A stretch of 64,000 nt of DNA from Zygnema cylindricum. Its lineage: Eukaryota; Streptophyta; Zygnematophyceae; Zygnematales; Zygnemataceae. Of this stretch, positions 1 to 64,000 are shown in pieces (within the stretch, counting starts at the first letter, position 1; every line of letters begins with the position of its first letter). The stretch covers positions 1-64,000 of the forward strand of contig JBBHKE010002287.1 in assembly GCA_037447655.1 (NCBI GenBank). Direction: 5' to 3'. A program made the translations under genes and the position numbers. The notes beneath the pieces were generated by a model. That model made no database searches. It saw only the letters and a program-made list of their open reading frames with translations, and was not told the DNA's origin.

Positions 1-1190
1 TGTACGCTAATTCCGTCCCGCTTTTTTTTTTATTATTCTCCATTAGTGTAGTTTATTCTATTTTTTTCTTTATTCTATTTAGGGTTATTTTCAATACGTT
101 GTCTTTTAAATAGAGGGGTGTGCGGTCAATGTCAGACCGTACATAAGTGTACCTTTAAATGTACCTTTTTAAGTTAAAAAGTACAATGAATTAGTTTTAG
201 TAACCGCGGACGCACGAGAATGTGCGTTCTAAAAAGGAAAAAAAACCAGGTCCTAAAAAATCCCGCTCGCACATATTCGTCCGACAGCCGCGTTTCGACC
301 GTGTGAATGTACAATTTGTGTACGATTTGTCAGATTTTTTACGGTGACCTATATTAGTGTAAGCATGTTTGCGACCGACATTTTTTTTTTCAAAGATCCA
401 AATAACCGTAACCAAACAATTAGAATGTATGATTTTTTCAAAAAATTTCAAATTCTTAAATAGCGTACACTACCGTAATTATTTTTGTATGCTAAAAAAA
501 TTTACACGCTAGTAACGATTGGAGGTGTAACATACAGTATCGTACTTTAAATTTTTGCGCGTGCGATCCTGTCACATCACGCCACGTTGTCGTGTTCTCA
601 ATATCCGTACACGACACAACGAATCGTAATTAGAGTAAATAACGCTAATTCGGTCGACCTAAATTTTGACTCTATCACGTTAACGAGAGTAAATGATTCA
701 ATTTTTTTCATTTATACTATATGGTCAAGTTTAATTAGCGAAAAAATCCTAATATAGGTTCGTTTTAAATAGTGTGGAGTACAGACAACGTCTGACTGTG
801 CAAAATTGTACTTTTATAAGTAAAAAGGTACAAATAATAATATAATAAAATCGCACTCACATGTGAAATTGCACTAAACAAAAAAAAAATCGCATCGAAA
901 AAAACGCGTTCGCATAGCTCAGTCCGTCGACAACATTCTCGCCTTTTGCATGCGCGCACGATATTCCGCACGCACGCATGATATTGTGCACTTGCGAGCG
1001 ATATTTCGCACGCACCATGTTATTGTGCACGCGCACGCGATATTCAACGCTCTCGCACAAAATCATACACGCACGCACAATTATGTTTGCGCGCTTGCAT
1101 GATTTCCGTTCCCACGTGCAAAGGCACATCGGTTCACTTATCTTTGACGTGTACGCGATTCGCGTATACGTCTATTTGTATATGTACTGA
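1..1190. repeat. AT-rich non-coding block with two diverged direct repeats
   Basis: No gene is recognisable here. Two stretches, about 95-320 and 755-960, resemble each other in order: a TTTTAAATAG start, a cluster of GTAC words (four between about 139 and 193 in the first copy), then a segment around CGTCCGACAG in the first and CAGTCCGTCGAC in the second. This looks like an old tandem duplication or two LTR-like pieces. From 960 to 1120 the sequence is rich in short GCACGC and ATTGTGCAC words. The GTAC clusters recall the copia LTRs further right, but I could not align this block to them. Confidence 0.4.
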
Positions 1191-1194
1191 TTGT

Positions 1195-2010
1195 GTGCGT
1201 ACTATTGTTTCGTTTCGTGCGCAGGTACACAATTTTGGAGTACATACGTGAAGTATCGTTTGGCGATGCAACGCGATATCCAAAATACCATCAACGTTTG
1301 GATGTACCATTTTATATTTAAGTCGCGAACCCATGTCGCTTCGCGCGAACATGTAGTTAGGGAGGGTTTTTACCCTCGGAGGATTGATTATGCGCAACGT
1401 ACGACAGACAATGTTGGCCGCCTATTGGCCAACATTCTAAGTTGTTCCATACATGTAAAGTAGACTAGACGTAGGCTAGTTTCGTTTAGGCCTAGCGTAG
1501 CTTCTACGTAGTCTATTTTCATACTTTGAATTTCTAACTTTTGGACAAGAATTTTCTCTTGGCGACGGAGCTGTTTTCTTGCTTTCTCCTAGCCAACGAT
1601 TGCCCACTATTTCTTTTTCTTCTTGTTAGCTAGCAATAGATGCTAGCTAGCGCACGGATTCTTCTCTCATTGCGTTCGGCCTTGTTTTTAATCCACAGAG
1701 TTCGGCCAAGTCCGGAAGGATTCCCTCCAAATTTTTCTTTTTGGCGATTGTTCGAGTGGAGGCTTATGGCGTGGCATCTTGTATTGGGCTGCGCCGTTCT
1801 CCAAATAGCTGGACGGTTTGTTTAGTGTATTTGTTTGTGTGGCATGTCGGTTATCTTGTAAAAGTCTTTTTTTTTACCGAATCCGAATTTATTGGTTTGG
1901 TTGGAAATTGTTTATTTTGCTTTGTTGCTTTCCTATGAGATAACTCTTGTAAAGAAAACGTTGAAGACCCAAGAGCCTAGTGGCTTACTTGCGGCTTAGT
2001 ATTCTTGTCC
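1195..2010. repeat. Dispersed repeat, copy 1 (matches 40540-41370)
   Basis: This stretch aligns by eye with 40540-41370 in the same orientation. Shared landmarks in order are a TTTTACCCTCGGA word, TTGGCCGCCTATTGG, CTAGCGTAGCTTCTAC against CATAGCGTAGCTTCTAC, TGGACAAGAATTTTCTCTTGG, and an end with GAGCCTAGTGG followed by GGCTTAGTAT. Both copies lack coding capacity. It lies upstream of gypsy element P and could be that element's 5' LTR and leader, with the other copy a solo LTR. This is inference, because no second LTR of P is in the window. Confidence 0.5.
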
Positions 2011-2015
2011 AAAAG
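1538..2015. repeat. Perfect 15-bp inverted repeat around a 450-bp core
   Basis: CTTTTGGACAAGAAT at 1538-1552 is the exact reverse complement of ATTCTTGTCCAAAAG at 2001-2015. Pairing stops at the next base on both sides. The second copy of the surrounding repeat has the left arm (near 40880) but not a matching right arm. Confidence 0.5.
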
Positions 2016-3267
2016 ATAAAAAAAATATATATATATATATCTAAATATATATATTAAATATACAAATTTTATTTAAAAAAAAAATACATTTTGTTTTTGC
2101 TTTCCACTATTTCATTTTTTCAATCTTTGTCTCTTACTCCGCTGCCACTATATTTCTTGGCTTCAGTGTTAAATCTAAATTTTGCATCAAATTTAGGGTT
2201 AATCTGTAGAAATTGGGTTAATCTGCAGAATTAGGGTTTTGGCTGCAGATTTAGGGCTTATTCCTAATTATTCTAATCTTTAGGTCGGTACCCTTCTATT
2301 CTTTGGCTGAATATTTGGAGTTTTGGCCGTCTAAAATTAGGGTTTGGCAGTGGAATTAGGATTATTCAAGTGGAATTAGGGTTTCATGTTGGCTCTAGAT
2401 TACTGTTGTCACAAGTTTGGTTGTATATCTAGAGTTTGAGCGGCCTCCGACTTTATTCTAACAAAATTTTCCAATCTATCGCATTAGAGTTTCTTATTTG
2501 TTATTTGTCTTCCACCAAACATTTTTTTTTTCCTTCCATTGATCCCCTAACATTCCACGGCACGGCAAAGATGGTTTTTTTGGAGACGGTGTTTGGAGCG
2601 AAATTCGTGGAGCGAAATTTCATTCCACGGAGCTCTGCAAAACCCGACTTGCTTCGAACAAGTTCGGTTCACCCTTGATAGTCGATGCCTTGCGGGTGCA
2701 AGAGCGTTCCTATTTAGTGTGGACACTCGTGTAGGGGATCGGTGTGGAGTGGTTCCATCGTGAACCTTTCTTATTGAGCATTTGCATTTTCCTGCTTTCC
2801 CTAAATGCTTTCTCGCCCTAAGTGGCCTTCGATTTGGGTGTGACTATCTGGAGTGGGATTTCTTGCTAGATATTGCAGTGGGTGGCACTGTGTAGACCTT
2901 TTCCTGACTGTGTTGTTGTAGATCTGCACTTAAGGGTGCCGGGATAGCAATTTTCTTATTTTTATACTTCTGGCCCTTTGGCCTTCCGAACTGTTTGCAG
3001 GGTAGAGGTTTTGGTAAACCGACTTCTTGCTAGATATGACCATCGGGTTTTCATAGTGATTGAGTGTGTTGACTGGACGAGTGGATTGGTTTGACAAGTG
3101 TTGCATCTCGGTTAGGTCGTGCGAAACATTTTATTATTGCAGACAGGGTTTCTCCCCTAGTTCATGCCCCTGGATTGGGATAACCTTCCATATCAGTATG
3201 GGTCCACCCGAGGTGGTACATCTTATCGTCCTCAGCAGTTAGATCCTTCGGATTTTTTCCCGAATCG
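2016..3267 (+). other. Non-coding stretch upstream of gypsy P
   Basis: A short (TA)n run lies at about 2028-2041. Between 2180 and 2390 the word TTAGGG and variants (GGGTTAATCTGCAGAATTAGGG-like phrases) recur irregularly; the spacing is too loose for a telomere array. From 2640 the base composition becomes more even. I see no recognisable coding domain before the gag frame at 3268. It is probably element P leader or untranslated gag 5' region. Confidence 0.35.
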
Positions 3268-4330
3268 TTGACCACACCCGATCCGATTGCGGATCGCAAA
3301 TTGCCGTCAGTGCGATCTGGTCTGATATCTACGTCATCATTGTCCTCGGTTTCATCTAGGTCATACCTAGAGGGGACCGAAGAAGACTTTTCGGAGGAAA
3401 CCTTTCCAACTCCTCACACTCGTAATTTCCCTGCCATCCCAGCTTTAGCACAACCGGCGCATCCTCTTCTTTGCGAAATGGCTTCCTCTTTGGAAGGATC
3501 CATGGGTAAGATGCAATCATGCTTTTCCGGATTAAAAGACACCATGTCCTTATCGCATTTCCGGATGTTATACGACACGAAAATGAGAGATATAGCATTT
3601 AGATATCATGGTAGGTTTGACCTCCGTGTCGCCTTTTCCCTTCTCGGTCGATACCTCCGTGGTATGGCCCTCACTTTCTATATTCGGCAGTACGAGGATG
3701 TTGTTGCGATGATAGAGTACATGGCTTCTTTTGCGGGGTTACCTTAAAGTCCTCGGCCAAGTGGATATCCCATATCAGGCTGCAGGACAACGGTATTAGA
3801 TGTTAATGGGGACGAGTTGTATCCAGCTATCTCCGAGGTTCCTCGTCAGTATGCGGTGGCTGCCCGAGCGGCGGTCCCAGCTAGAGCAGGGGGAACCATT
3901 CCTTTACGTAACCCTCTCTCTGTCATGTTTGACATCCTCCAAGAGGAGTACCGGATGCAAAATCCGGATCAAATTAAAGAGTTGATGAACTTCGAGCGTA
4001 GGCCAGGTGAAACTGCCCCAGATTTGCGAGCTTGGATCGAAATTATGCGAGAGGCATTACCAGACCTCAAGTCCGATGCGGAGGCTGTCCAGAAATTTGT
4101 GGGACAGTTTCCAGGTCCATCAAAGATGTTTATCCAAAACCACCTCACCCAGATGTTTGGACTAAAATTCACCTTTGAGCAAGCCGCTCAATACGCGGTA
4201 GAGTATGAGATGCAGACATCGTGGTGGGACGCCATCAGCGTTCCAAAACTCCTCACAGAGAACCGATTAATCCATCTCCTCCTCCACCTAAAAACCCATG
4301 GCCTCCTAATAGGCTCTAAAAGACGTCAGC
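3268..4330 (+). pseudogene. Gypsy P gag (capsid part), frameshifted
   Basis: Two overlapping open stretches, 3268-3747 and 3817-4434, encode a gag-like protein. The first is Ser/Thr-rich at its N-terminus and then has helical sequence typical of capsid (YHGRFDLRVAFSLLGRYLRG). The second contains IPLRNPLSVMFDILQEEYRM, which matches the gag of element N on the other strand (TPCTTFFNILRLLYTERN, near 17500). A frameshift near 3747-3817 separates the two. The protein would assemble the retroelement particle. No host function is implied. Confidence 0.7.
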
Positions 4331-4331
4331 C

Positions 4332-4946
4332 ATGGGAACTCTACCTGTTAGTTCCGGAAACCGAATGTGTTTCGGATGTGGAAAAACCGGGCACGATGCC
4401 CGCATGTGTCTTGACATTATTGCCCGCACGATGACCACAGAGTCAATCCTCGGAATCACAAAAGACCCGCTCATCTTTTGGTTTCAGTTAGGAATCGAAA
4501 ATGAGTCCGTTGAAATTGCTGTCAGAGCATTGGTCATTGAATGTGACGACTATGAGTGTTTAGTGGGTCAAGACGTTATATTTCGAATTGGCGGTGGCGT
4601 GGACATGCACGACCAAACATTCTCTTACCGACCGACACACTTTTTGGAGCGCAAAATCTGCCTCCCTCTCATTTCAGCCCGCCGACCTATACCCACTATG
4701 GCTCACTCGGCTACGGCTCTTCCTGCATTTTTGGGGAACTCCGTTGGGGAGGAAATTTTCCACTCTGTTTCGGCCAAGAAAATCATACTAGATAGTTCCC
4801 CCTTACCCGAGCTTTTTGCGGAACTAGGTTTTCTAATCAATTCACACACATTTGACAATATTTATAAGTCCTCGTTATCTATTCCATTGACACGTATCCC
4901 TCTTATAGCTACAATTGCAACTAATCCTTCGGGTTTCCTTCCGTAA
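4332..4946 (+). pseudogene. Gypsy P nucleocapsid zinc knuckle and protease tail
   Basis: The frame starts with a complete CCHC knuckle, CFGCGKTGHDARMC (CX2CX4HX4C), the RNA-binding motif of retroviral-type nucleocapsid. About 50 residues later comes ALVIECDDYECLVGQDVIF, which matches the C-terminal strand of retropepsins (the usual LLGxDxL). The catalytic DTG/DSG stretch expected between them is not visible, so the protease core is probably deleted or lost by frameshift. The next domain, the methyltransferase, begins within 10 bases of the stop in another frame. Confidence 0.65.
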
Positions 4947-4949
4947 GTT

Positions 4950-5930
4950 GGAATCCTGTACAGCTAAGTCCTCATACGGACGGGGTCGTTATTTTAGATC
5001 TATTCGCTAGGATTGGAACTTCACTATTGTCATGTTCGCGGAATGGTCTCCTCATCCGTCACTACTATGCATTAGAAATTGATGCGTTAGCTAGAAAAGC
5101 ACAATTACACCATTGTAATCTCTTGCATTCACAATTTTCACAGTTGTTTTCGACGTCAGCCTTTTTACACATGCACACTGCTCTACCACAACACAATTCC
5201 ATCTTTAGTAATCATCATCTACGGGGTGTCGAACCGATAGACCTTGTTTTCGGAAGGTGGGAGTGTCAAGGCATTTCTCGGGACGGCAAAGGTCTTGGTT
5301 TGGCGGATCCCCGTACCAAATTGTTTTTTGAGCTTTAGAGGGTCATTCATTTTCTTCATACCATGGCCAAGCATGTCAGATACATTTTAGAGAAAGTCCT
5401 CGCTTATAATGATCCTCGGCCTACAGTTGTGGCTGACTATAAGCGCATAGAACACTTTATCGGACCTCGCTAATTATTGATGCTGCTCGGCATGGGTCCT
5501 TGGCACATCGGGTTTGCTCTAAATAAACAAAACTATTAAATGTTGGTCGTCTTCGTGAGGCTAATTTGTTTTTAAAACATCCCACTACAGACATTACGAT
5601 CGCTTTGCTTCCCTTTCACCAAGTCGAATCATGTTTCCAAACTGACTACTCTCCGAATTACAACATTAATGTACCTGGCCAACCCCTCAAGGTCCTTTCT
5701 ACTTTAGTGTCTTACCCTAATTCCCATTCATACTCTTGTAGCGGTCCAGGCATGCTCTGGATTAATGTCATTGGAGAGTTAGAGGAGCCTACGGCCACAG
5801 AACAGAAGCATCTCATGCATTTAATTCGAGGCACTACTGCGGCCCCCGGCCTTACAGATAAACAACATTCCACTTTGTTGGGTAGGGTCATCAATCCTCA
5901 GTCTTTATCATTTCTCATAGGTCTCAGCCT
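4950..5930 (+). pseudogene. Retrotransposon-encoded cytosine-5 DNA methyltransferase domain (P copy)
   Basis: The conserved C5-MTase motifs appear in canonical order. Motif I (S-adenosylmethionine binding): ILDLFARIGTSLL at about 4991-5029. Motif II acid: ALEIDALARKA. Motif IV: DLVFGRWECQGISRDGKGLG, with the catalytic Cys codon at 5264-5266. Motif VI: YILEKV near 5381-5398 (canonical ENV, so Asn is lost). Motif VIII region: IIDAARHGSLAHR near 5475-5513. Motif IX-like: STLVSYPNSHSY. Motif X-like: TTAAPGLT followed by LLGRVIN near 5878. A stop at 5336-5338 and a frameshift near 5466 break it. The family transfers methyl groups to cytosine C5 in DNA. Position between protease and RT, in line with both, shows it is part of the pol polyprotein. 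Activity is unlikely in this copy. Confidence 0.87.
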
Positions 5931-6233
5931 TGCACCTGGTCGCTACGCACAAAATCAACCCGTGCAACCAGCTGGGGAGGGGAATGCGGCGGCTCCTTCA
6001 CGTCATGTTTCCTCTCGCACCTCTCCTAGTCTTAAAAGAAATCCGTTTCAGTTTTTTCTTTTCCCTTCTCTCACACCTACGGTTAAGGACATCTCTATCT
6101 ATGATTTCCTCAACCCGAGTCATATATCTTGGGAAATCTCGGCCCATAGAGTCGTTCAATCCACAATTTCATCGTTTTTCGGTCGGCACCGCACTGGATA
6201 GCTGCACTTCGGACGCGTAGCTGGCACCACTAG

Positions 6234-7540
6234 GTGAACTGCCTACAGCAGACCCCGATAAAATACGAGTTAGGCCACTCACTCATCGTCGGCGAGAAAA
6301 TTGCATTTGCTCAAGCCATGGAAGCTTTCACTATCAAGAGTTTTGAGACGCCCAAGTGGAAGTTCGTTTCCAGTCTCACAAAGGCGGAACATGCACTATT
6401 AAATGACATGGTAACCCTCTATATAGATGCGTTTGCTTTCTCCATGAATGACCTTCAACGTCATTCTACTTACAAAATGTCAATCGACCTTGAAGATGAT
6501 CGACCTATCTTTAAGCCGAAACACCGTCTCTCCGAATTGGAATGGGAGATGGTGGACAAAAGATACGCAGAATTGGAAAAAACCGGTCTAATCTATCGGT
6601 CGGATTCCACCTTTGCCGCCCCCACAGTCATGCCTAAGAATAAAGATTCCGACGGAAATTTTACCGAGCGAAGAATGTTTTGGGACTACCGAGAGCTCAA
6701 TGCACATACTGTTCAAGATCGCCACCCTATGCCTCTAGCGGAGGAAATATTTGACTATGTAGGTGGTGCGAAGTTCTTTACCATTCTTGACTTACGTCAA
6801 GGGTTTAACCAGATTGAAATCGAGGAAAGAGACAGGCATAAAACTGCATTTTGGGGTAGTCATGGACGGTGGGAATGGGCAGTCATGCCTTTCGGTCTTA
6901 AGAACGCACCCGGCGTGTTTCAAAAGTCATGGATTTGGTGCTGGGTGGATGTAAATTTGCTTGGTGCTACATCGATGACTTGATAATCACTTCTGCCATG
7001 GTTGAGGAGCACGCCCACCATATTGAGTGGGTCCTCACCGAGTTAAAGAAAGTTAGGCTGAAGTGTCACCTAGCCAAGTGTACTTTCGGTGCGGAGGAAG
7101 TGCCCTATCTCGACCATTTTATTTCGGCTGGGTCATCACTCCCTTGGAAGCTAAGGTAGAGGCGATCACCAAACTGTCGACTCCCACCGATCTCACTAGT
7201 CTGAGGGCTTTCCTCAGACTAGCCAATTATTACCGTCGTTTTGTACTAAATTTTATATGATTAGTTCTCCCCTCAATGACCTTCTCAAAAAAGAAGTGTA
7301 TTTTGTTTGGGGACCCGCCCAAATAGAAGCTTTTCAAAAACTGAAAGCCACCCTTTCCAGCGCTCCCATTCTTCGACCTCCTAACCGCAAGCTTCCCTTT
7401 TGCCTACAAACCGATTTCGAGAAGCCACGCATTGCGGCTATTTTAACGCAAAGAGTTAAATGGAGAGTAATACGTAGTGGAATACGCCAACCCTTGTGAT
7501 TTACCGTTCCCACCCACTGAAAGAACTCTTGGGTGTAGAA
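6234..7540 (+). pseudogene. Gypsy P reverse transcriptase and start of RNase H
   Basis: The RT domain is clear: a KPKHRLSELEWEMVDKRYAE entry, a LIYRSDSTFAAPTVMPKNK strand, RRMFWDYRELN, FTILDLRQGFNQIEIEE, VMPFGLKNAPGVFQ, and the catalytic YIDDLII (about 6970). A frameshift near 6940 separates the palm halves. Connection sequence AFLRLANYYRRFV (about 7208) is typical of gypsy RT. RNase H begins with the CLQTDF strand and a VEYA...PPTER segment near 7470-7525, then ends at the junction with element N. Several frame changes (6983, 7159, 7260, 7499) show decay. Confidence 0.85.
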
Positions 7541-7639
7541 TTTTTCTCCTCTCTCTCCCCCCCTCAAGCTGCAAAGTTGCTTGCATGGACAAAAATTTAG
7601 GAGCTTGAAGGTAACTTCTGCGTGAATCTGGAGAATGGA

Positions 7640-8559
7640 GACTGGCATAGGCAAGAGCGTGTTTTGTAACCCATGTACTGGCGTTCAAATCCATGCTCTG
7701 ACCTATTAAGTTGCACCATTGTGGGTTTGAAATACCTGGTGCGGCCGTGGTTCCCGGATGGAATACCATGACGTTTTCTCGTTCCGAAATGTTTGGTGCC
7801 GTCCAAATTCCGGCCTTGCTGTCAAAAATTATCCCAACCGCTCCTTTCCGGTAGGCGTGACTGTGGGGAAAAGAGACCAACGTGGGTACGGCGCGGCGTG
7901 AATATCCTGGTGTATTGCATCGGAAGAAAGGAGTATGATCCGGTTTTGTTACAAGTGTTGCCATTCTCCCTTCCCCAAGTATCTGCTGTACTTAAATCTG
8001 ATGGTCAGGGGTCTGCTTTTCCAACAGTTGCCAGAGAACCTGAAGCGGGATCATATTGGTCCAATATGCCCGGAGTCTGTGTGCTTGGGATCCCATCTGA
8101 GCAGTGTCAAAAACCAAGGGAGCTCCTAAAATTTGGGTTACCTGTTTCCAGCTCTTTGCAACTTGCTTCCGTTTATCATCTCCGGGTGGACATTTTCCAG
8201 GATGTACCCCACTGGTGTGTCGTGGAGCTACTGGATCCACGATATTAATGTAATCATCTGATAGAATGTGCCACTCCTGCGGTCCTGATGCCCTTTTCGT
8301 TGTCTTGCTATGGAGTATCCCTAACAAAGCCAACCAGCCACCACAAGATCTACTTTGCCCAGACTAGCTAAATGAGGGGGCATAATGTTATCCACATTCT
8401 GGGGAAGACTCCGGTGAGCTTTGGAAATTGAAGTCACTGGAAGCTGTTGAGGATATAAACGGTACAGTTGATGAAGGCGGTGTTCGGTGACAGCTCGTGC
8501 CTCTGGTGAAATTTCCATCGATGTATATGACTCCACCCGATATCCTGATTTAAAAAGTG
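7640..8559 (-). pseudogene. C5 DNA methyltransferase, motifs II-X (N copy, distal part)
   Basis: On the minus strand the frame runs GYRVESY..EISPEARAV (motif II), then VDLVVAGWLC (motif IV, Cys codon complement of 8324-8326) followed by a TAG stop where Gln is expected, and YILENV with an intact motif VI ENV (complement of 8189-8197). Next come FDTAQMGSQAHRLRAYWTN (motif VIII region, about 8060-8120), PTLVSFPHSHAY (about 7850-7890), HPGTTAAPGIS and LIGQSMDLN (motif X, about 7675-7710). It aligns collinearly with the P copy through all motifs. Three or more frame breaks make it inactive. Motif I lies on the other side of copia C1 at 14770-14815. Confidence 0.87.
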
Positions 8560-8713
8560 CTTCTTGTTGAAAAGAGGTAATTAATAGTTCACTTCCCTAT
8601 TTTAGTTTTGTTTTAAAAAAAGAGAAAGAGGATCAAAGGCGCGCCATGGCTGCCGCCATATTTAGAAAGTGGCAGATTTTGAAGTAAAGGGTATTTTACT
8701 AAAATGATGTTTA

Positions 8714-8782
8714 GGTCTAGATTTGAACCTGCACACTCTAGATTCTCTATAGCCTAACGCCTTAACCATTAAGGCGCTACGA
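8714..8782 (-). promoter_or_regulatory. tRNA-like A-box/B-box module, antisense in the C1 5' LTR
   Basis: On the minus strand TAGCGCCTTAATGGTTAAGGC (complement of 8759-8779) resembles a tRNA D-arm and A box, and GGTTCAAATC (complement of 8720-8729) matches the B box. The spacing of about 30 bases is tRNA-like. The 3' LTR has the same at about 14033-14102. Equivalent modules occur in the other copia LTRs, always opposite to the element's direction. Confidence 0.55.
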
Positions 8783-9069
8783 AACGATACATTTGATAGG
8801 TTTCATAAACATATAAATATTAACGCAACAGCTAATTAACAGCAGACTAACAAAAAAGAGCAATTCCTGCATGTACGCGAATCTGAACCGTGTAAAATAT
8901 GTTTTAATCGAACGGTCGGCATTATAGCCGCCAAGCGAAGTGAGCTTTTGGCGGCATACGGAAATAGCGTCACGCGGTGCCACGTGGCTACACATTTTTT
9001 GATATCGGAGAAGATGGGAGGAGGAACCATGGCTTTCGATTTGACAAGTGTCACCTTGTAGACCTTGTC

Positions 9070-9107
9070 GTACAATGGTTGTACAATAAGTACATCGCCC
9101 ATTGTAC
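9070..9107. promoter_or_regulatory. GTAC cluster in C1 5' LTR
   Basis: Four GTAC words at 9070, 9081, 9090 and 9104, against an expectation of about 0.15 by chance. CGTACAA agrees with the core bound by plant SBP-domain factors (GTAC). The cluster lies about 115 bp upstream of the TATA box, as a U3 enhancer would. Confidence 0.5.
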
Positions 9108-9221
9108 TTTCTTATACTATATAGTGTTCCTATTGGACTAGGGTTTAGTAGTAGGTAGTCGTGAGTAGGCAGACGAAGACTTTGTAATATTTAGGTACCT
9201 CTCTCTAAGAGAGCTTGTAAC

Positions 9222-9241
9222 TATAAAGGTCATCTTTGACC
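9222..9241 (+). promoter_or_regulatory. TATA box and adjoining palindrome, C1 5' LTR
   Basis: TATAAAGG leads directly into GGTCATCTTTGACC, a palindrome of GGTCA and TGACC arms. The same pair is present in the 3' LTR and, with changed bases, in the other copia LTRs. It is the probable core promoter of the element. Confidence 0.6.
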
Positions 9242-9431
9242 AGCAATAACTTACTGCTCAGGGGAGCAAATTCAGTGTTTTTTTTTGCGTTTGACTCAAA
9301 GGAGTCTTGTCCTCACAAGGGTGAGGGTGGTTAGAACATCTGTGTGCCTGGGTGGCACTTATTCAGTGGGAAAGTGGAAGGGGCAAATATTATCCTAAAG
9401 ACTTTACATAGGTTGCTCATTCTTTGGGTCA

Positions 9432-10540
9432 ATGGAGACCACAGAATTTCAGGTTATGGGCCCACCCTCTAGGGTGCCTATATTTGATGGATCATAATTT
9501 TTGTATTGGGAAATGATGATGGAGGGAGAACTATTTGAGAAGCATCTATGGAGCATAATGTCTAGACAAATTCGATGCCCACCTCCACCTGGGTTTGGAG
9601 GGACACATTCTTCTGGCACCTCTGCCTCTACAGTTGGTAGAACAACTGCCACCATCACTAAGGATGAAGATGAGGAAGGAGAGGAGATTGTCATGGAAGG
9701 AGAAAAGGAAGGAGTTGCAACTCAAGTGACACCTTTCCCGAAGGCGATATCGGTAGCGGCACCACCAAAAACGACGACAAGGGTTCAGACCGAAAGATCA
9801 GAGTTTAAAAAGTGGAACTACAAAGACAAGGTTGCTAAGCTCTTAATTCTTAAAAGTATAGCAAAAGGCATTGCCATTCCCCTTATGCATGTCAAATCTT
9901 CATCTCAGATTTGGATATCACTAGTTAACAAATATAAGAGTGGATCATTGCACCAACAACAGTTGGCCGAAAATAAGATTGCAGCTTATACCTTTAAAAG
10001 AGGAAGTATGAATAATTATTGCAATGATTTATGAGCATTATTTGGAGAGTTAGAGAGTCCAGGTAACTCATGGTCCGAGAGACAAAGAGTGAACACATAA
10101 ATGATGAAACTACCAGAAGAGTATGAGAATATCATTAACCGATTGCAGGACATGGGAGGTAGCAATTGGAATTGGGATGACACAGTGGGAATGATTTTAG
10201 TGAAAGAAAACACCATAGAGCTTAGGAGAGGGAGTCCAAGTGTTCAAGCATTGTCTGCAGGAGCTGATTGGCGGAAGCGTGATGAGGAGAAAGGGAAAGA
10301 TCCCTATCGAAACTTTGGTGGAAGAGGACAAAGAGGTGGCAAATTTCGATAAACAGGGGAGAGGAACTTCTCAAGGAGGATTATATCACTTCTCCAAGAA
10401 ACCGGGACACTACATGGCAGATTGTGTCAAACTTGCAGATTTTCGACTGAAAGATGGTCAAGGAACCTCAAAGGATGGAGGAAAGAAAAAGGCTTTCTTG
10501 ACTCAAGTTCATTGATGAGGAAGTGGAAGGAAAAACTGAA
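9432..10540 (+). pseudogene. C1 gag
   Basis: The frame opens at the LTR-borne ATG (9432): METTEFQ, then VMGPPSRVPIFDG encoded across the primer site. The body matches the copia gag of this window (LFEKHLW, then GFGG, and a capsid with SGSLHQQQLAENKI, MNNYCNDL and LPEEYENIINRLQ). The zinc knuckle at 10384-10425 reads Y-H-F-S-KKPG-H-YMAD-C: the first two Cys of CCHC are changed to Tyr and Ser, so it could not bind zinc. Stops at about 10032 and 10098 and a frameshift near 10350 also break it. Confidence 0.85.
9452..9466 (+). other. Primer-binding site of C1 (initiator tRNA-Met anticodon arm)
   Basis: GGTTATGGGCCCACC begins directly after the LTR terminal CA. Its complement GGTGGGCCCATAACC is the anticodon stem-loop of plant initiator tRNA-Met (anticodon CAT). 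There is no match to a tRNA 3' end (no TGG start). This implies a cleaved 5'-half tRNA primer, as known for Drosophila copia. The site is also coding, since gag frame reads V-M-G-P-P through it. Confidence 0.85.
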
Positions 10541-13500
10541 CCACAAAAGGAGCTTGAGGAGCTTCTTCTTAATCCGAAAAATAATGAAAAGCATGTCGAC
10601 ATTCCACGGAGACAAAAGTGTGCTTTCAAAGGTAATAGGGATCCACCCGAGGATGGGTGGATAATAGACTCAGGGGCTTTAATGCATATGTGCAAAGATA
10701 ATTGGTGGTTTACTAAACTGAGAAAGATCCCAACAGTTGAGATAGAGTACGGGGATGGTAAAGTAGAAACCACAAGTCTTGTTGGAACTGTTGACTTAAA
10801 GGTTCTAGTTGATGGAAAGGCCTCAATTGTAACACTCTCAAACGTTCTTTACATTCCATAGCTTAGCAAGAACCTAGTCTCAATAACTGTCCTTGATGAA
10901 AAGGAGTTTGAAACAAGAACTAGGAAAGGAATCTTCAAAACAAGCTTTGATAATAAGGTTTATTTCATAGCTGAGAAGGGCAGTCAAGGAATGTTCAGAA
11001 TTGTTCTTTGCAATGAAAAGAGTGTTCTCTACTCGTGTGCAAGCAAGATGATGCTTTGGCATAAAAGGTTGGGGCATGTGCATCTAGATAGAGTAAAGAA
11101 AATGAAGAAAAAAGGAATAGTGGAGGGTATTAATTTTGAGGATGATGAGACCGCTGATGATTGTAGTGGATGTGCCCAAGGGAAGATTCATAAACTTCCA
11201 TTTCCAAAGGCATCCACATTTAGGAGAGAGAAAGTATTAGATCTAGTTCACACTAATGTTTGGGGACCTGCTAGGTATGCTTCACATAGGGGGAAGAGAT
11301 GGATGTTAACCATCACAGATGATTGATCTAGATACACGAAGGTATACTTTCTCAGACATAAGCCAGAGGTATAAAGATGTTCCAAAGAGTATAAAGTATG
11401 GAGTGAAAAACTACATGAAACCTCAATAAAAGAGATAAGAAGTGATAATGGGAAAGAATACACCTCAAGGGAATTTGAGGAATATCTTAAAGAAGAAGGA
11501 ATTCATCATGAGAAAACTGTTCCCTATGATCCGGAACAAAATGGAGTAGCAGAAAGGGGGAATAAAACTTTAGGAGATATGTCCAGAAGTATGTTAACTG
11601 ATAAGAGGATAGGGTTGCAGTTTTGGGCGGAGTCTATGAACTATGCTAATTTCATCAAAAATATAGTCATAACATCAACAAATACGGAGGAAACTCCGTA
11701 TGAGAGGTGGACAAGAAGAAAACCTAATTTGTCTAGTTTGAGAGTGTTCAGAAAGTGAAGTCTACAGTTCGGATTCCGATAAGACTAAATGGAAGTTAGA
11801 GGGGAGAGGGAAGCCAGAATATCTTGTAGGATATGATGAGAGCACAAAAGGATACTTGTGTATGACTTGAAAAAGAGAGATATAACTTTGGTAAAACACA
11901 TAGTGGTGATGAATGAAGAGAAGTCCATTGATCCATTCAAATATAATAAGGATGTCAAAATCAGACTTGAAACGGATCAGTTTTCTGACTTTGACTTTGA
12001 AAATGAAGAGAAGGAAGAGGGAGAAAAAGAAAAATCTGCAGATCTACCAAAGGAGAAGGAGGAAAGGACAACATCCGAGGCAACGCCACAATACAAAGTG
12101 GAAACCGATGAGGAACTTGATGAGACACCGGAATTAGAATATAGGGGAGCTGAAAATCTCCCTAAACAAAACCCAAGGATGCCTTCCATACCGGCGTCCG
12201 ATTTTGAAGGGGGAAGAAGAAGTAGTAAATGACTTCAAGAAAGACAAGTAAATAACCAACTCACAAAGATGTCTCACCCAGATGAACCTCAAACATACTT
12301 AGAGGCCATAAACACTCCAGAAACTAGCCGGTGGATCACAGCTATAAATGAAGAAATGACCTCTATCATGGAAGCCAATACATAGGAGCTGGTAGATTGT
12401 CCACCGGACCGAAAACCGATTGGATGTAAGTGGGTTTTTAAACTTAAATTAAACCCGGATAATACCATTGAGAGGTACAAAGCTAGGTTAGTTGCAAAAG
12501 GTTATACTCAGAAAGACGGGATAGACTACGAAGAAACCTTTGCACCTGTAGTCAAATTTCCTTCTATTAGAATCCTTTTAAGTATAGCCGCAGCGGAGGA
12601 TATGGAAATCCACCATATGGATATTAAAATGGCCTTTTTGCACGGAGAGTTAGAAAGAAGAAATTTACATGAGGCAACAATAAGGATTCGTGGAAAGTGG
12701 GGAAGAAAATAAAGTTTGCAAACTGATGAAATCACTCTCTGGGCTTAAGCAAGCCCCGCGATAGTGAAACATAAAACTAGACGAATTTCTGACAGGTTTG
12801 AGGTATATCAGAATTAGTTCAGATCACTCTATATATTTATTTGAGGATGAGAGTGGAGTGATATTTATTGCTTTTTATGTGGATGATTTGTTGGTCTTAA
12901 GCAAGTCCTTAGATAAAATTAACAAACTAAAACGGGATCTTAGAAGCAGTTTTGATATAAAAGATCTCGGCGAAGCAAAGTACATTTTGGGAATGCAGAT
13001 GGAAAGACATAGAGGGAATAGAATTATAAGACTCACTCAAAGAAGCAATCGGTAATATGCTAGAAAAATTTCAGATGGAAAAAGCAAACGGATGTACTAC
13101 TCCTATGGATTTGAAGAAACTGTATGAGGGGAGTGAAGAGAGAGAAATATTGATCATTAATGATAAGATGGATGGGATACAAAAACAATTTAGAGAAAAT
13201 ATCTCTTATCGGCAGGTTATAGGCAGTTTAATTTATTTTATGAACTGTACCCGTCCGGATATAGCTTGAGCTGTAGGTGTCTTTAGTAGAAATCTAAATG
13301 AACCAAGAAAGAGAGACTGAGAGGCTGCCAAAAGGGTGATGAGGTATCTGGTGGGGACAAGGGAATTAGGGTTGCATTTGGGAGGGGAGCACACTGACAT
13401 CACCACTTGGAGTGATGCCAGTTATGGAGATGTGCCTTTAAGGAGGTGTACGACTGGATATGTGTTGCAAATTGGATCTGGTGCATGTTGTTGGAGTAGC

Positions 13501-13874
13501 AAGCAACAAAAAGTAGTTGCTCAGTCCACTATGGAGGCTGAATACATGGCTTCTTGTGCTGCCACCAAAGAATTAATGTGGGTTAAATCTCTTCTTGAAG
13601 AACTTGGGTTCATGAAGACAGGAACTCAGAATGTTTTTTGTGATAATCAAGCTGCTATCTCTATTGCAGCTAATCCGAAACATCACTTCAAAGCTAACCA
13701 TATGGATATTAGATTAAGCTTTGTCAAAGAGAAGGTAGAAAATAAAATTATTAAACTGGTTCATAAAACTAATTGAGAAATGATTGCAGACATGATGACA
13801 AAAGAAGTGCCTTCCCCTAAGTTCATTTATTGCAGAGAAAACTGTTGATTAAAATTGAAAAGTGACTAGGAATT
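10541..13874 (+). pseudogene. C1 pol: protease, integrase, RT, RNase H
   Basis: Protease active site DSGA is at 10668-10679. Integrase shows the HHCC finger (WHKRLGHVHL near 11058; CSGCAQGK near 11166), first Asp in DLVHTN, and NGVAERGN for the catalytic Glu region. RT includes [13 protein letters not shown] and YVDD at 12876-12887. RNase H has TWSDASYGD near 13405 and STMEAEYMA near 13528. Stops sit mainly at conserved Trp and Gln positions: TGA 11324 (Trp), TAG 12383 (Trp), TAG-TGA 12762-12767 (Gln-Trp), TGA 13317 (Trp). The frame was originally one with gag. Confidence 0.88.
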
Positions 13875-13882
13875 AAGGGGAG
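13875..13882 (+). other. Polypurine tract of C1
   Basis: AAGGGGAG directly before the 3' LTR start. The same tract, usually AATAAGGGGAG, precedes every copia 3' LTR in the window and primes plus-strand synthesis. Confidence 0.8.
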
Positions 13883-14768
13883 TGTTGAAAAGAGGTAATT
13901 AATAGTTCACTTCCCTATTTTAGTTTTGCTTTAAAGAAAGAGAGTGAGGATCAAAGGCGCGCCATGGCTGCCGCCATATTTAGAAAGTGGCAGATTTTGA
14001 AGTAAAGGGTATTTTACTAAAATAATGCATAGGTCTAGATTTGAACCTGCACCCTCTAGATTCTCTATAGCCTAACGCCTTAACCATTTAGACGCTACGC
14101 AACGATACACGTGACAAGTTTCATAAACATATTAATATTAACGCAACAACTAATTAACAACAGACTAACCAAAAAGAGCAATTCCTGCATGTACGCGAAT
14201 CTGAACAGTGTAAAACATGTTTTTATCGAACGATCGGCATTATAGCCGCCACGCGAAGTGAGCTTTTGGCGGCATACGGAGATAGCGTCACGCGGTGCCA
14301 TGTGGCGCCACATTAATTGATACCGGAGAAGATGGGAGGAGGAACCATGGCTTCTAATTTAAAAGGTGTCACCTTGTAGACCTTGTCGTACAACGGTCGT
14401 ACAATAAGTACATCGCCCACTGTACCTTCTTATACTGTATAGTGTTTCTTTTGGACTAGGGTTTAGTAGTAGGTAGTCGTGAGTAGGCCGACGAAGACTT
14501 TGTAATATTTAGGTACCTCTCTCTAAGAGAGCTTGTAACTATATAGGTCATCTTTGACCAGCTATAACTTGCTTCTCAGGGGAGAAAATTCAGTGATTCT
14601 TTTTGCGTTTGACTCAAGGGAGTCTTGTCCTCACAAGGGTGAGGGTGGTCAGATTATTTGTGTGCATGGTGGCACTTATTCATTGGGAAAGTGGAAGGGA
14701 CAAATATTATCCCAGATGCTTTACATAGGCTGCTCAATCTGAAGGTCAATGGAGACCACAAAATTTCA
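13883..14768 (+). repeat. 3' LTR of copia C1
   Basis: Matches 8565-9451 over its whole length, including the terminal ATGGAGACCACAAAATTTCA. That fixes the LTR end downstream of the gag start codon and shows the ATG is LTR-encoded. Confidence 0.9.
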
Positions 14769-14967
14769 CTTATAAGTCGGAACTAATTCTTGAAAATAAA
14801 GATGAAATCCGAAGTCCGGTGTCAGGGATTGTCAATGACACCAGTTGTCGATTAAAGTCCTCGTTATCAGTCTTGGTTTGGAAAACATTTGACCTGGTTT
14901 TCGAATCTGTTTTCGGTAAATATAAGGCCGAGAATGCCTGATCTACTCCCCGTCGGAGTTTTGTCAC
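14769..14967 (-). pseudogene. C5 DNA methyltransferase, motif I part (N copy, proximal)
   Basis: The minus-strand frame 14967-14770 ends in GLRISSLFSRISSDL, matching the SAM-binding motif I (LFxGIG) and the P copy's LDLFARIGTSLL; Arg replaces the first Gly. The frame reaches the C1 insertion point and continues at 8559 with the motif II segment. Upstream on the same strand lies the protease, so the protease-then-MTase order equals that of element P. Confidence 0.8.
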
Positions 14968-15930
14968 TTGTAATAATCTATTTCTGTATTCCGTTTCCCA
15001 CCACTTGGAAATCAGGAATTGCTAGATGTCCTCTGGGATATCTATTGAACTGTCAAACAGCTTCGCAGGACAGGAAGTGGAATACACTGGGTAACGGCCA
15101 GACAGAGGAACATTAGTCTTTCCCCGGTTCCATAAATCCAAAGGAACCACAACTTTGGTTCTTTCGGGATTTCCGAGGTCCCGAAGAGTACATTGCTCTT
15201 TCCAAACACTTAAACTCATATTCATCCGGGTCCAAGTAGCCATTCCCAACAGGATTTCAAATTGATTCCCTTCTACCACTAAGAAAGGAAATTCAATTTT
15301 CACCCTGTGTCCAGTATCTCGGAGAATTCAATGTTCATGGCTTTGATGATTCCATGGACTGGCTGACTGCCGCTGCTTACTGTGCTCAAGCAGATGTTAC
15401 TTGGGCAGATTTGGGGTCTGAGTTCTTAAGGCATTTTTCTGCAACGCAGAAGTGATAATAAGGTTGTGAAGTGCTCGGATGTGTACCATAGTGTCCTGGT
15501 ACCCGCCGTACCCGTTAAGTTTGAAATTAACTGTCCGGTTCAAAATGAGAGCCACGGACAAGGTTTTGTAGTCCCCTTCCACCATAGGGGTATTAGGATC
15601 TGAAGACAAATATAGCGTTGTGGGTGTTGTTACCCTGTCGACTTTATCTTTTCCGGAATGGATCTCTTCTCCCACGGCCTGAATGAGGATATCTTTTGGC
15701 AGATTATGGGAGGAGGCAAGGGTCTTGACATGGGTCAGGGTATACGCCATAAGTTGCCGAACTAGCATGACAGCAGGCTTGGAGGAAGGGAGTGGAGCTC
15801 TCGGCGGTGATTTCGGCGAATCTGGTTCCTGATCCTGTTCATTCCCTTCCTTTTCATCACCCTCAGAACAAAAATCGGGCATTGGTGGAGTTTGGGGTGC
15901 TTTCTCATCCGGGCGTTCGGCCATGAATCG
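14968..15930 (-). pseudogene. Gypsy N protease region and acidic/proline linker
   Basis: The minus frame 15303-15022 contains FPFLVVEGNQFEILLGMATW, the closing strand of a retropepsin (LLGM). Frame 15924-15397 starts Pro/Glu-rich (PDEKAPQTPPMPDF) and then has a beta-rich stretch before the protease. The active-site triad is not clean: near 15380 a sequence that could derive from D-S-G-A-A is shifted out of frame. The segment sits between zinc knuckle and MTase. Confidence 0.65.
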
Positions 15931-17667
15931 CTCAAACTAATCTGTCCTCTTCCAATGATTTCTTCTCCCGCTGTTGTTTCTCACTTTGGTAATTTTCGAA
16001 ACCGGGAGGCAGTCTAGCTTTGGGAGGAAGAGGAGGAGGATGAGTGGGCTTGATTCCGAGGCCTATGTCGCTGTTAAGCGTCACTACCCTTGGCGTGAAA
16101 GATAAAGGCCCGGTGGCCTTCCGATTGTGGTCTTTCTAGCTCATTTTCTGCCTGTCTCTCCTCTGATCCGAGGTGGAGGAGCGGAGTTGTTTACGACCAT
16201 CTCTCATTCCCACATTCCACTCTCCGTGCAGGATGTTGGTTGCATGGTGGGCATTTAGGGGTTCCAAATCCCAGCCCATCAAATCATTGTCGTTAGCACC
16301 CGCTATGCTTTGAAATTCAAGCTGCGCTAAATTCTGTAGCAACTCCTGTTTTTGTCTTTGGAGTCATTGCTCTGCTGTAAGAGTAGTAGGGTGGGAAGAC
16401 GATACCAAACGAAGTGCAACCAATTCCGTAGCCATGGCGGGCATCTGCTGACTTTGGTGTTGGATTATAATCTCATGTGTAAGTCTTGTTGGAACACCCG
16501 ATGCTCGTTACGGAGTTTCTGGTGTAGGCAACATTGGGCGCCCCCAAGGGTAAAGAAGTTGTAGAGGAAGAGGGTTCACGGCGGTCTCTCTTCCTCGCGT
16601 CAACAGAGCGAATTGCATCATTTCCTTTGGAATCGCGTTCTTCCGGAAACATTGCCCCTCCTTGTGCCCCAGGAATCCACAGGCCTCGCACTTGTGGCAC
16701 TCGGTGGTATACTTGCTCCGGATCTCGTTGGAGATATGGGCGTCGTCAAACTTTGGCAGTTTGATTTACCTCAGTTGAGACTGGGACATTTTCGAAGTTC
16801 CACTTTGACAGTGGGGCGGTAATTGTCCTTTATCACCTGTGTTCTCTCCCCCCCCCCAGCTTCTTTGAGCCATTCTTGCTGCTGCTTCTGGCTTCTTTCT
16901 AAACGCTCTACTTCCCATTCCTTCAGCTTGAGGGCTAGCTCCGATTTGAGTTTTATGCTGCAGCATTTCCATCCATGTCCTGGTTGTTGACAATTTAGTC
17001 AATTGTACACAATTACCTGATCGTCTGCCCCCATTGCAGGTTCAGGCCCGCCGTCCGCATTTTGCTTCCCTTTAAGCTTGTGAAAAGCTTGAAGTTCCGC
17101 TTGTTCTTCCCCACTTAAGGAAGTTTCCCCAACGAACTTGCAAAATTCGCTCAGGCCTTGCCTATTACGGCCTTTTCCCTTGCCTCACTGTGAACGAAGT
17201 GGTCGTATAACTTCATTGCCACCAGTAAGATGTCCTTGGCAGAGGGATTTATGTCATGAATTGCTTGTCAGACAATCTAATTATCCAAGGTAGTCCGCCT
17301 TGTTGGTCCGAAGGAATTACAAACAACAATAAAATACTTTGTGGCCATTAGAAGTAAGTCAATGAATGACAGCTTGGTTTTTTGGCAAAGGCTTGAAAGA
17401 CAGTTGAAGAGAGTCTGGGGAGTCTCATTTTTGAAACATCGGAATTTTGTGAATTCTTTGATTGCCGATTGGTTCCTCTCAGTGTAGAGGAGTCTCAAGA
17501 TATTAAAAAAGGTAGTGCAAGGGGTGGGGTTGGCCACCATGCGTGTTGCTTCCCGAGCTGCCTGAATGGCTTGCACCTGGTTGACATAGGCCCTTCCTTG
17601 GGCCAGGAGCTTCATATCATCAGTGAAGGTGGCTGTCACAGGTGTGGCCGCCGCAGTAGCCAAGTCA
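15931..17667 (-). pseudogene. Gypsy N gag C-terminal half with two zinc knuckles
   Basis: From 17663 downward the frame encodes capsid (TPCTTFFNILRLLYTERN, near 17500), homologous to P gag. A first knuckle near 16990 reads NCQQPGHGWKCC, with its first Cys replaced by a TGA stop. A second, near 16665-16710, is complete: CEACGFLGHKEGQC. A spacer rich in Gln and Pro leads to the protease. Frame breaks occur near 17277, 17000, 16700 and 16470. The 17663 start is not a true start, since copia C2 interrupts gag at 17668 and the frame resumes at 24125. A run of ten C lies near 16847. Confidence 0.75.
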
Positions 17668-17758
17668 TCCTCTGTAGAAATTAATGGTCCATTTAAAGTA
17701 TTTTCTAGGTCTAAATAGAAATATAGAAAGTAGCCGAGGTAGTCTACCTCTAACTTCT

Positions 17759-17803
17759 CTCTCCAACTCTCAAACTTGTCGCAGTCACTGAGAAATTGGA
17801 GAG
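17759..17803 (+). other. Fixed-loop hairpin, C2 5' LTR
   Basis: Arms CTCTCCAACTCTC and GAGAAATTGGAGAG pair with one bulge around the 18-base loop AAACTTGTCGCAGTCACT. The 3' LTR copy is at 23152-23196. Other families keep the loop but not the stem sequence. Confidence 0.65.
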
Positions 17804-17897
17804 GGAGCTAAAGCCATGGCTACCTAGGCTATCCAGAAGTTTACGAGAAATATATATGAGTTAGGGGTTTATTTACTAAAAGGTATGTGCCGACCAC

Positions 17898-17963
17898 AAG
17901 ATTTGATCCTGGTACCTACCGGCCAGCAGACAGTCAGTAGCCGGTAGCCTTAGCCGTTAAGTC
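17898..17963 (-). promoter_or_regulatory. tRNA-like module, antisense in the C2 5' LTR
   Basis: The minus strand carries AACGGCTAAGGCTACCGG (D-arm and A-box-like) and, about 30 bases on, CCAGGATCAAATC (T-arm and B-box-like, B box complement of 17900-17909). The 3' LTR copy is at about 23293-23362. Confidence 0.55.
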
Positions 17964-18343
17964 TTTTACTAGTGTAATGTACTATAGGGTTTTATTTTTA
18001 ATTAAACATTATCAAGTAGGAGAGTTTATTTAACTCTAACAGTTTACGGGAGACATAGATCCAGTAATCTAAAAGTACGGATTACAGTACGGATAAGAAA
18101 CGAATACCGCGCATTTATTCCTTTAGCGAAACAAATACCGCGCATTTATTTATTACGGCTACGATTAAATATGAATTTAATCAAATGGCCGGATTTAACG
18201 TCGAGATAGCGGAAGAGGATTTCGGCGGTTTGTGGTCATCGCCACATCGGATGACACGTGGCGGAATTACATTCGACCGCGGCATCTCCGAGGATTACGC
18301 GAGCGAATTCGGAAATTCCACGTGGCGACATTTAGGCCATGTC

Positions 18344-18418
18344 GTACAGTATCTGTACAAAAAGTACACCGGCAGCTGTACTTTTGTGTATAGAACTGTT
18401 ATCTGATTGGCTCCGTAC
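18344..18418. promoter_or_regulatory. GTAC cluster in C2 5' LTR
   Basis: GTAC at 18344, 18355, 18364, 18378 and 18415. The middle three form an imperfect inverted repeat, TGTACAAAAAGTAC against GTACTTTTGTGTA. In the 3' LTR, TCCGTACAA agrees with the SBP-domain consensus TNCGTACAA. Confidence 0.5.
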
Positions 18419-18496
18419 ATCACTAGATAGAGTCTGTGAGAGAGATAGGACTTAGAAAAATTAGGAGATAGGACCCTCTCTCCTAGTGAGTTTCTG

Positions 18497-18517
18497 TATA
18501 AAAGGTCAACTTTGACC
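18497..18517 (+). promoter_or_regulatory. TATA box and palindrome, C2 5' LTR
   Basis: TATAAAAGG followed without gap by GGTCAACTTTGACC. This is the likely transcription start region of the element. Confidence 0.65.
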
Positions 18518-18707
18518 CTCCATAACTTACTGCTCAGGTTAGAAATTTCAGAGATTCTTTTTGCCATCGACTCAAGGGAGTCTTGCCTTCACAGGGGTGA
18601 AGTTGATCAGTGTTATTGTTTGCCAGGATGGCATTTGTTTTTTCTGAAACACAAAGGGGTCAGGATTATCGTAGAGGCTTCTTGAAAGCTATCCACTCTG
18701 AGGACTT

Positions 18708-19640
18708 ATGGAGGTCTCACAGTTTCACGTTATGGGCCCACCCTCTAGAGTACCAATCTTTAATGGAACTAGCTTCATATACCGGGAAAGTATGATGATA
18801 GGAGCTCTATGCGAAAAAAGGTTTTTGGGGGATAGTGAGTGGACGGTTGGGGCGTCCATCAAGTCTTGGAATTCCTCCAGGGTTTGGAGGAAGCACATTC
18901 ACCAAGAAAGAGGATCCAACTTCAACGGAGGAAATAAAGGAAGGAGAGCTGGTGGACAAAGGAAAGGAGAAGGAGGCGACCACACTAATAGCAACTGGTT
19001 TGGCATTCATGTCACGTATTCCGAGAAGAATGATACTGAAACATGGAACTTCAACAAAATGGCGGAAAGGCACTTCATCCTACGCCATCTCACTCAAGGA
19101 CTTGGATGTCCTCATTTGCAGGTAGAAAGGGCATCCGATCTTTGGATGGCTCTCATAGAGAGGTACCGAAGTGGTACGATTCAGCAACAACAGTTGGCTG
19201 ATCAGAAAGTTAAGGAGTATGTATACAAAGGGGGAAATATGTTGGATTTTTGCAATGAGCTTGCTACATTCTTCATGGAGCTACAGAGTGTGGGGAAAGA
19301 TTTTAGTGAAAAAGAAAAAGTTAACTATTTACTGATGAAGTTACCCGATGAGTTCGAGAACATAGTCAACCGTGTGCAGGACTTGCCGGAAAAAGGTGGA
19401 TATGGAACTCAGTGGTAGGGATGATTCTCGTTCTGGAGAATATGATTGAGATCTGAAGGAGAGGAAAGAGTGGCAAAGCCTTGGCAACTGCGACCAATTG
19501 GAGGAACAAGGATTCCCGGAAACCGGTCTGAAACTATGGAGGGGGGGAGCACAAAAAACAGAATGACGAGTTCAGACCAAGGGCTCCCAAAGGTTTATGC
19601 CATTTTTGTAAGAAACCTGGGCACTATATGGCAGAGTGCA
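18708..19640 (+). pseudogene. C2 gag
   Basis: Opens at the LTR ATG: MEVSQFH, then VMGPPSRVPIFNGTSF through the primer site. The capsid includes SGTIQQQQLADQKVKEYVYK, MLDFCNELATFFMELQS and LPDEFENIVNRVQDLP. The zinc knuckle CHFCKKPGHYMAEC (19598-19639) is complete. Small frame shifts near 18830 and 19400-19450 interrupt it. It binds and packages element RNA in the virus-like particle. Confidence 0.88.
18728..18742 (+). other. Primer-binding site of C2
   Basis: CGTTATGGGCCCACC: 14 of 15 bases match the C1 site, and the stretch from 18729 is complementary to the initiator tRNA-Met anticodon arm ending at base C39. The mismatched first base would fit a primer ending at nucleotide 39, the length known for Drosophila copia. 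Confidence 0.8.
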
Positions 19641-22600
19641 CTAAGCTAACCGAGCTTCGGTTAAAGGAGGGGCAGATCGGTGGTACCCCGAGAGGAAAGA
19701 AAAAGGCCCTTATGACACAGGTACATGAGGCGGAATCCGAGGACGAGGACGATGAGCTCCTTTTAGATGAGGAGTTGGAGGCGAAAAACGAGGTCAAAAT
19801 TCCACGAAGGCAGAAATGTGCTTACGGTGGATTGAAAGGTGAAGCAGGCAGGATTGTAGATTCAGGTGCCTCCATACTTATGTGTAAGGATATGCACCTG
19901 TTCACTAAGATAAGAAAGATTCCCACCGTAGAGATAGAGTACAGGGATGGGAGGATAGTCACCACTACTCTTGTAGGATCGGTAGATTTGAAAGTGTTAG
20001 TAGAAGGAAAGACATCCATAGTAACATTCTTTGATGTATTGTATATTCCGGAGCTGAACAAAAACCTCATCTTTACATCTGTATTAGATGATAAGGGTTT
20101 TTTTACTAGCACTAGGGAAGGAGTCTTTACTGCTAGTTTTGAGGAGGATGTCTATTTCATTGATGAGAAAGGTAGCCATGGGATGTTTAGGCTGGTTTTG
20201 AGTAATGAAACGAATAAACTTTATTATGCTGGTGTTCATGATATTATGATGTGGCATAAGAGGCTTGGGCATGTGAATCTAGACAAGTTAAGAGAGATGA
20301 AAAAGATGGGAGTGGTGGAAGGGATTAAGTTCAGTGAGAGTGATAATATAAGTGATTGTAGTGGATGTGCTCAAGGTAAAACACACAGATTACCCTTTCC
20401 TAAAACAGCCACCTATAAGGGAGAAAAATTTCTAGATCTAGTACACACAAATATTTGGGGACCGGCTAAAGTGCCCTCACCAGAGGGGAAGAGATTTATG
20501 ATGACTATCACTGATGATTGGTCTCGGTATTCCCGAGTGTATTTTTTGAAAAACAAGTCCGAAGCTCAGGATTGTTTTAGACAATATAAAGTATGGAGCG
20601 AAAAACTCCTTGAAACTCCAACCAAGAGAGTAAAGAGTGACAATGGTGGGGAGTATATTTCTAACCAGTTTGAGGATTTTTTGAGGGAAGATGGAGTCCA
20701 ACACCAAAAGAAAGTTCCAGAAAACCCGGAATAGTATGGGGTAGCTGAAAGGTTAAATAGAACACTAAGTGATAGTGCTAGAAGCATGTTGTCAGATAAA
20801 AAAATAGGAAAAAGGTTTTAGGCAGAAGCAATGAACTATGCTAATTACATCAAAAATAGAGTTCTTACATCAGCTATAAAAGATCAAACACCTTATGAGA
20901 GATGGACATGCCGAAAACCAGATATATCTCACTTAAAGGTTTTCTGCAGTGAAGTATTCAGTCTAGATACAGATCGGTCTAATTGGAAGCTAGATCCTAA
21001 AGGAAAATCGGGATACTTATTAGGATATGATGAGGATGTTAAAGGATATAGAATTTACGATCTAAAAAGGATAGATATAATCTTAGTAAAGCATCTAGTA
21101 GTTATGGATGAAGGAAAGTCTGTGGATCCTTTCAAGTATACAACGTCAGTAAAAATCAGATTTGAGTCAGAAAAATCCGATGACTTTGAGCTTCCTAACT
21201 ATCCATGTTTTAGAGAAGATGACATTCTTGCAGGTACAAATCAGACCGAAAATGACTCGGCTATGGAAACTCCAGTGACAACTCTACCCGAAGCGGAACA
21301 CGTGGTGGAAATTGATTCGGAATTAAGGGATAGTGGAGAAGCCGAGTTTATTCGAAAGAATCCACGAGAACCATCTATTCCGGCCTTAGATTTTGAGGGG
21401 GGAAGGAGAAGTAGCAAAAAACTACAAGAAAAACAGGTTAATAACAAGGTAACTAAACTATCTCATCAAGATGAACCTCAAACTTATGGAGAGGGGATGA
21501 CTTGTCCAGAAACAAACAGGTGGAAGACAGCCATCAATGAGGAGATGGCCTCAATTATGGCAGCCGATACTTGGGAGCTGGTGGATTGTCCACCTAACCG
21601 AAAACCAATCGGTTGTAAGTGGGTTTTCAAATTAAACTGAACTCAGATAACACAATTGAGCACTACAATGCCCGATTAGTGGTAAAGGGATTTACACAAA
21701 AGGAGGGAACGAGGAAACCTTTGCCCCGGTGGTCACATTTCCCTCCCTCCGCATACTTATCAGCCTGGCAGCAGCGGAAGACATGGAAGTGCACCAGATG
21801 GACATCAAGACAGCCTTTTTGCATGAAGAATTGGAAAAGGAGATCTTCATGCGACAACCCGAAGGGTTTGTGGAGGAAGGAGAGGAGAGTAAGGTATGCC
21901 GGTTGATTAAATCTCTTTATGGTTTGAAACAGGCGCCTCAACAATAGAATAAAAAGCTTGATGAGTTTCTTACCGGTTTGGGATATATCCGGATCAACTC
22001 AGATCACTCAATCTATGTTTTCGAAGATGAGGAAGGTTATATATTTATTGCAATTTATGTTGATGATTTGTTTGTTTTAACTAAATCAATGGAAAAAAAT
22101 AATAAATTGAAAACCGATCTTAAGGGGAGATTTGAAATGAAGGATATGGGGGAAGAAAAATATATTTTGGGAATTCAAGTAAAGAGAGACCGAAAAAGAA
22201 AAATTATAAGATTGACTCAAAAGGAAGCAATAGGGAACATGCTTGAAAAATTTCAAATGGATAAAGCTAATAGTTGTACAAGTCCAATGGAGTTGAAGAA
22301 CAGAAGTGAAGGGAGTGAGGACGAAGGAGTCATAGTTTTAGACGAGAAATTATCTCCTGAAGAACAGAAGTTCATGCAGACTATTCCTTACAGGCAAGTA
22401 GTGAGAAGTCTAATCTATTTTATGAATTGTACCCGGCCGGATTTAGCTGCAGCTGTAGGAGTGCTGAGTAGAAGTCTAAATGTCCCCACTAAGAGGGATT
22501 GGGAGGCAGCTTAGAGAGTCCTTAGATATTTGATAGGAACTAGGGATCTATGGTTGCATTTGGGTGGGGAGAATACTGACATCACTACTTGGAGTGATGC

Positions 22601-23057
22601 CAGTTATGGTGATGCTCCGATGAAGAGATGCACTTCTGGATATGTATTATATGTGGGTGATGGGGCTTGCTGTTGGAGTAGCAAACAGCAAAAAGTTATT
22701 GCTCAGTCCACCATGGAGGCTGAGTATATGGCCTCTTGCTCTGCTGTAAAAGAATTGATGTGGGTTAAGTCTTTGCTTGGTGAGCTTGGTCACCTTAAGA
22801 GTGTTGTGCAAATTTTTTTTTTTGATAATTAGGCACCAATCGCTATTTCTGCCAATCCTAAACATCATTTTAAAGCCAAACACATGGACATTAGACTCAG
22901 CTTTGTTACAAAAGAAAGTAGAAAACAAAATAATCAGTTTAGAGTACCGACAAGATAGTGAGATGGTAGCAAATATGATGACCAAACCTGTGCCTTCCCC
23001 TAAGCTAATTTTCTGCAGGGAGAAGTGTGGTCTGAAATTAAAGATTGACTAGAAAAT
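19628..23057 (+). pseudogene. C2 pol: protease, integrase, RT, RNase H
   Basis: Open from 19628 for 368 codons: protease DSGA (19859-19870), integrase HHCC finger (MWHKRLGHVNL near 20250; CSGCAQGK near 20360), DDE core with SDNGGEY near 20638. Then RT with YVDD at 22056-22067, and RNase H with TWSDASYGD and STMEAEYMA. Breaks are few: TAG at 20732 (Gln), TAG near 20818 (Trp), a frameshift near 21640-21730, TAG near 21945 (Trp), TAG at 22512, TAG at 22830 (Gln). The polypurine tract AAGGGGAG is at 23058-23065. Confidence 0.9.
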
Positions 23058-23065
23058 AAGGGGAG

Positions 23066-24119
23066 TGTAGAAATTAATGGTCCATTTAAAGTATTTTCTA
23101 GGTCTAAATAGAAATATAAAAAGAAGCCGAGGCAGTCTACGTGTAACTTCTCTCTCCAGCTCTCAAACTTGTCGCAGTCACTGAGAAATTGGAGAGGGAG
23201 CTAGAGCCATGGCTACCTAGGCTATCCAAAGGTTTACGGGAAATATATATTAGTTAGGGGTTTATTTACTTAAAGGTATGTGCCGGCCACATTATTTGAT
23301 CCTGGTGCCTACCGGCCGGGAGACAGCCGGTAGCCGGCAGCCTTAGCCGTTAAGTCTTTTCCTAGTGTTACGTACTATAGGGTTTGATTTTTAATTAAAC
23401 ATTATCAAGTAGGATAGTTCATTTAATTGAAACTGTTTACGGGAGACATATATCCAGTATCGTAAAAGTATGTATTAGGGTACGGAAAAGAAACCAATAC
23501 CGAGCATTTATTTCTTTAGTGAAATGAATACCGCGCATGCATTTATTACGGCTACGATTAAATGTGAATTTAATCGGACAACCGGAATTAACGCCTAGAT
23601 CGCGGAAGAGGTTTTTGGCGGTTTCTGGTCATCGCCACATGAGATGACACGTGGCGGAATGACATTGGATCGCGGCATCTGTGAGGATTAAGGGAGTGAA
23701 TCCGGACATACCACGTGTCGACATTTAGGCCATGTCGTACAGTGTCCGTACAAAAAGTACACCGGCAACTGTACTTTTGTGTACGGAAATGTAATCTGAT
23801 TAGCTCTGTACATCAGTAGATAGATTCTGTGAGAGAGATAGGACTTAGAAAAATTAGGAGATAGGATCCTCTCTCCCAAAGAGCTTTTGTACAAAATGTC
23901 AACTTTGACCCTCGATAACTTATTGCTCAGGGGAGCAAATTCAGAGATTCTTTTTGTATCGACTCAGGGGAGTCTTGCCTTCACACGGGTGAAGTTGATC
24001 AGGGTTATTGTCTGTGAGGGTGGCAGTTGATTTTGCTGAAACACAAAGGGGTTAGGGTTATGCTAGAGGCTTCTTGGAAGCTATCCACTCTGAGGACTTA
24101 TGGAGGTCTTAGAGTTTTA
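23066..24119 (+). repeat. 3' LTR of copia C2
   Basis: Matches the 5' LTR along its whole length, with the hairpin at 23152-23196 and the tRNA-like module near 23293-23362. It ends ATGGAGGTCTTAGAGTTTTA, keeping the gag ATG although the terminal CA has become TA. Confidence 0.9.
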
Positions 24120-24124
24120 TCCTC

Positions 24125-26560
24125 TGCTTGTAAAATGGCTGCATCAAGAGTTAGATGATATATCTTAATGCTAGGAGCTATGAAGAGAGGTTGACGCTCC
24201 TTATAGTCTGCCTACGCCCCTCTATAGTAGTTGACCATCATGGGAAAGAGAATGGTTTCGAAGTCATCCAGAATTGCTCCGCCCCGGTACTTGTTGATTT
24301 CAGATTAGCTGAAAGATTTCCACAACAACTCAAAATCTAAAAATGCAATCCCCGAGCTACCTACGGTAAAGATCCGAATACCCCCCATTTCCTTTTCTTC
24401 CTTAGCAGAGTTGGTGAAATGGGAAGAGGAAGGCCCTGTTGGGTTGACAAACTGAGCGGGCGAGATGACTCTTGTATCATCTTCCTCGGTATCGGAACCG
24501 GGTTCTTCTTTGCTAGATGGTGCGGCCCCTTGTGGTATGGATCCCCCTCCCACTGAAGAAGTACCAACGCCGGAATAGATGGTTAGAGGTAGGATGTTCC
24601 CCACAACTCCTCCAGGTCCAGCAGAATATTGTGGACCTCGGAGAACGGTTGGCACCGATGGGATGTGGAGACGCGGCTTGTTCACAGGCTTCCTGGGGAT
24701 TGTTGGTGGCGGAGACAACGAAGGGGATGGAGACAAAGACAGCTGAGCCCTTGCGAGGAAAGGTGTCTGTCTCCTTCTTCGCCTCCTGGAGGCCTCGGGA
24801 GGTGAAGTTCGGGAGCTAGAGGAAGGGGAGCGTTGGTGAGGGGGGGAATAGGCTGGTACGTTGTATTTGTAGGGTAACACAAGCGGACCAGATGACCCAC
24901 GGACAAGTGCAGCGGGTGAGACGGATGGTGATGGAGAGTGGTCTAGACAGTCTGGGATTTGTGGTGGGTTCCGAGGAGTGAGATGAATAAGGTGGAGGAG
25001 CCGAAGATGGGGGCTCCGAGGATTTTCTGGGAGAAGTGGGAGGAGAGGTTCGAGATCTCAAGGGGATGTGAATCCTCTCGTCAGGTCGTAACTCCAGTAA
25101 AGCCTCCACGGCAGTAGACACCTCCACCGAGACAAAGGCAGTCTCTCCCGGAAAAGCCGAAGCGGTTCTAGAAGGTAAATCTGTACCCAAACCCTCCACA
25201 TTAGGTCTTGTGTCCTCTTCTCCTTTCCGCGGAAGGAGAGGCTCATGGCTTGGCTTTGAAGAAGGCATTCTAGGCTGAGTACTGACAAGAGTAGAAGTCC
25301 GCGCTGTTGGGGCTTCTGAATGCGGCACTATCTTTCGTGTAGGAGGAATCTTCCCGCTAAGAATCGCACTCGTCCTACGCTGAGCTTCCCTAATGAGCGT
25401 CAATACCTGTTCCCATGCATTTCGCCTCTCTTCTTTTAAGGCCTCCCAATCTACCGTGATGGGTCCGGCACTCGACGTAGCCTGTCTTTGGGATTCTAGA
25501 ACCTCCACTAGTTCCTTGGCTTTTTCCACTACTTTGGTAAGATCCGCTATCTCTACCCCCAAAATTTTAGGATCATTAGGTCTGCTCCGCCACCATCCCT
25601 TAGACAAATCTTCTAGTCTCGTACCCGGAACCTCAGGATCAGTTGGTTCGGATTGGTAGAGCCCTCCAGAAGAGCAGTCAGGAGGTGGTGCACGAGCTGG
25701 TTCCTCGGTTGATGCGGACACAGGAGTTGGGGAAGTCTCCTCCTTGGGAAGCAATGCAAATCTCCCCTTGCTGTCTCGATGGTCAAACCTCTTCCCCTTC
25801 AATAGATCTCGTGTTTCCCTCTCGATACCCCCTTCTTCTCTACGAGGCTCCGAAGAGGTACGCCCCCGAGAGGGTATGCTGAGGCGGTGTCCTGAGAGGA
25901 AGACGGGGGAGGGCGACAATAGGGAGCTGTGTGGGACCAGCCCTGCATTGATTGTGAAGAGCTGCCCTTTGAAGAACTGCTCAAAATCCCCACCACCCCT
26001 CCCACGCGTCTAACCATTCTGACTCGATATGTCCGAGCCACTCTCTGTACCAGCTCCTTCTTCACCTTGAGCTCATGGAGGTTGTGAAGGGCAAGGAGTT
26101 CCTTACGACCTGGGCGACGTGGATAAATCAAACCGCGGGGTTAGTCGAGATCTTGGCCCGGGGAATTTTAGATCTGGTGTGAAGCCCAATCCCTAGAAGA
26201 GGACCCACATGGGGCTCCCTCTGCCCCTGGCGCTTTGGCCTGGCCCTGGGAGACACTCCGTTCCTTTCTTGGGCCTGAGCCCGGGCTTCCTTCCTTTCCT
26301 CAGCATAGGCCCTGGAGGCCTCCGCCAAGGAAGGGTAATGTTTGGGAGTCAGGTCGGGAGGAAGAGGAGGAGAAGAAGCACCTGCTGGTTACTTGATCGG
26401 AGAATCAAATCCGGACTCTATGGGTACAAACTCCTCTGCCATTTGAGTCTTTCCCTCTTGGGCAGGCCTCTCTTGCTGACCCTGCTCACCGGCTCCATTA
26501 TCCGGGGTCTCTCCTCCCCCTATTTTGACAGAGGTTGCTAGAGAAAGAGAAGTGAATGTA
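24125..26560 (-). pseudogene. Gypsy N gag N-terminal half, Pro/Ser-rich
   Basis: The longest open piece on the minus strand is 25919-24816 (367 codons), rich in Pro, Ser and Arg, followed by 24880-24305. The latter ends with a matrix-like segment (FTVGSSGIAFLDFELLWKSF), then NKYRGGAILDDFETILFPMMVN after a stop. Element Q repeats this at 30300-32431 (RFGHRDNKGRF against RFDHRDSKGRF; NKYRGGSILHDFET). The frame leads across copia C2 into the capsid at 17663. The length of the disordered N-terminus, about 700 codons, is unusual for gypsy gag. It is not a host gene: stops and frame changes occur near 26010, 25920 and 24305. Confidence 0.7.
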
Positions 26561-27825
26561 ACTAGAGCTCCCTTCCAAAAAGAGAAGTTCCAAAGTCAAA
26601 GCACCTATCCCCTCTAATCCGAGAGGAGCAGTGGCTTTTCAGTACTGTACTTATCCACGGGAAGTCTATTACATTTGTTCCCTCAAAACCCACTGTTTCG
26701 ATACAAGGAAGTTGCAATTTTACTCTGGGAAGTTCACTTCAAAGCAAAAGAAACTACAAGTGAAGACACAAATGCACTACCACGTTGACATATAGAAATA
26801 AATAGGAATGGTTGTTTCAGATTTAACAATATCACATTGACCACAAAAATAAAATATAAGATGGAAGATATAAAAGATAGCGAAGCAAGCTTAACCTATC
26901 CCGGTAATTTACGATGACAATGAGAAAAAGGCGAACTCTCTCCCAATGGTAGTGTAAATAGGTATGGCACTCCTTCAACCCTCAGTGTCCGGAGCTCAGA
27001 ACCGACTAGACTCTTCTCAGTTTCAATCAGCGAAAAATCCAAAAATCACCCAAAGGGACGATAGTGCCAGCTACTAGCCCGAACTATGACTCCCACAATC
27101 GAAAGATCCAAAACAAAGATGGCAATAGAGTCAAAACAAAACAAAGATTCTTTTAAAAGAAGGTTTGTTAGATTTTTTGAGGGTTTTCATATGAGACAGT
27201 ACTGAAAAGCAACCTATCTCCTTTGACCCCAAGTGCCTTATACATCGTATTTTGTCAAATTGCAGGTCCAAAAGTCAAAGCTACGCTATTAACAAATGAG
27301 CGGCAAGCAAGTGTAATTGAACTGATATAAGACAGAAGAATCCGTACTACAAATGGGGAAAAAAGTTCTGCTCCGAACTGCGACTAGATCCGCAGCCGGA
27401 AGTTATTATTTGTTCCACAGTTTTAAGACGAATGTACTAAAAGGACACGGAAGTGCCAGGCTTTGACTTAATGTAATAAATGGACCACTGGTCAGCTGAA
27501 CCTGAACTGAATTGGTACAGACTATTACAACCATAATCTAGATTACAGTCCGAAAGTCTACGTGGCAATCCACAATGTACCCCCCCACTAGGGCTGGTGG
27601 AAGATGGAGCTATGTAACAGAACTGCGATCTTTCAGACGGTTGAACTTTGTAGTGCGGCCTTCGTTAGGCGCGAAATAAAGTGTGTCTTGTTCAGTTGAG
27701 GAAATACTATAATCCTTCTGGTTGGTTGTGCTCGCTTCTCCGTAATCTGAGAACTGTACGGGTCAGAAGGGTACGGAAATCCTCGGTAATATAAAAGTGT
27801 GCCTGAAAAGCACTCGAGCTTGACA
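26561..27825 (-). repeat. Gypsy N 5' LTR and leader
   Basis: Minus strand from 27825 starts TGTCAAGCTCG. Landmarks shared with copies at 28492 (+), 36565 (-) and 37347 (-) include a GGTACATTGTGG word, ATAAGGCACTT, GGTTGCTTTTCAGTACTG, GCCATCTTTGTTTTGGAT, and CAGTGGGTTTTGAGGGAA in the leader. The exact 3' end of the LTR could not be set, because no paired LTR remains. A conserved TGGCACTATC word near 27065 might be a primer site, but I cannot name the tRNA. Confidence 0.65.
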
Positions 27826-28491
27826 ATGGACCACGATATCATCCCGGTGGTGAGACGCAAACTCCAACACGTGTCGACAAAGGCTACACACGTTCAAATT
27901 ATCAACTGGATGATTGAGTATTGTAATACGAACATAAAGGAGTGCCTTATCTCCAGGACCTTCAACAAGTTTCCACAACACTTTACAAGGGATTATAATA
28001 TAAGTAAGAAGTAAAACATTTTATTCTTACCTTATACGAGTTGTTATGGCTGCTTACATTGCGTGTCTTATTATATTATTTGCTTATAAAGTGGTATTTT
28101 GTTTACCTCTACATTTATGTGTGCGCTTGGATCTTTCTTTCTCCCCCCCCTCCCCCCCCCCCACATCCTTCTAATGTCGCTATGTTGGATCCTCGTGCAC
28201 CGTCGCCGAATACCAACGACGTTGCTTGGGCATAATTTTGCGACAACTGGAAAGTTACCAGTTTGGCGACGAAGATGTGTCATCGCCCCTCGTTCTATCA
28301 TACTAATATTGTTAGCAAGCAACCACATTGGAGCGTCGGCGCGTGGTTGGAGAAATTGACCTGCGACGACAATTCGTCGTCGCCACAAGGATGGAAGTTT
28401 TTAACTAGAAAATCATGCATATTTCAATTTTATGTCGTCAGTTAGTACATTAAATATGAATCTTTGTTGAGTCGACAACGCTTTGTCGTTG
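27826..28491. other. Unassigned spacer with a poly-C run
   Basis: No recognisable gene. A tract of about 20 C with few interruptions lies at 28142-28162 (G-rich on the minus strand, so a G-quadruplex is possible). The segment 28190-28430 has many GACGAC and CGTCG words. It separates the LTR starts of gypsy N and Q, which face away from each other. Confidence 0.4.
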
Positions 28492-29105
28492 TGTCAAGCT
28501 CAGGTGCATTCTCAGCACATTTCTACTCCCACGATTTCCGGGGCCTCATTCACCCTGTACGCACCCCAGCGTACGTGGAAAGGGAGGACAATCAGCCAGA
28601 TCAGATCCTTGTACTATCACCAAGGAGCACAACGCAATTTAGTTCACCTGAAATGGAGGTCGAACGGCGGAGTTAGTCCGTTGCAACGGTGGCGGCTCCA
28701 TGGCATGGCATCTGTTCTATGTAGCTCTAGCGGAGGGGTACATTGTGGAAAGCCACGTAACCTTAGGGATTGTCCTATAGATTCTGCTGTTAGCCGTCAG
28801 TAGGATGTTAGTTCAGGCCCAAAAAACGGCTTACGTTGGGTCAAAGATAGGCGGTTTCATGTTGATTCAGGACTTTGTTGCCTTTAAGTGTACCATAAAA
28901 GGACCGTTTGCTGCAAATCCAGCCGGACCCAGTCGCCTAACTTTTTGCCCTAAGTGTAGTACATACTATTTTGTCTTATTTCTGTACGATAAAAATTGGT
29001 GGCCGCTGATTGGTTGTGGAATTGCTTTGACCCTGGCCCTGCAGTAGGACAAACTGTGATGTGTAAGGCACTTAGGGTCGAAAGAGATAGGTTTCTTTTC
29101 AATAC

Positions 29106-29598
29106 GGTAAAAGGGACAAACAATATAAGTACCACATTACACCACAATGCACAGCGGAAAGCTCCAAGGATCTTCCCATAGCAACAGCAGGTGCACACAG
29201 CAGTGACAGACTAGGTTGCACTTTATTTCTCAAGAGGGGATTACAAGATTCAGCGCTCGCTGCGAAGGTCTACTCAAAGAGTGTCTTTCACTACGACTGT
29301 CCCACTATTTGAACTAATTAGCTGCTAGTCAAACCAACAGTGTACAAATGTACACAAGGACCTTCGCGGTCAACCAAGATCTATCCAAGATGTCTTTCTA
29401 GAACTATACAGTTAAATCTACATTTTGCGGCGTTGCTATACCGCCACGCTGCGTTGCTATGCTGCGCTACACTATTCTACTAAGTTGCTATGCTGCTATG
29501 TTGCGCTGGTCTGGAATCGCAGCTGCGCTGCTCGGCAACCGCAACCATAGCAGCCTAGTTTCTAGCCAATAAGTACTCAACCCTGTAACCCTGTTACA
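29106..29598 (-). mobile_element. Solo LTR S1
   Basis: On the minus strand it begins TGTAACAGGG and ends with TTTTACC. It aligns with 49016-49526 (+): GCAGCGCAGCTGCGATTCCAGACCAGCGC-type segments, CTGTATAGTTCTAGAA, a shared AATAAAG signal and a GGAAGATCCTTGG word. Flanks aatac (29101-29105) and agtac (29599-29603) are a 4-of-5 target duplication. The gypsy Q LTR resumes on the right. No internal region remains, so it formed by LTR-LTR recombination. Confidence 0.8.
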
Positions 29599-30239
29599 AG
29601 TACTGTCTCTTGATAAAAACCGTAGAAATTCCAACAAATTTTCTTTTGGAGAACCTTTGTTTGTTATGTGATTGTGACCCTACTGCCATCTTGGATTGCA
29701 TTTTTCCTTTGTGGAAGTCATAGTTCGGTTGGGTAGTTCGCAATATCTTTCCTTGTTGGGCGATTTGGGACTTGTGGTTGTTTGATACCGACACGGGTCT
29801 TGCCGGATCCAGGTTGTGGAAATCGAGGAGTTAAGGAGGACATTCCCTATTTTGGTGTCTTCGAGAGAGATTTTGTCTCCTCTTCTTGTCAACGTTTCTT
29901 TTGGGGGTATGTTAAGCTCCCTTGCTATTATTGTGAATCCTATCTTTATCTATATTTTTCTACGGCAAGGTGATATTGTTAATTATGAAACAACTTATTA
30001 TTCTTTAATTTTTCCGTTATTCTGCGTGGAAGTGCCTTTGTTCTCTCTTTAGAAGTCCTTTTTGGGCTTCGGTTGCGTTTCAGCCGAGGTTAACTACTAG
30101 TATCTTTTGGACCAGAACAGTGGGTTTTGAGGGAATCTTTGTTAGACTTCTAACGGACGAGCACCCTACTCAAAAGCACCCTGTCTCATTCGGATTAGAG
30201 GGGATTGGAGCTTCAAATTTTGGGATCATCAGTTATTGA

Positions 30240-32431
30240 GAGGAGTTAGGGTTCTCGTTACTGATAGTTCCGATAGTTCTATCCGTTTGCCATCACTCGA
30301 TGGGATGGGGAGAAGCTCAAGAAAAAGGGGCTCACGAAATCGGATCTGAGGAGAAGGGTAGTCAAGATACGTTTCCACTTGAGGAAGAGTCACAGGTGCC
30401 CAAGGAATCAGTCCCCTTTGCTTCACCATTGATTATAGAGCAATTTCTTAAGGGAATGATGCCCCCGGCAGATGCAGCCGAGACTCCTCCTAAACAGCCA
30501 GTGAGGCAATCCACTCCTCCACCTCCGCCTGTCTTTTCTCCCGAGAACTTTTCTACCTTGTCCGAGGCTGCCAGGGCTCGAGCCGCGGAGAAGATTCAGA
30601 AACAACCGTTATTTCCCAAATCACGTAAGAAGGGTTAGGCCCCTAAAGAAGTGGTCCCTGGCCACCTTCTCGAGGTCCAACGCTATACTAGATCTAAGGC
30701 TCCGACAGCTGAGACATACATGGATCTTGAGATTTTTGCGAGATCAGACCGAGCCAAGATCTTACGCCAAGTGGGAGGTGTAGTTTAAATACTGAGCAGT
30801 TCGTGCAAGAGTAGCTCTTCGACCTCAGTCCAAGAGCAACCGGGGATGCCCTCAACTTCACGCCAACAGCCTCCCCAATCTCAGGACACTACAGTCAGCA
30901 AACTGTCTAGGGGCAAGGCGACCTTTCGGTCCTGGGCAGGGGAAGGAACCAACAAGTGAGGGGTATTAGACCCCAAGAGAGTGCACCGCTTTGGTCATCG
31001 AGATAACAAGGGTAGGTTTGCTCCCTAACCTAAAAAGGAGCATTTCTTCCCTTCCGCCTCAGTCTCTCTGATTTCTCGGTCTCCATCTGCACCGGTTGTT
31101 TCACCTTCCGAGGGGTTGTGGCGTTCGAGACCCACAGATCCCGAAGTACCGTGTTTGGGGATTGCAGATCTCTCTAACGAGGTGAGCAGCACCTTGAGAC
31201 TAGTTGACATTATGCGATCGCAGAGTGAGGCTACGGTGGGGGCCGGATCCGTCACCATAAACTAGGAGGCTCTTGAAAAAGAAAGGAAAGTGGCACTGGA
31301 ACAGGAACTGCTCCTCATTCGGGAGGCTAGATGGAGGTCACGAGGGATTGTTAGTGGACAGGTAGCTCCTCCTCAGAAGACAGGTCCCTTTCTAGGAGGA
31401 CAACCTCAAGGTTAGGCAACTCCTCTTGCGACGCACGCTCCAAGGACTTCACCGAGACGTAGACCAGAATCTCATCTTCAACGGGAAGGGGAAGAAACAA
31501 CAGTGCCTAATGGAGAGGGGTAGGGTGTAGATCGACCGGGTAACTTTGCTGCTGCTAATGCTGCGCATCCCACCTTTTTGTCAGTGGCGGGATCTTCCAC
31601 TGTGAAAGCACTGGTGCAACTACAACCCGACCGGAGACTCCACATTTCCCTTGGACTATCCTCTCCTCCACCATCACCACCTATCGCCTCCTCCCTTTTG
31701 CCATCCCTTTCTCGTTCTACCGCAGTTCGTGGGTCACCGGACCCGCATGCCTTACCTTAGAAATACGATGTCCCTACCTACTCGCCTCCTCACAGATGTT
31801 CTCTTTGTTCCAGTTTGGGAACTCCACCTCTTGACACATCTATGAGGCTAACCAAGAGACAGACGTCTTATCCTACCCGGCCTCAGCAATCTTCGTCTCC
31901 ATCCTTGTCAACGCCCATTTCAAAAAGACCTTTGAACATACCTCGTCTTCATATCCCATCGGTGGAGACAGTTCTAAAGGAAAAATTATACACTCCTGGA
32001 TAAAGAGGAGCAAGAGATCCTACACCACCTTTAGCAGGGAGACCACCCTCAGTGGGGGAGGGGGACCACAGCTGATACACCTGCTCTTCCTATCGGAGGG
32101 GGAAGCGGTTCAGATCTAGAAGGTGTAGATATAGGGGCAATTTCACCAGCTCAGTTTGTCACACCCACCAGACCGGCCTCACCTCAATTCACCAATCTCG
32201 CAAAGGAAGAAAAACAGATGGGAGACGTCCAGATCTTTACAGAGGATAGTTCTAGAATAACTTTTTCTGTTTTCGAACGATTGTGGAAATCTTTCACCCA
32301 ATCTGAGTTTAATAAATATAGGGGAGGGTCAATTCTCCATGACTTCGAAACTACCCTTTTCCCGATGATGGTCAACTTTCTTTTTAGGGGAGCCCTAGTA
32401 GACTATAAGGAGCAACAACCCCTTTTGATGG
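30240..32431 (+). pseudogene. Gypsy Q gag, Pro/Ser-rich
   Basis: Opens with MGWGEAQEKGAHEIG at 30300, then a polyproline segment (QSTPPPPPVFSPENF), RSRPTDPEVP, and a closing matrix-like domain (32218 on: MGDVQIFTEDSSRITFSVFE, LWKSFTQSEFNKYRGGSI). It aligns to element N gag on the minus strand at 24200-26550. At least six stops interrupt it. It ends inside the copia LTR starting at 32432. Confidence 0.75.
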
Positions 32432-33449
32432 TGCAATTCTGTGTCTTCCATTCGACTACAGAATACAGGAAGCTTCTAGATAGTATTTAACTTACCCACT
32501 TTAAGCCACGACCACTGCTGCCCAAGAAGGCAAACTGACAATTTGACTGCTCCCCTATGCAGCTTGAACTCCATTGAGTCCGTAGCAAAAAGAATCACTG
32601 AAAACGGCCAACCAGCCGATAAGTTATGAGGCACCAAAAATGCCAATTTGTACAAACTCTCAAAGGGAGAGGTGACTACCTACCAAAATTTTCTAAGTTC
32701 CGATTCCTTCTAATAACTTCTATCTACTTAAGTACGGACCAATCAAATTATTGTACCGTACCAAAAAGTACTACTGCCGGTGTACCTTTTGTACGGCTTA
32801 TGTACGACAAGGCTATTAAGTGGACGCGTGTCTGCTTTTTATTTGTCCGTACATTCCTCGGAAATCCTATGACCGAATGTCATCTCTCCACATGGCTCCA
32901 GGTCATGCCACGTCACAAAACGCCAAGGTGACCACTCCGCGATTTCGGCGATGACGTGCGCCGTCGGATTCGTAATGAGACGTAATCTTAACCGTTATAA
33001 TTACTTGCGAGATATTTGTTTCGCTGTCAACCAAATGCGAGGTATTTATTTTGAAATGATGTCGTACTAAAACTGTATCGATGAACGCCGTATCTAGTTT
33101 TAGTTAAATGGATTTCTTACTTCCTAAATGTATATATATCTATCATACTCTATAGCACTTAGCATTGGTCTTATTCTAGTAGGATAAAGCTGACCGCTAT
33201 CGGCCAACTTGACGAACCGCAAGTTCCGGGTTCAAATCCTGGGTCCGTCAAGACTATTTTTAGTAACCTTCTAAAAATAACTGCCTGTTGAACTAAGGCA
33301 GCCATGGATCAACCACCTTCTCTATCCTTCAGTGACTACAACAAGTATAGGGGCTAGAGAAAGGAGGTGGAGACAGGCTGTATGTCCTTTTTCTTTTTCT
33401 TAACATATTTAAACCTAGAAAATACTATAGAAATCTATGAATTTCAACA
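32432..33449 (-). repeat. Copia LTR (3' LTR of a deletion derivative)
   Basis: Read on the minus strand it starts TGTTGAAATTCATAG (33449) and ends ATGGAAGACACAGAATTGCA (32432), keeping the LTR gag start. It has a fixed-loop hairpin (about 33313-33369), the tRNA-like module (33185-33250) and the palindrome variant GGCA/TGCC at 32630-32644. It lies in gypsy Q gag. Confidence 0.85.
33185..33250 (+). promoter_or_regulatory. tRNA-like module, antisense to its copia LTR
   Basis: Plus strand shows CCGGGTTCAAATCCTGG (33226-33242), a T-arm with five pairs (one G-U) around a B box. An A-box-like CTGACCGCTATCGGCC segment lies upstream. It ends GGTCCGTCA. Best folded of the set, but no full cloverleaf is evident. 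Confidence 0.55.
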
Positions 33450-33718
33450 CTCCCCTTATTTTCTAGTCTAATTTTTATTTTTATTTTAACCCGAATTTTT
33501 CGTGACAATATTTTAATTTAGGAGAGGGCACAGGTTTGGTCATCATGTCAGCCACCATTTCTTCATCAGGCCTATACACAAGATTTAAAATTTTATTTTC
33601 AACTTTTTCTCTTACGAAGCTTAATCTTATGTCCATATGTTTTGCTTTGAAATGGTGTTTTAGATTGGCTACGATTGTGATTGCAGGTTGATTATCACAA
33701 AAGATTTCATGCACTCCC
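33450..33718 (-). pseudogene. Copia RNase H tail, internal region of a deletion derivative
   Basis: Minus frame 33738-33481 reads MEVSELQ (LTR-encoded gag start) directly into GVHEIFCDNQPAITIVANLK, the RNase H C-terminus, then the polypurine tract (complement of 33450-33463). All gag, protease, integrase and RT are deleted. The junction lies at the LTR end (33718/33719). Confidence 0.85.
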
Positions 33719-34144
33719 TGCAACTCTGAGACCTCCATAGGTACTCAGAGTAGGCAGCTTGTTAGAAGCCTCTAGGATAACCTCAATTGTTTGAGCTTCG
33801 TCTGAATATTGTTGACACCCTGACAGAATACAGACTGACCAGACTGCACCCCTTGGAAGGGCTAACTCCCCTGAGTCTACCACAAAAAGAATCATTTAAT
33901 TTGCTCCACAGAGCAGTTAATTATCAATGGTCAAAGATGACCCTTTTATACAAAAGGCCTCTGAGAGAGAGGCGGCTATCTCTAATTTTCTAAGTCCTAA
34001 AACCCTCTCTAAACCCTCTACTACTGATGTACGAAACCAATCAATTGAGTGTACCGTATAGAAATGTACTTGGTCCGAAGTACTTTCTGTACGGCCATTG
34101 TACGATATGGCCAGAAAGACAACGCCTGCCATATCCGGGTTCGC
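33719..34144 (-). repeat. Copia LTR, 5' LTR of the same derivative, cut by the gap
   Basis: Starts on the minus side with the gag ATG (33738) and includes the palindrome GGTCATCTTTGACC (complement, about 33928-33941), a TATA box and several GTAC words (34029-34105), then runs into the N gap. Confidence 0.8.
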
Positions 34145-34154
34145 NNNNNNNNNN
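34145..34154. other. Assembly gap (10 N)
   Basis: Ten N. Sequence on the left is copia LTR; on the right it is unrelated. The true distance and even adjacency of the two sides are uncertain. Confidence 0.99.
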
Positions 34155-35727
34155 TCGGCGCCGTTGGTGGTGCTAGCACCTTCGTCACACCTTGGGGAGG
34201 CTAGGCACGCCGGATGCACCTCGTCCAAATGCGCGCTCCGGCTTTCGGCCCGCTCCGGCTAAACGTGGTTGCGGCTTAACGCCGCTCTTCAGGTATGACG
34301 AAGGTGCTACTCCAAATAACTCCAAAGATCGTGCTACTTCTTCACTTTTTCTCGTTGTTCGAAATAGTGTCTTTTTGGAGTCGTCGCGCCTCCAAAGCTA
34401 GGCTGTGCTACGCACCTCCAATTCTCCTTATTGAACACTCCTTCTGTCGCCTTTGTCTTTTTGCATGCATAAAGCGGGCACAACGTGCTTCGCACCTACG
34501 GCGCTTGTATTTTGATTCTAAAGCTTTAGTGTGACTTGCTACAGTGCCTTTGGTGTAGCATTTGGTTGTCAACATGCAACAGCAGATTGTTGGTGAACAA
34601 GTAGCACGCACCATTGAAGTGGCTCGTGCTGAAACATGGGGTTGCAAAAGTGTGTGTTCAGTGTGCGGCGTCCTAACATGGATATACCGTTTTAGGTCCC
34701 TTCTCATCTGCCTTGATGGCGCTTTGCGTTAACACGGCTCTTTTCCCTAAGACTGATACTACAAACCCTCTGTCACAGGCCGAGCTTTTCGACCGTGTTC
34801 ACTAGTTCCACCAAAGGCTCCTCTCTACTAGTGCGCTTGCAATGTGGGCTTGTGTGTTAACGAGCATCAAACAAACGCTTACTGCTGCTCGTGCTTTGCA
34901 GCTTGCAACACTCAGTAGCAATGAGAATACAACTGCTTTTGGCTTTGGTATTCATCTTGAAGTTTGCTTTCTTTTTTGGTTAAGGTGCCGCAAGAATAAC
35001 CCAGAAGGGCACCAAGAAATACGCGCAAAGAAAAAAAACATGCCTTTCTGTGAATCATTCCGTCAAACTTGTTGACGTAGAAATACCTCGTTCAGCTCCA
35101 ACTCAATAATAGGGGGCATAGCCTACAAAAAAAGAAGGCGCACACAAATTACAAGTTTCACGGGAGTAGGGTTTCATGTGAAAGCAGCACCGTAGCAGGT
35201 AGCACGTTCTTTGGAGTGCTTTCGAGTGCTTAGGAGTGCTTTGTAGTAGCACGTAGCACTAAGCTTTGTAAACGAACTACAAGGCAGCCGCACGTGCAAA
35301 GCACCGGGCTTCTTTCACTCTTATGCGTCTATTTTTAGACAACGTGTTATTCCTAGCACCCTAGATGTAACAAGGGAGGTGCGCAGCATTTCAAAGCTCC
35401 CTAATTAAGCCCTTCCCGTAGGCCGATGCTTCTTCTTGCACTGCTTTTTTTGGACGATGGTCTAAAGAATGCTACGCACGTAGCGAGGATTTGTCGACTT
35501 CGTGATTGCATGCTGGCCGCTGAGCACACCGGGCGCTGGCGCCGCCTTGTCTTTCGGAGCTTCAGTATTTATGCTTTTACTTCTACGGCTCCAATGCTAT
35601 GCACGTCCATGGCCAACGCTTGTCTGAAGGTGGAAGCTTCGCACCTTAGGTTTGAAGCACTTCTTTCATTTTGGCTTGCGCGCCTTTGGCCGCCACAAAG
35701 GTTGCTACTTCTTGCACTACAAAAAAA
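34155..35727. other. Unassigned GC-richer block with short inverted repeat
   Basis: TAGCACCTTCGTCACACC (34174-34191) and GGTATGACGAAGGTGCTA (34292-34309) form a 17-of-18 inverted repeat. GTGCTT and GTAGCAC words are frequent, notably at 35200-35262. Open frames of about 100 codons (34707-34408 minus; 35426-35734 plus) show no recognisable domain and are probably chance. The right edge at 35727 abuts a truncated gypsy leader. Confidence 0.4.
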
Positions 35728-36565
35728 GAGATAAAGATATGATTCATAATACTAGTAAGCGATCTCAACATACCCCCAAACACAACAATGACAACAAGAG
35801 GAGACTAAATCTCTCTTGAATACACTGAAAGAGGTAATGTCCTCCTTAATTCGTCGGTTTCCGCAACCTAGAACCTGCAAAACCCCTCTCGGTATCAAAC
35901 ATCCACAAGTCCCAAATCGCCCAAAAAGAAAGATAGTGCCAACTACCCACCAGGACTACGATTTCCACAATCTTGGGTTGTTATTTATGAAACAACTTTT
36001 TATTCTTATATTGTTCCATTATTTTGCGTGGAAGTGCCATTGTTCTCTCTTTGGTAGTCCTTTTTGGACTTTGGTTGCGTTTCAACCGAGGTTTACTTCT
36101 ACAATCTTTTCAACCAAAACAGTGGGTTTTGAGGGAATTTTTGTTGAAGTACTTAAACAGCAACCTATCTCGTTCGGCCCAAAGCGCCTTATGCAACAAA
36201 GATTTTCCGGTTTTAGATCTTAAAGGTAAACGCAATGCAAGGAGCTAATGAGCAGAGAGCAATTGCTATCAAGCAGACATAGGAAAAATAAAGCAGTACC
36301 ATACTTAGTGCAAAAATTTATACTTCAGACTCTGGCTAAATCCGGAACTGAGAGTCCAAATTGGACCAATAATCTACCAAAAGCCCTGAATTGGCGCTGG
36401 GACAGAAGACTTTGACCTACGATAATTAATGGATCAAAAGTTAGTTAAACCATAACTGAATTCCTACTCACAGCTAACAGCATAATGTAGATGACAATCC
36501 AAAAAGTTACATGGCAATCCACGTGGTAATGTAAAGGTGTGCCAGAAATGCACACGAGCTTGACA
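35728..36565 (-). repeat. Gypsy LTR/leader piece with an inverted segment
   Basis: Minus strand from 36565 starts TGTCAAGCTCGTGTGC, as in element N. It reaches the AGATAGGTTGCT landmark, after which 35985-36205 is present in reverse orientation (on the plus strand it matches Q 29988-30170, CAGTGGGTTTTGAGGGAA). It then returns to normal leader order (GGGCGATTTGGGACTTGTGG) before stopping at 35727. No coding region. Confidence 0.65.
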
Positions 36566-37347
36566 GCCTCAAGAGAGGATAGTGCTAACCACCCACCCGA
36601 GCTACGATTTCCACCAAAAGACAATCCAAAACAAATATGGCAACAGAGTCAACAACACAATGCAACAGTTCTCAAACAAAAAGATTGATTGGATTCTCTA
36701 AGGGTTTTCTTAAGAGACGGTAGTGAAAAAGCCACCTGTCTCTTTCGACCCAAAGTGCCTTATACAACCAAGGTTTGTCCTACTACGGGTGCCAAAGTCA
36801 AAGAAATGTCAAAAGCCAATCAGCAGCCAGCAATTGTTATCGTACTGACATAAGACAAATCAGGTTGTACTACACTCAGGGCAAAAAAATAGGCGACTGG
36901 TTCCAGCTGGATTTGCAGCCAAAGGTCCTCCTATGGTACACTAATGGGCAACAAAGTCTTGAATTGACGTGAAAACGCCTAACTTTGACCCAACGTAATA
37001 ATTGCTCTGCCCGTTTGTTAGGCCTAAACTAACATCCTATTGACGGCTATCACCATAATCTATAGGACAATCCCAAAAGTTACGTGATTTTACACAATGT
37101 ACCCCTCCGCTAGAGCTACATAGAACCGATGCCATGTCATAGAGGTGCCACCGTTGAAACGGACTAACTCCGCCATACGACCTCCGTTTGAGGTGAACTA
37201 AAGTGCCTTGTGCTGCAATGTGAAAATACAAGGATCTGATCCTGCAGGTTGTCCTCCCCTTTCCTGTACGCTGGGGTCCATACATGGTGGAATGAGGCCC
37301 CGGAAATCTTGGGAGTAGAAATGTGCCGAGAATGTACACAAGCTTAG
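36566..37347 (-). repeat. Gypsy LTR piece, interrupted by the one to its left
   Basis: Minus strand aligns with Q 28492-29100 and the continuing LTR. Landmarks are AGCTCTAGCGGAGGGGTACA, ATAAGGCACTTTGGGTCGAA and GCCATATTTGTTTTGGATTG. It runs directly into the TGTCAAGCTCG start of the neighbouring piece at 36565, giving two LTRs in tandem. Confidence 0.65.
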
Positions 37348-37939
37348 ATGACCTAGGATCAAATTCGGGTCAGGTCACAAATCTTTTTGTCAGAGGACTA
37401 TTTGCTGTTTGTTTTTTCAACTGCCTGAGCTGCCTTAGTCTCAAAGACTACGACAAGTATATAGAATTTAGAGAAGCAACTAGGAATTATATTTTAATAC
37501 GTTTATTTGTTCAATAATCAATTGTACAACATGCATTAAATAAGAAGAGTGTTTTTATATTGCATTAACAATCATAATGTGATTTTTTCAGCATCAAAAC
37601 GTACACAATTCGAAACAACAAGAATATCCCATTGAAGAGATACTAATCTTACAATCATACGTGTCTTAAAGAATATACACCTATGTAGTCTACTTTATAA
37701 TGTTAAAAAAACCGGATTGGGATTAAATGATCATTTTTTGTCAATTGTTCATAGTTGTATAAATGTTTATGGATAAATTTTTTTAGAAACTTCTTCATTT
37801 GACTATTATAAAAGAAATGTTAATTTTCAGACTATATCTTCTACTATTATATTTTTTATTATTTGACTTGATCTAAAATCATAACCATATTAACAAACCT
37901 TCACCGAATGTGTAACACTTATGAATAAACCTATAAAGC
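37348..37939. other. AT-rich stretch, nothing recognised
   Basis: No domain, repeat match or structural RNA was seen. The composition changes to strongly AT-rich near 37480. It borders the helicase remnant on its right and may be the 3' part of the same Helitron. Confidence 0.4.
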
Positions 37940-38345
37940 CTATAGAATAATGACGTTTTTGCAGATGACATTCTTCGTGTAGGTTCTTTTTTTATCTTCA
38001 AGTATCCGGTCTTCAATCGACACTTTTACATTAGCTCGAGATGTGACACACGACAATGCAACATATAGTTGTCCATGTGCAAACATTGACTATGGCAAAT
38101 TAAGACCTTGGTGGTGAATTGATTTTCATTGTGCCTTGATGGTGAACACATAAACACAACAGTACTACAATTATATATATTTTTAATTGGTTCCTAAATA
38201 GTCCTAAACTCAATAAACATTTGTTTGTAACATCTCCACCATTTGCGCCACTTTCTTTGACCAGCTCTACTCTAATACGGGACATGTATAACTTTTGCGT
38301 GTGAACCGCGCCTCCTTTTAAAATTACCCGGTCTGTGTGGTCGTG
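37940..38345 (-). pseudogene. Helitron helicase C-terminus (PIF1-like)
   Basis: Minus strand, with frame changes, reads a KLYMSRIRVEL segment, LFRNQLKI, FTIKAQ, GLNLP then HGQLYVALSCVTSRANVKVS, and TKNVICKNVI. This matches the conserved end of Helitron RepHel proteins (PRI, RxQFP, TINKSQGQ, HGQLYVALSRVTS, TKNVVYKE). The helicase unwinds DNA during rolling-circle transposition. Only the last 130 or so codons remain, with a stop in place of the residue after GLNLP and in the KSQGQ-like segment. Confidence 0.8.
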
Positions 38346-40539
38346 GTTGTGGTCAGTGCCGCGGTCCACTTCGCTTTTGTGGTCGTTGTCTTGGTCGTTG
38401 TCAATATCTCCGGTCATAGTCATTGTCGTTATCGTTGTTGTGGTCGTGAAAAATAAATTAATTTAATTTACTTTATGTTACATAGTCGGTGTATTTACAA
38501 CGCTGTCGACATCACGACGACATTGTCATTTTCCAAAGCGAATCTACCGTACTTTTAATTTGTGTATTGTGTCACTATTTTTGGTCTGACACATCTGTAC
38601 ATCACCTCTTTCGATGTCGGTTTAGTCGTTTAACGCTTTCATGGTCGCACTATTGCTGTGGCGATCGCGGTCGTCGTCGCTGTTGTGGTCGTTGTTGCTA
38701 TTGTCGTCGTTGTTGTCGTTGCTGTGGAGGTCATGGTCGTCGTCGTCGTCCTTGACGTGGCTCTAAGGGACATGTCGTTTTGGGTCGCGTGGACGCACGT
38801 ACACCCTCTATTTAAAGGTTTTCACAATGGCGACCAAAGGTCTATAATTTTTATCACGCCGAAACGTAATCAAACGGTAGATCTTTACCCTTAGATCCTT
38901 CGGAGAATCATGATGAAATTTGTAGTCATGATGTTAAAACCCGAAAAAGACAAATACGGCTCGGTACGCACTTGTTCGCAGGTGGAACTTTCTCCAATGA
39001 GCTTACTTCGTCGCGCAAATACAACCTTTTATTCAACTCACAATCGGCCGAATGGGGGGCAACTTTTATATTTTTGACAATATTTTTCATTTTTAGGTGA
39101 GACCGTCAAAAATTGTGTCCGTACTGACGTCAAAATGTAAACGCTGGAAGGCTTAAGAAAAGACAAAAAAAAAGTCTTACACTATCAACTTCAGGGATAG
39201 GAAGGCATTCCCTCAAGCAATGGAATGCATACAGAACAAAAATAATTGGAAAATTACACCGTGAATAGATATTAACATTAATAATGTCAGTTCGGCGCCC
39301 ACAAATTTTGACCCTTGAACTTAAAATATAATTAACAACTCTATTTTATGTTTCATTGGTGTTGGTATTTCTTAATTAGCATTAATGACTGTTATTTAGA
39401 TTTTTTTTAAATAGTGTAATGTATCACGTCTATAAGTCCTTCCTAAAATTGTTTATTATTATTTAGTACAGACTTAGAAAGTAAATGTATGTCTCGAAGC
39501 ATCGGTAACTTGGCAAACTTCATTTGTTTTTTAACGCAAATCCGGCGGATCCGGATTTCAAGCGTCACTATATGTAATAACAAAAGTGTTAATAAAGGTG
39601 TGTTGACAATGCCTGTGACGGTTGGCAACATCTACAATTTGTGATGTCGCACTATATTTTTTGTAAGTGATTATGATGTTGCATGACTATTCGTGGCATT
39701 GTAGACGTACCGCCTTCCAGCTTGTGTCATTTCACAGTTGAAGACGATGGGCTTTGCTTTTGCGTCTCTTGTCCGGTCGATGTGAATTGGCATTGGAATC
39801 TTAAGACCTCCGCAAAACAAAATACGTTCGAGACGCAAACGGAAAAAATAAAACAAATTGTGTTCTTCTACTCGTTGTACTGAAATCAAACAACAAAATT
39901 TAGCGAATAGTGTATTTTTCTTCGTATCTTGGTTTCGTTTGAAATTTTGAGAAATTTTAACACGTGCGAATATGTGTTCTTTCTTTATTTAGCGGAAATA
40001 CTTTTTTTAAAACACATCGCCGGTGTGTTTTAAAGAAAACTTTGAAGATGAATTTTCTTGTTGTGTTGGTGGGTCGTGAAACACAAGACTAAACATGTAG
40101 TAAATTCTAAGTTCAACGATGACGCAAAATGTACTTCTCATTTTTTCGATATTTTTGTACGGTTTAAACTTACGTTGTACGGCAGTAAGTTCTAGGGGAA
40201 GAAAACTGAAAAAACCCTTATTTTGGTACATGGAAACTTACCCTACGTGTTATATAATGGCGTCCACGGTTGAAATTGAGTGCGTCGTCACTAAAAAGCG
40301 CACTTAGATTTGTAGATTTGATTTTTCAATCATAAAGAAGAGGGGTAATGATAAAAATCGCGAGAACCTTTTTTCACATGTGAAAGTGTGGAATACATAT
40401 ATACCATGCCGCAACGTATCAATTGAGTGCAGGCACGATTTTATGCATGCACACTTGGTTCATATCGTCGGTTCGTTTGTATTAGACATGTGCGCAATTC
40501 ACGCACGCGACTAATAGGATGAATATTGATTTAGTGCGC
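38346..40539. other. AT-rich stretch with GTCGTT low-complexity tracts
   Basis: Simple GTCGTT, GTGGTC and related triplets occupy 38330-38450 and 38640-38760; the open frames there are products of low complexity. Around 39095 a TTTTTAGGTGAGAC word and nearby GTCCGTAC recur at about 41765. Nothing else was recognised. Confidence 0.4.
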
Positions 40540-41370
40540 TTGGTGTGTTTCATTTCGTGGGTACGCGATTCAAAGGTACGACCGCGGATATCGTTTGGAC
40601 GACATACGGATCGCGAGTATAAGGAGCGTTTGGTGGCGGTATGATATCGGTTCACATTTAGGTCGTGGACCCTTGTTGGTTCACGCACATATGTTGATAC
40701 GGAGAGCTTTTACCCTCGGATGGTGGATTTTGTTAATCATATGGTAGACGTTGTTGGCCGCCTATTGGGTAACATCATATGTTGTTTCGATCATGTAAAC
40801 TAGCTTACATTTAGGTTAGGTTTCCGTAAGCATAGCGTAGCTTCTACTTAGGCTAACTTTAGACTTAGAATTTCCTAGCTTATGGACAAGAATTTTCTCT
40901 TGGCGGCAAAGCTTCCCTTTTGCTCTCTCTCTCCCGATTTGTCACGTTCATCTTTGCTTCTAGCTAGATAGTTGTCGTGGCTAGGTAGTGTACGAACATT
41001 TTTGTCCTTATTTTCTACCTACGTGTTTTAATCCACGCGGCCCAAAGCTAAGTCCGGAAGTTTTCCCTCCAATCTTGCGTTTACTTTGGGAGTGGTGGAT
41101 TGGAGGTCGTGTGGGGAAGCATCTCAATCCGGATGTGCCTTCCACGGGCAGCTGAATGGTTTGGGTGTTTGTTTTTTTTTTGCTTGTGTCTTGTTTGAGG
41201 TGGAAAGAGTGTTTTTTCAACCGAATCTGATTTTTCTTTGTTGTTGGTTGGAAGTTTTTCTTGCTTTGTTGCCTAGTGAAGATAACACTTGCAGATAATA
41301 CAACAAAGACCCGAGAGCCTAGTGGTTGCCTTGTGGCTTAGTATAGGAATTATTGGTTCCATGTCGCCTC
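40540..41370. repeat. Dispersed repeat, copy 2 (matches 1195-2010)
   Basis: Same landmark order as copy 1: TTTTACCCTCGGA, TTGGCCGCCTATTGG, GCGTAGCTTCTAC, TGGACAAGAATTTTCTCTTGG, GAGCCTAGTGG. No coding sequence follows. It may be a solo LTR of the family of gypsy P. Confidence 0.5.
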
Positions 41371-42194
41371 GGGGGAGTATTCTTCCTTTATTCTTTGTCT
41401 TATTTATGTTTATTCTCTTTCATGATGTATATATATTTTGTCGTTATCCGTGTTCGTTTTTCGATTGTATATATCTTCACGCGTGACTCTACTGGTTGTA
41501 ATGCATGTTTCGCTTTGCTTTCTCCTCATGCACGCCGTATATATGAACAAGGACTATCGCGGCTAGAATATTCGATTGTGTATCCAAATAAGTGTTATGT
41601 GTACGAATTAGCTTTAGTTTTTGTTGGCGTTAGGCCCATGAACCCAAAATAGAGTTATTAACATGAATTTTCTCTTTACACATATTATTTGTTACCTCAA
41701 ACATCGATTCACAATGTTAATTGTGGAATGGAAACCTGTGAAAAATTCTTACAAAATTGTATATTTTTAGGTGAGACTCGTCAAGTACTATGTCCGTACA
41801 GAGAGAGGGCTCTCACTCTTTCTGATAGCGCGAGTGGAGAAAGCCTCAAACTACATGTGTTGAAATACAATTTCACTAAGGTAAGTTGATTTGTATAGAG
41901 ATGTAAAGGTAGGGCTATAATTTAAAAAAAAAAGTTTTTCCCGTTTGAAAGTGGGGTCAGTTCATAGAAGTAGTGCAAAATGTGTAGATATTAGTATCGT
42001 ACGTTAATTCACTTTTGTAGTTTGAAAGAGTTTGTGATGTGTTTGTGTTTATTATTGAATTATGTTATGGTTCATGTTGTATTGTGTGTAGCCATGTTAT
42101 ACTTAATATTGTAATGTGTGTAGACGTCAGTACGCCTATTTTTGTTGAACATGAACCAAGACAGTTAATTAGCACATAGAACGCATGATGTTTT
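41371..42194. other. Unassigned AT-rich stretch left of copia C3
   Basis: No domain was recognised. It abuts a 5'-truncated copia whose gag begins abruptly near 42195, with neither LTR nor primer site. Confidence 0.35.
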
Positions 42195-43270
42195 AAATGA
42201 GAAACTATAATGAGGGGTGCACTTTTTGAAAAACGACTATGGGGCATTGTGAGTGATCGTGTGCGACGCCCATCTGCAAATTTGGAGTTCCACCTAGGTT
42301 TAGAGGAGCTCGATTCTCAAAAGGATGAGTGGAGACAAAAGAGGTAGATGATGACAAAGAGAGCATCGTGTTGGACAAATTCAAAGAGAAAGGGAAAGAG
42401 AAACTCACACCGATAGGTACTGGATCGATACCGGTAGGAGTTGTTCCAAAAAACTGAGGCAAATAATACTGAAATATGGGATTTCAACAACAAAGTGGCA
42501 ACTCATTTTATTTTCATGCGTTTAACCCAAGCAGTTGCAGTTGCTACCTCTGACGTAAATGTAGACAAGACGGCCGATCTGTGGGAGGCTCTTCTAAATA
42601 TTTACAAGAGTGGTACAATTCAGCAGCAAAAATCGGAAGATCAGAAGGTGCAAGCATATGTTTACAAAGGAGGAAAGATGCTTGATTTTTGCAATGACTT
42701 GTTTGGATTATATATGGAGTTGGAGAGTGCTGGAAAACAGGAGATTGAAAAAGAAAAGGTGAATACTTTGTTAATCAACCTGCTGGATAATTATGAAATC
42801 ATTTTTAACAGGGTTCAAGATTTGCCAAATCATCAATGGATTTGGAATTCTGTTGTTGTGATGTTTTTGGTTCGGGAAAACACCATTGAGATTAGGAGAG
42901 GAGGAAAATGTGTTCAAGCTTTGGCTGCTGGAACTGACTTGAAAAATCAGGATTCCAAAAAACCTTATGGAAACTTTGGTGGAGGAGGGAGAGGGAACCA
43001 ATCGGATGGATCCATATCTAGGCCTTCGAAAGGGGTTTGTCATTTTTGTCAAAAGTCGGGACATTACATGGCGGAGTGTACTATATTGACGGAGTTGAGA
43101 CTTAAAAAGCGACAGATCGGTAGATCGGCCAGAGGAAAGAAGAAGGCACTTGTGGCAACACAAACAACGGGAGAGGATTTTGATGAGGATGACAAAAAAC
43201 TCCTCAACGAGGAATTGGAGGTGAAAACGGAGCTGGAGATTCCAAGAAAGCAGACTGACGGAGTGAAATA
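42195..43270 (+). pseudogene. C3 gag
   Basis: The main open part is 42441-43271. It encodes capsid (SGTIQQQKSEDQKVQAYVYK, MLDFCNDLFGLYMELES) and a complete knuckle, CHFCQKSGHYMAEC (43038-43079). The N-terminal part 42195-42440 is in another frame. It is close to C2 in sequence order and spacing. Confidence 0.85.
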
Positions 43271-45420
43271 AGCTCTTGAATAAGGTTGGATTATTGACTG
43301 AGGTGCACCTATGCAAATGTGTAGAGAGAAACATATTTGTAGAGTGAGAGTATGGGGATGGGAGAATAGTAACCACTAGTTCGTTGGCATCTGTGGATCT
43401 GAAAGTCTTAGTTGAAAGTAAGACATCCATAGTCATTTTCTCCGATATCCTTTTTATTCTGCAGCTGAACAAAAATCTTATCTCTACGTCAGTCTTAGAT
43501 GACAAGAGTTTTGAGACTAACACCAAAAAAAGAGTCTTTGTTGCTAGCTCTGAGGATAAAGTATACTTCACAGCTGAAAAATGTAGCCAATGTATGTTTA
43601 GGCTGAATTTGAGTAATGGACAGACGAGAGTTTTCTATGCCGGTGTAAGTGACTTGATGATTTGGCATAAACGATTGGGACATGTGCATCTAGATAGACT
43701 AAAAAAAATGAAGAAGATGGGAGTGGTTGAGGGAATATAGTTTGGGATAATGAGACCGTGGATGACTGTAGTGGATGTGCTCATTACCTTTCCCAAAAAC
43801 AACAACATATAAAGGAAAAAAAGTTTTAGATCTAGTTTATACTGACATATAAAGACCGGCCAAAGTGCTATCGTTGGAGGGAAGAGATTTATGCTTACTA
43901 TTACTGATGACTGGTCTAGATATTCCAAAGTCTATTTGGTCTAGATATTCCAGAGTCTATTTTTGAAAATTAAATCTGAAGCACCGGCTTGTTTTAAAGA
44001 GTATAATGCATAGAGTGAGAAGCTCCATAAGACACCTATAAAGAGAGTGAGGAGTGATAATGGGGGGAAATACACTTCTAATCAGTTTAAGGAGTTTTTG
44101 AAAAAGGAAATAGTTTAACACCAAAAGACAATCCCAAAGAATCCGGAACAAAACGATGTAGCCGAAAGATTAAACTGAACATTAAGTGATAGTTCTCCTA
44201 GTATGCAATCAGATAAAAAGACAAAAAAACGCTTCTATGCAGATGCTATAAACTGTGCTAATTATCTTAAGAATAGAGTCTTTACCTTGGCGGTGAAAGG
44301 TCAAACACCCTAGGAAAGATAGATCGGAGAAAATCGGATATCTCACACTTAAAGGTGTTCAAAAATCAAGTTTTTAGTCTAAGTGCAGAAAAATCTGATT
44401 AGAAGTTGGATGCAAGAGGAAGGTCGGGGTTCTTGAGCTCGGATCATTCCATCTACCTATTTGAGGATGATAAGGTATAATTTTCATTGCAATCTATGTT
44501 GATGATTTGCTTGTTTTAGGTAAATCAATAGAAAAAATTAATGTACTAAAAAATGATCTAAAAGGTAGATTTGAAATGAAAAATTTGGGGGAAGCAAAAT
44601 ATATTTTGGGAATTCAGATAGAGAGGGATAGAGAGAAAAAAATAATTAGGCTAACTCAAAAAGAGGCAATCGCAAACATGCTTGAAAAACTTCAAATGGA
44701 TAAAGCAAATAGTTGTACAACTCTAATGGATTTAAAAAAGGGAAATGAGAGGAGTTTGGAGGGGGAGTTGTAGTCCTAAATGATGAGTTAAGACTGGAGG
44801 AAAGAACTTCATGCAGAATATTTCATGCAAAATATTTCATACAGACAGGTTGTCGTTAGTTTGATCTATTTTATCAACTGTAACAGTCTTGATATAGCAA
44901 CAGCTGTAGGAATATTAAGTAGGAGTCTCAATGATCATAGGAAGAAATATTGGGAAGCGGCTAAACGAGTCGTGCGGTACTTGATAGAAACGAGAGGTTT
45001 GTGGTTGCATTTCGAGAGAGATAATACTGACATCACCACTTAGATTGAAGCCAGTTATGGGGATGCTCCGATGAAGAGGTGTACATTTGGGTATGTGTTA
45101 TATGTTGGAAATGGGGCTTGCCGTTGGAGCAACAAACAACCAAATGTGATTGCTCAATCCACCATGGAGGTCGAGTATATAGCCTATTTTGTGATAATCA
45201 AGTTGCAATTGCAATTGTAGCAAATCCAAAACATCACTTCATGCACAACACATGGATATCACATTGAGCTTTATTAGAGAGAAAGTTGAGAATAAGATCA
45301 TAAGTTTGGAATATAGACCGGATGGGGAGATGGTAGGAAATATGATGACCAAACCTGTGCCTCTCCCAAATTGGTATTTTTTTGGGAGAAGTTTGGACCG
45401 AAGCAAAAGGTAGATTAGAA
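43271..45420 (+). pseudogene. C3 pol, rearranged
   Basis: The protease site reads Asp-stop-Gly-Ala (43296-43307), with a TGA in place of Ser. Integrase finger WHKRLGHVHLDRLKKMKKMG (near 43663) is followed by a decayed core. After 44430 the sequence jumps to the RT segment SDHSIYLFEDD. RT YVDDLLVL is near 44497. RNase H is patchy and ends at a polypurine-like AAAAGAAG tract before the LTR. Confidence 0.85.
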
Positions 45421-45481
45421 AATAAAAGAAGTGTTGAAAAAGGTATTTTTATTCTGTCTTTTGTCAGTTAATCTATAAAAC

Positions 45482-45527
45482 GTTTTTAAGTCCTCACACT
45501 TGTCGTAGTCACAGAGGACTTAAAAAC
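45482..45527 (+). other. Perfect 14-bp fixed-loop hairpin in C3 LTR
   Basis: GTTTTTAAGTCCTC (45482-45495) pairs perfectly with GAGGACTTAAAAAC (45514-45527) around ACACTTGTCGTAGTCACA. The stem sequence differs entirely from that of C2 (CTCTCCAA), while the loop is nearly the same. That is the pattern expected of a selected structure. Confidence 0.75.
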
Positions 45528-46143
45528 AACCATGGTTGACTTAGTCAGTCAAGAAAAGAGACTAAAGGAGCAAAAGGCACAGCTATTAGCAAAAGTTAGG
45601 TGGTCGGATCAAGATTCAATCATAGGTTTTACAAGATGATCGCCGTACGGCGTAGCTATCAGTCTTATCTGTTAGGTCTTGATAAAGCGTTACCCACATG
45701 GGGTATGATTCGTATTTAAAGATGAACAATTTTACATACTCTATTTTACAGATTACGAAATAGAACGACATACACGGAACGCTAGTGAATTTAAACGCAC
45801 GTAATTAAATGTCGACTTCAGATCAGACGGCTCGCAGTGGAGCTAATGCACCTGAGTGGTCATTTGGCAGTTAGTGAGCTAACGTCGGTGGATAACATGT
45901 GACAAACCAGGAATAGAAAGCGAACATACACAAAAAGAGCGACCATAGCTAAAAAACAAACATGCGTCAACGGGACGGCTATGCTGTACCATAGCCGTAC
46001 AAGAAGTAAAGCGACATTTGTACTTTCTTATATTTTACCATCTTGTAATTTGTTAGGTACATTAGTAGTAGGGTGTTCTGAGAGGGATTTAGGACTTATA
46101 AATTTTTGAGGCGCTTGTGTGTGAGAGACCTTTTGTATTTATA

Positions 46144-46157
46144 GGCCATCTTTGGCC
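46144..46157 (+). promoter_or_regulatory. Palindrome variant after TATA, C3 LTR
   Basis: GGCCATCTTTGGCC. Relative to C1's GGTCATCTTTGACC both arms have changed (T to C on the left, A to G on the right), preserving symmetry. Confidence 0.55.
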
Positions 46158-46365
46158 GGCCATAATTTACTGCTCAAGGGAGCAAATTCAGAAATACTTT
46201 TTGCGTCTGACTCAAAAGAGTCGAGTTTTCACAAAGGTGAAGTTGGTCAGAATTTTTCTATGATTGGGTGGCTTTTATTTTGTCTAAAAGTCAAAAAGAC
46301 AAATATTATCATAAATGTTTCATATAAGTTGGACATTTTGTCGGCCAATGGAGGTCACAGAATTA

Positions 46366-47060
46366 AAGTTCTATATAAATTGTAGAGGTATTGTTAAACA
46401 AATTTATAAAATGGGATTCTTCATTATCCTGTTTAGTATTGCGATTTGTTGGTACGATAGAGTTCTTAGTGTAGGATAGTTTTGTGAAAATGGCGTAAAA
46501 TGCGTATGTATGACATCTGCATGACAACTTTCTCTTGCAATTAAAAAACTACTATGATGGGTTAGGGTTGAAAAATTAAATAAAAGTGTGTAAAAATGAA
46601 TGAAAACGTAATTAGTCATTGATAACGTACTTAAAATCGTTATACCCTTTGTTCTTATAGCAAAAAAATCTTGATAAAAAATAATATAAGACATGCTAAT
46701 GGGAATAGAAAGACAGGTATTGACGATATTTTATGCGTTGACGTAGGTCTAATCCACCACATAAACTACCAACCACAACAAAAATTGCTACTACGACCAA
46801 AAATACAACAAAGCAAAGGGGAGAACGGTTACGCATTAAAAGAAAGAGAGTTAGAATGATATATACCAACCATTTTTTATGCGTGGACGTAGAGTCTAAT
46901 CCACCACATGGACTACCGACTGTTACACATACTGTTACTACGACCCAAAATACAAAAAAACAGTGCGAATAACGGTTGCGCAAAGACCGTGAAAGAAAAA
47001 TAGTTATACATGCAACATAACAAGGACGAGATGGTGTACCAACACAATCACAATGCAACG
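46366..47060. repeat. Helitron 5' part with internal duplication
   Basis: Segments 46735-46870 and 46875-47015 resemble each other: each contains a GTCTAATCCACCACAT word, then ACTACCRAC, then TACTACGACC(A/C)AAAATACAA, then ACGGTTRCGC and GTGAAAGAAAA or AAAGAAAGAGA. This is a tandem duplication of about 140 bp. Arg/Lys-rich reading follows into the RepHel remnant. Confidence 0.45.
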
Positions 47061-49010
47061 ATGCGCAACAAGTTGCTACCGGACGGGCGCGTAAGTTTTC
47101 GGAACATCGAAAACAACGTTTGTTTAAAAAACGTGAAAGAAAACGAGTAAAAGGTGAGTATGTGTATTTATAAAAACCAAGTTGTGATTGTTGTTCCCAT
47201 TTACGGTTTAGTCACAGTATTATCACATATTGTACTGCGATCGTACATATAGGCATCCGAATGCTTAAATAGAGAAGCATGTCATGAAAATTGGAAAGGT
47301 GTACAAACCCTGTTTAAAAATAAAAATAAAAAATTAAACATAAAGAAATTATAGTTGTATTTGACGAAAAAAAAACTGTACTAAAACAAGTGAAACGAGA
47401 AATCCGAGTAAATTCAAAGTAATATACATGATTACCACATTAGACATGGAGATGCAGTAAGACCCACTTTAACGGTTACGTAAAGAACTTTCAAAGAAAC
47501 GAGCACAAAAGATCCTTGAACAACGTGAGGAGCGACTACATAAAAATCATGAAAGAAAACGAGCAAATGTGCGCTAAAAGACAATATCGAAAATGTGATA
47601 GCAATAAATGCCCTTTAAGATGTAGAGGTGCAACATTCAACGACTTTAAAGTCAAAGGACACTGAAGAATGCACCTCAAAAATACGTACTATTCGTGCCT
47701 AATAACATTTTGTTTAGCAAACTAGACGAGGATTAAAAAACACCAGCTGTTGGACAAGAAGTTAATGTTATTCTATACAATATCGAATCTACTCACGAAG
47801 CATTCGAAGAGCTAGAAGTTAGACAACACAGAGTACAAAAATAAAATCCGTCTGAAAAGCAACGTAACACTCGAATACGCATAAAATGTGACCGTCAACA
47901 TTCACGTGGTGCTAAAAATTACTGTAGGGCATCGTGAACATTACACGAATCCAGAACGATATAGACTTCCACTTATTAAAATTACATTCTCTTATTGCAA
48001 CGCACAAAAATGGATATGAGAGATAGTAGGAGTTTGTTGTGCAGGTGGCAAAGTACAACTTGCTCTATATCGATCACGTTTTTCGGAGCTTTTAACTTTA
48101 TTTAGAAATACTAAATTCCTAAATAAAATTTGTTCGTACAACATGGTGTTTTCGTTTATATCATTTGGTGCATACAAAACACCACCTCTCAATGATAAAT
48201 GTGTTGAAGCCAATCTTGGTCCATTCAATTTCCGTATTCAAAAAACAATATGTCATCGAATAGCTTAACTGTTTCCTCAAAAAAACCAACCTGTATTTGT
48301 ACAAGTCTACGTTTTTAACATATCAATAAAAACTTAAATAAGCAGACAAATGAGTTTTATGGATGGATTAGACAAACATGTAGCGATAATTATTCAAAAT
48401 ATGATAAAAAAACATAACCCTTTGGCCCAACAACTTATCAGAGTAAGAGAACAGATCCATGAAGCCTTTGAACAATGCTTAGTGTTCAAATATATTGTTC
48501 GCAATTTAAACCAAAGTCGTTACAATCGACCACAAACTGATATAGTTGCATTAATTTTGGTCAACCCAACAGATTAAATATAATGAAGAGATATAGTTCT
48601 AAATGCGAGAGAAGTCAACTGAATGATGAGCATCTTTGAGTCAAATGCATTTTATGACCCACTTTGATACCCACTTCTATTTCTATAAGGTCAACTATGG
48701 TGGCATTTTGGTTTTACTATCACAAATGAAAGACGTGTGTCTCCAATAGCATATGCAGCCTATCGACTATTTACGCGTGTAGGAGAAGTCAACTTAATAC
48801 ACAAAACGAATCGTTTAATTCAATAGTGTTGTGTGTACCAATAGGCGAAAGTAGAGCAACAATGACTCAAGTTCCAACAAGCGAATCAACATACATTGCA
48901 TGCAATGTTGTACGGTGGATTAATGGATTTGATACCACGAGACCATCGTGTGGTTACAATGAGGCAAAACAACAAACCATGCTTATGTTTTGGCAACAAA
49001 TAATCTCTTG
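47061..49010 (+). pseudogene. Helitron RepHel N-terminal/helicase-like remnant
   Basis: With several frame changes the plus strand reads an Arg/Lys-rich start (HRKQRLFKKRERKR). Then comes FSYCNAQKW with CCAGGKVQLAL (about 48000-48060), NMVFSFISFGAYKTPPLND, GPFNFRIQKTICHRIA and PVFVQVYVFN, and further on RYNRPQTDIVALIL (48530). This is the typical Helitron helicase-like N-terminal domain (C..A..W..E, CCxxGKV, GPxxFRIxGxxxH). The rolling-circle Rep motif proper was not identified. Stops are frequent, so this copy is inactive. Confidence 0.8.
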
Positions 49011-49015
49011 GTAGA

Positions 49016-49526
49016 TGTGACAGGGTTACAGATTTGGGTACTTAGTGGCTGGGGCTAGGCTGCTATAGTTGCGATTTTAGAGCAGCGCAGTTGCGATTCC
49101 AAAGCAGCGCAGCTGCGATTCCAGACCAGCGCAGCATAGCAGCATAGCAACTTAGTAGCGCAGCAGCGCAGCATAGCAACTCAGTAGCGCAGCAGCGCAG
49201 CATAGCAACGCCGCAGAATGTAGATGGAACTGTATAGTTCTAGAAGGAAGTTTTGGATAGATCTCGGTTGGCCGCGAAGGTCCACGTGTACAGCTGTATA
49301 GTACTAGAAGGACTAGCAGTTAGCTATTTTAAATAGGCGAGTAGACCTAGTGAATAGGGGACCTGAAGTAAACCTACACAGCTAGCGCAACCTTGTACTC
49401 TCTCTCAAGTAATAAAGCTTAACCTTGTCTGTGAGTTCTGTGTATTCTTGCTGTTGCTACTGGAAGATCCTTGGTGTTTTCCGCTGTGCACTATAACGTG
49501 TTGTGGTGTATCGTGCCTCTTTTACA
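49016..49526 (+). mobile_element. LTR S2, relative of solo LTR S1
   Basis: Begins TGTGACAGGG and ends CTCTTTTACA. Contains AGCAGCGCAG arrays (49080-49205), CTGTATAGTTCTAGAAGGA and a probable AATAAAG polyadenylation signal (about 49410). No target duplication is seen: gtaga on the left, ctact on the right. Its right side abuts a truncated copia LTR, so it may have been rearranged. Confidence 0.7.
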
Positions 49527-49531
49527 CTACT

Positions 49532-50003
49532 GCTAGACTAAGGATCGAAACCGGCTTTTAATGTTCGCCTTCCAAAATAACAATTGTCCGGAATATTTGT
49601 TTCGTGCGCACTAAATCCCAACTAGTTCCTATGTCTTTAATATGTTATCTCGTTAATCGGATTAATGACGTAGTTAATGTTTAAATTGCTATCAAACCCC
49701 ATTTATCCTAACGGACTACTACGATAGATCGGTAAGAGGTGATGGCTACGCCTTGATTTGCCGGTCGGAGGTTAGAGTCCTGCCGGACTCAACCTTTTTG
49801 TTGAGAGTGATTTAGGTCACTCTTTAGTCTTGCCTATGGAGTTGAGGCAGCCATGGCTCCACTGCCCTCTCTCTCCTTCACTGACTACAACAAGTATGGG
49901 GGCTAAAGAGAGAAGGTGGAGGCAGGCTACTATGCATTTATTTTAGCTATTTTAACTAATTAAGACCTAGAAAATAACTCCCCTATATCTAGTGATTTAA
50001 TTA
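49532..50003 (-). repeat. 3' LTR of copia E, truncated
   Basis: Matches the start-side half of LTR 60368-61365: tRNA-like module (about 49725-49790) and hairpin (49865-49920, loop ATACTTGTTGTAGTCAGT). It stops at 49532 beside LTR S2, so the promoter half is missing. The terminal TGTTG has decayed to TAATT. Confidence 0.75.
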
Positions 50004-53000
50004 CTCCCCTTATTTTCTACTCTTATTTTTGTTTCTGTTTTAAACCACACTTTTCTCTACAGTATTTTAACATGGGAGATGGCACAGGTTTTGTCATCAT
50101 ATCAGCCACCATTTCCCCATCACACCTATACACCAGATTCACAATTTTGTATTCAACTTTTTCCCTCACAAAACTCAATCTTATATCCCTATGCTTAGCC
50201 TTGAAATGATGTTTTAGATTGGATGCGATTGGAATTGCAGCCAGTTTATCACAAAACACTTCATGCACTCCCTTTTTCATATACCCTTGTTTTGCAATAA
50301 AAACTAGACCCACATCAGCTCTTTCACAGCAGAATATGAAGCCATGTACTCAGCCTCCATAGTGGACAGAGCAGCCACCTTTTGTTACTTGCTGCTATAG
50401 CAGCAAGCACCTTCCCCCACATAGAACACATGCCCAGAAGTGCATCTTCTCATAGGTGCATCCCCATAACTGGCATCACTCCAAGTAATGATGTCAGTGT
50501 GCTCCCCTCCCAAGTGCAACCATAAATCTCTGGTTCCCGTCAAGTATCTCATGACTCTCTTGGCTGCCTCCCAATCTCACTTCCTACGATCAATAAGACT
50601 CCTACAGAGGACTCCAATTGCTGCTGCTATGTCCGGTCTAACACACTCCATAAAGTAAATCAAGCTTCCTACAACCTGTCTTTACGAAATAGACTTCATA
50701 AAATGTCTCTCTTCTGGACTCATCTGATCATCTAGTATCATCACTCCTACTTCTACACTCCCATCACTTTCTTTGTTCAAGTCCATGAGAGTGGTACAAC
50801 TGTTTGCCTTTTGCATCTAAAATTTCTCAAACATATTTTCGATAGCTTCTTTCTGAGTTAATCTGATTATCCTCTTCCCCCTATCTCTTTCCATTTGAAT
50901 TCCCAAAATATATTATGCCTCCCCTAAATCCTTCATGTCAAATCTGCTCCTAAGATCTTTCTTTAGCTTATTGATATTTTCCATAAAATTACTTAACACC
51001 AGCAAATCATCCACATAAATTGCAATGAAAATCACACCATTCTCATATTCAAACATATAGATAAAATGGTCAAAGCTAATTCGGATATATTCGAGACCGG
51101 ACTCATCTAGTTTCTTGTTCCATTGTCTGGGAGCCTGCTTTAGTCTATATAAATAATTTATGAGCCTGCAGACTTTGCTCTTCTCTCTTTCCTCTACAAA
51201 ACCCTCTGGCTGTCGCATGAAAATTTCTTCCTCTAGTTCACCGTTGAGGGAGGCGGTCTTTATATCAATCTGGTGAATTTCCATTTCTTTCCCTACTGCT
51301 AGACTAAAGAGAACCCTTACAGAAGGGAACTGAACCACAGGGGCAAAAGTCTCCTCATAATCTATCCATTTTTTTTGGGTAAACCCCTTTGCTACCAACC
51401 GAGCCTTATATCTCTCAATAGTATTATCTGGTTTTAGCTTTAGTTTATATACCCATTTGCACCCGATATGTTTTCATTTTGGAGGACAATCCACTAGCTC
51501 CCAATTATTCGCTTCCGTGATGGAAGCCATCTCATCATTTATGGCTCCGACCCATCGGTCTTTCTCTGGACTGTCCATTGTCTCCGGGTATGACTGAGGC
51601 TCATCTGGGTGAGATAGCTTTGTTACCTTGTGAGGAGCCTATTTATCTTGTAGTCTTTTGCTACTCCTCCGTCCTCCCTCGAAATCCGACGCTATAATAG
51701 AGGGAAGTCTTGGATTCCTCAGCATATTCTCATCAACTCCCCTATCCATGAAAACCGGTTTTGGCTTCTCTTCCTCTATCTCATAGAGTGTGTAGAAATG
51801 TGAGGAAATTCTAGTATTTCTCCCCTATCTTGGATCTCCCCTGAATCAGCAATCACGTTTCACTTGTGTCATTTTTGGGAAGATCTAAGTCATCCTCACT
51901 CTCGGACTGAAAACTGATTCTGATTTTCTTAGTGTTTTTCAAGGGGTCAAATGACTTCCCTTCATCCGTGACAACTAGGTGCTTTACCAGAATGATATCT
52001 TGTTTAGCTAAGTCATAGACTCTATATCCATTGACATCCTCATCGTATCCCACAAAATATCTCGGTTTTCCTTTAGCATCTAGTTTCGAGTTTTTCTTAT
52101 CTGTGTCAAGACTGTAAACTTGGATACCGAATACATTCAAGTGAGAGATATCCGGTTTCCTTCCAACCCATCTCTCATAAGGTGTCATTCCTTTGATGGC
52201 TGTTGTGAGGACTTTATTCTTAATGTAGTTAGCATAGTTCATGGCTTCTGCCCAAAATCTTCTTCCTATTTTCTTATCAGCCAACATACTACACACACTA
52301 TCTTCCAAAATTCGGCTCAACCTCTTAGCTACCCGATTTTGTTCTAGGTTATTCTATACAATTTTCTGATGCTGAACTCCCTCATCTCTCAAGTATTCTT
52401 CAAACTGGTTAAAGCTGTACACTCCCCCATTATCACTTCTTATTCTCTTAATGGGTGTTCCGTGAAACTTTTCACTCCAGGCTTAGTATTCTTTGAAGTA
52501 CTTTGGTGTTTCAAACTTTGTTTTTAGGAAGTAGACTCTAGAATATCTGGACCAATTATCAGTAATTGTCAGCATATACCTCTTCCCCCCAACCGAAGGT
52601 ACTCTTACTGGTCCCCTGATATCTGTGTGGACCAGATCTAGTACCTTTTCACCTCTATATGTGGCAGTTTTGGGAAAGGGAAGTCTGTGAGCCTTACCTT
52701 AGGTACAACCACTACAATCATCCTTCATTTCATTATCTCCAAACTGAATTGCTTCTACCACACCCAACTTGTTCATTTTCCTCAGCCTATCAAAATGCAC
52801 ATGCCCCAACTGCTTATGTCAGATCATCAAGTTGAAGACACCACCATAGTAAGCACTCTTCTTTTCATTACTTAGGTTAAGCCTAAACATTCGTTGGCTA
52901 CCCTTATTTGCTGTGAAGTAGACTTCATCTCCATACTTAGCTGTAAAGACTCCCTTTGTACTAAAGGTATCAAAATCCTTGTCATCTAATACAGAAGTAG

Positions 53001-53183
53001 ACAGAAGATTTTTCCTCAGCTGAGGAATGTAGAGCACATCTGAGAAGGTGAGTATATAAGTCTTACCCTCCACTAAGACTTTCAGATCTTCTGTGCCTTT
53101 CACATCTATGGTAACTACTCTCCCATCCCCATACCCTATTTCTACCGTAGGTATCTTTCTTAACTTAGTGAAGATGTGCCTGT
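50004..53183 (-). pseudogene. Copia E pol, lacking gag
   Basis: From right to left: protease tail (53103-52819), integrase core (52320-51853: WAEAMNYANYIKNKV, TPYERWVGRKPDISHL), RT (51398-50913: ARLVAKGFTQ-type entry and YVDD near 51010), RNase H (50313-50023) and polypurine tract (complement of 50004-50017). The LTR at 53184 joins directly to the sequence just after the protease active site. Gag and the DSGA site are therefore deleted. Confidence 0.85.
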
Positions 53184-53672
53184 TGAAACTGTGTGTACTC
53201 CATTACCCACAGAAATCCCAGATCCAAAAGAAGCTAATCCAGTTAGTGCCAACTCGAAGTTGATATAAACCCAAATGACTGACCCTTTGACAATCAGAAA
53301 CCCATTTTAGCTTCACCTTGTGAAATAAGACTTTCTGTGTGCTTAGTTCCACCATAGAATGCAAAGTTAGAATATGAGTTTTGGACAAAATCACCCACTT
53401 TGACTTTCCATTAGAAATGCAGCCACCCTGGCAGGCAAAAACCCTGACCAACTACACCCCTCTGTAGCCTAGACACCCCGTGAGTCTGCAACAAAAAGAA
53501 TCATTGAAAATGGTCAAGTAAATTGATAGATATGAATGGTCAAAGATGACCTTTTGTATAGGAGCTCTCTCAGAGAGAGGCTGCTACCTACTAAATTTTT
53601 GAAGTCCTATTCTCTCTTTAAAAATCTATCTATTGATGTACGAAACCAATCAAATTACAATGTCGTACACGG
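53184..53672 (-). repeat. 5' LTR of copia E, truncated
   Basis: Minus strand end is ATGGAGTACACACAGTTTCA (ATG at 53203). Includes palindrome GGTCATCTTTGACC (complement, about 53542-53555) and TATA. It stops within the GTAC cluster where copia D begins. Confidence 0.8.
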
Positions 53673-56150
53673 AAAGCTCTAGGTCTATGCTCGCAGATAA
53701 AAATGTGGATCCGAAATTCTGGGCTGAGGCTCTAAATTGTGCAGTTTATATTAAAAATAGGATAGGATCAAGATCGGTAAAAACAACTCCTTACGAAATC
53801 TGGACAGGTAGCAAACCAGATGTTAGCCATTTCAAGGTCTTTGGTAGTCAATGCTTTATATTGGATACGTCTACAAATAGATGGAAAATGGAACCGAAAG
53901 GATTACCGGGTATTCTGTTAGGATATGATGATCACTCAAAAGGTTATAGAGTCTTTGTGTTTGAAAGGCAAAAAATAGTTGTAGCTAGAAACATCATTGT
54001 TAAGGATGAACTAGACTCCATAGATTTATTTCAAATGACAGAGCAGCAAAAACAACAAAAAGTATAGGAGTATGCCATCTTAGATTGCATGCATGAAATT
54101 GTCCTGCAGATTCCACAAACTCCGGTAATGACTCCGGAGTCAGACTCTCTCCAGGTTCCTCACCAACTTCGGGTCCAGACGGACTAAAAGCAGTCAATAC
54201 ACACGAATCACAACCAGCGCAATCACGAACACCCGGATCGCAACCAGCGAAATCAGCAAGACACGGATCGCAACCAGCGCAACCAGCGCAATCAGCGCAA
54301 TCAGCGCAATGCGCCGCATCCGACGATCTCAGCCTCAAAATTTTCGGGGGGAAAAAGATCAAGTAGCCACCTGCAAGCAAGCTCTCACTTTGCCTACCCG
54401 GAAGTCTCACGGGAGCCCTTGACCATCCAAGAGGCCTTCTCATCACCAGAGCGGAATCAATGGATTGAGGCGGCAAACGACGAAATGAAGTCGATCATGG
54501 AGGCTCAAACATGGGAGCTTGTGGACCTTCCTCCAGACCGAAAAGCGATCGGCAGCAAATGGGTATTCAAGGTGAAGTTAAATCCCGATAACACCATTGA
54601 ACGCTATAAGGCCAGACTTGTGGCAAAGGGGTACAATCAAAAGGAAGGAATCGATTTTGAAGAAACATTTTCTCCGGTTGTAAGATTTCCAACAGTTAGG
54701 ATTTTGCTATCCCTAGCTGCTATAAAAGATATGGAAATTCATTAGATGGATGTAAAAACGGCCTTTTTGCATGGAGAACTAGAAGAGACCATTTACATGC
54801 AGGAGCCTGAAAAGGATGTGGAACCAGGAAAAGAGCACTTAGTATGCAAGTTGCTAAAATCTTTGTACGGCCTAAAACACGCCCCCAGACAGTGGAATAT
54901 AAAGCTTGATGAATTCTTGACTAGTCTAGGATTTCAAAGGATAAGTTCTGATCACTCTGTCTACGTTCTAAAGGGTGAAAATGGGATAGTGTATATAGCA
55001 GTATATGTAGATGATTTGCTATTAATTAGCAAATCAATGGCTGAAATTAACAAAATCAAAACTGCTCTAAACTCACGGTTCGAGATGAAAGACCTCGGTG
55101 AGGCAAAATATATTTTGGGTATCCAGGTAGAGAGGGACAGATATAAGAAAATAATAAAATTGACTCAAAAAGAGGCTATTGGAAACATGTTAGATTAGTA
55201 CGGAATGCGGGGGCCAAAAGGATGTTTAACTCCAATGGAGTTTCGGCAGAAGTTAGAGGGAGAAGAGACAGAACATGGTGTCATTATTAGCGAGTATTTA
55301 GAGTCAAGGGAGAATGATCCTATGACAATAATACCTTATAGACAGATAGTGGGAAGCTTAATATATTTCATGAACTGTACCCGTCCTGACATTGCTGCAG
55401 CAGTCGGGGTACTGAGCAGGAGTGTAGAAAATCCGAGAAAATCTGATCTTGATGCAGCAAAGAGAGTCTTAAGATATTTGGCAGGAACTAAAGATCTCAA
55501 ACTCACTCTAGGCGGAGGAGAAGTCAAGCTACAAACATAGAGTGATGCAAGCTATAGCGACATGCCAAGCCGGAAATCCACCACGGGATTCGTTCTACAA
55601 ATTGGGAACGGTACTTGCTGTTGGAGCAGCAAACTTCAAAAGGTTACAGCACAGTCAACAATGGAGTCAGAATATATGGCAGCAAGCTCGGCCCTCAAAG
55701 AACTCTTATGGGTAAAATCCATGTTACAAGAACTAGGATACATGCAAGCTGGTCCACAGGTGATCTGGTGTGATAACCAGGCTGCCATTGCCATTGCTTC
55801 TAACCCGAGTCGTCACTTCAAAAGCAAGCACATGGATGTACGATTACACTTTGTAAGAGAAAAGGTGTACTCTATAGTGATTAAATTATGTTATTTGCCA
55901 GATGCAAAAATGATTGTTGATATGCTCACTAAAGCCCTTCCTGCTCCTAAGCTGAAGTATTGTAGGGACGCAGTGGGATTAAGTGAATAGTTGAATTGCT
56001 GCAATGCTATACTGCCACACTGCGATAATTCCACCATTGTGAGGTAGTGGGACTGGGTGACTTGCTAATTGCTATATTGCTATGCTGCGATGCTGCGCTA
56101 GTTTATCACCGCAGCTGCGCCGGGATACTGAGTCTAAAGCTTTAGGGGAG
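53673..56150 (+). pseudogene. Copia D pol (integrase core to RNase H)
   Basis: Begins within integrase (RSMLADKNVDPKFWAEALN) and reads through integrase C-terminus, a spacer with 9-bp repeats, RT ([29 protein letters not shown] near 55004) and RNase H (STMESEYMAASSA; WCDNQAAIAIASN). One frame holds for most of the length from 54419. Stops are TAG at 54743 (His-stop-Met, Gln expected), TAG at 55196 and TAG at 55538 (Trp expected before SDAS). The untranslated 55991-56150 ends in TTAGGGGAG. A separate lineage from C1-C3. Confidence 0.88.
54205..54312 (+). repeat. 9-bp tandem repeats in copia D spacer
   Basis: CAGCGCAAT and AATCGCAAC units repeat about ten times, giving Asn-Gln-Arg repeats in the pol frame between integrase and RT. 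The Cys/Ala-rich open frame on the other strand is only their mirror. Confidence 0.7.
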
Positions 56151-56169
56151 TGTTGTCTTTTTGGAAAGC

Positions 56170-56400
56170 TTTCAGTCTCAAAGCAGCGCAGCTGCTTTAC
56201 AGACAAAGCAGCGCAGCTGCTATACAGACAAAGCAGCGCAGCTGCTATACAACATAGCAGCGCAGCTGCTATACAACAGAGCAGCTGCTATACAGCAGAG
56301 CAGCTGCTATACAGCAGAGCAGCTGCTATATAGCAGAGCAGCTGCTATACAGCAGAGCAGCAGCTATACAGCAGAGCAACGCAGCAGCAGAGCAACGCAG
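56170..56400 (+). repeat. GCAGCTGC tandem array in copia D LTR
   Basis: Units such as AGCAGCGCAGCTGCTATACA (about 20-26 bp), each holding the 8-bp palindrome GCAGCTGC, repeat about nine times and shorten towards the right. Similar words occur in LTRs S1 and S2. Confidence 0.8.
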
Positions 56401-56534
56401 CAGCGAAGCTACAACACAGACATGACAAGGCAACCACGATTATGTTTGATATTGTCCGTACGGACAACATTACGTCTGATATTCTTAATGTGATTCTGTA
56501 CAGGATAGAGGAACTGCGATAGATATGATTCTAG

Positions 56535-56610
56535 TAAGCTTAGTGATAGCTCAGTGGTAGCTTAGTGATAGCTCAATGGTAGCTTGATAGATTAGTGGTA
56601 GCTTGGTGGT
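56535..56610 (+). repeat. 11-bp tandem repeat AGCTYAGTGRT
   Basis: About six units, for example AGCTTAGTGAT and AGCTCAGTGGT. Each TAGCTCAGTGGTAG-like unit resembles a tRNA A box, but no B box follows. Confidence 0.65.
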
Positions 56611-56967
56611 TTGATGTACCTCTCAAGTACACTGGTGTTGCCAGTTCGATAGAAGTATAAGACTTAGGAATCATAACATATTATGCATCCAGACTTCCAA
56701 GTAGTAAAACTGCAGACAGATTTTGGGAAACTTCTGAGTATTATATCTTGAGTGTTGTCGGGTCAATTATGCTATAACTTTGGGAGTTATCAGTGTTTAT
56801 GCTACTCTATATTCTGATAGAGTTTTGTGAGGTTTTGATGCTTGTATAACAATTGGTGAGCACTTAAGAACAACTGTTTGGTAGGATTCTTGATAGCTTC
56901 TGAGAGTGTATCATGTCTACTTCTGCTACTACTGCTGCTCCTCCACCTGCACCGGTGGTTGTAGAAC

Positions 56968-58042
56968 AACAATCCTCTTTCTCCTCTTCCCTTTCTTCCT
57001 CCTCATCCACGTTCCAGCTTCTAAGTTCTTCCAAACAAGGGCATTCCTCTATATTATAACCCGGTTCCCTACAAAAGAAGCAAACCCCTTTTCTGAAAGC
57101 TCTTGTTTCTTTTTCTCTCCCTCTCTTTCTACCAAAGTTCCAATAAGGTTTACCTTTGTCTTTCTTCCTTTCATCACACTTCCGCTAGTCATCGCTGTTC
57201 CTCTCATCACGCTTCTGCCAATCACCACCAGCTATAAATGCATTCACCTTGTCACTTCCCATACGAAGCTCCAAAGTGCTTTCCCTCACAAGAATTATCC
57301 CCATGTTAAAGCTCCAAGGCCATGAGGAGCCATCCATTGCCTGCATACGACAAATGATGTTTTCGTACTCATCTGGGAGTTTCATAAGTAGTGTATTAAT
57401 CTTCCTCTCCTGAGATTCTACATATCCCGCACTAACAAGCTCAACATATAGCGCAGCAATATCATTGCAAAATTCTATCATGCTACCGCCTTTATAAACA
57501 TAAGCATCTATTTCTTGTTTTACTAATTGCTGCCTTTGAATAGTCTCACTCTTATAAATCTGACTTAGTGCTTCCCATATCTTTGAAGACTTCGTTAAGT
57601 TAATAAGAGTGATAGCTATAGACTTATACACGTTTCTAAGTATGAGATGCTTTCCTTTAGTGTTTTTGTATTCCCATATTTTTCTGTCATTTTCTTTAGT
57701 TTTAATCCCTACAAGTGGAACCATAGTCGAGAGCTTAGCTCCCCTCACCATCGGTGTTCCTTTTCCCTTCTCCCATTTTTCCCGTTCCATGGCAATGATT
57801 TTCCTTTCACCTTCCTTTGCATCTGAACTCTCGTTGATTTTCTCGGCAGCCCCAGATGATTCTCCATAGTGAGTTCCTCCAAATCCCGGTGGAGGACACC
57901 TCACTTGTCCCGAAGCATTTTCCCATAAGTGCTTCTCGAAAAGATATCCCTCCATCATAAATCCCCAATAAGTGAAGCTTGTTCCATCAAACATAGGCAC
58001 CCTAGATGGTGGGCCCATAACCTCAAACTCTGTGTGCTCCAT
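56968..58042 (-). pseudogene. Copia F gag
   Basis: Gag start is the LTR ATG at 58042 (MEHTEFE), although the frame is open to 58066. VMGPPSRVPMFDG crosses the primer site (58008-58022). Capsid matches (SETIQRQQLVKQEIDAYVYK; LPDEYENIICRMQ). The zinc knuckle near 57060 reads CFFCREPGYNIEEC, with Tyr for the His. Gag is open from 58042 to 57185 with no stop, the longest intact copia gag here. Pol is absent: the copy ends at 56967 beside the LTR of copia D. Confidence 0.88.
58008..58022 (-). other. Primer-binding site of copia F
   Basis: Complement reads GGTTATGGGCCCACC, identical to C1 and complementary to the initiator tRNA-Met anticodon arm. Confidence 0.85.
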
Positions 58043-59194
58043 TGCCCACAAAAATCGCATATCCAAAAGAAGCTAATCCAAATAGTTTTGACTCCAAGTT
58101 GATATAAACCCAAATGAATGACCCCTTGACAATTAGAAACCCATTTTAGCTTCACCCCTGTGAAATAAGACTTTTTGTGTGCTTAGTTCCACCACAGAAT
58201 GCAAAGTTAGAATATGAGTTTTGGACAAAATCACCCACTTTGACTTTCCCTTAGAAATGCAGCCACCCTAGCAGGCAAAAACTCTGACCGACTACATCCC
58301 TATGTAGCCTCGACTTCGTGAGTCTGCAGCAAAAAGAATCAGTGAAAATGGTGAAGTAAATTGATAGTTATGAATGGTCAAAGATGACCTTTTGTACAAG
58401 AGCTCTCTCGGAGAGAGGCTGCTACCTACTAAATTTTTTAAGTCTTATTCTCTCTGTAAAACTCTATCTTTTGATGTATGGCACCAATCAAATTACTGTG
58501 TCGTACAGAAAAGTACAGGTACCGATGTACTTTCTGTACGGCCATCGTACAACATGGCCAAAATATCGATACATGTCACATTAGGATTTGTTCCCGTAAA
58601 GTCCGAAGTTGCCGCAATCCAATGTTATCCCGCCATGTGTCACTTGATGTGGCGATGATCGCAAACCGCCGCGATTCTCTTTTGCGATCTTGGCATCCTT
58701 CCTGGCCGTCCAATCAAAACTAGGTTTCAATCGTAGCCGTCATAAATACTTGCGCGATATTTGTTTCGCTATCGAAACAAAATGCGCGGTATGTATTTCT
58801 TCTCCGTATCGTACTCCGTACTCTACATAATTGAATCCATGCATCCTGAATGAAGTTTCAGTTGAATGAATTAGTCTACGTGTAAGTTTTTATATTATTA
58901 TTAAACCCTATATCATTCAACACTAGTCTTAGACTAAACGGTTAAGGCTAACAACTAGTTTGACAAATAGCAGGTACTTGGATCAAATCTTGGGTCCGTC
59001 AAAATCTCTTAGGTAACTCTATCAATATTTGCCTTCATGTCCTCTTAGGACAGCCTAGGCAGCCATGGATCTAACTCTTCCTCAAGTCTTCAGTGACTGC
59101 GACAAGTGTGGGGACTTGAGTGATAGCTGTCAATGTCCCCTCTTTGATTTTTATTTTACAATCACTAGACCAAGAAAATACTTGAATTTCAACA
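58023..59194 (-). repeat. 5' LTR of copia F
   Basis: Minus strand starts TGTTGAAATTCAAG (59194). Has fixed-loop hairpin (59081-59120, arms CTCAAGTC and GACTTGAG), tRNA-like module (about 58933-59003), six GTAC words (58503-58550), TATA and palindrome. Next to it, cctgt (59195-59199) would be the target duplication, in the protease of copia G. Confidence 0.85.
58503..58550. promoter_or_regulatory. GTAC cluster in copia F LTR
   Basis: Six GTAC words at 58503, 58513, 58519, 58527, 58536 and 58547 within 48 bp, the densest cluster of the window. Confidence 0.5.
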
Positions 59195-60387
59195 CCTGTC
59201 ACGATACATATGCATGGATGCACCTGAATCGATGATCCATCTTTCTTGTGGAGCTTCTCGAATGGCTCCAAGAGCACACTTCTATTTCCGAGGGATGTTA
59301 TTTTCTTCAAGATTCTCGTTGAGAAGAAGCTCGACATCCTCCTCCTTAGAGAACTCGTCCTCCTCAGTTTCTCCTTTTACTCGTGTGACCACAAGTGCGT
59401 TCTTCTTCCCTGTGGAAGAACCCCCTCCACGGTTTTTTTGGAGCTTCAGCTCTGACAGCTTGATGCAATCAGCTATCAAGTGTCCCGACTTCTTGAACAA
59501 ATGACAAAGACCCTTTGGGGGCCTAGGTTCTCGAGATTGATCTATACCTCCTTTGAAGTTGTTGTACGGATTCTTCCAATCCTTCCTCCATCGGTCCGTT
59601 CCGGCAGCCAGAGCTTCAACGCTCTTACCTCCTCTACGGATCTCAATAGTGTTCTCCTGCACGAGTATCATTCGGACCACGGTGTTCCACTTCGAAGACC
59701 TGTCATCCATTTCTTGCACTAGGTACACTATGTTTTCATACTCCTCAAGTAGCTTCATGATGAGAGTGTTAACTTTCATCTTCATTGTGCTTGTCTATCC
59801 GGCACTCTCCATCTCCATATATAGGTAAGAGAGATCATTACAGTAATCTAACAACTTCCCTCCTTTGTAAGTATAACTCCCCAACCTTTGCTCCACCAGC
59901 TGAAGCTCCTGGATGGTACCAGCTATATAGATCTCCACTAAAGTCATCCACAACTCCTCGGCCTTGAAGATGTGAAAATGAGAGGTCGCCAAACCTTGGG
60001 TGAGGTGCCTCAGAATGAAATGACTGGCATTCATGTTGGTGTACTCCCACATTTGAATATCGTTTTCCTCACTCTTCACGACCACTGCTCCGGTTGCCGT
60101 GGCAAGAGGAGTAAGAGGTGTCTCCTTTCCTTTCCCCTTTTGGACACACTGCTGTCCCCATCGTCTGTCTCCTTTGTTGGAGCAGATGCTGCTGCACAAA
60201 ACCTCACTCCATGAAACCCTGGTGGAGTCCCCTGAGATGGTGGTTTCACTCATCCACTGATGATACCCCAGTATCGTTTTTCACAAAATACCCCTGTCAT
60301 CATGGCTTCCCAATAAATGAACCCAAATCCGTTGAAGATGGGCACCCTAGAGGGTGGGCCCATAACCTGCAATTCTGTGTCCCCCAT
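59195..60387 (-). pseudogene. Copia G gag and protease start
   Basis: Gag ATG in the LTR at 60387 (MGDTELQ) continues VMGPPSRVPIFNG over the primer site (60353-60367). Open pieces are 60253-59795 and 59785-59282, separated by a single stop. Capsid shows AGTIQELQLVEQRLGSYTYK and LLEEYENIVYLVQEMD. The zinc knuckle CHLFKKSGHLIADC (near 59464-59506) has Phe for its second Cys. Protease DSGA lies at the complement of 59219-59230. The copy stops at 59195 where copia F inserted; the rest of pol is not found on the far side. Confidence 0.88.
60353..60367 (-). other. Primer-binding site of copia G
   Basis: Complement reads GGTTATGGGCCCACC, directly following the LTR end TTGCA. Confidence 0.85.
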
Positions 60388-61365
60388 TGAATCACTGAAT
60401 TCAAGAAGCCTCTAGATAGCTTTTGGCTAGCCCTCTTTCAATTTGGAACACTGCTACCCTAGCAGGCAAATAGACAATCTCACTTCACCCCTGTGTAGTC
60501 TAGACTCCCCTGAGTCCATAGCAAAAAGAATATCTTAAAATGCCCAACCAGGCAATTCATTATTAAGTGGCAAAGATGCCAATATTTATTCAAGCTTGTT
60601 GGGAGAGAGGCGCCTACTTCCTCAATCCTCTTAGTCCTAAACACCTCTCACAACCCCTATCTACTCATGTACGAACCAATCAGAAAATTGTATAGCACAA
60701 AAAGGTACTATGGCTGATGTACTTCTGTACGGTTGGTGTACGACAAGGCCATGGAGGGGACGTCAATCTCATTCGGACTTGTCCTCATGCTCCGCGGGAT
60801 TCTCGCTTCCCAATGATATCTTACCACGTGTCGACAAGTCATGTCACATCTAAAAACCGCCAAGACGGCCATTCTAGGATCTCGGCGATGATACGGGCTG
60901 TCGGATCCAAATCGGCTTTTAATGTTTGCTATCCAATATAACAAATGTCCGGTATATTTGTTTCGTGCGCATTTAATCCCAACTAGTTCCTATGTCCTTA
61001 ATATGTTATTCCGTAAATCAGATAAATGATGTAGCTAATATTTAAATGGCTATCAAACCCCATGTATCGTAACAGACTACTACGACAGACCAGTAAGAGG
61101 TGACAGCTACGCCTCGATCTGCCGGTCGGAGGTTCGAGTCCTATCGGACTCAACCTTTTTGTTCAGAGTGACTTAGGTCACTCTTTAGTCCTGCATATGG
61201 AGTTGAGGCAGCCATGGCTCCATCGCCCTCTCTCTCCTTTAAAAACTACAACAAGTATGGGGGCTAGAGAGAGAAGGTGGAGGCAGGCTGCCTGTGCTTT
61301 TCTTTCAGCTATTTTAACTCATTAAGACCTAGAAAATACCTCCCCTAAATCTAGTGATTTCAACA
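60368..61365 (-). repeat. LTR shared by copia G (left) and copia H (right)
   Basis: Minus strand starts TGTTGAAATCAC (61365) and ends GAATTGCA (60368). On its left is G gag, as for a 5' LTR. On its right is a polypurine tract and RNase H, as for a 3' LTR. Palindrome variant GGCATCTTTGCC (complement of 60569-60580); tRNA-like module with a consensus B box GGTTCGAGTCC (61131-61141). The hairpin loop at 61229-61280 is partly changed. Confidence 0.85.
61087..61150 (+). promoter_or_regulatory. tRNA-like module with consensus B box, antisense in LTR
   Basis: GGTTCGAGTCC at 61131-61141 agrees exactly with the Pol III B-box consensus GGTTCGANTCC. An A-box-like AGTAAGAGGTGACAGC lies about 30 bases upstream. 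No Pol III terminator run was checked beyond the TTTTT at about 61154-61158. Confidence 0.55.
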
Positions 61366-61775
61366 CTCCCCTTATTTTCTAGTATAATTTCAGTTTCTCT
61401 TTTAAACAACACTTTTCTCTACAGTATTTTAACTTAGGAGATGGCACACGTTTTGTCATCATATCAGCCACCATTTCCCCATCACCCATATACACTAGAT
61501 TCACAATTTTGTTTTCAACTTTTTCCCTCAAAAAACTCTATCTTATATCCATATGTTTAGCCTTGAAATGATGTTTTAGATTGGCTACAATTGCAATTGC
61601 AGCCTGATTATCACAAAACGCTTCATGCACTCCCTTTTTCATATACTGTTGTTCTTGCAATAAAGACTTGACCCACATCAGCTCTTTCACAGCAAAACAA
61701 AAAGCCATGTACTCAACCTCCATAATGGACTGAGCTACCATCTTTTGTTGATTGTTGCTCCAGCAGCAAGCACCT
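61366..61775 (-). pseudogene. Copia H RNase H remnant joined to LTR
   Basis: Frame 61795-61538 reads MEVSELE (LTR gag start) straight into GACCWSNNQQKMVAQSIMEV, the RNase H. Everything from primer site to RT is deleted. Polypurine tract at complement of 61366-61379. Confidence 0.85.
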
Positions 61776-62839
61776 TCCAACTCTGAGACCTCCATAAGTC
61801 CTCAGAGTGGACAGCTTTGAAAAAGCCTCTAGGATAACCCTGACCCCTTTGTGTTTGAGCAAAAACAACTACCACCCTGGAAGACAATAACTTTGACCAA
61901 CTTCACCCCTATGAAGGGAAGACTCCTTTGAGTCGATAGCAAAAAGAATCTCTGAATTTGCTCCCCTAAGCAGTAAGTTATGGAGGGTCAAAGTTGACCT
62001 TTTGTACAGAAGTTCTCTGGGAGAGAGGGTCCTATCTCCTAATTTTTCTAAGTCCTATCTCTCTCACAGACTCTATCTACTGATGTACGCAGCCAATCAG
62101 AATGCTGTTCCGTACATAAAAGTACAGCTGCCAGTGTACTTTCTGTACAAACACTGTACGACATGGCCTAAATGTCGACATGTGGTATGTCACGATTCGC
62201 TCCCGTAATCCTCCGAGATGCCGCGATCCAATGTAATTCCGCCACGTGTCATCCGATGTGGCGATTACCACAAACCGCCGAAATCCTCTTTCGCGATCTC
62301 GGCGTTAATTGCGGCCGTCCGATTAAATTCATATTTAATCGTAGCCGTAATAAATACATGTGCGATATTTTTTTCTATAAAGAAAAAAATGCGCGATATT
62401 GGTTTCTTATCCGTACCGCAATCCGTACTTTTACAATTATGGATCTATGTCTTCCGTAAGCAGTTGCAGTTAAATGAATTATCCTACGTACTTATATTTA
62501 AATAATTATCAAACCCAATACCATGTATCATTAATCTTAGACTTAACGGTTAGGACTACCGGCTACCGGCTATCTATTATTCCGTAGGTACCAGGATCAA
62601 ATCTTGGTTCTGACATCTATCCTTTTAGTAAATAAACTTATCGATATATAAATAAATCTATTTCCCATAAATCTCTGGATAGCCTAGGCAGGCATGGCTC
62701 TAGCTTCCACTCCAACTTACCAGTGACTGCGACAAGTGTGGGAGTTACAGAGAAGAAGTTAGAGATAGACCGCCTCGCCTTCTTTCTGTATTTTAATTTA
62801 GACCTAAAAATACTTAAAAAGTAACCATCAATTTCTACA
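61776..62839 (-). repeat. Copia LTR alpha (between H and I)
   Basis: C2-type LTR, starting TGTAGAAATTGATGG on the minus strand (62839), with ATG at 61795. Hairpin at about 62711-62750, tRNA-like module at 62545-62615. Positions about 62150-62473 are identical to 63225-63548 in LTR beta. Confidence 0.85.
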
Positions 62840-63213
62840 CTCCCCTTATTTTCTAGTCAATCTTAAATTTTAGACCACACTTCTCTCGTAGAAAATTAGC
62901 TTAGGGGAAGGCACAGGTTTGGTCATCATATCTGCTACCATCTCGTTATCTAGTCGGTACTCTAAACTCATTAGTTTGTTTTTTACTTTCTCTCTAACAA
63001 AGCTGAGTCTAATGTCCATGTGTTTAGCTTTAAATAGATGTTTAAGATTGGTAGAAATAGCGATTGCTGCCCGATTATCACAAAAAAAATTATGCACACC
63101 ACTTTTAAGGTGACCGAGCTCACCTAGCAAAGGCTTGACCCACATCAATTATTTTACAGGAGAGCAAGATACCATATACTCAGCCTCCATGGTGGACTGA
63201 GCAATAACCTTTT
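62840..63213 (-). pseudogene. Copia I RNase H remnant
   Basis: Minus strand from 63213 reads VIAQSTMEAEYM near the junction, then WVKPLLGELGHLKSGVHNFFCDN, KAKHMDIRLSFVREKV, MMTKPVPSPKL and the polypurine tract. Its upstream end is joined to the middle of LTR beta rather than to the LTR end. Confidence 0.85.
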
Positions 63214-63906
63214 CTTTCTGTATGAACACTGTACGACATGGCCTAAATGTCGACATGTGGTATGTCACGATTCGCTCCCGTAATCCTCCGAGATGCCGCG
63301 ATCCAATGTAATTCCGCCACGTGTCATCCGATGTGGCGATTACCACAAACCGCCGAAATCCTCTTTCGCGATCTCGGCGTTAATTGCGGCCGTCCGATTA
63401 AATTCATATTTAATCGTAGCCGTAATAAATACATGTGCGATATTTTTTTCTATAAAGAAAAAAATGCGCGATATTGGTTTCTTATCCGTACCGCAATCCG
63501 TACTTTTACAATTATGGATCTATGTCTTCCGTAAACAGTTATAGTTAAATGAATTTTCCTATTTGATAATATTTAATTAAATATCAAACCCTATATTACG
63601 TAACACTCGATAAAGACTTAACGGCTAAGGCTACCGGCTACCGGCTGTCTGCCGGCCAGTAGGTACCAGGATCAAATCGTGTGGCCGGCACATACCTTTT
63701 AGTAAATAAACCCCTAGCTAATATATAATCCCCGTAATTTTCTGGATAGCCTAGGTAGCCATGGCTCTAGCTCCCTCTCCAATTTCTCAGTGACTGCAAC
63801 AAGTTTGAGAAGTTGGAGAGAGAAGTTAGAGGTAGACCGCCTCGGCTTCTTTCTATATTTCTATTTATACCTAGAAAATACTTTAAATGGACCATTAATT
63901 TATACA
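63214..63906 (-). repeat. Copia LTR beta, truncated
   Basis: Starts TGTATAAATTAATGG on the minus strand (63906). Hairpin 63775-63820; tRNA-like module about 63620-63690. It stops in the GTAC cluster, so TATA, U5 and primer site are missing. Confidence 0.85.
63775..63820 (-). other. Fixed-loop hairpin, LTR beta
   Basis: Arms CTCTCCAATTTCTC (63775-63788) and GAGAAGTTGGAGAG (63807-63820) pair with a single mismatch. The loop in element sense is AAACTTGTTGCAGTCACT. Confidence 0.65.
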
Positions 63907-64000
63907 CTCCCCTTATTTTCTAGTCAATCTTTAATTTCAGACCACACTTCTCCCTGCAGAAAATTAGCTTAGGGGAAGGCACAAGTTTGGTCATCATATC
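63907..64000 (-). pseudogene. Copia J RNase H end, running off the window
   Basis: Polypurine tract (complement of 63907-63920) followed upstream by the conserved C-terminus of RNase H (TKLVPSPKLIFCREKCGLK). It nearly equals the start of copia I and continues beyond the window. Confidence 0.8.

Follow-up and report, generated by a model that had tools for sequence, protein, structure and literature searches.

Remains of a DNMT3-like cytosine-5 methyltransferase in a decayed Ty3/gypsy element and in a diverged second element beside it, probable relics of an old capture

Introduction

Hosts silence transposons by cytosine methylation, and an element equipped with a methyltransferase turns this weapon around. 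Methyltransferase-bearing retrotransposons are a rare combination of a kind that is already in print for one green alga and for dinoflagellates. In the literature searches made for this work, a single primary paper, PMC5890265, reported such elements. It describes KnitGypsy-Dnmt3, a Gypsy element of Klebsormidium nitens with a DNMT3 in its Pol ORF, as well as the DIRS-Dnmt3 and LINE-Dnmt elements of Symbiodinium. When expressed in yeast, two SymbioDIRS-Dnmt3 domains methylated CG, and KnitGypsy-Dnmt3 gave no methylation, a result that the authors call inconclusive; for the DIRS elements, the proposal is that an element methylates its cDNA within the particle (PMC5890265). LTR Copia elements and DIRS elements are also named as carriers of DNMT3 in PMC12344493, which cites the 2018 paper PMC5890265. 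True DNMT3 has been found across plants except angiosperms (PMC6453930), and many green hosts could therefore have donated one.

Here, we describe a stretch of DNA of 64,000 nucleotides (the window) that holds two decayed methyltransferases, one in a Ty3/gypsy element on the plus strand and one in a second element on the minus strand. An initial annotation had placed a cytosine-5 methyltransferase between the protease and the reverse transcriptase (RT) of a Ty3/gypsy element, pointing to reports of such enzymes captured by retrotransposons in some algae and protists. The precedent is real (PMC5890265), and the placement is supported and further strengthened by the second, diverged element, in which a protease is likewise followed by a methyltransferase. 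Family copies lacking the domain had been named there as a possible refutation; within the 64,000-nucleotide window, one further element turned up, and it carries the domain. The coordinates of all parts are collected in Table 1.

Table 1. Parts of the two methyltransferase-bearing elements, and the copia element inserted in the second, in window positions
Feature	Position	Strand	Basis or remark
Gag-like stretch	3748..4319	+	Position and look only, ahead of the zinc knuckle
Zinc knuckle (CFGCGKTGHDARMC) and protease remnant	4320..4946	+	ORF; zf-CCHC E 0.71, below cut-off
Decayed methyltransferase, putatively DNMT3-type, cytosine-5	about 4988-5934	+	PF00145; collinearity with the minus copy; joint-profile PDB match
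Motif I (DLFARIG)	4997-5017	+	Plus methyltransferase
EID	5075-5092	+	Plus methyltransferase
Catalytic-loop Cys codon	5264-5266	+	Within WECQGIS, 5258-5278
Motif VI-like ILEKV	5381-5398	+	Plus methyltransferase
Motif VIII-like AHR	5479-5511	+	Plus methyltransferase
Motif X-like LLGR	5875-5895	+	Plus methyltransferase
Reverse transcriptase, Ty3-like, frame-broken	6234..7159	+	PF00078 E 2e-12 and 1.7e-8, two ORFs
RNase H	7200..7499	+	PF17919 E 2.5e-11; cut off near 7499
Decayed methyltransferase of the minus element, from the end of motif I through motif X	7650..8564	-	tblastn with the plus copy; PF00145, TIGR00675
Copia element	8565..14768	+	Interrupts motif I of the minus-strand enzyme
Remaining part of the minus-strand enzyme and preceding stretch	14773..15021	-	Contains motif I (SSLFSRISSDL, 14805-14773)
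Protease remnant of the minus element	15022..15327	-	BLASTP E 9e-4 to plus ORF 4320-4946
Zinc knuckle (CEACGFLGHKEGQC) of the minus element	ORF 16508..16765	-	CX2CX4HX4C pattern, read by eye

The plus-strand element

Protease, methyltransferase, RT and RNase H follow one another on the plus strand, all on the one strand and in frames that are now broken. The RT ORF 6234-6983 matched Ty3 RT (4ol8, E 5.2e-23), Ty3 Gag-Pol (2.7e-22) and a protein entered as 'Enzymatic polyprotein' (1.2e-20); HIV-1 RT trailed by a wide margin (0.0015). By these matches, the RT is to be classed as closest to Ty3, not to copia or to the retroviruses. Two ORFs, 3184-3747 and 3748-4434, stand upstream of the zinc knuckle; since neither has a Pfam gag match, the gag of the element is assigned by place and look. 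At the other end, the absence of an integrase match in the 10 ORFs scanned with Pfam and of a flanking repeat pair (LTRs) around the element makes it look truncated near 7499.

A repeat of about 690 bases at 1316-2002, roughly 1.2 kb ahead of the gag-like region, is 69% identical to 40656-41344. This pair may be the LTR or leader of the plus-element family, or an unrelated repeat. The copy at 1316-2002 was considered as an LTR of the plus element itself and set aside, there being no second copy downstream.

The methyltransferase motifs, named I, IV, VI, VIII and X after the C5-methyltransferase scheme, lie where the initial annotation had put them, with the catalytic Cys codon at exactly 5264-5266. 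The catalytic Cys of motif IV, the Glu of motif VI and an AHR-like motif VIII come in the right order in both copies. In the plus copy, Glu replaces the Pro of motif IV and Lys replaces the Asn of motif VI. In-frame stops and a shift of frame near 5470 show that this copy is dead and cannot work.

Other parts of the annotation came through less completely. It had named PF00145 as the model that should match; this matches both ORF 4925-5338 (E 0.0022, 17.9 bits, in the Pfam scan of 10 ORFs) and the plus fragment read with X at stops (E 5.3e-4, 20.0 bits), but each time under the 22-bit cut-off. It had also claimed a zinc knuckle and a protease upstream, and neither rises above the Pfam cut-off; the protease is recognised only by way of the second element, in one pairwise BLASTP comparison with the minus-strand ORF 15022-15327 (E 9e-4). 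TIGR00675 scored 16.5 bits with the plus copy, far under that model's 100.65.

On its own, the plus copy thus makes a modest case. Searched alone with phmmer, ORF 4925-5338 found no methyltransferase in the PDB. With tblastn against 50,697 phage records, it drew 274 records when E values of up to 10 were admitted; among the 20 matches listed (top E 8e-6), 18 carry an annotation as DNA methylase or methyltransferase and two carry none. Pattern scans for prokaryote and viral relatives gave 12, 46 and 110 matches in viral contigs and 87 in genome contigs, none of which was confirmed by tblastn.

The minus-strand element

A second methyltransferase adjoins the end of the plus element on the opposite strand. 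Pieces of the plus copy, used as tblastn queries, matched the minus strand at 8551-8255 (E 4e-9) and 7940-7650 (E 7e-15), and the motifs GWLC, YILENV and AHRLRAYWTN can be read there. This copy too is dead. Three of its ORF pieces have no Pfam match when taken singly. The two methyltransferase fragments both match PF00145 (best E 1.5e-5, with motif I of the minus copy left out) and TIGR00675 (best E 2.1e-8). In the minus copy, it is Leu that replaces the Pro next to the catalytic Cys. The loss of this Pro from both copies is most simply explained by decay, with a feature of the family as the alternative.

The copia element that interrupts motif I has LTRs that are 92.0% identical over 887 aligned columns, and its flanks, CTTCT and CTTAT, are a target-site duplication of five bases, one of which differs. 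Once this element and one copy of the target site are removed, the flanks join in a single open frame (...IPDTGLRISSLFSRISSDL-EALFKSGYRVESYTSMEI...); four junction boundaries were tried, and only one joins both frames without a stop. The rejoined motif I stands in register with that of the plus copy. Because an open frame runs across the rejoined flanks, the minus-strand sequence beyond the copia element belongs to the same element. The insertion also sets a lower bound on the age of the minus element.

Beyond the copia element, six ORFs of the minus element, those of the protease and zinc knuckle included, have no Pfam match. Protease and methyltransferase follow each other in the same order as in the plus element. 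An RT was not seen in the minus element, and the full order of protease, methyltransferase and RT is thus seen once only.

This second element also bears on whether the methyltransferase belongs to the plus element at all. The region is packed with nested elements, and the frame of the plus copy changes between methyltransferase and RT, as might be expected if a host or bacterial fragment had landed among gypsy pieces through nested insertion. However, a repeat search of positions 1-14000 found no repeat or insertion boundary around 4950-5950, the methyltransferase of the second, diverged element comes immediately behind a protease remnant akin to that of the plus element, and the enzymes of both elements align collinearly. 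We consider a foreign fragment hardly credible; chance nested insertion is rejected on account of the same order in the second, diverged element.

Comparison of the two enzymes and affinity to DNMT3

The two methyltransferases can be aligned end to end and are collinear over 322 columns, with 27% identity. Identical residues occupy 45 of 95 columns in the motif windows versus 41 of 210 outside them; the windows were picked after the alignment had been viewed, and the small p-value of this comparison is descriptive only.

To judge from its matches in the PDB, a joint profile of the two copies makes the methyltransferase homology of both clear. DNMT3 proteins come first (DNMT3C at E 6e-7, DNMT3A from 1.4e-6, DNMT3B from 4.4e-5), followed by HhaI (from 2.4e-4), DNMT2 (1.7e-3) and HaeIII (0.01). 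More distant are 4onj, entered as 'DNA methyltransferase' and which we take to be a DRM (0.12), and DRM2 (1.5). The PDB contains structures of DNMT1 and CMT, and no entry so named occurs among the 48 PDB sequences within E 10 of the profile. The ranking is unchanged when motif I of the minus copy is left out (DNMT3C at 1.6e-6), and a reversed-profile control drew three sequences, none of them a methyltransferase, with a best E value of 1.3. The C-terminal halves alone found no methyltransferase in the PDB. An AlphaFold prediction of the N-terminal half from the two sequences had a mean pLDDT of 32.9, too low for use. As a matter of profile ranking rather than of a tree, the enzymes are thus placed closer to DNMT3 than to DNMT1/CMT, DNMT2, DRM or the bacterial enzymes.

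The same ranking speaks to the substrate. The presence of DNMT2 among the matches (E 1.7e-3) would suit an enzyme acting on RNA, either the element's genome or a tRNA primer, as would the Klebsormidium gypsy enzyme's inconclusive failure to methylate DNA in yeast (PMC5890265). DNMT3C nevertheless outscores DNMT2, at 32.2 versus 20.8 bits, and we regard an RNA substrate as very unlikely.

In both copies, the second residue ahead of the Cys is Trp, a position occupied by Ser in DNMT3C, and both contain the blocks TLVS(Y/F)P(N/H)SH and GTTAAPG. These common features favour one capture. Were two gypsy lineages to have taken in DNMT3-type enzymes independently at the same site, an identity of mere 27% would be natural, and repeated capture by different element classes has been published (PMC5890265). 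Against this stand the shared Trp, absent from the printed DNMT3 alignments, the two common blocks and the relatedness of the proteases, and we hold independent capture to be unlikely. A single capture before the two lineages split, with long use of the enzyme afterwards, is the likely course of events.

The surrounding window

In a separate scan of 10 ORFs, copia-type domains were found in seven, and the copia elements are nested. Together with a GC content of 42%, this suggests a repeat-rich genome, which we guess to be that of a plant other than Klebsormidium. A search of Rfam at the gathering threshold and a tRNA scan gave no pointer to the host. Further related copia-type elements, partly decayed and on both strands, occupy 17673-24117 and 42400-64000 (RVT_2, Retrotran_gag_2, rve and others), and short tandem arrays of CAGCGCAGCA-like units lie inside the copia-rich part at 49067-49209 and 56179-56404. 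Inverted and direct repeats that are 82-88% identical pair 28496-29108 with 36717-37345 and 29709-30213 with 35711-36145, with more distant copies at 26599-27600. Two long open frames without a Pfam match, 24305-26009 on the minus strand and 32035-32490 on the plus strand, have in common a related stretch (24180-24904 versus 31725-32429, 66% identity) and are perhaps the gag of another element family.

The observed/expected ratio of CpG is 0.73 in the window, 0.75 in the plus methyltransferase, 0.66 in the minus methyltransferase and 0.53 in the copia element at 8565-14768. CpG loss is mild and is not special to the methyltransferase.

Origin and possible role

We are highly confident of what the window holds: remains of methyltransferases, the position of one of them within the plus element, the order of protease and methyltransferase in the second element, and an affinity to DNMT3 over other C5-methyltransferases. 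Beyond this, we think it reasonably probable that both copies are relics of a Ty3/gypsy lineage whose DNMT3-type enzyme was taken into Pol between protease and RT and kept while the lineage diversified. The capture of this enzyme into the gypsy Pol, between protease and RT, would have preceded the parting of the two lineages. That relics so deeply diverged lie next to each other suggests long retention of the enzyme, which is unlikely for a useless passenger.

Since neither copy in the window can work today, any role of the enzyme belongs to the ancestors. In these, we tentatively propose, the enzyme may have been made within Gag-Pol and packed into the particle. There it could, again tentatively, have methylated the CG sites of the element's own cDNA. 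A new copy might then have entered the nucleus already marked, to pass as host DNA or to settle quietly, a step that we put forward with equal reserve.

The domain might instead have served silence rather than stealth: methylation of its own or rival copies would lower transposition and harm to the host, and so keep the element in the population. This is offered as one option in section 11 of PMC5890265, whereas nothing in the window bears on it, with a CpG ratio of 0.75 in the plus methyltransferase against 0.73 in the window and no special loss; we judge it unlikely.

Returning to one old capture, it is possible, if short of probable, that a single uptake of DNMT3 by a gypsy clade preceded the divergence of at least two deep lineages (their enzymes being 27% identical), and that this clade lived on in a large genome packed with repeats, not that of Klebsormidium but possibly that of a land plant. 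If this is true, carrying a methyltransferase of its own is an old and widespread strategy and not the oddity of one alga. Should intact relatives exist in the same genome, the job of the enzyme becomes testable.

Comparison with known systems

DRM, the rearranged plant DNMT3, is a distant match of the joint profile (DRM2 at E 1.5, 4onj at 0.12), and its motif order is rearranged, unlike the I, IV, VI, VIII, X of the window. Plant and animal DNMT3 share with the window enzymes a canonical, unrearranged motif order, and the best profile match among solved structures is an animal DNMT3. The window enzymes differ in lying within a retrotransposon and in having CQG, not CND, from the motif IV Cys onward. 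Plant DNMT3 has a C-terminal DUF3444 (PMC6453930), where the window methyltransferase is followed by an RT.

Among the retrotransposons, SymbioDIRS-Dnmt3 likewise has a DNMT3-type domain inside Pol, but it is a DIRS element with a tyrosine recombinase (PMC5890265), whereas the RT in the window is Ty3-like and no recombinase occurs among the ORFs scanned. KnitGypsy-Dnmt3 differs in that its published copies are under purifying selection and its repeats are DIRS-like (PMC5890265), whereas both copies in the window are dead and no repeat pair was found around the window element. Compared by description only, KnitGypsy-Dnmt3 is like the window element in being a Ty3/gypsy element with a DNMT3-type enzyme in Pol, the canonical motif order and several copies per genome (PMC5890265).
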